Positions 1 to 50,480 of a DNA stretch of 50,480 bases are shown one piece after another. The DNA lies in assembly GCA_027064085.1 (NCBI GenBank), contig JAMOQH010000069.1, forward strand, positions 1 through 50,480, given 5' to 3'. The notes beneath the pieces are model-generated. The model saw nothing but the letters and a program-made list of their open reading frames with translations. It ran no database searches and was not told where the DNA came from. This DNA is from a bacterium. Lineage in GTDB: Bacteria; UBP6; JAFGXH01. Both the position numbers and the translations under genes were made by a program. Numbering within the stretch: position 1 is the first letter of the stretch; every line of letters begins with the position of its first letter.

Positions 1-153
1 ATCTCTATTTGGTATATCTGTCTGTTTACCTATATTTATTATAACATAAATATAATCAGTTGTATTAAACACTTCTTCATTATTGGTGCCACAAGAATTA
101 AAGCTGATGGAAAAGATTAAACTAAAAGGCAATAAAAAAATAAAATTTTTCAT
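1..153 (-). CDS. Putative lipoprotein, 5' part only (runs off the window)
   Basis: An open frame starts at an ATG whose first base is at 153 and runs leftward without a stop to position 1, giving 51 residues. The beginning, MKNFIFLLPFSLIFSISFNS followed by Cys-Gly, is a short basic start, a hydrophobic core and a lipobox-like FNSC, as in other lipoproteins of this window. An AAGGA-type ribosome site lies about 10 bases upstream. The visible mature part (GTNNEEVFNT and on) is too short to name. An exported, lipid-anchored protein is inferred; its function is unknown. Confidence 0.6.
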   Translation of the reverse strand, partial: MKNFIFLLPFSLIFSISFNSCGTNNEEVFNTTDYIYVIINIGKQTDIPNRD

Positions 154-161
154 CTCTTCTA

Positions 162-260
162 TCCTTAAACAAACATAGCTTAAACTATGTAATAAATAAA
201 TTTATAAAGATGTTAGCTTTATAACATTACTGCTTTATAACTCTTATCTTTGTTTAAGGA
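162..260. repeat. 12-bp inverted repeat pair with internal hairpins
   Basis: TCCTTAAACAAA at 162-173 is matched exactly in inverse by TTTGTTTAAGGA at 249-260. Inside lie two smaller hairpins: ACATAG/CTATGT at 173-190 and TTATAAAG/CTTTATAA at 200-222. The block sits in the untranslated region just upstream of the leftward lipoprotein gene, so a structured leader RNA or an operator is possible. AT-rich DNA makes short inverted repeats common, so a function is not shown. Nothing else was recognised in 154-429. Confidence 0.35.
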
Positions 261-429
261 CTTCCTCTTATTTTGTAATATTTTTTTGAAGAAAAAATTT
301 GTAATTTGTAAGCATTTTTTTCTAAAAAGTAATATGCTTCTTTCTAGCATAAAGAGAGTATAATATCAAGTTTTTTTGCTTTTTTTATATAATAAAAAAT
401 ACAATTATTTTAAACTTTCAAGCAGTTTT

Positions 430-1980
430 TTAAAAATCACCAACTTTTTTTAATCTTCCATTTACTTCCTTATAAGCTTTTGCTGAATGCTCATCAAAAG
501 TTTCAATAAATCTACGAGAAAGACCTTTTATTTTTTTGATTTCTTTTTGAAAATCATTTAAATCTATCTCCAAAAGAGTATATATACTTTTATAACGAGG
601 CTCTATCCATCTGTTTATGGTTTGAGCATTGGGATATTCTGATTTATCCATATATTTTTTTATAAGAGTTATATCTTTTTTAAATTTTGGTAATTTTTTA
701 TAGGAATTATTTAAAGCTTTAAAATATAGCCTCATAACAAAAGAGAGGTTCTTTTTAGCATCATTAACTGAGTTTTGCATAGTTTTCATCTCTGTTTCTA
801 TGTTTGCACTAAGGCCAAGAACTCTAAAAACTTTTTTGCCTTTTATAGTAAAAGTACCTGCTCCAGCCATAACCCATTTAGGTCTATTGATTATTTTTTT
901 ATTATCCTGTACTTTTTTTGATTTAGATTTAGATTTGGATTTAGGACTTTCAATAGTAGTTTTTAATTTGTTGAAGCTTGTTTCAGAGTATTTTTTAAAT
1001 TTATTTACAAAATTTTTATTAAAACCATTATCTTTATTAACTAAGTTTTGAAAAGTTTTAAAATCTAAAATTAAAAGAGTATAAACTTTATTGTTTTTTG
1101 GATTTGTCCAGTTATCTTTTATTTCCGCAATTTTAAATTTTTCTTTTACTGCAATTTCTAAAACTTGAACAATATTCTTTTCTAATTGTTTTTTTGTGAG
1201 TTTATCTGTTTTTTTATTTTCATCATAAACTTTATATAGCTCTTGAAGATATTTATTTAGTACTTTCACCAATTTTCTTTTAGAACTTTTAATAGATTCT
1301 TTTTTTGAATCTTTACTTGTTCCAATAGAAATAAAAAATTGTTTATTTTGAGCAAAATAGGCTCCATCCTTCATTTTTACCCAAATAGGTATTCTTATTT
1401 TAACTCTATTCTTAACTGTAACACTATTTTGATATACCACATTATTATTAGAATTAATTAGTTTATATTCAAAAATATAACTATAAATTTTAAAATCACC
1501 TTTTATTTCTTTCTTCCCTCCTTTTAACGCTCCTGTAAATATAAAATATGGTTTTAAACCACTTCCCAAAGATTTATCATCTGCCTCTTTTTCTTGCTGT
1601 ATTTTTTTTATTAATCTTTTAGAGGCCATTACACGAAACCCCTTTCTTTTAATAATCAAAATTCTAGTAATCATACTTTGTAAAGCAGTGGTCGGTATAT
1701 GCTGATTTGTTTTATTTTTAAAATTATCAAATTGCAGAATTATACTATATAAATCTCTATCTTTCTTTAATTTTTCAATTTTTTTATCTGTTGAAAGCTG
1801 TTGATATACTTTATTGGCAATTTCATTTATATTATTACCATTAAAATCACCACTTAAACTAATATTATTACTATTAACTTCTTCATCATCAATTTTAACA
1901 AGTTTTGTGGTTTTGGTTGTCGCAACTAGATTAGTAGAAAATATCAACACTATACATAACATAAAAAATTTTACTAACAT
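430..1980 (-). CDS. Exported protein: LpoB/CsgG-like domain plus two LPP20-like repeats
   Basis: 516 residues from an ATG at 1980. This start is chosen over an in-frame ATG 17 codons upstream because a near-perfect AAGGAGGTG lies just before it and the protein then opens directly with a signal peptide (MLVKFFMLCIVLIFSTNLVA). Residues of about 90-200 resemble the LpoB/CsgG/FlgT-type fold: a 'fRvmaskrl' strand, then a PYFIFTGAL stretch and a YEYKLINSN-like strand. Two similar units follow, each with an FFISIGTS- or WVMAGAGTF-like strand, a long helix, a conserved Trp and a YTLLxxD strand; this is the LPP20 lipoprotein pattern. An envelope or periplasmic role is inferred; domain calls are by eye. 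It has no operon partner. Confidence 0.6.
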   Translation of the reverse strand: MLVKFFMLCIVLIFSTNLVATTKTTKLVKIDDEEVNSNNISLSGDFNGNNINEIANKVYQQLSTDKKIEKLKKDRDLYSIILQFDNFKNKTNQHIPTTALQSMITRILIIKRKGFRVMASKRLIKKIQQEKEADDKSLGSGLKPYFIFTGALKGGKKEIKGDFKIYSYIFEYKLINSNNNVVYQNSVTVKNRVKIRIPIWVKMKDGAYFAQNKQFFISIGTSKDSKKESIKSSKRKLVKVLNKYLQELYKVYDENKKTDKLTKKQLEKNIVQVLEIAVKEKFKIAEIKDNWTNPKNNKVYTLLILDFKTFQNLVNKDNGFNKNFVNKFKKYSETSFNKLKTTIESPKSKSKSKSKKVQDNKKIINRPKWVMAGAGTFTIKGKKVFRVLGLSANIETEMKTMQNSVNDAKKNLSFVMRLYFKALNNSYKKLPKFKKDITLIKKYMDKSEYPNAQTINRWIEPRYKSIYTLLEIDLNDFQKEIKKIKGLSRRFIETFDEHSAKAYKEVNGRLKKVGDF

Positions 1981-2052
1981 AAGACACCTCCTTAGAATTA
2001 TATTAGACTTGTTACTAGTAAATTTATTCAAATTTATGAATATAAAATAATA

Positions 2053-2108
2053 AAAAAAGAAACAGCTTGCTGGTTACTTTTTTAAAAAATAGACCTTAGG
2101 CTATTTTT
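2053..2108. terminator. Two adjacent AT-rich hairpins with T/A tracts (bidirectional terminator-like)
   Basis: Hairpin 1 (2053-2083) pairs AAAAAAG-AAC-AGC with GCTGGTTACTTTTTT, with one mismatch and one bulged G. Hairpin 2 (2085-2108) pairs AAAAATAG and CC with GG and CTATTTTT around a TTA loop. Both carry A-runs on one side and T-runs on the other, so each reads as a terminator on both strands. They lie between two divergent genes, which is an unusual place for terminators. Confidence 0.45.
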
Positions 2109-2177
2109 CAATATAAAAATTTTATTTATAACTATCAAATATGATAAGCTATAAATTATAAACTTTTGGAGTAAGTA

Positions 2178-3017
2178 ATGATTAAAAAAGTAATAGCAAT
2201 TATGGATACAATGTTTGCTCTTGATGGTGGAGCTATGTTTGGTGTTGTTCCTAAAACTTTATGGAGTAAAACAAATCCTGCTGATGATAAAAACAGAATT
2301 GATTTAGCAATGAGAACTACTTATATTGAGCTTAATGATAAGAAAATACTTATAGATACAGGAATTGGACATAAAAATAACGAAAAATTTGACAAGATTT
2401 TTAAAGTTAATAGAAATCAAGATTTAATGCTTAATTTAGGTGAAAATTCTATTAATGCAGATGATATTACTGATGTAATAATTACTCATTTACACTTTGA
2501 CCATGCTGGAGGCAACACTATTATAAATGAAAACGGAAAATTAGTTCCTACTTTCAAAAATGCTACTTATCATATTCAAAAAGACAATTTTAACCATGCA
2601 ATGAGCTCTCCAATTAGAGAAAGGGCTTCATATTTAAAAGAAAATTTTCTCCCTATTCAAGAAGCAAATCAACTAAATTTAATAGATGGAAATCAAACTT
2701 TATTTAATGAAATAGAATTAATCCCTCAATATGGCCATACTATAGGGCAACAACTTGTAAAATTTAATTTTAATAATGAAACCTACCTTTATACCGCTGA
2801 TACAATACCGACTTCCTCGCATATCAACATTCCTTTTGTTATGGGCTATGACATTCAGCCTCTAATTACCATGAAAGAAAAAGAAATATTATTAAAACAA
2901 GCTGTTGAAGAAAATTGGACTTTATTATATGAACATGACCCCTTTATAATGGGCTCAAAAGTTATTTTTGATGGAAAAAAGTATAAAAAAGGAAAAGAAG
3001 TAACTGATGTTGATTAA
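2178..3017 (+). CDS. Metallo-beta-lactamase-fold hydrolase
   Basis: 279 residues, with ATG preceded by GGAG. The zinc motif THLHFDHAGG (HxHxDH; His104, His106, Asp108, His109) is complete. A later His (PQYGHTIGQQ), an Asp (LYTADTIPTS) and a C-terminal His (YEHDPF) supply the remaining expected metal ligands. There is no signal peptide, so it is cytoplasmic. The layout recalls the YtnP/AttM-like branch of MBL-fold enzymes, some of which open lactones, but many relatives have other substrates and none can be assigned here. Its last four bases overlap the stop of the convergent der gene. Confidence 0.85.
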   Translation: MIKKVIAIMDTMFALDGGAMFGVVPKTLWSKTNPADDKNRIDLAMRTTYIELNDKKILIDTGIGHKNNEKFDKIFKVNRNQDLMLNLGENSINADDITDVIITHLHFDHAGGNTIINENGKLVPTFKNATYHIQKDNFNHAMSSPIRERASYLKENFLPIQEANQLNLIDGNQTLFNEIELIPQYGHTIGQQLVKFNFNNETYLYTADTIPTSSHINIPFVMGYDIQPLITMKEKEILLKQAVEENWTLLYEHDPFIMGSKVIFDGKKYKKGKEVTDVD

Positions 3018-4342
3018 GTTGGGCTAGGTTTTGATGTACTACGATACAAAACTCTAATTGGTACAGAACCAAAATTATATCTTTTTCTTAATTGATTTAA
3101 AATAAATCTCGTATACGAATCTCTAATTAATTCAGAATGATTAGTACTAATCATAAAAACGGGTGGATTTGTTGCAACTTGTGAAATGTATTTCATGTTT
3201 ACTTTTTTAGATTTAACAATAGGATGAGGACGCCCATTAATAACTTCTTGCATAAATCTATTTAATTCACCAGTTGAAATTCTTAGGCTTGACTGTTCCA
3301 TAACTTTTGAAACAATATCAAAAATTTTAAATACTCTTTGACCATTTAATGCAGAAATAAATAAAACTTCAGGATTTACAAGTTCTTTTAATTCATATTC
3401 TAATTCTTCTTTAAATTTTTTATGAGTTTTTGCATCTTTTTCAATTAAATCCCATTTGTTTACTAAAATAATAATTGGTTTTCCTTTTTCTTGAGCTAAA
3501 CCAATTAACCTTCTATCTTGGTCTGTAATCATTTGTGTTGCATCGATTACCAACAATACAACATCTGCTCTGTCTATAGAAATGAATGCTTTCACAACCA
3601 TAAATTTTTCTAAACTATATTTGATTCTTGCCTTTCTTCTAACTCCTGCTGTGTCAATAAATAAAAAATTATTTTTGTAGTAAGTAACTTCAGTATCAAT
3701 GCTATCTCTAGTTGTTCCTGCTTCATCATGAACTAATAACCTATCTTGACCTAATAATTTATTAATTAAGGAACTTTTTCCAACATTTGGTTTACCTATA
3801 ACAGCAATTTTAGCTAAATATTGACTTTCTTTTGCACCTGTTGGAGTGCTGTTTTTAAAAACATCATCCATTAACTCGGTAATACCTCGTTTACTTTGTG
3901 CAGACATTGGGTATAAATTAGGAATACCTAATGAATAGAAGTCAGCTAAAACGATATCTTCTTTATCTGGGGTATCAATTTTGTTTACTACATAAAAAAT
4001 TTCTTTATCTTTAAATTTTCTTAAATAATTAACAAGTTCTTCGTCTGCAACATTTACTCCATCTTTAGCATCCATCATAAAAATGATTTTAGTTGCTTCT
4101 TCCATGGCCATATTTGCTTGTTCCATCATTTCTTTAAAGATTTCTTTATCCTCTGTGAAATCAATTCCGCCAGTATCAACAAGCAAATAATTATAATCGT
4201 CCCAATTAGCGTTTGCATAATTTCTGTCTCTTGTTACTCCAGGCATGTTATGAACAATGGCTAATTTTTTTTGAACCAACCTATTAAATAAAGAAGATTT
4301 TCCTACATTAGGTCTTCCTATTACTGCGACTATTTCTTTCAT
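3014..4342 (-). CDS. der: Ribosome-associated GTPase Der (EngA)
   Basis: 442 residues, the normal size for Der, which acts in maturation of the 50S ribosomal subunit. Two G domains in tandem are plain: GRPNVGKSS with DTGGID near the N-terminus, and GKPNVGKSS with DTAGVRRKARI in the middle, each followed by an NKxD motif (NKID, NKWD). A KH-like domain forms the C-terminus. The start at 4342 (MKEIVAVIGRPN) is preferred over an ATG ten codons earlier because GAGG lies at the right distance and the P-loop then begins where the family's does. It follows era on the same strand with 16 bases between, so the two are probably co-transcribed. Confidence 0.97.
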   Translation of the reverse strand: MKEIVAVIGRPNVGKSSLFNRLVQKKLAIVHNMPGVTRDRNYANANWDDYNYLLVDTGGIDFTEDKEIFKEMMEQANMAMEEATKIIFMMDAKDGVNVADEELVNYLRKFKDKEIFYVVNKIDTPDKEDIVLADFYSLGIPNLYPMSAQSKRGITELMDDVFKNSTPTGAKESQYLAKIAVIGKPNVGKSSLINKLLGQDRLLVHDEAGTTRDSIDTEVTYYKNNFLFIDTAGVRRKARIKYSLEKFMVVKAFISIDRADVVLLVIDATQMITDQDRRLIGLAQEKGKPIIILVNKWDLIEKDAKTHKKFKEELEYELKELVNPEVLFISALNGQRVFKIFDIVSKVMEQSSLRISTGELNRFMQEVINGRPHPIVKSKKVNMKYISQVATNPPVFMISTNHSELIRDSYTRFILNQLRKRYNFGSVPIRVLYRSTSKPSPT

Positions 4343-4358
4343 TTTATCCTCGTATTGC

Positions 4359-5270
4359 CTATAGAAAATCACTTAAGTCAGTTTTATTACTGTAACCTAA
4401 TTTTTCTATCTTTTCATTAACGGTACTCCAATTTTTATCTATTTTAACAAAAATTTTGAGTTTTATATTTTTATTTAAAATATTTATGGCATTTTCTTGT
4501 GCATTTTCTCTTATTTTTTTAATCATAGTTCCTTTACTTCCTAAAATTACTCTTTTTTGGCTTTCTCTTGCTAGTACTATTGTGGCATCAACTGTTATAT
4601 TATTTTCTATGTTTAAAAATTTATCTATTACTACAGCACTATCGTAAGGTATTTCTTCATGAGTTAATAATAAAATTTGCTCTCTGATTAATTCAGAAAT
4701 AATAAATCTCTCATCCTTATCTGTTAAAAAGTCAGTTGGATAATAAAAAGGGTGTTCCGGTAGGTATTTTTTAAATTCTTTTAGTAAAAGTTTCTGATTA
4801 AAACCCTTAAATGCAGAAATAGGTATAATTTCGTTAAAATCTGCTTGTTTTTTCCAAAAATCTATAGCTTCAAGCATTTTTACTGGAGTTTTGTATTTGT
4901 CTATTTTATTTATCAACAGAATTATAGGCTTATTTTTTGATAATGTGTAATCTAAAATTTTTTTATTTACCTTATCCATTTGTGAATTATTATATTCAAC
5001 TAAAAAAAGAACTAAATCAGCATCTTTTATTGCAGAAATTGCTTCTTTAAGCATAAATTGATTTATTTCCTTTTTGGAAATATGAATGCCTGGGCTATCT
5101 AAAAATATAATCTGCGTATTTTCATCTGTATAAACAGCAAGTATCTTATCTCTAGTTGTTTGGGCTTTTCTTGTTATAATGGAAATGGTCTCACCTATAA
5201 AGGCATTAATAAATGTTGATTTACCAACATTAGGTTTTCCAATTATTGCTATATATCCTGATTTTGTCAT
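4359..5270 (-). CDS. era: GTPase Era
   Basis: 303 residues, the usual length. The N-terminal G domain shows GKPNVGKST, the switch region TTRDKI, DSPGIH and NKID. The C-terminal KH domain carries the GxxG-type loop in VILGSKGTMIKKI. Era binds the 3' end of 16S rRNA and takes part in 30S subunit assembly. The ribosome site is weak. It lies just downstream of the tRNA-Gly/tRNA-Cys pair, so read-through from the tRNA promoter is possible, and it precedes der by 16 bases. Confidence 0.97.
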   Translation of the reverse strand: MTKSGYIAIIGKPNVGKSTFINAFIGETISIITRKAQTTRDKILAVYTDENTQIIFLDSPGIHISKKEINQFMLKEAISAIKDADLVLFLVEYNNSQMDKVNKKILDYTLSKNKPIILLINKIDKYKTPVKMLEAIDFWKKQADFNEIIPISAFKGFNQKLLLKEFKKYLPEHPFYYPTDFLTDKDERFIISELIREQILLLTHEEIPYDSAVVIDKFLNIENNITVDATIVLARESQKRVILGSKGTMIKKIRENAQENAINILNKNIKLKIFVKIDKNWSTVNEKIEKLGYSNKTDLSDFL

Positions 5271-5321
5271 AATTTCATTTTAAAAGAAGGTATCATAGGG
5301 CACAATTGCTAAGTAACAAAA

Positions 5322-5394
5322 AGGCGCCATCCAGATTCGAACTGGAGAGTGGAGGTTTTGCAAACCACTGCCTTAACCACTTGGCTATGGCGCC
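5322..5394 (-). tRNA. tRNA-Cys (GCA)
   Basis: Read on the minus strand, the acceptor GGCGCCA pairs with TGGCGCC, the D arm is GCC/GGC, the anticodon loop is TTGCAAA (anticodon GCA), and the T arm is TCCAG-TTCGAAT-CTGGA. The discriminator base is U73, expected for tRNA-Cys. CCA is not encoded. The anticodon stem GTGGT/ACCTC holds one U28-U42 mismatch. It lies downstream of tRNA-Gly on the same strand. Confidence 0.95.
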
Positions 5395-5403
5395 CTAATA
5401 AAG

Positions 5404-5478
<75 letters not shown>

Positions 5479-5489
5479 ATTCGAGTTAT

Positions 5490-5518
5490 AAAATACATAT
5501 TTTATTGTTAAATGTCAA
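5490..5518 (-). promoter_or_regulatory. Promoter of the tRNA-Gly/tRNA-Cys unit
   Basis: On the minus strand an exact TTGACA (5518-5513) is followed after 17 bases by TATTTT (5495-5490), about 12 bases before the 5' end of tRNA-Gly. A TATAAC overlaps the end of the -10 region. Placement and spacing fit a housekeeping sigma promoter. Confidence 0.65.
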
Positions 5519-5708
5519 TAGTTTTTTGTGTTTTTTAGTTTTTTTTTTACATTGGAGGCTTTTTTATTGACTTTACAAGTAGTTAGATTTTTATCTGTAT
5601 TAAAATAAATTAACTGGAATTGGTTTATATTTTTCAATGAATAATTAATTTTATTTAATCTTGGGTATTTATTATTGGAGTTTTGAAAAAAAATAAATCT
5701 AAAGATTG

Positions 5709-5737
5709 TTGACAACTTAAATAAAACAATGTAACCT
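5709..5737 (+). promoter_or_regulatory. Probable promoter of the TPR membrane protein gene
   Basis: An exact TTGACA at 5709-5714 is followed after 17 bases by a weak -10, TAACCT, at 5732-5737. The start codon chosen for the gene is about 30 bases further on. The remaining part of 5479-5708 holds nothing recognised apart from the tRNA promoter. Confidence 0.45.
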
Positions 5738-5765
5738 ATCCCAATGACTTTTGTTTAGAGGAAAA

Positions 5766-7226
5766 GTGAAAAGAATAGAGCAGGAAAGTAAATTAAAAGA
5801 ATTATATAAATTGAGTGATATTGATTTACTAAGGTACTTTAAAAGAGAACCCAGATCAATAGCATTTTACCCTCTAGCTAAAAGATTATTTACTAAAAAA
5901 AAGTATAAAGAAGCAATACAAATATTATTAAATGGTATAAAGGGATATCCTGATTATATTGAACCTAAGATTTTATTAGCTAAATTATATATAAAAATTG
6001 ATAACAACGTGGAAGCCGTACAATCTTTAAGAGAAACTATAAAATTTGCACCAGAGTGTGCAGATAGTTATTATTATTTATCTAAAATATTATTTAAAAA
6101 GGGAATAGATGAAAGAGCTGAAATATTATTGACAAAAGCTTATGAAATTGCTCCTCATTCTCCAGATATAAAAAATGCCTTTGAAAAAAGATTTAAAAAT
6201 GTTGGTAACACAACTACTGCAAATTTTAATATTGAAACAACCGTTATTGAATCTCTTGATGATATTAAAAAAAAGGCATTAAAAGAATTAAATGAAAGGG
6301 GGGAAGATTATAAACAAGAAGTTCAAATTAAAGATAAAGAATCTTTGGAAATTAATATTTTAGATGAACTAGAAAAAGAATTCTCATATCAAAAAAGACA
6401 AAATACTATAACGATTATTGGAGTACTTTTTGTTGTTGCAATTATAGCATATTTAATTTTTATGATTTTCAATAATGATAAAAAACAAAAAGCAGAAAAA
6501 AATGAAACTCAATTATTAATGATTTTAAATAATAATGTAGAAAATATAAAAAAAGAAATTCCTAATAATTCACCTAGTATAACCTTATATTATAAATTAC
6601 TTTACCATTACCAAATTGATAGTAATAAGTATAGTGATTCTATTGTTAAAGTTAAAAAGTTAAAAAAATTAAATAACATGTGGAAATATTTATCAAAAAT
6701 GACTTATTATTTATATACAGATGATAAAAAATTTGATGAATTATATGAAAAAACTAAAATTAAATTTAAAGATAATCCAGACGTTTTTTTACTTAAGGGC
6801 TATCAGCTTTTAAGGGATAATGATATTTTAAATACACAATCGTTATTTGATTTAGCGTATAAAAAATCAAATGGGGCTAATAGGTTTAAAACAGAACTTG
6901 CCTCATTGTATTTAAACAGAGGAGCAATATCAAAATTAAATTCTTTAAATATTAAGCCCACATCTGTAGAAACAAGATTATTTTATGAGTTTTTGAGAAA
7001 ATCTAAGTTTAAGGAACGAGAATCGGTATTAATTGATAATTTAAATAGTACAAATAATAATATTCAAAAAGAAAAATTAGCAATTTATTTAATAAATTTA
7101 TATATAAGAAACGGGATGTTTAAAAAAGCTAAAGCTACTTTAAATAAGGAATTAAGTGGTAATAAAGTACCTTATTATCAAAAATTATACAAACATCTTA
7201 AAGAAAAAGTTAAAAAACTAAAGTAA
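5766..7226 (+). CDS. Membrane-anchored tetratricopeptide-repeat protein
   Basis: 486 residues from a GTG with an AGAGGA site just upstream. An in-frame TTG five codons earlier has no ribosome site. Residues of about 15-140 form TPR-like helices in the cytoplasm (for example 'YKEAIQILLNGIKGYPD' and 'ERAEILLTKAYEIAPHSPD'). A Lys/Glu-rich linker leads to one transmembrane helix at about 213-235 (ITIIGVLFVVAIIAYLIFMI). A second helical, TPR-like domain follows, presumably periplasmic. It precedes the Ser/Thr kinase gene, which has its own promoter. A scaffold or partner of the kinase is a reasonable guess from proximity only. Confidence 0.75.
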   Translation: MKRIEQESKLKELYKLSDIDLLRYFKREPRSIAFYPLAKRLFTKKKYKEAIQILLNGIKGYPDYIEPKILLAKLYIKIDNNVEAVQSLRETIKFAPECADSYYYLSKILFKKGIDERAEILLTKAYEIAPHSPDIKNAFEKRFKNVGNTTTANFNIETTVIESLDDIKKKALKELNERGEDYKQEVQIKDKESLEINILDELEKEFSYQKRQNTITIIGVLFVVAIIAYLIFMIFNNDKKQKAEKNETQLLMILNNNVENIKKEIPNNSPSITLYYKLLYHYQIDSNKYSDSIVKVKKLKKLNNMWKYLSKMTYYLYTDDKKFDELYEKTKIKFKDNPDVFLLKGYQLLRDNDILNTQSLFDLAYKKSNGANRFKTELASLYLNRGAISKLNSLNIKPTSVETRLFYEFLRKSKFKERESVLIDNLNSTNNNIQKEKLAIYLINLYIRNGMFKKAKATLNKELSGNKVPYYQKLYKHLKEKVKKLK

Positions 7227-7238
7227 TAATTAAATTTA

Positions 7239-7268
7239 TTGACAATTAGATGTAAAATTTCATAAAAT
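7239..7268 (+). promoter_or_regulatory. Promoter of the Ser/Thr kinase gene
   Basis: TTGACA (7239-7244), an 18-base spacer and TAAAAT (7263-7268) lie about 25 bases before the ATG. It starts 12 bases after the preceding stop codon, so the kinase need not depend on read-through. Confidence 0.65.
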
Positions 7269-7292
7269 AGCACTTTACTATTGAGGAGCAGC

Positions 7293-10028
7293 ATGGCTGT
7301 CAATTTTGGAAAATATATATTACTAGATAAAATCGCAACCGGTGGTATGGCTGAAATATGGTTAGCTAAACAAACGGGTGTTGAGGGGTTTGAAAAATTA
7401 GTTGTTATAAAGAAAATTTTACCACATTTTACCCATGATAAAGAATTTGTTACAATGTTTCTAGATGAGGCAAGAATTGCGGCAAAATTAAATCATTCAA
7501 ATATTGTGCAGATTTATGATTTAGGTAAAGAGCAAAATACATACTATATTGCAATGGAATATATTTCAGGTGATGATATAAAGGGTATTTTACAAACATC
7601 AATTAAGCAAGGACATTTTTTACCTTTGCAACTTTCTGTAAATATAATTTCTCAAGCAGCAGCAGGCTTGTATTATGCTCATACTCTGACTGATATGTAC
7701 GGAACATCTATGAATATTGTTCATAGAGATATTTCACCTCAAAATATACTTGTAACTTATACTGGTTCAGCTAAAATCGTTGATTTTGGTATTGCAAAAG
7801 CTGCAACTCAAAGTCAGGAAACAAGAGCTGGTACTTTAAAAGGTAAATTCGCTTACATGAGTCCTGAACAGGCTCTTGGTAAAAAACTTGATGGAAGGTC
7901 TGATTTATTTGCTCTTGCAATTGTTTTGTATGAAATTACTTTAGGAAAAAGATTGTTTAAGTCTGATTCTGAATTAAAAACACTGAGAATGATAACAGAA
8001 GAGCCAATTAAAGCACCAATAGATGTTAATCCTAAGTATCCTAAAAAATTAAATGATATCTTAATGAAAGCGTTAGAAAAGGATAGAGATAATCGTTACG
8101 AAGATTGTAGAGGTTTTCATGTTGCATTGGAAGATTTTTTAAGAGAGTATCCTAAACCTTCTTCAAATGTTGATTTATCTAAGTGGATGAAAAAAACATT
8201 TGAAGACAGAATAGAAAAAGTAAAAATTCGTCATGAACAACTTCTAAAAGAAGCTCCAGATGAATTTTTATTAACAGATATGTTAGATTCAGAAAAACCA
8301 TCCAATGTTCCTCCATCTACTGAAAGTTCAAATTTATCCCAGTTGTCACAACTTTTAAATAGTTCTGGCACTCTTGGTATGAATTCAGGAACAAATAGTG
8401 GATATATGACAAATCCATTAAGTTCATCAGCTTCTCAATTATCTTATGGAACGGCAAAAGATACGGGCTCATATAGGGATTATAATACTGGTGGAAATAA
8501 AGGATTAATTATTGCATTAATTGCAATATTAGCAGTTATTGTAATTGGAATAGGAACTTATTTTATTGTTGTTGCAAATAAAAATTGTCCTACTGGTTAT
8601 ACAGGTAAAGATTGTTCTATTTGTAGTAAAGGATATTATAAATTTGGAAAAGAGTGTAGCCTTGTTAAATGTCCTAAGGGCTATAGAGGAAAAGATTGCA
8701 CATTATGTGATGAAAACTATCAAGATAATGATAGAGATGGAACCTGTAAACCGACTTGTAAAATAGCAAATATTTCATGTGAGGAAGGAGAGTATTGTAC
8801 TAGTAAAACGGGTATTGCAAAATGTACCCTTAAGGTACAAGATACCATGAATTTTGGAAATGGTGATATCATTGATAAAGGAAAATCTCTTAAAATTCCT
8901 GTGAAATCAGTTCCTTCGCTAGCTAATATTATTATTAATGGGAAACGGTATAGCTCCACAACAGATACCATTGTTGATTTTGTTATTGGTAAAGAATATA
9001 ATGTTAAATTAGAAAAGGATGGATTTAAATCTGTTGTTAAAACATTTACTTTTACAAAGGATATTACTAGGCTTGATTTTAAATTGGAAGCAAGTAATGT
9101 TATCTTGGGACACGCTAAGCTTGTTGTAACTAAATTTCCTAAAAAAGCTATAGTACTTTTTGATGGTATAAAATATGATAATCCAGATTCGGAAATTTTG
9201 GTAATTAAAAACTTATCAGAAGGCAAGCATCTTTTACAAGTAAAGTTAGATGGCTATAAACCTGAAACTAAAAATATTATCTTGTCTGAAAGAAATCCAT
9301 TGCAAGTAAAAATTAAATTAAAGAGAACTAGTATAAAATATAAAGATATTACAATTGAAACAAGCCCAAGTGGTGCTTTAATTTATGTTAATGGTAAAAA
9401 AATAGGAAAATCTCCAATTTCTAATTATTCTATAAAACCTAAAAGTAGATATTCAATAAAGGTTGTTAAAAATGGCTATAAAACAGAACGATTAAAAAAA
9501 TATAACTCATCAATTTCAAAGCCAATCTTTTTAAAATTAAAATCTAGTACTATAAAAAAGAATGTTAAAAATGAAGCAAGTAATACAACTGAAAATGTAA
9601 TTAAAGATACTGTAAAAAAAGATGTTCAAAAGGATACAGGAACATTAACAATTAATACTGTGCCTTTTACAGATATTTATTTAAATAATCGTAAAATAGG
9701 TTCAACTCCTTTAGCAGAGTATAGGTTGCCTGTTGGGCGTCATAAATTGAAATTAAAAAACAAATCAGCAATGATTTCTAGTACTATTAATGTTCGTATA
9801 AAAAAGGATGAAGAATTAAAACAAGTTATCAAATTTAAAAAAGGAACACTGAAAGTTGTAACTAATCGTAACCCAACTATTTTAATAAATAATCGTTCTG
9901 TAGGGGTAGGAACTTTAACAAAAGACTTGTATGAAGGTACCTATTTTATCACGATTAAAGATGTTGGTAGTGTAAAAAAATATACTATCACAATCAGACC
10001 AAGAAGAACTGAAACGATTAACTATTAA
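7293..10028 (+). CDS. Receptor-like Ser/Thr protein kinase with Cys-rich and PEGA domains
   Basis: 911 residues from the ATG that follows GAGGAG. An intact Hanks-type kinase fills about residues 8-270: glycine loop KIATGGMAEIW, Lys40 in VVIKK, HRDISPQN (Asp146, Asn151), DFG at 164-166 and SPEQA. A Ser/Thr/Gly-rich linker precedes a transmembrane helix near 405-427. Outside the membrane lies a block of about 80 residues with some 14 cysteines in EGF-like spacing (CPTGYTGKDCSICSKGYY), then three or four PEGA-type beta modules (for example 'TSPSGALIYVNGKKIGKSP' and 'TVPFTDIYLNNRKIGSTPL') up to the end. The design fits sensing of an envelope or surface cue; the ligand is unknown. Its end overlaps the convergent next gene by four bases. 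Confidence 0.92.
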   Translation: MAVNFGKYILLDKIATGGMAEIWLAKQTGVEGFEKLVVIKKILPHFTHDKEFVTMFLDEARIAAKLNHSNIVQIYDLGKEQNTYYIAMEYISGDDIKGILQTSIKQGHFLPLQLSVNIISQAAAGLYYAHTLTDMYGTSMNIVHRDISPQNILVTYTGSAKIVDFGIAKAATQSQETRAGTLKGKFAYMSPEQALGKKLDGRSDLFALAIVLYEITLGKRLFKSDSELKTLRMITEEPIKAPIDVNPKYPKKLNDILMKALEKDRDNRYEDCRGFHVALEDFLREYPKPSSNVDLSKWMKKTFEDRIEKVKIRHEQLLKEAPDEFLLTDMLDSEKPSNVPPSTESSNLSQLSQLLNSSGTLGMNSGTNSGYMTNPLSSSASQLSYGTAKDTGSYRDYNTGGNKGLIIALIAILAVIVIGIGTYFIVVANKNCPTGYTGKDCSICSKGYYKFGKECSLVKCPKGYRGKDCTLCDENYQDNDRDGTCKPTCKIANISCEEGEYCTSKTGIAKCTLKVQDTMNFGNGDIIDKGKSLKIPVKSVPSLANIIINGKRYSSTTDTIVDFVIGKEYNVKLEKDGFKSVVKTFTFTKDITRLDFKLEASNVILGHAKLVVTKFPKKAIVLFDGIKYDNPDSEILVIKNLSEGKHLLQVKLDGYKPETKNIILSERNPLQVKIKLKRTSIKYKDITIETSPSGALIYVNGKKIGKSPISNYSIKPKSRYSIKVVKNGYKTERLKKYNSSISKPIFLKLKSSTIKKNVKNEASNTTENVIKDTVKKDVQKDTGTLTINTVPFTDIYLNNRKIGSTPLAEYRLPVGRHKLKLKNKSAMISSTINVRIKKDEELKQVIKFKKGTLKVVTNRNPTILINNRSVGVGTLTKDLYEGTYFITIKDVGSVKKYTITIRPRRTETINY

Positions 10029-11365
10029 AAATCCTCAAAGCTCTCTAAAAAATCAACATCATCTGGATCAAATATTTTAATATTTTTGGGATTATTATTA
10101 GATGTAAGTTTAATCTCCTCATGATATCTTGTTAAATCTATTACATTTTTATTATCAATAAAATCATGTATAAAAATATTTGGATAATTTTTAAATAAAT
10201 AAACTTCAGCATCATCATCTGTCTCATCCATATCTACAAAATCTCTTTTGATATCAAATGAAAAATCATTAAATAAATAATAAATATAATTTATTTTTTT
10301 TGCTGTATTTCTTTTTATTAAAACAAAGGGATATCTTATTATTGGTAATATAAAAAAAATAGAAGAATAAAATAGAGAAAGATCGCCATACCAAAACTTT
10401 AAATAACTATATAATCCTGGAGATATTAGTTTATTGCCATCAAATGCACCTAAACTAACAATAGTAGACATAGTTAGATTTACAATACCAAATATAATAA
10501 TTTTAGTATTAGTGTCATCATCATTTATATTTAATTTATATTCAGGCATCTTTCTATCCCAAATATAAGAAAAACTTCCTTTCTCTAAACCCCTAAAATC
10601 AAAGTTATTAAATTTATAATATATTACTCCCGTTTCACTAACAGAAATTTCACCATCATATTTTACTATTACTGATAAAATTAATTTTTGTGCTTTACTT
10701 TCAGATAAACCTGTTAGATTAATTATATCAGATAATGTTATTTTATGATAATTTTTTATAAATCTAAGTATGTTAACTTGGTTATCTATTGTTTTTATAT
10801 AAAAATCATCACCAAAAACAAAAGAGAATATTTTTTCATGAAACGGCCTATTAGTATTTATATTGTATCCTTTTTCATGAAAACTTTTTAAAGTAAAGGC
10901 ATAATTCATCATTTTCAGAAAATCATTTATAGATTCTTTAATACTAATAGGAGCACTATCTACAAGCTCTTTATCTGAACTTTGAAGTCCTGAAAAGATA
11001 AGAGTTGATAATAAAAATCCAAATATAAGCATTACAAAATAGATAGAGCTATAACTAATAAATACTAGTAACATTAATATTTTACTAACAGAAACAAATA
11101 TATCCTTTCCTGCCTTCAATACTCCTTTGAGTATGTCTATAAGTATTTTAATAAACTTTTCATTAATATCTAAATCTTTTTTAAAAATATATATAAGTTT
11201 TCCATCATTATCAACACGGACTTCTGCATTTTGTTGTTCAGCTAATTTATTTAGTATTCTTTGTGCTTCCATAATTGGAAGATTCATTTCTAAGGCAAAA
11301 CTATCAAGGTAAATTTTTTTATTCTTTTTAATATATTGAAATATATTATTATTTTCTCGTGTCAT
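10025..11365 (-). CDS. Membrane protein with two winged-helix-like modules
   Basis: 446 residues; not recognised as a named family. The N-terminus looks like a winged helix (IYLDSFALEMNLPIMEAQRILNKLAEQ then VRVDNDGKLIYIFK). A hydrophobic stretch at about 98-130 follows. A second similar module lies in the middle (ITLSDIINLTGLSESKAQKL, then a strand pair ending GVIYYKF). Two more hydrophobic stretches lie near 285-310 and 330-350, and the tail is Asp-rich. The ATG overlaps the stop codon of the mutase gene as TAATG, so translation is coupled. A membrane regulator is possible, but each module could equally mediate protein contacts. Confidence 0.7.
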   Translation of the reverse strand: MTRENNNIFQYIKKNKKIYLDSFALEMNLPIMEAQRILNKLAEQQNAEVRVDNDGKLIYIFKKDLDINEKFIKILIDILKGVLKAGKDIFVSVSKILMLLVFISYSSIYFVMLIFGFLLSTLIFSGLQSSDKELVDSAPISIKESINDFLKMMNYAFTLKSFHEKGYNINTNRPFHEKIFSFVFGDDFYIKTIDNQVNILRFIKNYHKITLSDIINLTGLSESKAQKLILSVIVKYDGEISVSETGVIYYKFNNFDFRGLEKGSFSYIWDRKMPEYKLNINDDDTNTKIIIFGIVNLTMSTIVSLGAFDGNKLISPGLYSYLKFWYGDLSLFYSSIFFILPIIRYPFVLIKRNTAKKINYIYYLFNDFSFDIKRDFVDMDETDDDAEVYLFKNYPNIFIHDFIDNKNVIDLTRYHEEIKLTSNNNPKNIKIFDPDDVDFLESFEDF

Positions 11366-13047
11366 TATAAATATCCAGGATCTTGATGCTCTCCGAAAAC
11401 TTCTTTTAAGGTACTAATAATTTCTCCTAAACTAGCATAAGATTTTACTGCATCAATAATAAAAGGCATTAAATTTTCAGATGTATTAGCTTTTTCTTTT
11501 AGTGTAAATAAGTTTTTATTAACTAATTCATTATTTCTTTCTTTTTTTAATTTTTTTAATGAAGTTATTTGTTTTTTTTCTGTTTCTGGGTCAATTTTTA
11601 GAATACTCATATCTATTTTTTCATTTTTATTTACATATTTGTTAACTCCAACTTGGATTCTTTCTTTTGTTTCAATTTGTCTTTGATATTGATATGCTGC
11701 ATTACCTATTTCAAGCTGTGGAAATCCTTTATCTATTGCCTTAACCATACCTCCCATTTTATCAATTTTATGAATATATATTAATGCTTCTTTTTCCATT
11801 TTATTTGTTAATTCTTCAATAAAATACGAACCTGCAAGAGGGTCTATCATATTTGCAACACCTGTTTCCTCCGCAAGTATTTGCTGTGTTCTAAGAGCAA
11901 TTGTTACAGCTTTTTCAGTTGGAAGGGCCAATGTTTCATCCATTGAATTTGTGTGTAATGATTGAGTTCCTCCCATTACTGCAGATAGAGCTTGCATTGC
12001 AATTCTAACAATATTATTTTCTGGTTGTTGAGCAGTTAATGACACTCCTGCAGTTTGTGTATGAAATCTCATAAGTAATGATTTTTTATTTTTGGCTTTA
12101 AATCTTTCTTTCATGATTCTAGCCCACATCCTTCTTGCAGCTCTAAATTTTGCTATTTCTTCAAAGAAATCACTATGAGCATCAAAGAAAAATGACAACC
12201 TCGGAGCAAAATCATCTATATTCAATCCTCTTTTTAGTGCATATTCAACATATTCAATTCCATCTGCAATAGTAAAAGCTAATTCTTGTATTGCTGTAGA
12301 ACCTGCTTCTCTTATATGATAACCACTTATAGAAATTGTATTCCATTTAGGAACATTAGTAGTACAATACTCAAACATATCTGTAATTAATCTCATTGAT
12401 GGTTCTGGTGGAAAAATCCATGATTTTTGAGCTATATACTCTTTTAATATATCATTTTGAGTTGTGCCCATAATTTTATCTGCACTTACACCTTGTTTTT
12501 CTGCAACAGCAATGTACATAGCCAATAAAATACTTGCAGGGCCATTAATAGTCATAGAAGTAGATACTTTATCAAGAGGAATTCCATCAAAAAGAGCTTC
12601 CATATCTGCAAGGGAGTCTATTGCAACACCAACTTTACCTACTTCTCCTATTGATCGTTCGTGGTCACTATCATAGCCCATTAATGTAGGGAAGTGGAAT
12701 GCAGTGCTTAATCCCGTTTGACCTTGTTCAAGTAAAAATTTAAATCTTTTATTTGTGTCTTCCGCTGTCCCAAAACCTGCAAATTGTCTCATTGTCCATA
12801 ATCTTCCCCTATACATTGACGGTTGAACTCCACGGGTAAATGGATATTGTCCAGGCATTCCTAAGTCTTTATTATAGTCTAAGTCTTTAATGTCAGCTGG
12901 AGTAGAAATTATTGGCACTTCCATATCGCTAATTGTAGTAAATCGTTTTTTTATTGCTGGTCTTTTTTTTAATAATGTTAATAATTCGTCTTGTGTCCAT
13001 GTGTCTTTTGTTTTTAGAATTTCTTCAATCTTTTTTGAATCAAACAT
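11365..13047 (-). CDS. Methylmalonyl-CoA mutase, large (catalytic) subunit
   Basis: 560 residues: a TIM-barrel acyl-CoA mutase without the C-terminal B12-binding domain, so a separate small subunit must exist elsewhere. The substrate pocket is that of methylmalonyl-CoA mutase rather than isobutyryl-CoA mutase: Tyr in [19 protein letters not shown], Arg in [11 protein letters not shown], His in [11 protein letters not shown]. The enzyme interconverts (R)-methylmalonyl-CoA and succinyl-CoA with adenosylcobalamin, in propionate and odd-chain fatty-acid use. The ATG at 13047 has AGGGG upstream. It is coupled to the next gene by a one-base overlap. The B12 uptake genes at 43-46 kb would supply its cofactor. 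Confidence 0.93.
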
Positions 13048-13229
13048 ATGCCCCTCATTAATAATTCAGTAAAACTTTATTCAGTAAATAATATCAGAAA
13101 CTTAGTTGATTAGTAAAGGAAAAATTTAATAAAGACTATTTATCTTGATCTGTTTTTATAATTAACTTTATTTTATAATAATCTCCATAGGAAAACGATT
13201 AGAGTATAATAACTTTTATTTATTTAATA

Positions 13230-13574
13230 TTATTTATTGACTTTAAATTTTTTCTTTATAAGTTCTATATCTTGCTTAGTTAAGTTAGTGTAAATACTGA
13301 TTCGTTCTATAGGTAATCCACTTTTAAGCATATTTAAAACCATAGTTTCTTTATCTTTTTTTGCTTTTTCTCTCTCCTCTTTTAATTCCTTTTGAATTTC
13401 TTGAGCTTTTCTCTTCTCTTCTTGAGCCACTTTTTTAGCTTCAACTATAACAGATGTATATTTGATGTAAGCTTCTTTTAACTCTTCTTCTTTTGTAATA
13501 TATTTAATCTCGTCTTGGGTTAATCTATCTTTTAGAAGCATATTCATAATATCGATAAATAATTCATCATTGTT
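13230..13574 (-). pseudogene. C-terminal fragment of an Rpn-type nuclease (or free-standing small protein)
   Basis: An open frame of 105 residues from the first ATG (13547); homologous-looking frame continues a few codons upstream to a TAG. The sequence is a charged coiled coil (long run of Lys/Glu/Ala) ending in a small helical module, ETMVLNMLKSGLPIERISIY then TKQDIELIKKKF. The Rpn gene at 46.7 kb ends in the same way (ETAIEMLKLGAELVFVQKAT, then TEKVKEL). The N-terminal PD-(D/E)XK nuclease core is missing and no good ribosome site is seen, so a decayed gene is most likely. A C-terminal antitoxin-like small protein is the alternative. Confidence 0.5.
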
Positions 13575-13731
13575 CTAAAATCTTTAATCACAATAGTCCT
13601 ATTCCTTATTATAACTCATTATTTTGATTATGCAATTTTTTTTTGATTTTTGTAATTAAAACTAAAGTTATAATAATTTAATCCTATAAAGTGAAAATTA
13701 CTTATAATGTTATTTATATTTTACTTTTCTT

Positions 13732-13760
13732 AAATTTTAGATTATTATAAGCTAAAATTT
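13732..13760. repeat. 9-bp perfect inverted repeat upstream of mutL
   Basis: AAATTTTAG (13732-13740) and CTAAAATTT (13752-13760) form a perfect stem over an 11-base loop, some 65 bases before the mutL start. It could be an operator or a weak terminator-like structure; all pairs but one are A-T, so chance is not excluded. Nothing else was recognised in 13575-13823. Confidence 0.3.
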
Positions 13761-13823
13761 GGGAGTTTAAACAACTTATTGGTTAAACGACCCATAAACT
13801 TATAAAAATACATAAGGATTAAA

Positions 13824-15608
13824 ATGACTGAAATAAAAATACTAGATTCTACTCTTATAAATAAAATTGCAGCCGGTGAAGTGGTTGAAAGACCGTCCTC
13901 TATTTTGAGAGAATTAATAGAAAATTCCATAGATGCCCAAAGCGACAAAATTGAGGTTTTTGTTGATAAAGGTGGAATTGGTAAAATTGTTGTTTCTGAC
14001 AATGGAAAAGGAATGAATAAAGAAGATTTAAAGCTAGCAATATTAAGACATGCTACTAGTAAAATTAAAGATGAATCTGATTTATTTGCAATAAGTTCAC
14101 TTGGTTTTAGGGGTGAAGCCTTGCCTTCAATTGCATCTGTTTCAAAATTTCAAATTGCCTCAAGGAAACAAGGAGCTGAAATAGGTTATCAAATTACAAT
14201 TGAAGGTGGAAATATAATTTCTGAATCTCCAATTGCTATGAATGAAGGAACAAAAATAACTGTTAGTGAATTATTTTTTAATGTTCCTGCTAGAAGAAAA
14301 TTTTTAAAAAAAGAAAATACTGAATTTTCATATTTATATGATGTATTTTCTAAGTTCTTAATGATTTATCATAATATTTCCTTTACTTTTTACAAAAATA
14401 ACAAGTTATTAAAAAAATATCCTAGTCATAGTAAATCAGAGAGGATTGCTACTTTATTTACTAAAGAATCTAAGGATTTATATCCTATAAATTTAGATAT
14501 TGAAGACTTTAAAATTGAGGGCTTTATTTCAAATCCAGAGTTAGCATTCAAAAGGAGTAATCATTTATTTGTATTTATCAATGGAAGATTCATTAAAGAT
14601 AAAATGCTTATTCATGCTATTTCTCATGGTTATAGGAATATAATAGAGCCCCGAGAGTATCCTTTTGTTATTATATTCTTTAAAATAAACCCTAGGCTTG
14701 TTGATGTAAATGTACATCCTCAAAAAATGGAAGTAAGATTTAATAATTCGCAAATGGTTCATCAAATTATATCTAAAACTATAGAAGGAGAATTGGCAAA
14801 AACACCATGGGTAAAAAGAGAACTAGGTTCTAAAGAGATACAAGATGCTAGATGTCAATCTGAATCTAATGAAAAGATAGCCGGTGTTCATTTAGAGGTT
14901 AGTGCTGAAGATTATTTTTTTAAATCTCCGACTTCAAATAATAAAGAATTATTTTCTGCTGATTTCGTTAATAGGTCATTAGATTATAAGCAAAATAATG
15001 AAAATTTTTTTGAAGAAAGAAACTCATATTTTTCTTCTTTAAAAGTAATAGGTCAAATAATGAAAACATATATTTTATGTGAAGGAGATGATGGATTAAT
15101 TATTATAGATCAACATGCAGCACATGAAAGAATTGGTTACGAAAGACTAGTTAAGGATTATGAAAAAAAGAAAATACCACAAGAAAACTTATTAATTCCT
15201 ACTGTAATTAAGCTAAGTCCTGAAAAATTTGCTATTTTTATGGATAATTTATCATTTTTTAATGAAATTGGCTTTGAAATTGAAGTTTTTGGTGTTAACA
15301 CCATTACTATTAGAAAAATACCTGTGATTTTGAATAGAAAAAATATAGAAATTTTAATGAAAGAAATAATTGATGATTATCTAATAACTGGATTTTCACT
15401 AGCTTATGAAGACACCATTAGAAAGATATTTTCTACTATTTCGTGCCATTCTGTTGTGAGAGGTGGAGATGAATTAAACAAGTATGAAATGGAAAGTTTA
15501 TTGAAATTAATGGATGAATATGAGTTTTCTGCAAATTGCCCCCATGGAAGGCCAGTTTACTATAAGATATCAAGGTATGACTTGGATAAGAAGTTTCATA
15601 GGGTTTAA
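13824..15608 (+). CDS. mutL: DNA mismatch repair protein MutL (endonuclease type)
   Basis: 594 residues with an AAGGA site before the ATG. The N-terminal GHKL ATPase is intact: KIAAGEVVERPSSILRELIENSIDA, DNGKGM, ATSKI and GFRGEALPSI. The transducer domain (ending in DVNVHPQKMEVRF) and a variable linker follow. The C-terminal domain carries DQHAAHERIGYERL, the metal-binding DQHA(X)2E(X)4E endonuclease motif, plus SCHSVVRGG and CPHGRPV near the end. This is therefore a nicking MutL, as in bacteria that lack MutH. It couples MutS recognition to strand removal. It appears to be a single-gene unit. Confidence 0.97.
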   Translation: MTEIKILDSTLINKIAAGEVVERPSSILRELIENSIDAQSDKIEVFVDKGGIGKIVVSDNGKGMNKEDLKLAILRHATSKIKDESDLFAISSLGFRGEALPSIASVSKFQIASRKQGAEIGYQITIEGGNIISESPIAMNEGTKITVSELFFNVPARRKFLKKENTEFSYLYDVFSKFLMIYHNISFTFYKNNKLLKKYPSHSKSERIATLFTKESKDLYPINLDIEDFKIEGFISNPELAFKRSNHLFVFINGRFIKDKMLIHAISHGYRNIIEPREYPFVIIFFKINPRLVDVNVHPQKMEVRFNNSQMVHQIISKTIEGELAKTPWVKRELGSKEIQDARCQSESNEKIAGVHLEVSAEDYFFKSPTSNNKELFSADFVNRSLDYKQNNENFFEERNSYFSSLKVIGQIMKTYILCEGDDGLIIIDQHAAHERIGYERLVKDYEKKKIPQENLLIPTVIKLSPEKFAIFMDNLSFFNEIGFEIEVFGVNTITIRKIPVILNRKNIEILMKEIIDDYLITGFSLAYEDTIRKIFSTISCHSVVRGGDELNKYEMESLLKLMDEYEFSANCPHGRPVYYKISRYDLDKKFHRV

Positions 15609-15621
15609 AATGAATTAAAAT

Positions 15622-15649
15622 TTGATTTAAATAAAAATTGTACTATAAT
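15622..15649 (+). promoter_or_regulatory. Promoter of the Ser/Gly-rich membrane protein gene
   Basis: TTGATT (15622-15627), 16 bases, then an exact TATAAT (15644-15649). The predicted transcript would start about 20 bases before the ATG at 15677. Confidence 0.6.
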
Positions 15650-15676
15650 AAGTGCAAATTTTTATTTGGAGAAACT

Positions 15677-16495
15677 ATGAGATTCTTTATTTTACTATTG
15701 ATGATATTTTTTAGTGTTTCTTTATTGGGAAGAAGAAGCGGGGGACGAAGTGGCTCAAGAGGATTTTCATCAAGAAAATCTAGCTCTTTAAGTAGCTCTT
15801 ATTCTGGCTCTAGTTCTTCAAGAAGTTCTTACTCTGGAACTAAAAGAAAAGGAACAGGGTATTATGCCCCTTATAAAAAAAGAGCAGGTGTTTATGTTAA
15901 AGATGATGGAAGTGATTTTGCCAATATGCTTTTTATGGCTATAGGAGCAGGAGTACTATTTATAATAATATATATAATTAAGGATAAGTCTAAAAAACAT
16001 AGTTATTATAAAATTATTATGAGCAAAAAACATGGTGCTTTAAAAGATATTAATGATACGATAATAAAAAACCAAGAAGCTGTTAATAACTATGATTTTG
16101 AAAAGCAAACACACAACATAGAGAAAATATTTAGAATATTATCTGATAAACAAAATGAGCAAGTTACAAATAATGAGATTAGCATAGAAAATTTTATAGT
16201 CATAAAAGACGGTAAAAAATTAAGAGAAAAACTTAAAGCTGATCTGCAAAACGAAGAAAAATTTGCAAAAGAACTAGAAACTACAAATAAAGGAAATTAT
16301 GACTATATTAATATTATGTTTACCATAGAAAATAAATATTTGATAGAATATGATAAAACAGTTGAAGATGCTAATATAAAATTATTTTCAAAACTACTTG
16401 ATTTAGTTATAGCTATGCGTACTGATAATAAAGAAAAAATTGATATGATAAGAATTGTAATTGCTCAAAATATAGATAAAGAAAGCATTTATTAA
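15677..16495 (+). CDS. Ser/Gly/Arg-rich membrane protein of unknown function
   Basis: 272 residues. The start at 15677 follows TTTGGAG and opens with a hydrophobic segment (MRFFILLLMIFFSVSLLG). The next 45 residues are almost only Ser, Gly, Arg and Tyr in short repeats (SSYSGSSSSRSSYSG). A second membrane helix lies near 95-115 (MLFMAIGAGVLFIIIYII), followed by a charged helical domain of about 150 residues. Low-complexity region, membrane helix and C-terminal domain recall the Tim44-like family of bacterial membrane proteins, but the C-terminal domain is not recognisably Tim44, so this stays a guess. Confidence 0.6.
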   Translation: MRFFILLLMIFFSVSLLGRRSGGRSGSRGFSSRKSSSLSSSYSGSSSSRSSYSGTKRKGTGYYAPYKKRAGVYVKDDGSDFANMLFMAIGAGVLFIIIYIIKDKSKKHSYYKIIMSKKHGALKDINDTIIKNQEAVNNYDFEKQTHNIEKIFRILSDKQNEQVTNNEISIENFIVIKDGKKLREKLKADLQNEEKFAKELETTNKGNYDYINIMFTIENKYLIEYDKTVEDANIKLFSKLLDLVIAMRTDNKEKIDMIRIVIAQNIDKESIY

Positions 16496-16587
16496 GATTA
16501 TCATAATAAAAAATATCAAAAATTTCTTTAATTATTGCAATTCTTGGTAGTTTATAATAGAATGATGTATTCAATTAATGAGGTGTT

Positions 16588-18888
16588 ATGAAAAGATTAT
16601 TTTTATTATTCATACTTATTGTACCTAGTTTAGTATTTGCTGAAGCAGGAGTGATAGTTCCTAGAGGTTCTCATTATCCAAATGATAAAATTCTTTCAAT
16701 AGAAAAAATGAGAGTTGATGTTAAAATTGATGCATTATTTGTTAATGTTAAAATTATGCAAATATTTAAAAATCATAAAAATTATGACCAAGAAGGTGAA
16801 TATATTTTTACCATGCCTGATAATGCAATGATTTCAAATTTTGCTATATGGGAAGATGGAAATAGAATTAAAGGCGTGATAATGGAAAAGAAAAAGGCTA
16901 GGTCTTTATATGAAAAAATAAAGGCAAGGTTAATAGATCCAGGTTTGTTTGAACAAGAAAACAATTTTTCTGTAAATAAATTCAAAGTAAATGTCTATCC
17001 TATAGTTGCTAATGGTTACAAAAGAATTGAAATAGAATATACAGAGCTTTTGCCAATTAATTTTTTAACTATGAATTATTATTTACCCCTAAAACCAGTT
17101 TTATTTAAAAATTATAATTCAAGTATCAAAAATCTTGAATTTAATTTCTCGTACAGTAATAAAGTTCCTTATGGTGAGTTAAGATTAATTGCTCCTTTTG
17201 ATTATGAAAATAATTCAAACTTAGTAAAAAATAAAAATAATGTATCTTTTCAGTATAAAAAACAAAATATAACTTTTGATAAAGATTTTATTTTTACTCT
17301 TAATTATGATTTTAAAAAAACTAATTTTAATTTATTGACTTACAAAAATTTAAAAAAAGTAAGAATTGATTATTCTCCAGATAATAATGGTAAAAGATAT
17401 CAAGACAAAACTGGTTTTTTTAAGGGGGATTTTTATTTAAATGAAAATGTTAAAAATACTGATAAAACTTTTGAAGCTAAAAATATAGTAATTATCTTTG
17501 ATAGATCTTTATCTATGAAATGGTTGAAATTATCAAAATCTGTTGAAGTATTTAAAAAAGTTTTAAATACTATGCATACTGGTGATAAATTTAAACTTTT
17601 AACATTTTCTAATGTTGTTGAACCCATTTTTAATGACTTTAAAGATGCAAATGAGGAAAATATAAAAACTGTATATAATAAATTATTAGAAATGAAAATT
17701 AAAAATGGTACTGATATTTTATCTTTAATTAATGCTCTTAAAAAAGAGAGAAAAAATACTTATATTTATTGGATTACAGATGGACAAGCTACCTTAAATG
17801 AAATTAGAGATAAAAAATTATTGGTTAAATTTAAACAATTAACAAAATTAAAGTTTTTTGTTCTTGGTGTTGGTTCTGATACAAATAGAATATTTTTAAA
17901 TAAAATTACGGCTATGAGTAATGGCTATTATTTACATTTTTTTGAAAATGAAGATATTAATTTAAAAATGGAATTATTTAACAAAGCAATTAACCAAGAG
18001 CCTCTTTATGATTTCACTTATAACTTTAAAAATAAAAGTAATTTTAGTGATATTTATACATTACAACATGGTACTATATATGATAAGAGTGTATATTCAA
18101 TAGTTGGTAAATATGACAAAGCAATTAAAACAACTATAAGAGTGAATTATAAAAAAAATAAAGAAAATAAACTATTCAATGTTGAATTTCCTGAAAAAAA
18201 CACTAAAAATGAATATATTAAAAGAATTTGGGCTAAAGCAAGAATTGATTATTTACTAGAATTAATTAATAACGAAGGAGAAAAGAAGGCTTGGATTAAT
18301 GAAATCATTGCTTTATCTAAAGAATTTACTATAGTAACTCCATATACATCATTTTTGGCTGCTCCTCGTTCTCTTATTAGACCTAGGTCTATTATTCCTG
18401 GAGATCCAGTTTTAAGAGTAAAAACAGATGGAAATATTACTTCAGTTATTGCTAAATTTGAATTTGGCTTAACTAAAAAATTAAATTTTATAGCTAATAA
18501 AAATATATGGGAGATAAGATTTCTAGCTCCTGATTATTTAAAAGATGGAGATTATAAAGTTGATTTATTTTTAACAGAAAGAGATGGTTCAAGTATAATT
18601 GAAACTAAATATATTACTATAGATTCTACTCCTCCGATTATAAAAAAAAGATATAAATTAAATGGAAATGATTTAAAGTTAATTGTAGATGCATCTAGTG
18701 ATACTAAAAAGATATATGCCTATGTTGATGATAAAATTTTAAATATTAAGTATAGTAAAAAAGAGGGACATTCTATTGCTATTTTACCCAATGGCAGAAT
18801 TTATAAAAATAAGAAAATTAAATATATTTTAGAAGATTTTGCACATAATAGTTCAACAATTTATGATGTAATTAGTTTTGGGGAGTAA
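16588..18888 (+). CDS. Secreted VIT and von Willebrand A domain protein
   Basis: 766 residues with a cleavable signal peptide (MKRLFLLFILIVPSLVFAEA). Residues of about 30-150 match a VIT domain (VDVKIDALFVNVKIMQIFKN, then a 'YIFTMPDNA' strand and the 'GVIMEKKKARSLYE' helix typical of inter-alpha-trypsin-inhibitor proteins). A VWA domain follows from about 297, with the MIDAS motif DRSLS (Asp305, Ser307, Ser309), a Thr in NGTDILSLI and the Asp of WITDGQA. The C-terminal 150 residues look like beta-sandwich. Such proteins bind partners through a metal ion outside the inner membrane. A TATAAT at 16553-16558 and GAGGTG precede the start. The next gene begins two bases after the stop. Confidence 0.88.
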   Translation: MKRLFLLFILIVPSLVFAEAGVIVPRGSHYPNDKILSIEKMRVDVKIDALFVNVKIMQIFKNHKNYDQEGEYIFTMPDNAMISNFAIWEDGNRIKGVIMEKKKARSLYEKIKARLIDPGLFEQENNFSVNKFKVNVYPIVANGYKRIEIEYTELLPINFLTMNYYLPLKPVLFKNYNSSIKNLEFNFSYSNKVPYGELRLIAPFDYENNSNLVKNKNNVSFQYKKQNITFDKDFIFTLNYDFKKTNFNLLTYKNLKKVRIDYSPDNNGKRYQDKTGFFKGDFYLNENVKNTDKTFEAKNIVIIFDRSLSMKWLKLSKSVEVFKKVLNTMHTGDKFKLLTFSNVVEPIFNDFKDANEENIKTVYNKLLEMKIKNGTDILSLINALKKERKNTYIYWITDGQATLNEIRDKKLLVKFKQLTKLKFFVLGVGSDTNRIFLNKITAMSNGYYLHFFENEDINLKMELFNKAINQEPLYDFTYNFKNKSNFSDIYTLQHGTIYDKSVYSIVGKYDKAIKTTIRVNYKKNKENKLFNVEFPEKNTKNEYIKRIWAKARIDYLLELINNEGEKKAWINEIIALSKEFTIVTPYTSFLAAPRSLIRPRSIIPGDPVLRVKTDGNITSVIAKFEFGLTKKLNFIANKNIWEIRFLAPDYLKDGDYKVDLFLTERDGSSIIETKYITIDSTPPIIKKRYKLNGNDLKLIVDASSDTKKIYAYVDDKILNIKYSKKEGHSIAILPNGRIYKNKKIKYILEDFAHNSSTIYDVISFGE

Positions 18889-18890
18889 GT

Positions 18891-21800
18891 ATGAGATATT
18901 TTATAATTTTTTTGTTATTATTTGTTATTTCTTGTTCTTCGGATTCCTCAAACAAGAAAGATAATGTGAAAAATAAACTTAAACAAACTTCAAATGAACC
19001 AACTAAAATAAATACAGATTATAAATATGAAAAACTTGATGTTGCAAAATTGTATTCCGCCTCTGATAAAGAAATTTTAAAAGAAATTGACTTGTCAAAT
19101 ATAAAAAATATTAAAAATTCCTTATTGTATTCAGAATCATCTAGTGTTTATATAGAAAGAAGCCCATTAGAGGTTTATGAATTATTAGTAAAAAAAGCTA
19201 ATAAAAGAAGTATTCAAGATAATATTTTATTTTTAAAAATATCGTTAGAGCTAGGTAAAAATGAAAACATTAATGATATTCTAAATAAACTTAAGTCTAG
19301 TGATTTAGTTATAAGTGAAATTAAGGAAGTTAATAGTATTTTAGCAAGATTTAATCTTTTTGATAAAGAAACGTCCTTCACTTCTTATAGATTAGAGAAA
19401 TTATTAAATAACAATAAAAAATTTGATGAAGATGGTAATTCTAGATTTTTAATATTAATTAATTTAATTAACTCCATTGAAACAACAAATTTAATAAAAA
19501 TTGACAAAAATAAATTTTTTAACAAATATTTTAAAATAGATAAATTTAATGAAACGATTAACTCAAAATATATTAATGAGCTAATTAATTCTAAAAAATA
19601 TTCTAAAGTTGAGAAATTTATTAATGATTTACTTTCCACAGTAAAAAACAAAAAAATACTATATAATAAAAAAAGTTTATTAACTTCTCTTGTTTCTATT
19701 TATAAAATTACAAAACAAAACTCTAAAATAAGAGATTTATATTTATTAAATACGAAATTGCCAGAAAATAAAGAACTTTTTTATGAATATATAAGATATC
19801 TGAAATCAGAAAAGATATGGGCTAAAGAATTAAAATATTTTATAACAAAATTTAATAAAGAAAAATCATTAGCTAGTTTTTATAGATATTATTTTTCACT
19901 CAAATATGAAAATAAAAATATTGCAATTCTCTTAACTAATTATTATGAATATTTATTAGAAAATAAAAATGATGAAGCAATTAAAGATATTTCTAAATTA
20001 TTAAGAACAAATGGTAAATATAAAGAAGCATTTAATTTATTAAATATTGCATTAATAAACAATAAAAATTCTAAATATTATGATGATTACCTCATCAGTA
20101 TGGGAAAAATTGTAGAAGGACTACCTTATACTGAATCAATGTATAAATCTTATTATTTTTTTAGTACTCCTGAAATTATAGGTGGAATTTTAAGCTTAAT
20201 CCAAAATCAGCATAAAAATAATGGTTTTTTATCCACTATAGATAATCAAAATAATCTAAAAACCAGAATAGAAGATATGGATTATCTTTTTGAAAAGAGT
20301 AAAAAACTATTTAAATCTAATGAAAAGTTAGCTATATTTTCTCAAAATTATTTTTATTTTTTAAAGCGTTATAAACAGGCTAATAAAATTAAAAAACTTG
20401 TTGTTGAATTAAAAAAACTAAATAAAGATATTTATTTTAATATTTTTTTGTTAAAAACAACTAGAAGTATTACTCAAAATAAAAAGAAAATAGCTTTATT
20501 AAATAATGAAATCTATAATTTATATTTAAAATTATTATTAGAAAATAAAAATAGCAAAGACAAATTTAATAAATATTTATCAGAAACACTTGGATTTTTA
20601 AATAATTTTAAATTAGGTAAAGCAATAATAAAACTTAATAGTTTAATTAAAATATACCCTGATAATGAAAAAATATATGAAAAGTTGCTTATTTTATTAG
20701 GTAATTATAGGGCATATAATAAAAAATTAGTTATTTATGAAAAAGCTCTTGAAAAATTTAATAAAAAAACATGGGCAGACAAATATTCTAGATTTTTAAT
20801 TAGAAAAAAATGGAATGATAAAATGCTTCGTTTAAATAAAAGATTGGTTAATCTTTTAAATAAAGATGATTATCAAAAATATTTAACAAGTTCATTTTCA
20901 AGTAAAAAGTATGGTTCATTTACAAGTGCATTTAATCAGTTATATGAACAAGTATATGTTGATGCTCTAAAAAAATATCCGTTTAATAAGGCTATAATAA
21001 ATAAATTACTAAATTTTTATAATGATTTTAGGTATTCATATAGATATAAAGACTCAAATGCAACTTATAAGTATGCTCTTTTGTTATATAAATATATTTA
21101 CATTTATGATGATTTTAGAGATAGATATTTTAAAGATAGATTAATAACCAAGAAAATGAATCATGATAAAATCGTTAATAGTATTCTTAAAAAGAAGAAA
21201 AAAACAATTCCAGACTTAAAATACTTAGCTTATATGCTTGAATATAAAGGAGAATTCGAAAAGAGTGTTAAATATTATTCTATTTTATCAAAATATTATA
21301 TTACTAATAAAAATATTATTTTTAAAACAGCTAAACTATATAAATCTCTTGCATCTTCTTTTTATATAAAAGACAAATCATTCTTAGAAAAGTCCGAAAC
21401 CCTGTATAAACGACTTAGTTTTCTTTACAGAAATGAAAGTAAATATTATATTTCTCTTGCAGAATTATATTATGAGTTAATAATGAAAAATAAGGCTCAA
21501 AAATCTTTATTCAGAGCACTAGAGTTTGAAAAGGGAAGTGAACAAAAATATATAGATATCGCAAATATGTTTTATGATTATTATGATTATGACAATGCTT
21601 TAAAAACAATTTATATTTACAGAAACAGGAAAGCTAATGATGATTTGTTAATTCCTTTTGTTGGCAGACTTTTTGAATTAAAAAAACAAGAAAAACTTGC
21701 AATTAAAGAATATTTTAGAGATTTATTAAATGAGAAAAGGGATAGTTACCAATCAGCGAAAAGGTTAAAATTTTTAATAAACAAGAAATCATTAAAAGAT

Positions 21801-24800
21801 CTAATTCTTTTAAATATAGAAGGAAATATTTCAAATGTAAGCAATAATGAAGTGTTATTTAATAAGTTTAAAGCATTTATCATTTCAATAAATAATAATG
21901 AATTATTAGATAAATTATATAGTTCTCTTTATGATGATGGAAACAATATAACTCTTTTAAAGCAATTATACTATACATTTAAAGGAAATAAAGATAGTAG
22001 AGCAGAAGAACTACTTAAAAAAATAGAGAAATTAGAAAAAAGTGATGAAGTTTATAGAATGTTGATTTCTTTTTATAAAGAAAAGAAAAATGTTAAGGAA
22101 GCAAGCGATTATTATGAAAAATTATTATTAAATAATCCTTTTGAAAATGATAAATATAGTTTTATAAATATTATTGAAGATTATTCTTCATATTTAATTA
22201 AAAATAAAGAATATGAAGGAGCAATTAATAAATATAATGATTTACTTGTTTATCTAAAAAAACAGAATGAAAAATTAAAATATAAATTGAGTATTGCTGA
22301 TATTTATGTACTACAATCAGAAAATAAATATTTAACTTATTTGCTTAAATTAGATTCAGAATATCCCGACTCTGAAGTTGTTAGTAACAAAATATTTTTT
22401 TATTATAAAAAAAGTAATAAAATTAAGGAAATGCTTAGTTACTTAAATGAATTAATCAAAAGAACAAAAAAGGAGATTAACTTATCATATATAGAAAAAA
22501 AGAAAAAGGTTGCAAGATATAGAAGCCTTTTAATAGAACAATTAATTGCATTAAAAAAATATAATTCAGTATTAGACCAATATATAGAAATACTAAATAG
22601 AAATCCTCTTGATTCTTACATGGTTAATAAAGTATATAATTTTGCAAGAATAAATAAATTAGAGGTTAGATTATTTGATTATTATACTAAATTATCAAAA
22701 AAATCCTTTAAAAATCATAAATACCTACTTTTAAATGCACGACTTAACTTATTGAAAGGTGATTATAATAAAACTCTTTCATATTACCAGAAAGCTAAAA
22801 AATTAGAGCCTCAAAAACTAGAAATTAAATATAGTATTGCAGATACATTTATTAAATTAAAAGAGTATTCAAAAGCATATAATTTATATAATGGATTATA
22901 TTTAAAAGAGCAAAATGAGTATACTAAAAAAGATTTATTAAAAAAGATGTTTGAAGTGGCTATGTATTTAAATAATACTAAATTAATAGAAGACTTGGCC
23001 TTTAGAATTGTAAGAAATAAATCTAAAAATTACTATGATTATGATAGCAAATATGTTGCTCAAACTTTATATAAACATAATTTCTTTGAACTTGCTAGGA
23101 ATTATTATGATAAGCTAATTATGAATGCTGTTAAATCAATAAGATATATAGATGGGGATGTCTTTTACCAATACTCAAAAACTTTCATTAATAAAGGAGA
23201 GGGATTATTACTAATAAGAAAAATCTTTGAACTAATAGATGAATTAAATTCTTTAGATTCTGTTAAGCATAAATATACTGTAAGTAATAATAAAAATGTT
23301 TTACTTACTGTAATTACTAAATATATACCCGAAAATATATCTTATTTTACGGCTTCAGAGATAAGTTCAATAAATTCTTATTTAGATAATCTTGATAATA
23401 GATATAGTAGTTATGTGAGTCAGTATTATAAAAAAATGAACTTAATGGATAAATATTTTAGTAAACTTACAGGTAGTTATGTAAAAAATACAAAATATAA
23501 TTATTATAAAGCCGCTCTTGACTATGATTCTATTATTAACCAAGGTTTATATAAAGTTTATGGATACAGAAAAAGAGAAAATAAAACTTTAAGCAATTAT
23601 AAAAAGGCATTTTTGTATTATGTTTGGAAAGATAAAAAAACTGCAGTTGAAATACTCGAAAATAATATCAAGAATTGTGACACCTATAATAAAAATACCA
23701 TTGCAACTAATGTTTATATTGAGTACCTAAGAAAACATAACCCAAATAAATACAGAAACCTAACTAAAAATACTTGTATCTACAATGATATACTCTCTGT
23801 TTATATTAAATATTCAGAAAAAAAACTTGCTTTAGAGTTAATAAATAATCAAAAACAGGATAAAGCCTGGAAATTAACTCAAAAAGTTAACCTATATTGG
23901 GCATTAGAAGAGTTTAACAAAGAGGGGGTTAATATTTATAATGAATTGTTAAGTACTAACTTATCAATTTCTGAAGAACTTAATAAAGATATGCTTTTAA
24001 CCGAAACAAGCTGGAATAATTTAATCAATAGATATTCTAATTATTTACTAAAATCTAATTTGGCAAGTAACTTAGATGATTATATCAATAATATTCTTGA
24101 AATTTCTCCGAAATCAATAAAATCATATTTAACTATTGCTGATATATATTATGTAAATAAAAAATATAAAAAGTCTGTAGAATATTTAAATTATGCGAGT
24201 CAACTTAAAAATAAAATAATCATTGAGATTAAATTAGCTGATAATTATTTGAAACTTGGAAAATTAGATAAATTTAATAAAATTAAAGCTAAAATATTAA
24301 AATCAAGTAATTTAAATAGTTTTTATAAATTTTATGAAATATTAAAATCTAACAAAAAACTAGATAATTATTTTATATCTATTTATAGCGATTTATTAAT
24401 AAAAAATTACAAGACTTATGGTTATTATAAATTAAGAAATTTTATACAACAAGTTACAGATTACTATAAAAATAAAAATATCACAATTTTAGCTTCATTT
24501 GTAAATAATTTTAAAGATGGAAAATATGAAGTATATAAATCAATACTATTTAATAATCAAAACTCATTTAATAATGATTACAAAATAAAGCTATTTAATA
24601 AAATAATTTCTTATTATTCAGAAATAAAAGATGATTACAGTAAAAGAACTTGGGTTCTAGCTGAAGTAGAATTTTTATCAATTACTAAAAAATATAATCT
24701 TGCTATAGAATTTTTAAATAAGTATAAACAACTTTTTGAATATGAGGATAGACCTAAATATAATTTTTATATGTTTAAATTATACTATTCATCTAAAAAT

Positions 24801-26000
24801 TTTGATTTTGCTAAAAAAATATTTACCTCTCAACTTAATCATAATGACTATTCTGAATATGGAGTTAATAAATATTTTAATTTTATAATGAATGAGGAAG
24901 ATTCTAAAAAAGAATTTTTATTAGATTTTTACACAGAATTAAGGGGGTTAACGAGCTTGTCTAAAGATAATTTAATTAAATTATTAGGATATTTTAAAAA
25001 CGATAGTAACTTAAAAACGGAAATACTGTATTTAATTAACAACCTTTATTTAAGTCAAACTCAATTGTCTAGCCTAGAAACTTTAGCATCTAAAAAGAAT
25101 TTACTAGAACTATATAAGCTAATTTTAGAAAATAAATATAATGAATTTTACAGTAATTATAATTATAAAAAATTAAATAATTATACTGATAAATATTATT
25201 CATATATTCTTACTTTAATAAAATTAAATAAAATAGATAAACTTAGAAGCGCCATTGATGATAGAAAATTATCAGTAGCTGAGTTATATTTAATAAATAC
25301 TGAAATTAATGGGTATTCAGATAATGAAAAAAGATTAATGTTGGTAAGTCTTAATTTTGAAAATATAGATATTTATTATATTAAGGCATTATTAAATTAT
25401 AGTTTAAAAAAATATGATATAGCATTATCTGAATTAAATAAAATAGATGTAAGTAAAGATTACAAATATAATTTAAAAATACCACTTTTAAAGGTAGATG
25501 TTTTATCTAAGTTAAATAAAGTTAATGATTTAGGAGAGTTAAAAAAAGCAATAAAAACATCTCCATATAATAATGATTTAAAATATCTCTTATTTGAATA
25601 TTACCTTAAAAATAAAGATAATGAAAAAGCTATGTTTGTTTTAGGAACAATGGGTTCTAACTTATATTTAGTTTTTGATAATATTGTTGCAGAATACTTT
25701 AAATATTTAAGCTTATATGGCTATTCTAATGGTTATGAGGGAGATTATTATGATTATTATCAACCAGAAAAATTAGCAGAGGAGGCATTTGGAACTGCTG
25801 ATAAGGATAAAAATAATTACATTGAAAACTTCATCTCAAAATATTCAGATAAACAAAGAAAAACTATAGTTAAGTTTTTATATCAACAATACCAAAAAAT
25901 ACCTAAAAACAAAAAATTAGGATTGTCAATATTATATTCATATAGTAAATTAGATAAGAGCTATAAAAAAGAATATGATAAATTAAAGGAGTCAAAATGA
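18891..26000 (+). CDS. Giant TPR-repeat lipoprotein (2,369 residues)
   Basis: The largest gene here. It opens with MRYFIIFLLLFVIS followed by Cys, a lipobox with Ser after the Cys, so lipid anchoring is likely. The rest is an almost continuous alpha-helical solenoid; canonical TPR units can be read at many points (for example 'GDYNKTLSYYQKAKKLEPQK', 'KKYKKSVEYLNYASQLKNKI' and 'GEFEKSVKYYSILSKYY'). It is very rich in Lys, Asn, Tyr and Ile. Near the C-terminus lies a Tyr/Asp-rich segment (GYEGDYYDYYQPEK). It starts two bases after the VIT-VWA gene and overlaps the M48 protease gene by four, so all three form one operon. A large periplasmic scaffold is inferred. Giant TPR proteins occur in myxobacterial envelope machines, but no orthology is claimed. 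Confidence 0.85.
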   Translation: MRYFIIFLLLFVISCSSDSSNKKDNVKNKLKQTSNEPTKINTDYKYEKLDVAKLYSASDKEILKEIDLSNIKNIKNSLLYSESSSVYIERSPLEVYELLVKKANKRSIQDNILFLKISLELGKNENINDILNKLKSSDLVISEIKEVNSILARFNLFDKETSFTSYRLEKLLNNNKKFDEDGNSRFLILINLINSIETTNLIKIDKNKFFNKYFKIDKFNETINSKYINELINSKKYSKVEKFINDLLSTVKNKKILYNKKSLLTSLVSIYKITKQNSKIRDLYLLNTKLPENKELFYEYIRYLKSEKIWAKELKYFITKFNKEKSLASFYRYYFSLKYENKNIAILLTNYYEYLLENKNDEAIKDISKLLRTNGKYKEAFNLLNIALINNKNSKYYDDYLISMGKIVEGLPYTESMYKSYYFFSTPEIIGGILSLIQNQHKNNGFLSTIDNQNNLKTRIEDMDYLFEKSKKLFKSNEKLAIFSQNYFYFLKRYKQANKIKKLVVELKKLNKDIYFNIFLLKTTRSITQNKKKIALLNNEIYNLYLKLLLENKNSKDKFNKYLSETLGFLNNFKLGKAIIKLNSLIKIYPDNEKIYEKLLILLGNYRAYNKKLVIYEKALEKFNKKTWADKYSRFLIRKKWNDKMLRLNKRLVNLLNKDDYQKYLTSSFSSKKYGSFTSAFNQLYEQVYVDALKKYPFNKAIINKLLNFYNDFRYSYRYKDSNATYKYALLLYKYIYIYDDFRDRYFKDRLITKKMNHDKIVNSILKKKKKTIPDLKYLAYMLEYKGEFEKSVKYYSILSKYYITNKNIIFKTAKLYKSLASSFYIKDKSFLEKSETLYKRLSFLYRNESKYYISLAELYYELIMKNKAQKSLFRALEFEKGSEQKYIDIANMFYDYYDYDNALKTIYIYRNRKANDDLLIPFVGRLFELKKQEKLAIKEYFRDLLNEKRDSYQSAKRLKFLINKKSLKDLILLNIEGNISNVSNNEVLFNKFKAFIISINNNELLDKLYSSLYDDGNNITLLKQLYYTFKGNKDSRAEELLKKIEKLEKSDEVYRMLISFYKEKKNVKEASDYYEKLLLNNPFENDKYSFINIIEDYSSYLIKNKEYEGAINKYNDLLVYLKKQNEKLKYKLSIADIYVLQSENKYLTYLLKLDSEYPDSEVVSNKIFFYYKKSNKIKEMLSYLNELIKRTKKEINLSYIEKKKKVARYRSLLIEQLIALKKYNSVLDQYIEILNRNPLDSYMVNKVYNFARINKLEVRLFDYYTKLSKKSFKNHKYLLLNARLNLLKGDYNKTLSYYQKAKKLEPQKLEIKYSIADTFIKLKEYSKAYNLYNGLYLKEQNEYTKKDLLKKMFEVAMYLNNTKLIEDLAFRIVRNKSKNYYDYDSKYVAQTLYKHNFFELARNYYDKLIMNAVKSIRYIDGDVFYQYSKTFINKGEGLLLIRKIFELIDELNSLDSVKHKYTVSNNKNVLLTVITKYIPENISYFTASEISSINSYLDNLDNRYSSYVSQYYKKMNLMDKYFSKLTGSYVKNTKYNYYKAALDYDSIINQGLYKVYGYRKRENKTLSNYKKAFLYYVWKDKKTAVEILENNIKNCDTYNKNTIATNVYIEYLRKHNPNKYRNLTKNTCIYNDILSVYIKYSEKKLALELINNQKQDKAWKLTQKVNLYWALEEFNKEGVNIYNELLSTNLSISEELNKDMLLTETSWNNLINRYSNYLLKSNLASNLDDYINNILEISPKSIKSYLTIADIYYVNKKYKKSVEYLNYASQLKNKIIIEIKLADNYLKLGKLDKFNKIKAKILKSSNLNSFYKFYEILKSNKKLDNYFISIYSDLLIKNYKTYGYYKLRNFIQQVTDYYKNKNITILASFVNNFKDGKYEVYKSILFNNQNSFNNDYKIKLFNKIISYYSEIKDDYSKRTWVLAEVEFLSITKKYNLAIEFLNKYKQLFEYEDRPKYNFYMFKLYYSSKNFDFAKKIFTSQLNHNDYSEYGVNKYFNFIMNEEDSKKEFLLDFYTELRGLTSLSKDNLIKLLGYFKNDSNLKTEILYLINNLYLSQTQLSSLETLASKKNLLELYKLILENKYNEFYSNYNYKKLNNYTDKYYSYILTLIKLNKIDKLRSAIDDRKLSVAELYLINTEINGYSDNEKRLMLVSLNFENIDIYYIKALLNYSLKKYDIALSELNKIDVSKDYKYNLKIPLLKVDVLSKLNKVNDLGELKKAIKTSPYNNDLKYLLFEYYLKNKDNEKAMFVLGTMGSNLYLVFDNIVAEYFKYLSLYGYSNGYEGDYYDYYQPEKLAEEAFGTADKDKNNYIENFISKYSDKQRKTIVKFLYQQYQKIPKNKKLGLSILYSYSKLDKSYKKEYDKLKESK

Positions 26001-27106
26001 CAGAACAAATAGTATTAAATTGTCGCCATTGTGGGCAAAAAAATAGAATAGACATAGAAAGAGCTTTATATCATACAGATGAAATTCATTGTGGAAAATG
26101 CAAAAAGAATATTTTCTTGGGTCAAGATGAAAAATTAGATTTTTTTGACTTAGGTGATTTTATACATCCAATGGACTATTCTACTATGGAAACAATAAAA
26201 AAAATACCTGCAATTACTTCAATCTTAAAGTTTTTAGTTAAAAATACAAAAGAAAAATTCTTTAAGGTGATGCATTATCAAAATTATATAAGAGTATCAG
26301 AAAATCAATATCCTAAACTATATAAATTATACAAGGAAATGGTTTATGTTTTAAATTTATCGGATAATGAACCAGAATTATTCGTTTATAAATCACCTAT
26401 GATTAATGCATATACTTATGGAGTAGATAAACATTTTATTGGGATTTCCACGGCAGCTCTCGAAGAACTTAGTGATGATCAAGTTCAAGATATTTTAGCT
26501 CATGAATTAGGACATGTTGTATTAGGGCATGTTTTATACAAAATGGCAGCAATTATTGTAGCTCAATTATCAATTTCTGTTGCGAATAAAACTTTAGGTT
26601 TAGGCGGAGTACTTATTTCTCCTATAAGATTCGCACTTCTATCATGGAGTAGAGCAAGTGAATTAAGTGCAGATAGAGTTGCAATTATGGCTACTAGGAA
26701 ATTAAAAGCGGCTCATTTAACAACACTCAAACTTGCTGGTGGTGTTTCTACTTATAAAGATGAAGATTATAATTTTAAAGATTTTTTAGCTCAAAGTGAA
26801 AAAGCTAGACAAATTGAAGATGAGTCAATTTTAACTAAAATATATAATTTTTGGGAAAACCAACAGATTACACATCCGTTTCCATTGTGGCGAGCAGGTG
26901 AATTGGATAAATGGGCAAAAAGTGGAGATTATTTAAGAGTTATTTCTAAAAACCATGTTACAGAACGAGGTTTAATTAGAGATGTTCAAAAATGTGAAAA
27001 CTGCAATAATGAGTATTCTGTTAGATTAACTGTTTGTCCTTATTGTGGACATAGTAAAGAAAAGAGTGATGAATCGTTTTTTGATAAGCTAAAGGGATTA
27101 TTCTAA
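25997..27106 (+). CDS. M48-family zinc metalloprotease with zinc ribbons at both ends
   Basis: 369 residues. The N-terminus has a two-CxxC zinc ribbon (LNCRHCGQKN, then IHCGKCKKNI). The M48 protease core has HELGHVVLGH (zinc ligands His169 and His173, Glu170 catalytic) and the downstream ELSADR motif with the third ligand. A hydrophobic stretch follows the HExxH. A second zinc ribbon closes the protein (KCENCNNEYS, VCPYCGH). The catalytic site appears intact. The start overlaps the previous stop as ATGA, so it is translationally coupled to the giant TPR lipoprotein. A quality-control or processing role for that system is plausible but not shown. The ribbons suggest the ends face the cytoplasm. 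Confidence 0.9.
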   Translation: MTEQIVLNCRHCGQKNRIDIERALYHTDEIHCGKCKKNIFLGQDEKLDFFDLGDFIHPMDYSTMETIKKIPAITSILKFLVKNTKEKFFKVMHYQNYIRVSENQYPKLYKLYKEMVYVLNLSDNEPELFVYKSPMINAYTYGVDKHFIGISTAALEELSDDQVQDILAHELGHVVLGHVLYKMAAIIVAQLSISVANKTLGLGGVLISPIRFALLSWSRASELSADRVAIMATRKLKAAHLTTLKLAGGVSTYKDEDYNFKDFLAQSEKARQIEDESILTKIYNFWENQQITHPFPLWRAGELDKWAKSGDYLRVISKNHVTERGLIRDVQKCENCNNEYSVRLTVCPYCGHSKEKSDESFFDKLKGLF

Positions 27107-27135
27107 ATTTTAATTTTCTCCGTTCTTAAGTCATG

Positions 27136-27151
27136 GCTTTATATATAAAGC
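27136..27151. repeat. Perfect 16-bp palindrome after the M48 gene
   Basis: GCTTTATATATAAAGC reads the same on both strands. It lies 30 bases after the M48 stop and 45 bases before the next -35 box. It could end the upstream operon or bind a dimeric regulator; no T-tract follows directly. Nothing else was recognised in 27107-27195. Confidence 0.35.
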
Positions 27152-27195
27152 TATACTAAATATAAAAATATTTATTTATTTAATATATTATTTCT

Positions 27196-27227
27196 TTGAC
27201 ATAATCAGTAAAAATCGTTAATATAAT
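27196..27227 (+). promoter_or_regulatory. Promoter of the repeat-bearing outer-membrane protein gene
   Basis: An exact TTGACA (27196-27201) with two possible -10 boxes: TAATAT at 27219-27224 (17-base spacer) or an exact TATAAT at 27222-27227 (20-base spacer). The ATG lies about 20 bases further on, after TTGAGG. Confidence 0.6.
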
Positions 27228-27247
27228 GTAAATATTATTGAGGTTTT

Positions 27248-28687
27248 ATGAAATATTTAATGATTTTAGTACTTAGTTGTTTAACTTTTATTGCTTATAG
27301 TGAAGATTTTCCTATTATGCTTAATGTTAAATCAGATATTAAAATTCCAGATGATTTTAGAGATGGAGTAGAAGAATCTTTAACAACTATGGGTTATAGT
27401 CTTGTTGATGATAAAGCTCAAAAAGAAGCATTAAAGGAAAATGCAAAAGCAAGAAATTCAGAATGCTATGATGATGAATGTTTAGTTGATACGGGTAAAA
27501 TGCTTGCAGCAAGAGCATTGATTTCTGTTGAAGTTGATAAAAAAAGTGATAAACTTTATAAGTTTAAAGCTAGGTATATAGATTTTGAAACGGGTACAAC
27601 AACAAAATCAAAGGTAATGTATTATGAAGCTGAGTTAAATGATTACCAAGCTTTATCAAAATTCGGAAAAGAATTTACCAAACTATTATTAGGCGGTAAA
27701 ACTAGTAGGGATGAGGCGATGACTCATCCTGCTACTAGTAAAGTGACTCATCCTACTACTAGTAAAGCGACTCATCCTACTACTAGTAAAGCGACTCATC
27801 CTGCTACTAGTAAAGCGACTCATCCTGCTACTAGTAAAGCGACTCATCCTACTACTAGTAAAGTGACTCATCCTGCTACTAGTAAAGCGACTAGCAAAGA
27901 TATTAATAAAAACAACAACAAGGATAAACCAAAAGAGCAGTTTATTAAAAAAGATACCAAAAATAAGCCAAAAATTTCTCCTACTAAAAAAGAGAAAAAA
28001 ATTACTAATTTGTTATTAAAATCCAAAAGATATGCAAATGATTTTGATATAACAATTTCTTTACATGGGGGCAGGAATGCTTTCTTTAAAGAAAGCAATA
28101 ACGATAAAGGAAAATTTGAAGAAGATTTGGATTTATCATGGGGCGCTCTGGGTTTTGGATTCGGATTAACCTATCATTTAAATCCATGGCTTGGATTTTA
28201 TATTGATGCAAATTATACCGAAAGTAGCGGTACTGGCAACAGAGATTTCATAAATCATGAAAATAGCAATCTAAGAGAATCTTATGATATTAGGGAACTA
28301 TCTTCTAATTCATTGTTTATTAGCCTCGGAGGTATGTTTTCTTTTGGAGATATAACAGGAAAAGGCCTTGTTTATTACTTAAAAACAGCATTTTCATTTG
28401 GAAGGGATTCATTTCAACATTCTATACCAGATAATGCTCCTGATGAAGAGAAAGAAGCAGACCTAAAATACTGGGATGCATATAAAACAACATCAGTTGG
28501 TTTTTCTTTGGAAGCAGGAATTAATATTTTATTTAATAGAGATAATGGAATTGATCTATATGCCTTACTTTATTATGGTAAAGTAGTAAATGATGATTTG
28601 AGTGCAGAACCTCATTTTCTTAAATTAAAGAAAGGTGAAACAATAAAATTTCTTTTAGGAATTCGTTATAATGTGTTTTCCTTCTAA
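27248..28687 (+). CDS. Exported protein: CsgG/FlgO-like domain, octapeptide repeats, beta-barrel
   Basis: 479 residues with signal peptide MKYLMILVLSCLTFIAYS. The first domain (to about 155) has the ECYDDECLVDTGKMLAARAL signature seen in deltaproteobacterial proteins with a CsgG/FlgO-like fold. Next come seven near-identical octapeptides, THP(A/T)TSK(A/V), and a Lys-rich linker. From about residue 260 the pattern changes to alternating strands with Gly and aromatics (LGFGFGLTYHLNPWLGFYID), ending in a Phe (GIRYNVFSF): an outer-membrane beta-barrel. It may sense or link periplasm and outer membrane; its true role is unknown. The repeat block could vary in copy number without breaking the frame. 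Confidence 0.7.
   Translation: MKYLMILVLSCLTFIAYSEDFPIMLNVKSDIKIPDDFRDGVEESLTTMGYSLVDDKAQKEALKENAKARNSECYDDECLVDTGKMLAARALISVEVDKKSDKLYKFKARYIDFETGTTTKSKVMYYEAELNDYQALSKFGKEFTKLLLGGKTSRDEAMTHPATSKVTHPTTSKATHPTTSKATHPATSKATHPATSKATHPTTSKVTHPATSKATSKDINKNNNKDKPKEQFIKKDTKNKPKISPTKKEKKITNLLLKSKRYANDFDITISLHGGRNAFFKESNNDKGKFEEDLDLSWGALGFGFGLTYHLNPWLGFYIDANYTESSGTGNRDFINHENSNLRESYDIRELSSNSLFISLGGMFSFGDITGKGLVYYLKTAFSFGRDSFQHSIPDNAPDEEKEADLKYWDAYKTTSVGFSLEAGINILFNRDNGIDLYALLYYGKVVNDDLSAEPHFLKLKKGETIKFLLGIRYNVFSF
27722..27889 (+). repeat. Seven tandem 24-bp repeats inside a coding region
   Basis: Seven contiguous 24-base units, each starting ACTCATCCT and containing CTACTAGTAAAG; they differ only at G/A (ninth-tenth base region) and at GTG/GCG at the end. 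Each encodes THP(A/T)TSK(A/V). Just upstream (27701-27715) lies an inverted partial copy, ACTAGTAGGGATGAG, that can pair with the first unit (27723-27739). The unit is a multiple of three, so gain or loss keeps the frame. Confidence 0.95.
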
Positions 28688-28700
28688 TCTTTAATGTTAA

Positions 28701-30152
28701 ATGACTAAATCATATTTTAAACAGGTAATTGATTCTAAGGGAGTTAATTACTTTATATTTTCACTAATAATACTGTCAATAATCTCAATAATTCTAGAGA
28801 ATTTTTTTCTGCCTTATAAAAACTTATTTTTTTATCTAGAAATTTTTTATACAACTATATTTACAATAGAATACTTAATTAGATGGTATACAAGCTCAAA
28901 TAAATTAAAATATCCATTTAAAATACTATCTTTAATCGATTTATTTGCGATTTTACCAAGTATTTTAATGTTTTCATCAAATTTTACCGCATTAAGAATT
29001 TTTAGACTCTTCAGAATACTCAGAGTTTTAAAAATTGCCAGATATATAAATTTTTATATATGGATAACAACAGAAAGCAAAAAAAGGCATCTTGTTCCTA
29101 TTTTTATTAAAATAAGTGCAATATTTGGTTTATGGATTTTTGGTGCAGTGTTATTATCTTTTACAGAGAACTCAAAAGGATTTACCTCTATTACTGATTC
29201 ATTGTGGAATGTTGTAATTATTACTATGTCAGGTCTTGATGGAGATACTCCGGTTTCTGCATTAGGTAAATTTGAAGTAGCATTTTTAATGTTTTTAGGG
29301 ATATTAATCATTGGCTTTATTACTGGTGAAATTATTTCTGCTTTAATGGAAAGAGCTCAGCAAAAAGGTAAAGTTGAAATTTTACCTTATGGTACTAAAT
29401 TATCAAATCATATAGTTATAATTAATCAAAATGAACAACTATATAGTATTTTAGAGCAAATAAATGGTGCTTATAATGGTAAAAATTATATTATAGTTGT
29501 TTCTGAAGACATAAAAGACTTTGAAATTTATGATAAAAAACTATCTAAAAGAATCTTGGGCTTAAATGGAGATATTTTAGATAAAAAAAATTTAGAAAGT
29601 TTAAAACTTGAAGAGGCTATTTCGGTAATAATATTATCTCCTGAAGAAAATGAAAATAGAGCTATGATTTCTGCAATTTCTATAATTAATAAAATACGAG
29701 AGTTAAAAGAAAAGAATATCGAAATCAGAAATGACTTTAAACTTGTAATTGAAGTTAGACGAGAAAATAGATATAAGGATTATCAAAATATTTTAACGCG
29801 TTTAGATGAAATAAAAAAACATATTTTTTTATTTCATAGTACTGATTTTGTAGATAAATTAATGGCTCAGGCAGTTGTAAATCCATATTGTACCCCCGTT
29901 TATAATGAATTAATGACTTATACCGATGCGAGTAATGAGTTTTATAGAGAAAAGATTACAGATAAATTAGCTCAATATACTATGAAGGAGTTACAAGAGA
30001 AATTTTATGATAGTTATTATATTTTTATAGCTGTTGAAACAGAAAATGGAGATGTTTTTATTCCTGATTTTAATGAAAAATTAAAAAAGTATAAGGCATT
30101 GTTTTTTATTGCTTATAATTATGAAGAAAAGAGTATGTGTAAAAATTTATAA
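28701..30152 (+). CDS. Voltage-gated-like ion channel with cytoplasmic RCK domain
   Basis: 483 residues. Six membrane segments come first; the fourth carries spaced arginines (LRIFRLFRILRVLK), as in voltage sensors. A pore loop and S6 follow (about 165-215). The filter reads TMSGLDGDTPVS in place of the potassium-channel TVGYGD. From about 235 an RCK/TrkA-N-like Rossmann domain begins (NHIVIINQNEQLYSILEQI), with a second lobe after it. The organisation recalls CASTOR/POLLUX-type or MthK-like channels. The gene starts 13 bases after the previous stop with no clear ribosome site. The next gene encodes another RCK-like subunit, so the full gating ring may be split over two proteins. Ion selectivity cannot be told. 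Confidence 0.82.
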   Translation: MTKSYFKQVIDSKGVNYFIFSLIILSIISIILENFFLPYKNLFFYLEIFYTTIFTIEYLIRWYTSSNKLKYPFKILSLIDLFAILPSILMFSSNFTALRIFRLFRILRVLKIARYINFYIWITTESKKRHLVPIFIKISAIFGLWIFGAVLLSFTENSKGFTSITDSLWNVVIITMSGLDGDTPVSALGKFEVAFLMFLGILIIGFITGEIISALMERAQQKGKVEILPYGTKLSNHIVIINQNEQLYSILEQINGAYNGKNYIIVVSEDIKDFEIYDKKLSKRILGLNGDILDKKNLESLKLEEAISVIILSPEENENRAMISAISIINKIRELKEKNIEIRNDFKLVIEVRRENRYKDYQNILTRLDEIKKHIFLFHSTDFVDKLMAQAVVNPYCTPVYNELMTYTDASNEFYREKITDKLAQYTMKELQEKFYDSYYIFIAVETENGDVFIPDFNEKLKKYKALFFIAYNYEEKSMCKNL

Positions 30153-30185
30153 ATTAAATAAATAAAAAATAAAAAGGAGAAAATT

Positions 30186-30926
30186 ATAAAAAAGAAAATT
30201 GCTATTATAAATATAAATGACAAGCTAAAAGGGATAATCAATGAAATTAATAAACTTGCTGATTATGATATTACTATTATTATTCCTGATAAAAAAATTT
30301 GGAATAAACATAGTTTCTGGCATCCTGAAAACCTTGATAAAATAAATATTGTTTTTGCAAATCCTAAAGATAAAAATGTACTTGAATCTATAAAAAATTT
30401 TGAATCAGTAGTAGTTTTAAGAGACCCTCTTATTGCTTGTGATGCTGAAACAGCCCTTATAACAGTTGCAATTGAAGAAGCTGATAAAGATATTCATACT
30501 ATTGCAGAAGTGTATAGTAGTATTAATAAAGCTCATATTGAAACATTAAACATTGATGAAATTGTTTGTGTGGGTGAAGTTACTGAAAAAATGATAGCTC
30601 AAGGTGCCATTACAAGTAAAATTGATAGACTTTTTAGCTTTTTATTAGACACTAATGGTGAAACTGCTGAAATTTTTATTAGAAAATTACCTAAACAGTA
30701 TTTTAATGAAAAAACAAGATATTTTGATGTTTTAAAGTTATTTTTAGAAATAAATATTAAAATTATCCCTATTGGCTATATTAATATAATAAAGAGAGGA
30801 AATAACAGAACAATAAGAGAGTATAGAATTAATCCTAAAAGTTCAGAAGATAAATATAAATACTTAAACGAAAGTGTTGAATTTGTATTTCTTGGAGTTA
30901 GAGAAAATTTTAATAAAATATTATAG
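30186..30926 (+). CDS. RCK-like partner subunit of the channel (non-standard start codon)
   Basis: About 246 residues (KKKIAIININDKLKGI and on). It has a Rossmann-type first strand, then 'DITIIIPDKKIW', 'KINIVFANPKDK', 'SVVVLRDPLIACDAETAL' and 'EIVCVGEVTEKMIAQGA', the order of elements in a second RCK/TrkA-like lobe. The open frame reaches back past an AAGGAG site (30174-30179) but contains no ATG, GTG or TTG at a suitable place. The codons at the right distance are ATT (30183) or ATA (30186). The first in-frame standard start is the GTG at 30510, which would remove half the domain and has no ribosome site. It lies 30 bases after the channel gene and 6 before the ATP-grasp gene, so one operon. 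Confidence 0.7.
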   Translation: MKKKIAIININDKLKGIINEINKLADYDITIIIPDKKIWNKHSFWHPENLDKINIVFANPKDKNVLESIKNFESVVVLRDPLIACDAETALITVAIEEADKDIHTIAEVYSSINKAHIETLNIDEIVCVGEVTEKMIAQGAITSKIDRLFSFLLDTNGETAEIFIRKLPKQYFNEKTRYFDVLKLFLEINIKIIPIGYINIIKRGNNRTIREYRINPKSSEDKYKYLNESVEFVFLGVRENFNKIL

Positions 30927-30932
30927 GTAAAT

Positions 30933-31841
30933 ATGAAAAAAATAGGAATATTAACGGCTACAACAAGTGAAAAGCCATTTTTGTCTCAATGGATAAATAT
31001 AAAAAAAGCAGGTGAAAGACTAGGGATTGAAGTTGAATTATTAAGAAATGGAGAGTTTGAATTAAGCATAAATAACGGATTTGAAATTTTCTACAATAAT
31101 AAAAAATTTAATTTAGAGGATTATTCTGTTTTTTATAATGGAATAGGAACTAGTGCAAAGCATACAGGTAATTTCTATATTCCTGAAGTTTTATTATATA
31201 TGGGCTTTAAAGTTTTTAATAAACCAAATTCCATTGCTTTAACCCGTGATAAATTAAAAACTTTAAATATTTTAACCAAAAATAATGTTAAATTAACTCC
31301 ATCATATATTATTCGTAGAACTGAAGATTTAGATTATTTACCTAATCCATTTAATGAATTTCCATTAATTGTTAAGAGAATTTTTGGTTCAAAAGGAAAA
31401 TCTGTAGTAAGGGTTGATGATTTGTTTCAATTAAAATCAGTATTTGATTTTGGTTGGAATGTTGATAGAAATGATATTTTTTTAATCCAGCCTTTTATTG
31501 GCAATATGAAAGCTCATTCTGATATAAGAGTAATAGTACTAGGTAATAAAGTTATTGGAGCAATGAAGAGAGTTGCTAAAAAAGGAGATTTTAGAACCAA
31601 TTTTTCATTAAATAGAATGGTTGAAACTATTAAATTAACTGATTTTGAAATTGCTGAATGTGAAAGAATATCAAAAATTATGAATTTAGAGTATGCTGGT
31701 GTTGATTTTATTAGAACAGATGAAGGTCCTGTATTTTTAGAAGTAAATGGAACTCCTGGTTTTACTGGTATAAATTCTATTTTTGAGCAAGAAGGAAAAA
31801 ACTTTTTTGAAGAATTTATTAAATTTGCTTTTAAGTACTGA
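30933..31841 (+). CDS. RimK-like ATP-grasp ligase
   Basis: 302 residues. An N-terminal preATP-grasp domain precedes an ATP-grasp fold with LTRDKLKTLNIL, the LIVKRIFGSKGKSV phosphate-binding loop, the HSDIRVIVLGNKVIGAMKR core and the metal-binding EVNGTPGFTGI, which matches the RimK N(V)N(S/G)(S/T)PG motif. RimK relatives add glutamate to ribosomal S6, or make other peptide or amide bonds; the substrate here cannot be told. It lies six bases after the RCK-like gene, so it appears co-transcribed with the ion channel, an unusual association. Confidence 0.87.
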   Translation: MKKIGILTATTSEKPFLSQWINIKKAGERLGIEVELLRNGEFELSINNGFEIFYNNKKFNLEDYSVFYNGIGTSAKHTGNFYIPEVLLYMGFKVFNKPNSIALTRDKLKTLNILTKNNVKLTPSYIIRRTEDLDYLPNPFNEFPLIVKRIFGSKGKSVVRVDDLFQLKSVFDFGWNVDRNDIFLIQPFIGNMKAHSDIRVIVLGNKVIGAMKRVAKKGDFRTNFSLNRMVETIKLTDFEIAECERISKIMNLEYAGVDFIRTDEGPVFLEVNGTPGFTGINSIFEQEGKNFFEEFIKFAFKY

Positions 31842-31972
31842 CATTATATTGAAAAACTTAAATAGAAAGAGTATATTCATTAAAATTATTTGATATTATA
31901 TATTAAATAATTGAATTTTACTTGTTAAGCCAATTGCTTGAGCTGTTGGTGAAAATTTTATAAGGATTAGTT

Positions 31973-33568
31973 ATGGATAAGAAAATTTATGACCATTTAG
32001 TGATAGGTTCTGGGGTGGCTGGTTTATTTTTTGCAATAAATATAGCTAAAAGTGGAGAAAGTGTTTTACTCGTAACAAAAAGGAGTCTTTGGGATTCAAA
32101 TAGTTTTAATGCACAAGGTGGAATTGCTTCTGTATTGAATAGTAGTATAGATACTTACCAATCTCATATTGATGACACTTTAAATGCTGGAGCAGGAATT
32201 TGCCATTTAGATGCAGTTAAATTATGTGTTGAAAATGGACCTAGATTAGTAAATGAACTTATAAACTTAGGAGTAGATTTTACTCATAATGAAAATGGTC
32301 TTCATTTAGGTAAGGAGGGTGGGCATAGCCAAAGAAGAGTTGCTCATGCAGGAGATATAACTGGTAATGAACTAATTAAAACTCTTGTGGAAGCAGTAAA
32401 AAAATACAAAAATATTGAAATATTAGAAGATAGAATAGCTGTTGATTTAATAACTTCGCATTGTAAGCAAAGTAAAGGTAAATATGCAATGGGAGCGTAC
32501 ATTTTAGATAAAAAAACCGGAATAGTAAATAGATATGTTGCTAAAAACACTATTTTGGCTACAGGCGGAACTGGTAAAGTTTATTTATATACTTCAAATC
32601 CTGATGTTGCAACTGGTGATGGTTTAGCTATGGCATATAGGTCGGGGGCAGATGTTGCTAATATGGAATTTATTCAGTTTCACCCAACATCTTTATATCA
32701 CCCACAAGCAAAATCATTTTTAATTAGTGAAGCATTAAGAGGTGAAGGAGGTGTTTTAAAGTTAAAATCAGGTAAAACCTTTATGGAAAATTATCATAAA
32801 ATGAAAAGTTTAGCTCCTAGAGATATTGTTGCTCAAGCAATAGATGCAGAAATGAAAAAAAGTGGAGATGATTGTGTTTATTTGGATATGACTCATTTAA
32901 GTAAAGAGTTTTTAATGGATAGATTTCCAAATATATATGAAAAAGCTTTAAGCTTTGGCATAGATATGGCTATTACTTCAATTCCTGTAGTTCCTGCTGC
33001 ACATTATACATGTGGTGGTGTTGTTGTTGATAAAAATGGAGAAACAAGCATAAAACATCTTTTTGCAATCGGTGAAGTTGCTTTTACTGGACTTCATGGA
33101 GCAAATAGATTAGCATCTAATTCTCTATTAGAAGGTTTGGTGTATGGAGAAATGGCTGCTAAAAAAGCTGTAAATTATTTTGATGATTATCAAGAGTTTG
33201 ATGATACTAGACATTGGGAAACTGGAAATGCAACTACTAGTGAAGAAGCCGTTTTAGTTAGTCATGCTTGGGATGAGATTAGGCGTTTTATGTGGAATTA
33301 TGTTGGAATAGTAAGGTCTAATAAAAGGTTAAGAAGAGCTAAAAATCGTATAACTATGGTTCAAAATGAAATAAATCAATATTATTGGAAGTATTTTATT
33401 ACATCTGATTTAGTAGAGTTAAGAAATATTGCTACTGTAGCTGAATTAATAATAGATTCTGCTATTTCAAGAAAAGAGAGTAGGGGATTTCATGTTATGG
33501 TTGACTATCCGAATAAAAATGATAATAGCTTCAAAAGGGATACATATATAAGAAGACCAATAATATAA
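31973..33568 (+). CDS. nadB: L-aspartate oxidase
   Basis: 531 residues, standard length. The FAD-binding GSGVAGLFFAINIAKSG opens the protein; the catalytic core shows NSFNAQGGIASVL, HRVAH-like (SQRRVAHAGDITG), EFIQFHPTSLY, RGEGGVL, PAAHYTCGGVVVD and ANRLASNSLLEGLVYG. It oxidises L-aspartate to iminoaspartate, the first step of NAD synthesis, and is cytoplasmic. AAGGA precedes the ATG. The partner genes nadA and nadC are not in the window. Its upstream 130 bases hold an AT-only inverted repeat but no clear promoter. Confidence 0.96.
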   Translation: MDKKIYDHLVIGSGVAGLFFAINIAKSGESVLLVTKRSLWDSNSFNAQGGIASVLNSSIDTYQSHIDDTLNAGAGICHLDAVKLCVENGPRLVNELINLGVDFTHNENGLHLGKEGGHSQRRVAHAGDITGNELIKTLVEAVKKYKNIEILEDRIAVDLITSHCKQSKGKYAMGAYILDKKTGIVNRYVAKNTILATGGTGKVYLYTSNPDVATGDGLAMAYRSGADVANMEFIQFHPTSLYHPQAKSFLISEALRGEGGVLKLKSGKTFMENYHKMKSLAPRDIVAQAIDAEMKKSGDDCVYLDMTHLSKEFLMDRFPNIYEKALSFGIDMAITSIPVVPAAHYTCGGVVVDKNGETSIKHLFAIGEVAFTGLHGANRLASNSLLEGLVYGEMAAKKAVNYFDDYQEFDDTRHWETGNATTSEEAVLVSHAWDEIRRFMWNYVGIVRSNKRLRRAKNRITMVQNEINQYYWKYFITSDLVELRNIATVAELIIDSAISRKESRGFHVMVDYPNKNDNSFKRDTYIRRPII

Positions 33569-33664
33569 TATATTTTAATTTTCTCAATAGAAATCCTATC
33601 TTTAATGTGCTATATTTAAAAATGTTTGAATAGTTTGGAGATTATAGTTCTCTATAGGATAAAA

Positions 33665-34501
33665 ATGGAAGAAAAAAAAGGTGTTTTATATTTAGTTTCT
33701 ACTCCAATTGGTAATTTGAGTGATATAACATTACGAGCTTTAGAAACATTAAAATCATGTGATTTAATACTTGCTGAAGACACAAGGGTAAGTATTAAAT
33801 TATTAAATCATTATAAAATTAAAAAAAAAATGATAGCTTTGCATAAATTTAATGAGCTTGAAAAGGCTAGTTATATTAAAAAATTACTTTCTGAAGGCCA
33901 AAATTTAGCTTTAATAAGTGATGCTGGAAGCCCATTAGTTTCTGACCCGGGTATTTTTTTAATTCCTGAATTATTAAAAGATAATTACAATGTAGTTCCT
34001 ATTCCTGGAGCAACTGCAATTATTCCTGCGATACAGTTATCTGGCTTAGTAAAAGATAAATTTCTATTTTTAGGTTTTTTCCCAACTGGTAATAAAGAAT
34101 TGGAGAAAATAATAAAAATAATCAAAAAAACAGATGGCGAAAATATACCTTTATTTTTTTACGAATCTCCTCATAAAATAAATAAAACTTTAAGAAAAAT
34201 ATATGAGTATTTTGGAGATATTGAAATTATAATTTTTAGAGAAATTACTAAAAAATTTGAAGAAAGAATTAGTGATAAAGTCTCAAATTTATTTGAAAGA
34301 GAGTTTAAAGGAGAAATTGTTTTATCATTTATGGTTAATTCAGAATTAGAAATAAGTGAAATTGACAAAAAAATACTAGATTTACATAAAAAATATGAAA
34401 AAATTGGGTTTTCTAAAAAAGATTGTGCTAAAATAATAGCAGTTCAGTTAAATGAAAAGAAAAATAAAATATATAAGATATTATTAGGAGAAAATAAATG
34501 A
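33665..34501 (+). CDS. rsmI: 16S rRNA 2'-O-methyltransferase RsmI
   Basis: 278 residues from the ATG after ATAGGAT; an in-frame upstream start would add 13 unrelated residues. The family signatures are present: LYLVSTPIGNLSDITLRALE, LAEDTRVS, ISDAGSPLVSDPG (AdoMet site), PGATAIIPAIQLSG and FFYESPHKI. RsmI methylates the ribose of C1402 in 16S rRNA. The stop overlaps the queA start by four bases (ATGA), so the two are coupled; both act on RNA modification. Confidence 0.96.
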   Translation: MEEKKGVLYLVSTPIGNLSDITLRALETLKSCDLILAEDTRVSIKLLNHYKIKKKMIALHKFNELEKASYIKKLLSEGQNLALISDAGSPLVSDPGIFLIPELLKDNYNVVPIPGATAIIPAIQLSGLVKDKFLFLGFFPTGNKELEKIIKIIKKTDGENIPLFFYESPHKINKTLRKIYEYFGDIEIIIFREITKKFEERISDKVSNLFEREFKGEIVLSFMVNSELEISEIDKKILDLHKKYEKIGFSKKDCAKIIAVQLNEKKNKIYKILLGENK

Positions 34502-35544
34502 ATTTAAAGGATTATGATTTTGAGCTTCCTGAAGCGCTTATTGCAACTTATCCTACTCAAAAAAGAGATAATTCTAAGTTATTGCTTTGTAAGAAAAATA
34601 CTTCTGAAAAGGTAATTAAAAATTTTTATGATATTATAAATGAATTAGACGAAAATATGCATTTAGTTTTTAATGATGCTAAAGTTTTACAAGCAAGGCT
34701 ATTTGGCCATAGAGCAACAGGTGGAAAATTTGAGATTTTATTAAATAGGGCATTGTCTTTTGAAGAAAATACTTGGGAAGTTATTGGTAAAAACATAAAA
34801 AAAATCAAAGAAGGTGAAATTATATACTTTGACAATGAGCTTAATGCAGAAATGATTGCTAAACAATCTCCAACTATCATAAAATTTAATAAAAAATTTG
34901 ATGAATTTGATAAATGGCTCTCTAAAAATGGTCATATTCCTCTTCCTCCATATATATTGAAAAATAGAGAAAGTCATATTGATGAAGAAATTGATAAAAT
35001 ACGATATCAAACAGTTTATGCTCAAAATACTGGTGCAGTAGCTGCTCCAACAGCTGGATTACATTTTACTGATGAGCTACTAGAAAAAATAAAAAACAAA
35101 GGAATAACAAGTTCAAAAGTTACATTATATGTTGGGCTTGGTACTTTTATGCCAATTAAAACAGATGAAATACTAAATCATCATATGCATTTTGAAACTT
35201 ATTCAATCTCGCAAGAAACAGCAAATGAAATTAATGAGGCTAAAAACTTAGGTAAAAAAATAATTTCTGTTGGAACAACTTCTTTAAGGACTCTTGAAGC
35301 AGCTGCTTTTGATGATGGTTATTTAGAAGCTAAAGATGATGAAACGAATTTATTTGTATATCCTGGTTATAAATTTAAAATAGTTGATGGGCTTATTACA
35401 AATTATCATTTACCTAAATCAACTTTATTATTATTAGTTTCTGCTCTACATGGTAAGGATAATATTTTTGATGCGTATAAATTTGCAATTAAGAATAATT
35501 TCAGATTTTATTCTTATGGGGATAGTATGTTTATAAAACCCTAA
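34498..35544 (+). CDS. queA: tRNA preQ1(34) S-adenosylmethionine ribosyltransferase-isomerase
   Basis: 348 residues, standard length. It begins LKDYDFELPEALIATYPTQK and contains FNDAKVLQARLFGH, PLPPYILKNRES, GAVAAPTAGLHFT, VTLYVGLGTFMPI and TNYHLPKSTLLLLVSALHG, all typical of QueA. It transfers the ribosyl group of AdoMet to preQ1 in tRNA during queuosine synthesis. Coupled to rsmI, and followed after nine bases by a histidine kinase gene that may share the transcript. Confidence 0.97.
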   Translation: MNLKDYDFELPEALIATYPTQKRDNSKLLLCKKNTSEKVIKNFYDIINELDENMHLVFNDAKVLQARLFGHRATGGKFEILLNRALSFEENTWEVIGKNIKKIKEGEIIYFDNELNAEMIAKQSPTIIKFNKKFDEFDKWLSKNGHIPLPPYILKNRESHIDEEIDKIRYQTVYAQNTGAVAAPTAGLHFTDELLEKIKNKGITSSKVTLYVGLGTFMPIKTDEILNHHMHFETYSISQETANEINEAKNLGKKIISVGTTSLRTLEAAAFDDGYLEAKDDETNLFVYPGYKFKIVDGLITNYHLPKSTLLLLVSALHGKDNIFDAYKFAIKNNFRFYSYGDSMFIKP

Positions 35545-35553
35545 TGAGGTATA

Positions 35554-36894
35554 ATGAATAGTGTTTTTTGGGAAGAATATATTGAAAACTCTATACCACT
35601 AATAAAAAAAGCTATTTATATTGGTATGGTTATTTTATTTTACACTATAATTCCTGATTTATCAGGCTCAAATTCAGAAAATCAATTTATTATTATTGTT
35701 CTAAGAATGGGTTCCGTTTTATACTTATTGGCGTTAGTTTTATTACTAGAGTTCAATAAAATTTCACTAAAAACAACAACAGTATATTATTTCTATGTAT
35801 ATTCAATATTTATAGTTATACTAATAACTGCATTATCAATAGGTTTTATTACAGGGCGCTTAACAACATTTTATTTTTTTGCTGTCATTGAATTAGAGTT
35901 ATTTTACTCAACTTTGATAATTAGTAGAATAAAAATATTTTCATTTTTTATAATTTTTGCAAATTTACTGTATTTTTTATTAGTTTTTCTTTCAAATGAA
36001 ACCATTTCATATGATGGGTTTTCAATATTTTCATCATTTATAGCAATTGCCCCTTTGTCAATTTATATTCAATATCAGATATTAGAATATCATAAAAAAG
36101 AATATCATAAACGAATGAAACTATCTATTGAAGTAAATAAAAAAGAACATGCTGAAATTAGGCTAATTGAGGCAAAGGAAATTGCAGAAAAGGCAAATAA
36201 TGCTAAATCGTTATTTATTGCTAATTTATCACATGAAGTAAGAACTCCAATTCATGGTATTTTTAATTACTCCAAAATGGGGATGGATAGAATTGATAAA
36301 TTAAGTAATGAGAAAATAAAACACTATTTTAATCAAATAAATATAAGTACAGAGAGGCTTTTAAATTTAGTTAATGAATTGTTGGATTTTACAAAACTTG
36401 AAAGTGAAGCAAGCAAATATAATTATCAATTAAACAATATTCTAACAGTTATAAAAAAATCTATACTTGAATTAAAAATATTAGCAGATAAAAAAAATAT
36501 AAAAATTTCAATTATACATTTAGAAAGGCAAAATATTGCTTATTTTGATGAAGATAAAATTATGCAAGTAGTTTTAAATATATTAGCAAATGCAATAAAG
36601 TTTTCTTCTGAGAATAGTAATATTAAAATTTTTATAGAACAGCAAGATGATGGTTTTATTTTAGTTAAAATTGAAGATGAAGGAATTGGTGTTGAAAAAT
36701 CAGAATTAAGAACAATATTTAATGATTTCACTCAAGGTAGTAAAATACATAAATCTGATAAGGGTACGGGCCTAGGACTTTCAATAAGTAAAAGAATTAT
36801 AATGAATCATGGGGGGAAGATTTGGGCTTTAAACAATAAAGAAAAAAAAGCTGGACTTACTGTTTCATTTACTTTACCCAAAAATATTACTTAA
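35554..36894 (+). CDS. Orphan membrane sensor histidine kinase
   Basis: 446 residues. Five or six hydrophobic helices fill about residues 15-175 and leave almost no periplasmic domain, so the cue is likely sensed in or at the membrane. A coiled linker (AEIRLIEAKEIAEKANNAKS) leads to a HisKA domain with LSHEVRTP (His227) and a HATPase_c domain with N box (NILANAIKFSS), DEGIGV and GTGLGLSISK. All catalytic motifs are intact. No response regulator lies nearby. GAGG precedes the ATG. The 3' end overlaps the convergent ankyrin gene by 21 bases. Confidence 0.92.
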   Translation: MNSVFWEEYIENSIPLIKKAIYIGMVILFYTIIPDLSGSNSENQFIIIVLRMGSVLYLLALVLLLEFNKISLKTTTVYYFYVYSIFIVILITALSIGFITGRLTTFYFFAVIELELFYSTLIISRIKIFSFFIIFANLLYFLLVFLSNETISYDGFSIFSSFIAIAPLSIYIQYQILEYHKKEYHKRMKLSIEVNKKEHAEIRLIEAKEIAEKANNAKSLFIANLSHEVRTPIHGIFNYSKMGMDRIDKLSNEKIKHYFNQINISTERLLNLVNELLDFTKLESEASKYNYQLNNILTVIKKSILELKILADKKNIKISIIHLERQNIAYFDEDKIMQVVLNILANAIKFSSENSNIKIFIEQQDDGFILVKIEDEGIGVEKSELRTIFNDFTQGSKIHKSDKGTGLGLSISKRIIMNHGGKIWALNNKEKKAGLTVSFTLPKNIT

Positions 36895-37341
36895 TGGTTT
36901 TTTAACAATAAAATAATCTTCAAAAAATTCAGTATTGGATTGAATGTAGCTTATCTTTTTTTTTAACTTGATGCCTAAAGATTTTAAAAAATTAATTGTA
37001 GACCTATTTTCTGTCCACCAGAGTACATTTCCACCAAAGTTATCTATTTTTTCTGTATCTGCTCCATATTTAATTAGCTTTTTAATAAATTTTGTAGATA
37101 AACCTCTTGATGCAGCTTCCATTAAAATAGTTTTGCCTGTATTGTTGGAGTTATTTACATCTGCTCCAAGTTCTATTAAAATATTTGCCATTTCTTCATT
37201 ATTAAAAGAAATCATTTTAAAAAGTAAGTTTTCTCCACTTAATTCATCAATGGTATTGATATTTTGATTTTGATTTATTAAAGTTTTTAGTAGGTTTACA
37301 TCTTCGTTAATTGTTGCATTAAATAATTCTTTATCAATCAC
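36874..37341 (-). CDS. Ankyrin-repeat protein
   Basis: 155 residues. A GTG at 37341 with a perfect AGGAGG five bases before it is preferred to an ATG seven codons upstream that has no such site. Four ankyrin-like units can be read: 'FNATINEDVNLLKTLINQNQ', 'ENLLFKMISFNNEEMANILI', then 'GADVNNSNNTGKTILMEAAS' and 'KYGADTEKIDNFGGNVLWW'. There is no signal peptide. Ankyrin repeats bind proteins; the partner is unknown. Confidence 0.82.
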   Translation of the reverse strand: MIDKELFNATINEDVNLLKTLINQNQNINTIDELSGENLLFKMISFNNEEMANILIELGADVNNSNNTGKTILMEAASRGLSTKFIKKLIKYGADTEKIDNFGGNVLWWTENRSTINFLKSLGIKLKKKISYIQSNTEFFEDYFIVKKPLSNIFG

Positions 37342-37497
37342 AGTTCCTCCTAATTTCAACATAACTATAATAACCTAATTATAAAAAAAATCCAAGAGAG
37401 CAATATTTATTATTTTTTGTACATATTTATTTCTATTTTCTTAGGTATTTCAGTGGATAATAATTTTAGTTAGTTCTATTTTTATGGAGTAATTGAG

Positions 37498-37764
37498 TTA
37501 TTCTTTGGGTTCGCCTAAAAATTTATGAGCAACACATGGTATTAATTTAGCTGGTAAAAATGACATCACAAGAATCATTAAGCTACCTAATAGCATAAAG
37601 TATAGTCCAATTCCTGCACTTGTATATTTTGTAGAAGCATCGCCAAGATATTTAAATGTTAACGCTAAAGTCAATAAACCTAAAAGAGCAGAAACTATTT
37701 TCTTAACAAGTCCTAAAGGTTTTGCTTTTTCTCCAAGAACTGACAGTACAATTACAACAACCAT
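37498..37764 (-). CDS. Small membrane protein
   Basis: 88 residues with three hydrophobic stretches (at about 1-10, 20-42 and 50-70). The open frame continues upstream of the ATG for six more hydrophobic codons to a stop, so a longer ancestral N-terminus is possible. Its promoter region coincides with one copy of a 41-bp imperfect repeat. No family recognised. Confidence 0.55.
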   Translation of the reverse strand: MVVVIVLSVLGEKAKPLGLVKKIVSALLGLLTLALTFKYLGDASTKYTSAGIGLYFMLLGSLMILVMSFLPAKLIPCVAHKFLGEPKE

Positions 37765-37772
37765 TAACCCTA

Positions 37773-37813
37773 TAAATAAAACTTATGGTATGATAAGTTA
37801 CGTTACCTTGACA
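37773..37813. repeat. 41-bp imperfect direct repeat, left copy
   Basis: Begins TAAATAAA, then CTTATGGTATGATAAGTT, then CGTTACCTTGACA-like sequence. By hand alignment 34 of 41 bases match 40051-40091 in the same orientation. The core AACTTAT-GGTATG-ATAAGTT is itself an inverted repeat. It lies directly upstream of the small membrane protein gene. Confidence 0.6.
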
Positions 37814-37894
37814 GTAAAACTTATGAATAGGGATGATTGAGATTTGACAACACGGTAAACGCATGAAGAAGAAAGAATTGTTGAGTCAATATCA

Positions 37895-38305
37895 ATGCTT
37901 TATCCAATATATGCTAAAACGGTTAATGGGATAAAAATTGCTGGTAAAGATACAGGAGTAAGAGTATACTTTAAACCATCCGGAAAATTATCCGGAATTA
38001 AATATATGAATTATAAATCTGTAGTTGATGAAGGATTAATAAATGATAAGGAAATAATAGATGTAAGCCTTTCAGAGATAGAATTATATCTAAGAGAGAA
38101 ATATTCTAAGGCAGAGAAAATAGAAGTTGAATATTTGTATTTAAAATCAGGTGATGAATTAATTCCTTCATATTTTATAAAGATAACTCCAGGTTGGGCA
38201 AAAAAACTAGCTCGTGTAATACCTATTGAAAATTTTAATGGTGTTGATTCAATAGAATATTTTATGAGTTTAGGAAAAGATGATATAGATGGTGATTCTA
38301 AATAA
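37895..38305 (+). CDS. Hypothetical protein, possibly 5'-truncated
   Basis: 136 residues from the first ATG. No clear ribosome site precedes it, and the frame stays open for a further dozen codons (HEEERIVESIS) up to a stop, without any standard start. The sequence is soluble and beta/alpha mixed (GVRVYFKPSGKLSGIKYMNY, EVEYLYLKSGDELIPSYFIK). No family recognised. A strong terminator follows at once, so it is a single-gene unit. It lies inside a segment bounded by imperfect direct repeats and may be a remnant of a longer cargo gene. Confidence 0.5.
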   Translation: MLYPIYAKTVNGIKIAGKDTGVRVYFKPSGKLSGIKYMNYKSVVDEGLINDKEIIDVSLSEIELYLREKYSKAEKIEVEYLYLKSGDELIPSYFIKITPGWAKKLARVIPIENFNGVDSIEYFMSLGKDDIDGDSK

Positions 38306-38309
38306 TTTT

Positions 38310-38346
38310 AAATATAAGGGAGCCTAGTGCTTCCTTATATTTTTTT
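38310..38346 (+). terminator. Rho-independent terminator
   Basis: AAATATAAGGGAGC (38310-38323) pairs with GCTTCCTTATATTT (38329-38342) over a five-base loop: a 14-bp stem with one G-U, running into a T-tract to 38346. It ends the transcript of the preceding gene 10 bases before the next start. Confidence 0.85.
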
Positions 38347-38355
38347 AGAGGATAT

Positions 38356-39984
38356 ATGAAAATAAAAATATTATTTCTACTGCTGTTAGTTTTTTCTCTT
38401 CTTTATTCTTGTTCAAATGAAGAAAATAAAAGGGATAAAGAGTTTTGGGTAGTTGTTCAAGTTTTAAAAGAGTTGAATTATCAAAATGTTACAATAAATA
38501 ATATAACTTATGATGAAAATAAGGAGGCTAGAGAGGAGTATACTAAGAATACCCCCATACATATGTTTGATCCTGATAATTCAAAATTCATTATGTTTTT
38601 TCTGAAACTTCCAGAAGATTTTTCTGTAGAGGATTTAAAAGATTATAAAATAGAGATAAAAAATAATGATGATATCGTTTGGACTGGTTTTGCTTATAAT
38701 GAAAATGAATTTAGTAAGTGTGGTTTTTACCAAATGAAAGATGAACCTGATAAAGATAAGATTAAAGAAATAGTATTTAACTTCGTTGAAAAAGATGTGA
38801 ATAGCAATCTTGTTCTTGAAGGCAAATACTATTCAGATATAGATAATAATTTAATATGTGATGGTGAAAACATAGATGATAATGTCATGATTGCTGTTAA
38901 TGTGGCAAATAATTTATTTATGGATGATTTAATGGATAGTGTTAATGATTTTGAGCTGTTCAATAATATTGAAAATGCTTATATTTGGAAAAACTATAAT
39001 AGTTTGGTAACAAAATCTGCTTATGATTTGTTTAGATATAAAGAAGATTTGAGAGGTTATGAGAAAAAATCAGCTTATACATCATTTATGGTAAAAAGAG
39101 GGGAGCTAAAGGATTACTACTTAAAGTTTAAAGATAAAAATGGTTTATTTACAAGTTTTAATTTAAGTGATATCCAATTTTGTGGAGTACCAAATGAGAA
39201 AAGCTTTAATGAACTTATTCCTGATTTTAAAATTTTGACATATGGTTTTAATATAAAAGATGGTATTCCAAAGTTAGAGTTTAGAGGTGCCTTAAATAAT
39301 GACAATAATTTTGTAAATTGTTCAAAGGTGCCAGGAAAAATTTCTTCTGTTGCTGATTCTGCTGATTCTTTATTGATTGATACAAGAGGTGAAATTAATA
39401 TTAATGAGGTAAATGGAGAGTCTTATAGTTATGTAATGAGTGATAATTATTTGAAGATTGAGTATTTTAATTTTGTTCCTAATCCTGACGAATATAAAGA
39501 GAGTGGCTTAAAAAGGTGGGGTTTAGGAGCTTTTGTTCCATATACTATGAATACAGATTTTGGTTTTAGGCTTTTTGTTCCATGGCATTTAGTTAAAGAA
39601 GGAGAAACTTTAACTTTAAACTCAGATATCCTGAGTACTCTTGATGATACTGAAGTTGATTTTTGGAGAAAAATTTTTAGACCTATTTTTTATAATACTG
39701 ATTTTCCTATTGAATTTTCAGCTTCAGGTTTACCTATTATTAATTATGGCGATAATCAGGAGTTGATATATCACTTTAATCATGTTCCTTCATTCTATGG
39801 AGACTATCTTGAGCTAGACTTTTCTTTTTGGGCTAAAGAAGGTGATATAGAAGTAATAAATTATAAGGGAAATATTAAATCTCAATATTTTGGAAATGAT
39901 ATTTTCCACTGTTTTAATGAAGATAAACTCTGGATATGCCCGAAAGAAGGTTTTGAAGGAAATTTCTCATGGATTAATAAATAA
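38356..39984 (+). CDS. Lipoprotein of unknown function
   Basis: 542 residues. The N-terminus MKIKILFLLLLVFSLLYS followed by Cys is a clear lipoprotein signal. The mature part is acidic and aromatic with an apparent beta-rich character; two segments have a similar opening (FIMFFLKLPEDFSVEDLKDY and LKDYYLKFKDKNGLFTSFNL), which may mark a duplication. Several isolated Cys occur (KCGFYQ, QFCGVP, FVNCSK, FHCFNE, LWICPK), possibly in disulfides. AGAGGA precedes the ATG. No family recognised. It lies within the segment bounded by the 41-bp repeats. Confidence 0.75.
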   Translation: MKIKILFLLLLVFSLLYSCSNEENKRDKEFWVVVQVLKELNYQNVTINNITYDENKEAREEYTKNTPIHMFDPDNSKFIMFFLKLPEDFSVEDLKDYKIEIKNNDDIVWTGFAYNENEFSKCGFYQMKDEPDKDKIKEIVFNFVEKDVNSNLVLEGKYYSDIDNNLICDGENIDDNVMIAVNVANNLFMDDLMDSVNDFELFNNIENAYIWKNYNSLVTKSAYDLFRYKEDLRGYEKKSAYTSFMVKRGELKDYYLKFKDKNGLFTSFNLSDIQFCGVPNEKSFNELIPDFKILTYGFNIKDGIPKLEFRGALNNDNNFVNCSKVPGKISSVADSADSLLIDTRGEININEVNGESYSYVMSDNYLKIEYFNFVPNPDEYKESGLKRWGLGAFVPYTMNTDFGFRLFVPWHLVKEGETLTLNSDILSTLDDTEVDFWRKIFRPIFYNTDFPIEFSASGLPIINYGDNQELIYHFNHVPSFYGDYLELDFSFWAKEGDIEVINYKGNIKSQYFGNDIFHCFNEDKLWICPKEGFEGNFSWINK

Positions 39985-40050
39985 TAATACAGTTTTGAAG
40001 ATATTCTAAAATTTAAACTTGTATTTTTATGTATAAATTTTTAAACTTGT

Positions 40051-40091
40051 TAAATAAATCTTATGATATGATAAGTTTCATTGCTTTGTCA
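40051..40091. repeat. 41-bp imperfect direct repeat, right copy
   Basis: Matches 37773-37813 at 34 of 41 positions, same orientation. On the minus strand it reads TTGACA (40092-40087), 18 bases, TATCAT (40068-40063), so it may be a promoter-bearing sequence. The rest of 39985-40175 holds only an AT-only hairpin (TATTATTTT/AAAATAATA, 40122-40141), a possible weak terminator for etfA. Confidence 0.6.
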
Positions 40092-40175
40092 AATGAAATT
40101 AGTTTATATTAAATAAATAAGTATTATTTTGTAAAATAATAAAGGAGTAGTTTATAAAAATTATAAATTAAATAT

Positions 40176-41132
40176 TTAGCCTTTTTTAATCATGTCTATT
40201 AGTTGTGGCACAACAGTAAATGCATCTGCAACTAAACCATAATCTGCTACTTCAAAAATGGGTGCTTCATCATCTTTGTTGATTGCAACAATAGTTTTAC
40301 TATCTTTCATTCCTGCGAGATGTTGAATTGCACCACTAATTGCAACTGCAATATATAATTTAGGTGCTACGATTTTACCTGTTTGACCAACTTGTAAGTC
40401 GTTACTACAGTATTCTGCGTCAACAGCAGCTCTTGATGCACCAATTGCTGCATTTAAACTATCAGCAAGTCCTTCCATTATTTCATCAAAACCATCTTTA
40501 GACTTTAATCCTCTACCGCCTGAAACTACGACATCGGCATCTGTTAGTTCCGGACGATTTGACTCTGATTCAATTAATTCAACAAATTCAACATCACTTT
40601 CTAAATCTTCTTCAAGTGAAAATTCTTTAATCTCAGAATCCGTATTAACTTCTGTTGCTACATCAAAAGCTGATACTCTTACAGTTACAGCTTTTTTATC
40701 TGTTGTAATTTCAGTTAGTGCAATTGCACTTCCTGCCCATACAGGTCTTTTGAAAAGTAATTCACCATCTTCTTCAACTGTACCAATAATATCAGATGCC
40801 ATTCCCGCTTCAAGTTTAGCAGCTACTCTAGGCATAAAGTCTTTACCGGTTGTTGTTGCAGGTGTAATAACTATATCAAAATCTAATTCTTCGGCTACTT
40901 CCGCAGTCGAACTTGCATAATTTTGTGCTAAATAATTTTCAAATTCATCACTTTCAATCGTATGAACAGTTTCTGCTCCAAATTTTGCTAATTTACCAGA
41001 TAAAATACTTACATCATTAGATAAGAGTAAAATATCAAAACTATTTGCTACTGATTTAGCAAATGTAATAGCACTAAGTGTACTATTTTTTAAATTATTA
41101 TTTCTATGTTCTGCAATAACTAATGCTCTCAT
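40176..41132 (-). CDS. etfA: Electron transfer flavoprotein alpha subunit
   Basis: 318 residues, standard. The C-terminal FAD domain has VVSGGRGLKSKDGF, GASRAAVDAEY, VGQTGKIVAPKLYIAVAISG and AINKDDEAPIFEVADYGLV, all typical. With EtfB it forms the cytoplasmic carrier that takes electrons from acyl-CoA dehydrogenases to the respiratory chain. It follows etfB after eight bases, with AGGAGG before the ATG. It is the last gene of the tetR-etfB-etfA operon. Confidence 0.97.
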   Translation of the reverse strand: MRALVIAEHRNNNLKNSTLSAITFAKSVANSFDILLLSNDVSILSGKLAKFGAETVHTIESDEFENYLAQNYASSTAEVAEELDFDIVITPATTTGKDFMPRVAAKLEAGMASDIIGTVEEDGELLFKRPVWAGSAIALTEITTDKKAVTVRVSAFDVATEVNTDSEIKEFSLEEDLESDVEFVELIESESNRPELTDADVVVSGGRGLKSKDGFDEIMEGLADSLNAAIGASRAAVDAEYCSNDLQVGQTGKIVAPKLYIAVAISGAIQHLAGMKDSKTIVAINKDDEAPIFEVADYGLVADAFTVVPQLIDMIKKG

Positions 41133-41140
41133 TTTTCCTC

Positions 41141-41899
41141 CTATAATACTTTAGCTTCATTTTTAAGTTTATCAAAAAGCTCTTCAACAGATTTAACAAT
41201 AATACCTGCTTTTCTTGTAGGAGGAGCTAATAACTTTTTAAATACAACTTTTTGATCATCTAATTCAATATCTAAATCATCAATGGACATTTCTTTAATT
41301 GGTTTTCTTTTTGCTTTCATAATATTAGGTAAAGAAGGATATCTTGGTTCATTTAATCTTAAATCAACAGATATAATACCAGGAAGCTCAAACTTAACTG
41401 TTTCAAGACCACCATCAACTTCTCTTACGACTGTAGCTTCTTCATCTTCATAAGTTATTTTTGATGCAAAAAGAGCTTGTGGTAATTCAAGATATTCAGC
41501 TAAAAGAGCAGGTACCTGACTACTATCACCATCTATTGATTGTTTTCCTGTTAAAAGTACATCAGGTTCTTCCTCTTCGTAAACCGCTGCTAAAATATGA
41601 GCAATTGCATCACTATCTAGGTTTTCAGCATTATCTGTTTTTACTAAAATTGCTCTATCTGCTCCCATTGCCAAACCTTGTCTGATTTGTGGGATAGATT
41701 CGTCACCACCAATAGAAACAAGAACTACTTCACCTTCTCCCATTGCTTCTTTTTTTTGTATTGCTTCTTCTATTGCAATTTCATCAAATGGATTAATTGC
41801 ATAAGTGGCATCATCCAAAACAATACCATCAGCACTTTCATTTACTTTTATTTTCATTTCAGGGTCGGTAACCCTTTTGCAAGTAACTAAGAATTTCAT
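41141..41899 (-). CDS. etfB: Electron transfer flavoprotein beta subunit
   Basis: 252 residues, standard. It begins MKFLVTCKRVTDPEMKIKV and contains NPFDEIAIEEAIQKKE, MGADRAILV, DVLLTGKQSIDGDSSQVP and DLRLNEPRYPSLPNIMKAKR, typical of EtfB. Its ATG overlaps the tetR stop as TAATG, and its ribosome site (GAGGAGG) lies inside the last codons of tetR, so translation is coupled. Expression should therefore follow the TetR autoregulated promoter. Confidence 0.97.
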   Translation of the reverse strand: MKFLVTCKRVTDPEMKIKVNESADGIVLDDATYAINPFDEIAIEEAIQKKEAMGEGEVVLVSIGGDESIPQIRQGLAMGADRAILVKTDNAENLDSDAIAHILAAVYEEEEPDVLLTGKQSIDGDSSQVPALLAEYLELPQALFASKITYEDEEATVVREVDGGLETVKFELPGIISVDLRLNEPRYPSLPNIMKAKRKPIKEMSIDDLDIELDDQKVVFKKLLAPPTRKAGIIVKSVEELFDKLKNEAKVL

Positions 41900-42522
41900 T
41901 ATTCCTCCTCTTTTATTAGTATAGAATCTAAAATGAACATTAAAACATATTTTATCATATTTTGTAAATTTTTATCAGTAGAATTCTCTTTTCTTACCCA
42001 AGTTAATACTATTTGGTCTAAAATACCAAATATAAATTGCCAAATTACGGATGTTGGTATATCTAACTTAAAGTATTTTTCTTTTTTACCTTGATTAATT
42101 ATTTCAATTAATAACTTAGCATAATCTTTTAGTTCTGTGTTCTGATAATTTTCCATAAACTTAGCACTTTGTCTGAGCTCAATTGTAAAAATTTCAGCAA
42201 GTTCTCTGTTTTGGGATAACGTTTTTAAATGTATTTTTATAAATGTTTTTAATTTATCTAAAGGGGTGTTTTCTATTTCAATTTTTTCTTTTAAAAGTTT
42301 ATTAAATTCTCCCATTTTATTTTCAAAAAGTGAAATAATAATATCATCTTTCCTTTTAAAATATATATATATAGTTCCATCTGCAACTTTTGCCTCTTTG
42401 GCGATATCTGATATTTTGGAATTTGCAAAACCTTTTATAGCAAAAACCTTTAATGCTGCATCTATTATTGTTTGTCTTTTTTGTAAAATATATCTTTCTT
42501 TTTTCTTTAGCTTTGTTGTCAT
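41899..42522 (-). CDS. TetR-family regulator, FadR-like, heading the etf operon
   Basis: 207 residues. The N-terminal helix-turn-helix is clear (RQTIIDAALKVFAIKGFANS, then ISDIAKEAKVADGTIYIYFK). The C-terminal ligand-binding domain is all-helical. The TetR-type fatty-acid regulator FadR (as in Bacillus subtilis and Thermus) is released from DNA by long-chain acyl-CoA and controls beta-oxidation and etf genes. The operator just upstream matches that class, and etfBA follow in the same operon. This supports the assignment, but the ligand is inferred. AGGAT precedes the ATG. Confidence 0.88.
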   Translation of the reverse strand: MTTKLKKKERYILQKRQTIIDAALKVFAIKGFANSKISDIAKEAKVADGTIYIYFKRKDDIIISLFENKMGEFNKLLKEKIEIENTPLDKLKTFIKIHLKTLSQNRELAEIFTIELRQSAKFMENYQNTELKDYAKLLIEIINQGKKEKYFKLDIPTSVIWQFIFGILDQIVLTWVRKENSTDKNLQNMIKYVLMFILDSILIKEEE

Positions 42523-42535
42523 TTTAAATCCTAAA

Positions 42536-42559
42536 AAATGAATGAATACTCATTCATTT
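42536..42559. promoter_or_regulatory. FadR-type operator, overlapping the transcription start
   Basis: Ten-base arms AAATGAATGA and TCATTCATTT flank a four-base centre. The inner 18 bases, TGAATGAATACTCATTCA (42539-42556), fit the B. subtilis FadR consensus TGAATGAMTANTCATTCA as I recall it, at every position. It lies just downstream of the -10 box and covers the predicted +1, so bound regulator would block its own operon. Confidence 0.85.
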
Positions 42560-42563
42560 ATGT

Positions 42564-42592
42564 AAATTAGCAATAAAAATAATAGTTGTCAA
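42564..42592 (-). promoter_or_regulatory. Promoter of tetR-etfB-etfA
   Basis: On the minus strand an exact TTGACA (42592-42587), a 17-base spacer and TAATTT (42569-42564). The palindromic operator begins five bases downstream. Confidence 0.7.
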
Positions 42593-42649
42593 GTTTTTTT
42601 AAAGAATATGTAATAAATTATTTATGTGTTAGAATTGATAGTGTTTAAA

Positions 42650-43978
42650 TTACAAATGAACATCAAGTGAAATTAGCTTTTTGGAAATACCAAAAAATAT
42701 ATAAACTTTTTTATTATTTTTATCATAAGCAATACCCTGTGCTCCTTCCATTGATTCGCTGTCTTCACCTATATCTGCCTTTATAACTACTTTATAGTCA
42801 TTATTTGTGTCAAGAACATATAGTGTATCATTATTAAAATTTGTAACAAATAGATAATTTTCAACTGTTGTTAAGTTAAGCATTACTGAAGTTGGATTTT
42901 CAAATGTATCAATAATTATAGGATTATCAGTATTTCTTAATATTGTATTATTTTGAATATCATAGGCATATAATTCAGGAGCAGTTCCACTTGCTAAATA
43001 TAAAATGTTATTATCATTACTTAAAGAATAAGCTCCTACAAATCCTGATAATTCACCATCTGTAAAAGGAATTTTAACATTTGTAAATCCTGCATCAATA
43101 TTTGAAAGATCTAAAATGTCTATACCTGAATCAGATTTAGGATAACCAATATAATTGGCATCAAATTCAATGATACCTGAATTTATTACATATAATTTGT
43201 TATTTAATATAAATACTTTTTGTGGATTTTTTTGAGTTGTAGGGATTTTTTTAGTAAAACTATCATTAGCTTTATCTATCATTGTAATAAAACCATCATT
43301 ATAAGTTGTTACCCAGTTTTCATCCATTGTATAATCTGCATTTGCAATAAAAATATTTTTATCATCAACAGCGATTCCTTCTGGGGCTTTTAAGGAGTTT
43401 TCCCCGTCAAATGATGTTGTTATAAGCATAGCTGGCATGTTTAGCTTAGCTCTTGAATAAGAGTTTGTTGCTAAATTTGTAACAAACAATTCATTATCAC
43501 TATCAATAGTCATAAAAAAAGGATTACTACTTTCAGGTAAAGATATAAAAGGGTTATGATTGGTTGGACCATCTGTTAATTCTATTTTTTGGATAGCATT
43601 ATCCATTGAATTTACAATAAATAATGAATTGTCTTTTAATAAAATTTGATTAGGGGCAGAACCCGTTGTTACTCCTATATCCTGAATATCATTTGAATCA
43701 ATAATACACTTTCCATTATCTTCATGTCCTACGATACATGTTTTGGAAGCTGTTTTACATTCATGAGTTGTAGTATTACATGTTGCGTTATCGCAATCTG
43801 AATCCTTGTTGCACTTACCTGAAAGGAGTTCACAAACATTATCATCGTTACATGTTTCATATGATTTACATTTTGGGTCACAGGTTACGTTATTCTCTGT
43901 GTTATTGTCGGTATCTTCTCCACATGAGATAAAGAAAAACATTGTTAAAGTTAATAAAATGGTTAATAGTTTTTTCAT
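42650..43978 (-). CDS. Cys-rich beta-propeller lipoprotein (BtuG-like candidate for B12 capture)
   Basis: 442 residues. The ATG at 43978 follows AGGAGG and opens a lipoprotein signal (MKKLLTILLTLTMFFFIS then Cys). A disulfide-type Cys-rich stalk of about 70 residues follows (CDPKCKSYETCNDDNVCELL and on). The rest is a beta-propeller with repeated blades such as NQILLKDNSLFIVNSMDNAI, APEGIAVDDKNIFIANADY and VENYLFVTNFNNDTLYVLD (YncE/NHL-like). It lies 16 bases after the riboswitch-controlled TonB receptor gene, so both are probably induced by low B12. In Bacteroidota the lipoprotein propeller BtuG sits on BtuB and binds B12. An analogous role is inferred from gene order and fold, not from detected homology. 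Confidence 0.75.
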   Translation of the reverse strand: MKKLLTILLTLTMFFFISCGEDTDNNTENNVTCDPKCKSYETCNDDNVCELLSGKCNKDSDCDNATCNTTTHECKTASKTCIVGHEDNGKCIIDSNDIQDIGVTTGSAPNQILLKDNSLFIVNSMDNAIQKIELTDGPTNHNPFISLPESSNPFFMTIDSDNELFVTNLATNSYSRAKLNMPAMLITTSFDGENSLKAPEGIAVDDKNIFIANADYTMDENWVTTYNDGFITMIDKANDSFTKKIPTTQKNPQKVFILNNKLYVINSGIIEFDANYIGYPKSDSGIDILDLSNIDAGFTNVKIPFTDGELSGFVGAYSLSNDNNILYLASGTAPELYAYDIQNNTILRNTDNPIIIDTFENPTSVMLNLTTVENYLFVTNFNNDTLYVLDTNNDYKVVIKADIGEDSESMEGAQGIAYDKNNKKVYIFFGISKKLISLDVHL

Positions 43979-43994
43979 GAATCCTCCTAAAAGA

Positions 43995-45791
43995 TTATAA
44001 AAAATATAAATTAAGGTAGGCAAAATAAGCTCTACCAGCTAAAGGTATATGTAATGAGTCATAATATCTTAGTTCATTGGTTAAATTATTAACTTTGAAA
44101 TCTACATTAGAGCCATTTTTATTAAAAATATATTTAATGGAAAGCGAAATTAAATGCTTTTCCGGAATTAAATCAGTATTAAATATATTATTGTAATATT
44201 TACTTGTATAATTATAGTTGAAATCAAGTGAGTATTTTTTATATTTTAATATTAAGGTGAACTTTTCAAGTAAACGAGGTGTTTGAGGTAAATCTTTTTG
44301 AGTCTCTTTATAGATTGTTTTATTATATGATAATACATTGTTTAGTTTCATATACTTTAGTTTTATATTTGCTATGATATTAATACCCTTTGTAATGGCT
44401 TCTCTTGTATTAATTGCTTTTGTAAGTCCGAATGAAATTGGTGTAAAAATGATGTTATTTTTTAAATGACTATAGAATAATTCTGTTTTTAAGTTAAATA
44501 AAGAAAAAGACATTTGGAGTGAAATCAAATTTTTATATATTGTTTCAGGTAATAAATCCTTGTTTCCAATTACTGATGCTGATTGAAAATATTTTTCTTC
44601 AAGATATGGAATTCTTAATCCCTTTTTAGTCAGAAGTTTAAACATAAAATGTTTATTTATGTAATATATACCAGATAAACTATACTGAAATAATTTTTCA
44701 GCATAAATTCGTCCTGTTAATTTAAATATTAAGTTATCATCGAAAAAATAGTTTTCATTTTTTAAAGATAAAAAAGAATGTGATTCTTTAATATAAGGTA
44801 TATTCTTTTTACTTCCTTGATTAAAAGATACTGCAAAGTATGATAAGTTCGCTAGTTTTACATCTAAAAAACTAAATTCTGTTAATTCAAAGTCTATTTT
44901 TGCACTAGAAGAGATAGTGTTAGAATTCAGTTGATATTCTATTTTTTTTAAGCCAAAAACAGGTGGTTTATTATCTGTAAATTTGTAATTTTTATAGTTT
45001 TCAGATACTTTTACTTCTAGGTTAAATTTGCTAAATTCCTTATTGTATAAAACACCTATTAGATTTTGTAAATTTGCAGTAGTGGCTTCTATTCTTTCAA
45101 ACTGTGCACTTCCGGGGGTTCCTTTTTGATTGATAATAAAGTAATTTATAAATTTTATCTCATTAGAATTATATTTTATATAAAAATCACCTCCCCTATA
45201 AAAAGCGTTATTTCTAATTCTTTTATTGTTATGAAAATCAATGTATTCAAAATCATTTACAGAGTTAAGCAGTACACCACCTGTATCAAAAAAGCTGTTT
45301 TCTGATATCTTTATGTGATTGTTTGAGCTGATTCCATTTGTACCAAATGAGCCGTATATCATTGAAATATAATTTTTGTTTGATATATTTAAATTAATAT
45401 TGGCAGAATGAGCGGTTGTATTATCTGATGAAAAAGAATTGTCCTTGTTAATCTGAATACTGTTAAATATTCCAAAATGTAGGGCTGTTGGAGTGAAGGA
45501 TGCTAGAGATGGGGTAGTATAGTCAAAATTTTCTATGGACAAAGATACTTGAGAAGATGTTGAGCTATCAATATAGAACAATATATTACTACCTATTCCT
45601 CCTGATTTTCTTATGAATGTTGTAGTTTTATTTTCAATTGTATCCTTTGCTGGTTTTGTATCACTTCCTTGCAATGTTTTTATTGTTTCATTTTCTTCAA
45701 TACTGTTCTCTTCTATTATTACTAAATCTAGTTCTGTGGCAGAAATGTTAAATATTACAAATATGAACAGGAAAAAATATGAAAACATCAT
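43995..45791 (-). CDS. TonB-dependent outer-membrane receptor, BtuB-like
   Basis: 598 residues (597 if the second of two adjacent ATGs, better spaced from GAGAG, is used). Signal peptide: FSYFFLFIFVIFNISA. A possible TonB box (ELDLVIIEE) follows it. Residues of about 60-150 resemble a divergent plug (SLSIENFDY, FGIFNSIQIN, ANINLNIS). The remainder is a strand-rich barrel ending in VDFKVNNLTNELRYYD and PLAGRAYFAYLNLYFL, like the last strands of BtuB-type receptors with a C-terminal aromatic residue. The plug is shorter and less conserved than usual. A cobalamin riboswitch lies directly upstream, so the cargo is probably vitamin B12. The propeller lipoprotein gene follows after 16 bases. Confidence 0.85.
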   Translation of the reverse strand: MMFSYFFLFIFVIFNISATELDLVIIEENSIEENETIKTLQGSDTKPAKDTIENKTTTFIRKSGGIGSNILFYIDSSTSSQVSLSIENFDYTTPSLASFTPTALHFGIFNSIQINKDNSFSSDNTTAHSANINLNISNKNYISMIYGSFGTNGISSNNHIKISENSFFDTGGVLLNSVNDFEYIDFHNNKRIRNNAFYRGGDFYIKYNSNEIKFINYFIINQKGTPGSAQFERIEATTANLQNLIGVLYNKEFSKFNLEVKVSENYKNYKFTDNKPPVFGLKKIEYQLNSNTISSSAKIDFELTEFSFLDVKLANLSYFAVSFNQGSKKNIPYIKESHSFLSLKNENYFFDDNLIFKLTGRIYAEKLFQYSLSGIYYINKHFMFKLLTKKGLRIPYLEEKYFQSASVIGNKDLLPETIYKNLISLQMSFSLFNLKTELFYSHLKNNIIFTPISFGLTKAINTREAITKGINIIANIKLKYMKLNNVLSYNKTIYKETQKDLPQTPRLLEKFTLILKYKKYSLDFNYNYTSKYYNNIFNTDLIPEKHLISLSIKYIFNKNGSNVDFKVNNLTNELRYYDSLHIPLAGRAYFAYLNLYFL

Positions 45792-45794
45792 TCA

Positions 45795-45904
45795 CTCTCA
45801 ATCGCGAAGAGGTTAATAAAATGCTGGTATTCGGACTTTGAAAGTTATTATAACTTTGTTTACCGTTGCGCGTCAGTGCAGGAATTACACCTGCTTCCCC
45901 AGAC
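45795..45904 (-). promoter_or_regulatory. Cobalamin riboswitch (translation-controlling)
   Basis: On the minus strand the conserved core is present in order: GGGGAA, then GCAGGTGTAATTCCTGC, ACTGACGCGCAACGGTAA, a perfect hairpin AAAGTTAT/ATAACTTT, then AAAGTCCGAATACCAGC. The expression platform follows: CCTCTT (45812-45807) can pair with the ribosome site GAGAG (45799-45795) of the receptor gene, and the loop between contains TCGCGA. Its CGCG (45806-45803) is complementary to CGCG (45872-45869) in the core loop, as in the L5-L13 kissing contact of cobalamin riboswitches. Ligand binding would hide the ribosome site. The outer stems are minimal. Confidence 0.88.
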
Positions 45905-45910
45905 AAGTTA

Positions 45911-45939
45911 TATATACTATTATTAATAATTTATGTCAA
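45911..45939 (-). promoter_or_regulatory. Promoter of the riboswitch-receptor operon
   Basis: On the minus strand TTGACA (45939-45934), a 17-base spacer and TATATA (45916-45911). The predicted start lies close to the first base of the riboswitch. The -35 box falls inside the left 21-bp direct repeat. Confidence 0.7.
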
Positions 45940-45952
45940 ATATTAAAATATC
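45932..45952. repeat. 21-bp direct repeat, left end of island
   Basis: Begins TATGTCAAATATTAAAA and ends in TATC; identical to 48250-48270 in the same orientation. It includes the -35 box of the leftward riboswitch promoter. Confidence 0.85.
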
Positions 45953-45954
45953 AT

Positions 45955-46086
45955 GCGTACACCGTGGGTGAGAAAGCAAAAATTGCCCATTATGATTTAT
46001 ATTTAGATAAAAAATCAAAAGAAATCTTTATTTATGGTAAAGGCGGTAAGGGTGAAGGAATTTCTACAGGAGTAAAAATTGAATAA
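45955..46086 (+). pseudogene. C-terminal tail of a polymorphic-toxin-like protein (fragment)
   Basis: The last 43 residues of an open frame whose upstream part is only the antisense of the riboswitch. The segment AHYDLYLDKKSKEIFIYGKG, then GKGEGISTGVKI, resembles the C-terminal end of secreted polymorphic toxins, by recall. It has no start codon or secretion domain of its own and begins three bases after the left island repeat. It overlaps the start of an immunity-like gene, the usual toxin-immunity arrangement. It looks like an orphan cassette whose 5' part was lost. Confidence 0.5.
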
Positions 46087-46486
46087 TAAAATAATATATA
46101 AAGTTTATTTTAGTATATTTGGAAATGAATTTAATTTAAATGTTTTTAATAAAATTATAGGAGTTATTCCATCTGATACATATATTAAAGGAGAGATGGG
46201 GAAGTATGCAAGATATAAAGAGACATCATGGAGTTATGTTATTGAAGAATATGAAAACTTAAATTTAGATGATTTAACACGCAGACTTTTAAGGATATTT
46301 GATAATAAAAAGGAGTTATTAAAAAAATATGCAGAAAAAAATAATTTGGAAATACGATTTTCTGTTGTATTTAATATTTATGATTCTATTATTCCTTCTT
46401 TATATATTGATAAAAAATTTTTAAACTTCTTAAGTTTTTTAAATTGTGATATTGATTTTGATGGTTACTTATTAAGTGTAGGGTGA
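46079..46486 (+). CDS. DUF4279-like immunity protein
   Basis: 135 residues from a TTG with GGAG seven bases upstream, overlapping the toxin fragment's end. The pattern fits DUF4279: YKVYFSIFGNEFNLNVFNKI, then IGVIPSDTYIKGE, a KETSWSYVIEEYENLNLDDL segment, a helix (LLRIFDNKKELLKKYAEKNN) and a strand LEIRFSVVFNIYDS. DUF4279 proteins often sit behind polymorphic toxins and are taken as immunity proteins. The gene seems intact although its toxin is not, which would fit protection against neighbours' toxins. The family call is by eye. Confidence 0.65.
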   Translation: MNNKIIYKVYFSIFGNEFNLNVFNKIIGVIPSDTYIKGEMGKYARYKETSWSYVIEEYENLNLDDLTRRLLRIFDNKKELLKKYAEKNNLEIRFSVVFNIYDSIIPSLYIDKKFLNFLSFLNCDIDFDGYLLSVG

Positions 46487-46508
46487 AAATTATGATTTAA
46501 ATAATAAA

Positions 46509-46557
46509 AAATAACACCTTTTGTTTGCCCATAGTTTCCTGATTCCCAAACGATTAT
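46509..46557. repeat. 49-bp direct repeat, upstream copy (Rpn flank)
   Basis: Starts AAATAACACCTTTTGTTTGC and ends CCCAAACGATTAT. It matches 47688-47736 at 48 of 49 bases (one T/C difference), same orientation. A shared GGCTTAAAT follows both copies after an indel. In the downstream copy the repeat begins with the last codon and stop of the Rpn gene. Confidence 0.92.
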
Positions 46558-46624
46558 CAAGGCTTAAATAAAAAAAATTAAATTTAACACTTAATTTTCT
46601 TTCTTGCGTAAATTATTTTTACAA

Positions 46625-46669
46625 GCTATATTATAATATAGCTCCCTGAAAGCAAGGCATCTTGCTTTC
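46625..46669. repeat. Palindrome and stable hairpin in the Rpn leader
   Basis: GCTATATTATAATATAGC (46625-46642) is a perfect 18-bp palindrome. Directly after it GAAAGCAAG (46648-46656) pairs with CTTGCTTTC (46661-46669) over the loop GCAT. They lie 30-90 bases before the Rpn start and could form a structured leader, an operator or a recombination site. Confidence 0.6.
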
Positions 46670-46712
46670 GAGCCTCTCCTTGGAGGAAAATGTTTGTATA
46701 GGAGGTTTAATA

Positions 46713-47693
46713 GTGAAAAAGCAAGAAGATAAAATAGAAAACCGTTATGACAAAACTTTAAAAGAGCTTTTAGATAATAAAACTCTAATGAGAGAGTTAA
46801 TAACAGGTTTTATTGATAGAGAATGGATAAAAGATCTTGATTTTAGAACTTTAAAAAAGGAAAAAACAGATTTTCTATCAGAAGATTTAAAAGAATTTAG
46901 AAAAGATTTACTTTGGAGTGTTAAACTTAAAGGCAATAAAATTTATTTTTATATACATATAGAATTTCAATCAACTCCAGACAGAACTATGCCTTTTAGG
47001 TTTTTAATTTATGATAGTTTATTACATATAGATATTTTAAATGGAAGAAAGAGGGTAGAAAAAAGTAATAAATTACCATTTATTTTTCCTATTTTATTTT
47101 ATGTAGGAGAGAATGAATGGAAGTTTGAATTTGATTTAACTAAATTGATAGAGCAACCATTTGAAAATGCTATAAATTATATTCCTAAATTTGAAATATT
47201 TAAAATAATGTTAAATGAAAAAAGTTTAGAAGATTTAAAGAATATAGGTAATTTACTTGCCAATATTTTTGCAACCGATAATAAAGAAATAAATGAAGAA
47301 GAATTAAATGAAATAATAATTAAAATGAAACAAATATTATCAGGATATGATAAAGAAAAAGAATTAATAATGCTTGATAAAATCAATAAATTTATGACAC
47401 TAATATCAAGTGATAAAATAAATGTTGAAGATGCATTACAAACATTAAATAAGGAGGACAAAGTGGGAGGATTTGGTATTTTACTCGATAAAAAAGAACA
47501 AGAGGGCATGGAAAAAGGCATAGAAAAAGGCATGGAAAAAGGCATGGAAAAAGGCATGGAAAAAGCAAAAATTGAAACTGCAATTGAAATGCTGAAACTT
47601 GGTGCTGAACTTGTATTTGTACAAAAAGCAACTAAGTTACCTACAGAAAAAGTTAAAGAGTTACAAAAAGAAGTAAATTTAGAAAATAAATAA
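46713..47693 (+). CDS. Rpn-family PD-(D/E)XK nuclease (recombination-promoting nuclease)
   Basis: 326 residues from a GTG with GGAGG eight bases upstream. The N-terminal domain is Rpn/transposase_31-like: YDKTLKELLDNKTLMRELIT, DFRTL, then RKDLLWSVKLKGNKIYFYIH followed by IEFQSTPDRTMPFRFLIYDS, which supplies the catalytic Asp and Glu-x-Gln. A helical region follows, then a repeat of (G)MEKG five times (repeated GGCATGGAAAAA in DNA) and a small C-terminal helical module. Rpn proteins are DNA endonucleases linked to RecA-independent recombination and, in E. coli, to phage defence. The gene is flanked by 49-bp direct repeats and contains a likely internal start. Confidence 0.87.
   Translation: MKKQEDKIENRYDKTLKELLDNKTLMRELITGFIDREWIKDLDFRTLKKEKTDFLSEDLKEFRKDLLWSVKLKGNKIYFYIHIEFQSTPDRTMPFRFLIYDSLLHIDILNGRKRVEKSNKLPFIFPILFYVGENEWKFEFDLTKLIEQPFENAINYIPKFEIFKIMLNEKSLEDLKNIGNLLANIFATDNKEINEEELNEIIIKMKQILSGYDKEKELIMLDKINKFMTLISSDKINVEDALQTLNKEDKVGGFGILLDKKEQEGMEKGIEKGMEKGMEKGMEKAKIETAIEMLKLGAELVFVQKATKLPTEKVKELQKEVNLENK
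47463..47693 (+). CDS. Possible intragenic small protein (RpnS-like) within the Rpn gene
   Basis: Inside the Rpn frame an exact AAGGAGG (47451-47457) lies five bases before an in-frame GTG (47463). Translation from it would give 76 residues: VGGFGILLDKKEQE, the MEKG repeats and the C-terminal helical module, without the nuclease. From E. coli work as I recall it, rpn genes make such C-terminal proteins from internal starts and these inhibit the full-length nuclease. A Shine-Dalgarno this strong, in good spacing, is notable. Expression is not shown. Confidence 0.55.
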   Translation: MGGFGILLDKKEQEGMEKGIEKGMEKGMEKGMEKAKIETAIEMLKLGAELVFVQKATKLPTEKVKELQKEVNLENK

Positions 47694-47736
47694 CACCTTT
47701 TGTTTGCCCATAGCTTCCTGATTCCCAAACGATTAT
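47688..47736. repeat. 49-bp direct repeat, downstream copy (Rpn flank)
   Basis: Matches 46509-46557 at 48 of 49 bases. Its first bases are the end of the Rpn coding sequence including the TAA, so the upstream copy looks like the 3' end of another, lost Rpn-type gene or a duplication made on insertion. Confidence 0.92.
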
Positions 47737-47764
47737 TATTTTGCTTGGCAGGCTTAAATGAACG

Positions 47765-47824
47765 AAAACTGCATTCGCAGGTTGAGAGAACAGCGTAAAA
47801 CTTGCACTTGCAAGGTTGGAGCTA
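47765..47824. repeat. Two imperfect copies of a short hairpin-bearing repeat
   Basis: Copy 1, AAAACTGCATTCGCAGGTTG followed by AGAGAAC; copy 2 (from 47797), AAAACTTGCACTTGCAAGGT followed by TGGAGCTAC. Each has a four-base-loop hairpin, CTGC-ATTC-GCAG and CTTGC-ACTT-GCAAG, followed by a GTTG-GAG-like tail. The GAAAGCAAG-GCAT-CTTGCTTTC hairpin upstream of the Rpn gene is of similar design. Confidence 0.5.
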
Positions 47825-48070
47825 CAAAAAGGAGAAAAAGTAGTACTTCCAGATGGAAAGATAATAGAATATGATACAAAATTTGTTTTTTTTACGATGT
47901 ATTTTTATCCTACTTTTCCCTGTTGTTACACAATTAATCTTTGCTCTAATTTTTTTGGGGACATCAACCGAAATATAGTAAAGCTTATATGTGAGTCTTA
48001 TGTAAAATGTAATAATAACAACGCCTTTATTTTATAAACTATATGAATTCGGCATCATTAGAAAGCTTAA

Positions 48071-48202
48071 ATGATATTGGGTTTGATTGATTTTAGATAT
48101 ACTCAAGGTTTTAATGAGTTTTCAGAAAGTGTTAGGTCAAGTGTAACTGTAATTTATTATAATCGTCGCCAGTTTTTAATTTATTTAGGTTATGAATTTT
48201 AG
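48071..48202 (+). pseudogene. C-terminal remnant of an outer-membrane beta-barrel protein
   Basis: A 43-residue frame ends DFRYTQGFNEFSESVRSSVT, then VIYYNRRQFLIYLGYEF and a stop. Alternating hydrophobic residues and a final aromatic Phe after LGYEF are the hallmark of the last two strands of an outer-membrane barrel. There is no ribosome site and no upstream barrel in any frame, so this is debris of a lost gene just inside the right island repeat. Confidence 0.6.
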
Positions 48203-48249
48203 TTAAATTCGTTAGTTTTTCATTAGATGAGAGTAATAACTTCTATCTA

Positions 48250-48270
48250 TATGTCAAATATTAAAATATC
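48250..48270. repeat. 21-bp direct repeat, right end of island
   Basis: Identical to 45932-45952, same orientation. It is followed at once by the -35 box of the secreted propeller gene. Confidence 0.85.
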
Positions 48271-48299
48271 TTGACTTTTTTTATAGTTAATCTTAAAAT
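48271..48299 (+). promoter_or_regulatory. Promoter of the secreted propeller gene
   Basis: TTGACT (48271-48276), 17 bases, TAAAAT (48294-48299), with the ATG 26 bases further after AAAGGAG. The -35 begins at the base after the island repeat. Confidence 0.65.
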
Positions 48300-48325
48300 A
48301 TATCTGATTTTGAAAGGAGAAACTT

Positions 48326-49291
48326 ATGAATAAAGTTTTAGTTATGATTTTAGCATTTTTATTAATTAATACTGCTTTAATGGCAGAAGATGTTATTTTA
48401 GTTGCTGCAAAAGTAAAAATTGATGCTTATTCACCAAAAGATATGAAGTATTTAGGTAAATTTGCAGACTTAAAAGAGTTATTAAAACCAACCTGTATGG
48501 CTATTTCATCAGATGATAAATTAATTGTTGCTGGCTCTGCCTTATCTTATACTGCTAGAGAATCAATAATTAAATTAAACTCAGATGGAACACTAGATAA
48601 AGTTTTATTTGAAAATACAGGTTATAATACACCTATAGATACTCCAAAAGCTATTGTTGAACTAGATGATGGCTCTTTGGTAGTTTTTGATACAGGTAAT
48701 AAGAAAGTATTTAAAATATCAAAAACTGGTGAGTTTTTAGGAGATTTTTTTCAAGTAGGTTCAGATAAAGCTGAATTATCAAGGATAAGTACTATTTTTA
48801 AATATGGTTCAGATATAGTAGTCGCTGCATCAGATCCAGATTATAAACTTGTCGAATATGATGCTAATGGTGTTTTTGTTACAAATCTTACAGATGGTAA
48901 CGAGTATATTTTAAACCCATTTCACATATCAAAAACTGATAATGGTTATATTATGGTTGCTTTAGCATTAATTGATATAAATGGAACTAAAGAGCAAATT
49001 TCGACACTTATTCAATTAGATAATGATTTAATACTTGTTAAAAAATTGATTTCGGATAATGATATTAAAAAGAAGTCATTGATCAGGCCAAGATTTGCTC
49101 TTAAAAATGAATCAACAGGCAAGTATTTAATTATAGACGAAGGAAGAAATAGAGGTACAACAAAGTCTTATGATGATAACTTAGAGTTATTCTCTCCTGA
49201 TGGAAGATATGAAAAATCTTTAGGTACATACGAAGATACATTATTAAGACATATAATATTATTTAAGGGTTCTACTAAAAAGTGGAAATAA
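48326..49291 (+). CDS. Exported beta-propeller-like protein
   Basis: 321 residues with a cleavable signal peptide (MNKVLVMILAFLLINTALMA) and AAAGGAG before the ATG. The mature protein has about five or six repeated four-strand units, such as PTCMAISSDDKLIVAGSA, PKAIVELDDGSLVVFDTG and NPFHISKTDNGYIMVALA (NHL/6-bladed propeller type). It has no Cys-lipobox, so it is periplasmic or secreted. Ligand unknown. ppa starts nine bases after its stop and probably shares the transcript. Confidence 0.72.
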   Translation: MNKVLVMILAFLLINTALMAEDVILVAAKVKIDAYSPKDMKYLGKFADLKELLKPTCMAISSDDKLIVAGSALSYTARESIIKLNSDGTLDKVLFENTGYNTPIDTPKAIVELDDGSLVVFDTGNKKVFKISKTGEFLGDFFQVGSDKAELSRISTIFKYGSDIVVAASDPDYKLVEYDANGVFVTNLTDGNEYILNPFHISKTDNGYIMVALALIDINGTKEQISTLIQLDNDLILVKKLISDNDIKKKSLIRPRFALKNESTGKYLIIDEGRNRGTTKSYDDNLELFSPDGRYEKSLGTYEDTLLRHIILFKGSTKKWK

Positions 49292-49300
49292 AGGAGAAAA

Positions 49301-49852
49301 ATGTCAAATTTAAAAGATTATCCAATTGGAGATAATTTTCCTGAAACGGTTAATGTTTTCATTGAAATACCTAAAAACAGTAAAATGAAATATGAATATG
49401 ATGTTGACCTTGGTGTTTATAAACTTGATAGAGTTTTACACTCATCTGTGCATTATCCAGAGGCTTATGGCTTTATTCCATCAACATTTTGGGATGATGG
49501 AGATCCATTAGATGTTATGGCAATAGTATCAGAAGAAACATTTACGGGTTGCTTTATGGAAGTAAGACCAATTGGTGTTTTAAGAATTATAGATGATATG
49601 GGGCCAGATGATAAAATACTTGCGGTATTTGTAAATGATCCTTTTTATAAAGATATTCATGATATAAGTATGATGCCACAGCATTATCTTCAGGAAATAG
49701 AGCATTTCTTCTTGTCTTATAAAGCCTTAGAGTTTAAAAAAGTAGAAAGTAAGGGGTGGTTTTCTTCTTCAGAGGCAAGAGCATCTATAAAGTTAGCAAA
49801 TAAAAAATATCTAGACTTGAAAGCTAAGAAAGCTAAGAAGGCTAAAAAATAG
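49301..49852 (+). CDS. ppa: Inorganic pyrophosphatase
   Basis: 183 residues, family I soluble type. Metal-binding residues are visible in EIPKNSKMKYEYDVD, HYPEAYGFIPSTFWDDGDPLD (the DGDPLDV signature) and DDKILAV. It hydrolyses pyrophosphate to phosphate in the cytoplasm and so drives biosynthetic reactions. The C-terminus ends in a Lys/Ala tail (LKAKKAKKAKK). AAAGGAG precedes the ATG. It follows the exported propeller gene after nine bases. Confidence 0.95.
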   Translation: MSNLKDYPIGDNFPETVNVFIEIPKNSKMKYEYDVDLGVYKLDRVLHSSVHYPEAYGFIPSTFWDDGDPLDVMAIVSEETFTGCFMEVRPIGVLRIIDDMGPDDKILAVFVNDPFYKDIHDISMMPQHYLQEIEHFFLSYKALEFKKVESKGWFSSSEARASIKLANKKYLDLKAKKAKKAKK

Positions 49853-49878
49853 TAACAAAAAATTAACAAATAAAATAC

Positions 49879-49906
49879 TTGTTAAAAACATTAAAATAAG
49901 TAAAAT
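49879..49906 (+). promoter_or_regulatory. Promoter of the transketolase gene, with overlapping inverted repeat
   Basis: TTGTTA (49879-49884), 16 bases, TAAAAT (49901-49906). The -35 lies in the right arm of a perfect inverted repeat, TTAACAA (49863-49869) and TTGTTAA (49879-49885), which could be an operator. Confidence 0.5.
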
Positions 49907-49936
49907 AGTTATGTAGATATATTTATGAGGTTTTAT

Positions 49937-50480
49937 ATGAAAGAAAACATTAAAAAATTGCAAGAAATCGCAAATGAATTAAGAGTTGATATTTTATCAA
50001 TGCTTTTAAAATCACAATCAGGACACCCAGGTGGTTCTTTATCGGTAATTGATATTCTTACTGCTATTTATTTTGATATTGCTAAAAATAGTTCTGATCC
50101 ATTATTTGAAGAAAGAGATAGAGTTGTTTTATCTAAAGGGCATGCTTCTCCTGCACTATTTTCTGTTTTTGCAAAAATGGGATATATTGAAAAATCAGAG
50201 TTAATGACATTTCGTCAGGTTGATAGTAGATTACAGGGGCATCCTGATAAAAAATGTCCTGGTGTTGAAGTTGCAACAGGTTCACTTGGCCATGGATTAG
50301 CTATGGCTAATGGTATTGCAATGGGATTTAAAATGGATAAAAAGCTTAATAGGGTTTTTGTAATTATGGGAGATGGAGAGATACAAGAAGGAGAAATTTG
50401 GGAAGGAGCTATGGCGGCTAGTCATTACAAGTTGGATAATCTTGTTGGTATAGTTGATCATAATAAGCTCCAAATTGACG
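49937..50480 (+). CDS. Transketolase, N-terminal subunit (3' end outside the window)
   Basis: 181 complete codons are visible from an ATG preceded by GAGG. The sequence is the thiamine-diphosphate-binding half of transketolase: SQSGHPGGSLSVIDILTAIY, VVLSKGHASPALF, GHPDKKCPGVEVATGSLGHG and the GDGEIQEGEIWEGAMAA motif with its downstream Asn (DHNKLQ). In organisms with split transketolase the pyrimidine-binding half is the next gene; here it would lie beyond the window. A single-chain enzyme cannot be excluded without more sequence. It transfers two-carbon units in the pentose phosphate pathway. Confidence 0.92.
   Translation, partial: MKENIKKLQEIANELRVDILSMLLKSQSGHPGGSLSVIDILTAIYFDIAKNSSDPLFEERDRVVLSKGHASPALFSVFAKMGYIEKSELMTFRQVDSRLQGHPDKKCPGVEVATGSLGHGLAMANGIAMGFKMDKKLNRVFVIMGDGEIQEGEIWEGAMAASHYKLDNLVGIVDHNKLQID

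Follow-up and report, generated by a model that had tools for sequence, protein, structure and literature searches.

The genes for a VIT-VWA protein and a giant TPR lipoprotein, which lie side by side in the 50,480-nucleotide stretch of bacterial DNA analysed here (the window), form a pair that sequence comparisons well support as conserved and usually adjacent. The original prediction had tied both to the gene that follows, coding for an M48 metalloprotease, as a single system suggestive of a large envelope machine. That reading is partly supported, being right on the pair and wrong on the protease, whose gene appears from its distribution to be a family-specific local neighbour and not a conserved part. 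Interest therefore centres on the pairing of VIT-VWA with giant TPR protein, and on the cluster of cell-wall genes that surrounds it in other phyla.

The locus is found on contig C69 of an AT-rich draft genome (G000; 3.65 Mb in 195 contigs), and its three genes (Table 1) have the reading frames, strand and spacing first described, with +2 nt between the VIT-VWA and TPR genes and -4 nt between the TPR and M48 genes. Each is preceded by a GGAG/GAGG-like ribosome site. Positions 16300-27400 contain no terminator-like site, and promoter-like sites (117, versus 103.1 expected, sd 9.1) show little excess for so AT-rich a region; "cluster" and "overlap" are judged throughout from gene spacing, not from RNA. 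GC content is highest in the M48 gene (0.295), followed by the VIT-VWA (0.228) and TPR (0.202) genes. A role in anti-phage defence was considered and rejected, PADLOC having given no match for any of the three proteins.

Table 1. Features of the VIT-VWA/TPR/M48 locus, in window coordinates
Feature	Position	Strand	Product or basis
VIT-VWA protein gene	16588..18888	+	766 aa, ORF
Giant TPR lipoprotein gene	18891..26000	+	2,369 aa, ORF
Lipobox cysteine (Cys15, VISC) of the TPR lipoprotein	18933..18935	+	sequence
M48 metalloprotease gene	25997..27106	+	369 aa, ORF; 4 nt overlap with the TPR stop

The first protein carries a VIT domain (PF08487, residues 38-151, E 1.3e-24) followed by a VWA domain (PF00092, residues 299-459, E 3.2e-9), both above the Pfam cut-offs, and ends in a conserved beta-rich module (about residues 590-766) visible in alignments of orthologues. 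Its single hydrophobic stretch is N-terminal and corresponds by hydropathy to a signal peptide, and the MIDAS-type DxSxS...T...D set is complete (D305, S307, S309, T375, D398), which bears out the prediction of an exported protein with metal-site residues. Metal dependence is not universal for this type of protein, since the MIDAS threonine is replaced by leucine in the VIT-VWA of G359. No surface anchor was seen by motif or hydropathy. The structure model has a mean pLDDT of 49.6, with the VWA domain confident and the VIT domain poor. Relatives in the PDB are the inter-alpha-trypsin inhibitor heavy chains ITIH4 and ITIH1, with which the core aligns over residues 37-592 (E 9.6e-22); these share the VIT-VWA core but are animal extracellular proteins with no TPR partner. 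The marine proteobacterial sortase target family TIGR03788 has VIT and VWA in the same order but differs from the window protein, which ends in the beta-rich module, and identity with this family was rejected (143 bits versus an equivalog cut-off of 551.65). A tblastn search for plasmid carriage of the VIT-VWA gave no match at E <= 1e-30.

The second protein matches TPR_19 (Pfam, E 2.3e-14) and has an N-terminal hydrophobic stretch ending in a lipobox. A lipobox is present on the TPR protein in four genomes (G000, G001, G061 and G073), and the N-terminal helix is signal-anchor-like in G359, G407 and G080. Residues 560-1400 were modelled, giving 44 helices and no strands in 841 residues; within the modelled piece, block pLDDT is about 77-95 between residues ~361 and ~810 and poor, about 30-45, at 176-309. 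According to this model the core is an all-helical TPR superhelix, and extrapolation from it gives roughly 60 hairpins for the full protein. Of the predicted helical solenoid of 2,369 residues on a lipid anchor, the anchor is thus borne out by the lipobox and the solenoid for the modelled core. By profile and Foldseek, the core resembles IFT139, SKI3, CTR9, OGT and LbcA, the latter being one of 333 Foldseek matches at E <= 0.001, which have low TM-scores. The seven complete copies of the protein measure 2,369, 2,418, 2,373, 2,376, 2,375, 2,415 and 2,423 aa, the eighth homologue being split over two contigs, and sequence identity to the window copy is as low as 14%. Very large repeat proteins are seldom of constant length across phyla unless length matters.

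Full-length-type homologues of the giant TPR protein were found in these eight genomes, belonging to four phyla (G000, G001, G306, G359, G407, G080, G061 and G073), and all eight also encode the VIT-VWA protein. The VIT-VWA gene lies directly upstream of the TPR gene, on the same strand, in six of the eight and in three phyla, with gaps of +2 nt in G000, +36 in G001, +3 in G306, -8 in G359, -4 in G407 and -1 in G080. G061 and G073 carry the same type of VIT-VWA gene on a contig other than that of the TPR gene, preceded by the same propeller gene. The phyla were represented by sets of 28 genomes (that of the window), 17 (that of G061), seven (that of G359, with G080 and G407) and 35 (that of G306); from the sizes of these sets, the phylum of G061 would be distinct from the other three. 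VIT-VWA orthologues (E < 1e-200) occur in two of the 28 genomes of the window's own phylum, G000 and G001, the same two that have the giant TPR protein there, and in G001 the two genes are adjacent and ordered as in the window. Neither member of the pair is found in G002, which may reflect incompleteness, this genome being 82% complete.

The distribution outside the window's phylum was followed with TPR profiles. The first, built from three copies (G000 and G001 among these), gave strong matches in five of 386 genomes (G000, G001, G080, G306 and G359), in a search that scored two candidates per genome and in which absences are therefore not firm; scores beyond G000 and G001 were 484, 417 and 321 bits, the best of the next genome being 46.7 bits. 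Among the 17 genomes of the G061 phylum, strong matches are confined to G061 and G073. Five more have weak TPR relatives, shorter or cut by contig ends (best E 1e-13 to 3e-20), together with an unlinked VIT-VWA of another clade in G065, G067 and G068 and no VIT-VWA in G069 and G070. A six-copy profile matched three of seven genomes in the G359 phylum (G359, G080 and G407) and one of 35 in the G306 phylum. Two TPR matches lie outside the profile-building set (G407, 1,371 bits; G080, 957 bits), that of G407 extending over profile positions 22-2384 of 2,389, and the VIT-VWA matches in the same two genomes are likewise independent of the model. The TPR and VIT-VWA trees agree on grouping the window genome with G001, G061 with G073, and G080 with G359 and G407. 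The grouping of all eight VIT-VWAs on one branch is weakly supported (69/48), and none of 500 shuffles was as clustered as these eight.

The third protein of the locus contains a Peptidase_M48 domain (PF01435, E 4.2e-23, above the cut-off), with HELGH at residue 169 as its HExxH motif. The zinc ribbons predicted at both ends are found as four cysteines at each (9, 12, 32, 35 and 333, 336, 347, 350), but the case for a membrane protease is weaker than predicted: the protein lacks a signal peptide, and its most hydrophobic segment (residues 171-193, KD 1.69, marginal) overlaps the HExxH helix. Given its zinc ribbons and the missing export signal, the protease is probably cytoplasmic, whereas the pair is exported. 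Identity with HtpX was rejected (best NCBIfam equivalog score 34.9 bits versus a cut-off of 341). Strong orthologues (E < 1e-150) occur in three of the 28 genomes of the phylum, G000, G001 and G002, which are the entire family of the window genome in this set, and the remaining 25 have only short, weak matches. The close orthologues, in G001 and G002 only (58-59% identity), are encoded among unrelated genes on contigs with neither a VIT-VWA nor a TPR gene. In none of the seven other giant-TPR genomes is an M48 gene next after the TPR gene: that position is taken by an ECF sigma factor gene, followed by a small ORF, in G001, and by the gene for an unnamed protein of ~500 aa in G306, G359, G407, G080, G061 and G073. 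The M48 protein was rejected as a third member, being unlinked in both relatives and lacking an export signal, and it is the pair inside the predicted triad, not the triad, that is the conserved unit.

In the three other phyla, the TPR gene belongs to a larger set of genes. G306 has six co-directional genes coding for a propeller (Reg_prop, PF07494), the VIT-VWA, the TPR protein, the unnamed ~500-aa protein, a transpeptidase (PF00905) and a SpoIID protein (PF08486). the cluster of G359 and G407 comprises the first five of these but not SpoIID; G080 has the first five over two contig ends, with a convergent SpoIID gene adjoining behind; and the TPR locus of G061 and G073 consists of the genes for the TPR protein, the unnamed protein, the transpeptidase and SpoIID. 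The transpeptidase, SpoIID and propeller profiles were built partly from these same loci, so only matches outside the models were counted, namely the unnamed protein in G407 (E 1.8e-92), the transpeptidase in G407 and G080, and the propeller in G080. SxxK and KTG are invariant in all five penicillin-binding transpeptidase-fold proteins aligned (that of G407 was omitted), and Glu146 is invariant in four of four SpoIID proteins, at what we take to be the place of the SpoIID catalytic glutamate motif. A report on the SpoIID homologue of Waddlia chondrophila, a septal lytic transglycosylase, mentions E88 for this glutamate (PMC6635528). SpoIID is a common family, matched in nine of nine genomes asked but also in six of 14 controls. 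The unnamed protein, presumably "DUF3352-like", gave no Pfam family for the three copies tested, and among the 386 genomes its strong matches are confined to G306, G080 and G359.

Neither the unnamed protein nor the transpeptidase nor SpoIID is encoded next to the pair in the window. The window genome has three SpoIID genes, unlike the cluster genes lying away from the pair (contigs C193, C49 and C116), and weak matches to the unnamed protein occur away from the pair in G000, G001 and G002 (E 4e-7 to 2e-8), with a weak homologue at C172 of G000 (E 3.6e-7). Judged from gene order, the window's family has kept linkage for the VIT-VWA/TPR core alone. The wall function that we propose for the window pair is carried over from the other phyla, because no peptidoglycan enzyme is linked to it in the window.

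We give an even chance to the reading that the giant membrane-anchored TPR protein and the VIT-VWA belong as subunits to a single envelope complex, by which peptidoglycan remodelling is organised. Support is good for the pairing; the function we infer by analogy, with the TPR protein as a scaffold for wall-making and wall-cutting enzymes and the VIT-VWA as a subunit for docking or switching. The TPR superhelix would hold periplasmic peptidoglycan enzymes, a transpeptidase and a glycan-strand cutter; the metal site of the VIT-VWA could dock a partner or report occupancy; the propeller might be a hub or sensor; and the complex would couple the local opening of the cell wall to its closing. More tentatively, and with somewhat less than even confidence, we suggest an undescribed machine present in at least four phyla, in which a TPR superhelix of fixed length (~2,400 residues) would serve as a scaffold or ruler in building and cutting the cell wall, the VIT-VWA as a metal-dependent switch and the propeller as a hub. 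An undescribed large envelope machine, as originally predicted, is a fair reading for the pair, and searches of the open-access full-text literature, some of them aimed at related subjects, showed no description of a VIT-VWA/giant-TPR/SpoIID cluster among the papers listed. If real, the complex would be a new scaffold for peptidoglycan remodelling, would give bacterial VIT-VWA proteins a cellular setting and would provide a testable six-gene set.

That the two genes are chance neighbours, or an artefact of look-alike TPR proteins, is hardly credible: degenerate TPR sequences give matches easily, but the full-length match in G407 lies outside the model, TPR length is constant, the same upstream partner recurs in three phyla and the trees agree. 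It is also very unlikely that the VIT-VWA, the TPR lipoprotein and the zinc-ribbon M48 protein constitute one secretion or quality-control machine. Such a machine would suit the 4-nt overlap of the TPR and M48 genes and the lack of a terminator-like site, proteases do pair with TPR lipoproteins (as in LbcA-CtpA), and about 4 kb past its TPR gene G080 encodes an M48-TPR protein that begins with a hydrophobic N-terminal stretch. The G080 protein, however, is built differently (M48 plus TPRs) and is encoded on the far side of a convergent gene, and the distribution of the zinc-ribbon orthologues and the missing export signal described above argue against the three-protein machine.

Two other envelope roles would keep the pair and change its purpose. 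The propeller, VIT-VWA and TPR protein could form a secretion or appendage-assembly complex for which the transpeptidase and SpoIID merely open a local gap in the wall. Wall enzymes commonly go with trans-envelope machines, and a giant exported scaffold and a PorZ-like match of the propeller (E 0.004, below its cut-off) point the same way, but the clusters read have no recurring gene for a channel, an ATPase, an outer-membrane barrel or a cargo protein, and we regard this complex as unlikely. A complex for adhesion or gliding motility, following the myxobacterial parallel originally drawn, strikes us as rather improbable: the intact MIDAS residues of the VWA domain, the giant TPR protein and the lipoprotein anchor would fit it, but no motility gene recurs beside the pair, and the VIT-VWA has a low sortase-target score and no visible surface anchor.

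For the remodelling scaffold that we favour, the closest precedent is LbcA-CtpA. LbcA of Pseudomonas aeruginosa is an 11-TPR outer-membrane lipoprotein whose open spiral may wrap around substrates, and together with CtpA it controls several peptidoglycan hydrolases (PMC8764530, PMC6050968). Both systems would have a lipid-anchored periplasmic TPR superhelix tied to peptidoglycan enzymes, the tie being by analogy for the window, and LbcA is matched by the TPR profile (E 3.5e-7) and by fold (E 4.8e-7). The window protein differs in being about four times as long and in having a VIT-VWA partner; at 2,369 aa, with 44 helices in 841 residues alone, it exceeds the about 11 TPRs of the LbcA family, and no CtpA-type protease was found among the eight window proteins scanned or recognised in the clusters read. 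As one of hundreds of TPR matches, LbcA is a precedent and not evidence of homology.

The nearest precedent for VWA plus TPR is provided by Bat/MoxR operons, in which VWA and TPR proteins are encoded side by side and act at the envelope (PMC5700661). The window pair has, unlike these, a VIT domain and a far larger TPR protein, and no MoxR, DUF58 or BatD was found beside it among the eight window proteins scanned. A BatD-like gene is present elsewhere in the window genome. G002, for its part, encodes a fusion of VIT (E 3.9e-22), TPR (TPR_12, below cut-off) and DUF2135 (E 2.5e-16), a faint hint that VIT proteins may work with TPRs.

The window's outer-membrane-type protein contains THPATSK-like octapeptide repeats, encoded by a 24-nt unit present in 7.2 copies (95% match), and the product of the PF04754 gene (Transposase_31, YhgA-like) ends in a tail with repeated MEKG; two other contigs of the window's genome, C123 and C116, carry ORFs similar to the latter at their ends. 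The Ser/Thr kinase has a cysteine-rich stretch, with three PEGA stretches behind it. The secreted NHL/arylesterase-like propeller gene adjoins a second exported gene whose sequence is barrel-like, and it is resembled (30% over 118 aa) by a propeller gene beside the VIT-VWA region of G061, a genome apparently of another phylum.

Coordinates of the features described, by stretch of DNA
Stretch	Positions	Feature
Window	7281-10028	Ser/Thr kinase region
Window	27248-28687	Outer-membrane-type protein
Window	27721-27892	24-nt repeat
Window	42650-45791	Propeller gene and second exported gene
Window	46662-47693	PF04754 gene
L154 (window's genome)	10359-15245	Very large exported protein
L174 (window's genome)	2826-8391	BatD-like and SpoIID genes
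L046 (G001)	15-2051	MACPF domain protein
L046 (G001)	12163-13005	ECF sigma factor gene and 101-aa ORF
L052 (G002)	4388-7372	VIT/TPR-like/DUF2135 protein
L083 (G061)	2946-4223	Propeller gene

Elsewhere in the window's genome, a further very large exported protein (1,628 aa) combines seven CARDB stretches with PKD and PPC domains. A Bat-like set may also be present in this genome, as a BatD-like gene (PF13584, E 1.3e-25) is found about 3 kb from a SpoIID gene.

In the uncultured bacterium G001, a relative from the same family, the gene after the giant TPR gene codes for an ECF sigma factor; with it comes an ORF of 101 aa with one hydrophobic stretch, perhaps the corresponding anti-sigma factor. 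The same stretch of DNA encodes a MACPF domain protein containing ricin-type lectin repeats. In the second relative, G002, a VIT domain, a TPR-like stretch and DUF2135 occur in a single chain. The phylum of G061 has a second, shorter TPR lipoprotein family of about 1,800 aa (L130, L131 and L132), to which VIT-VWA is not adjacent.
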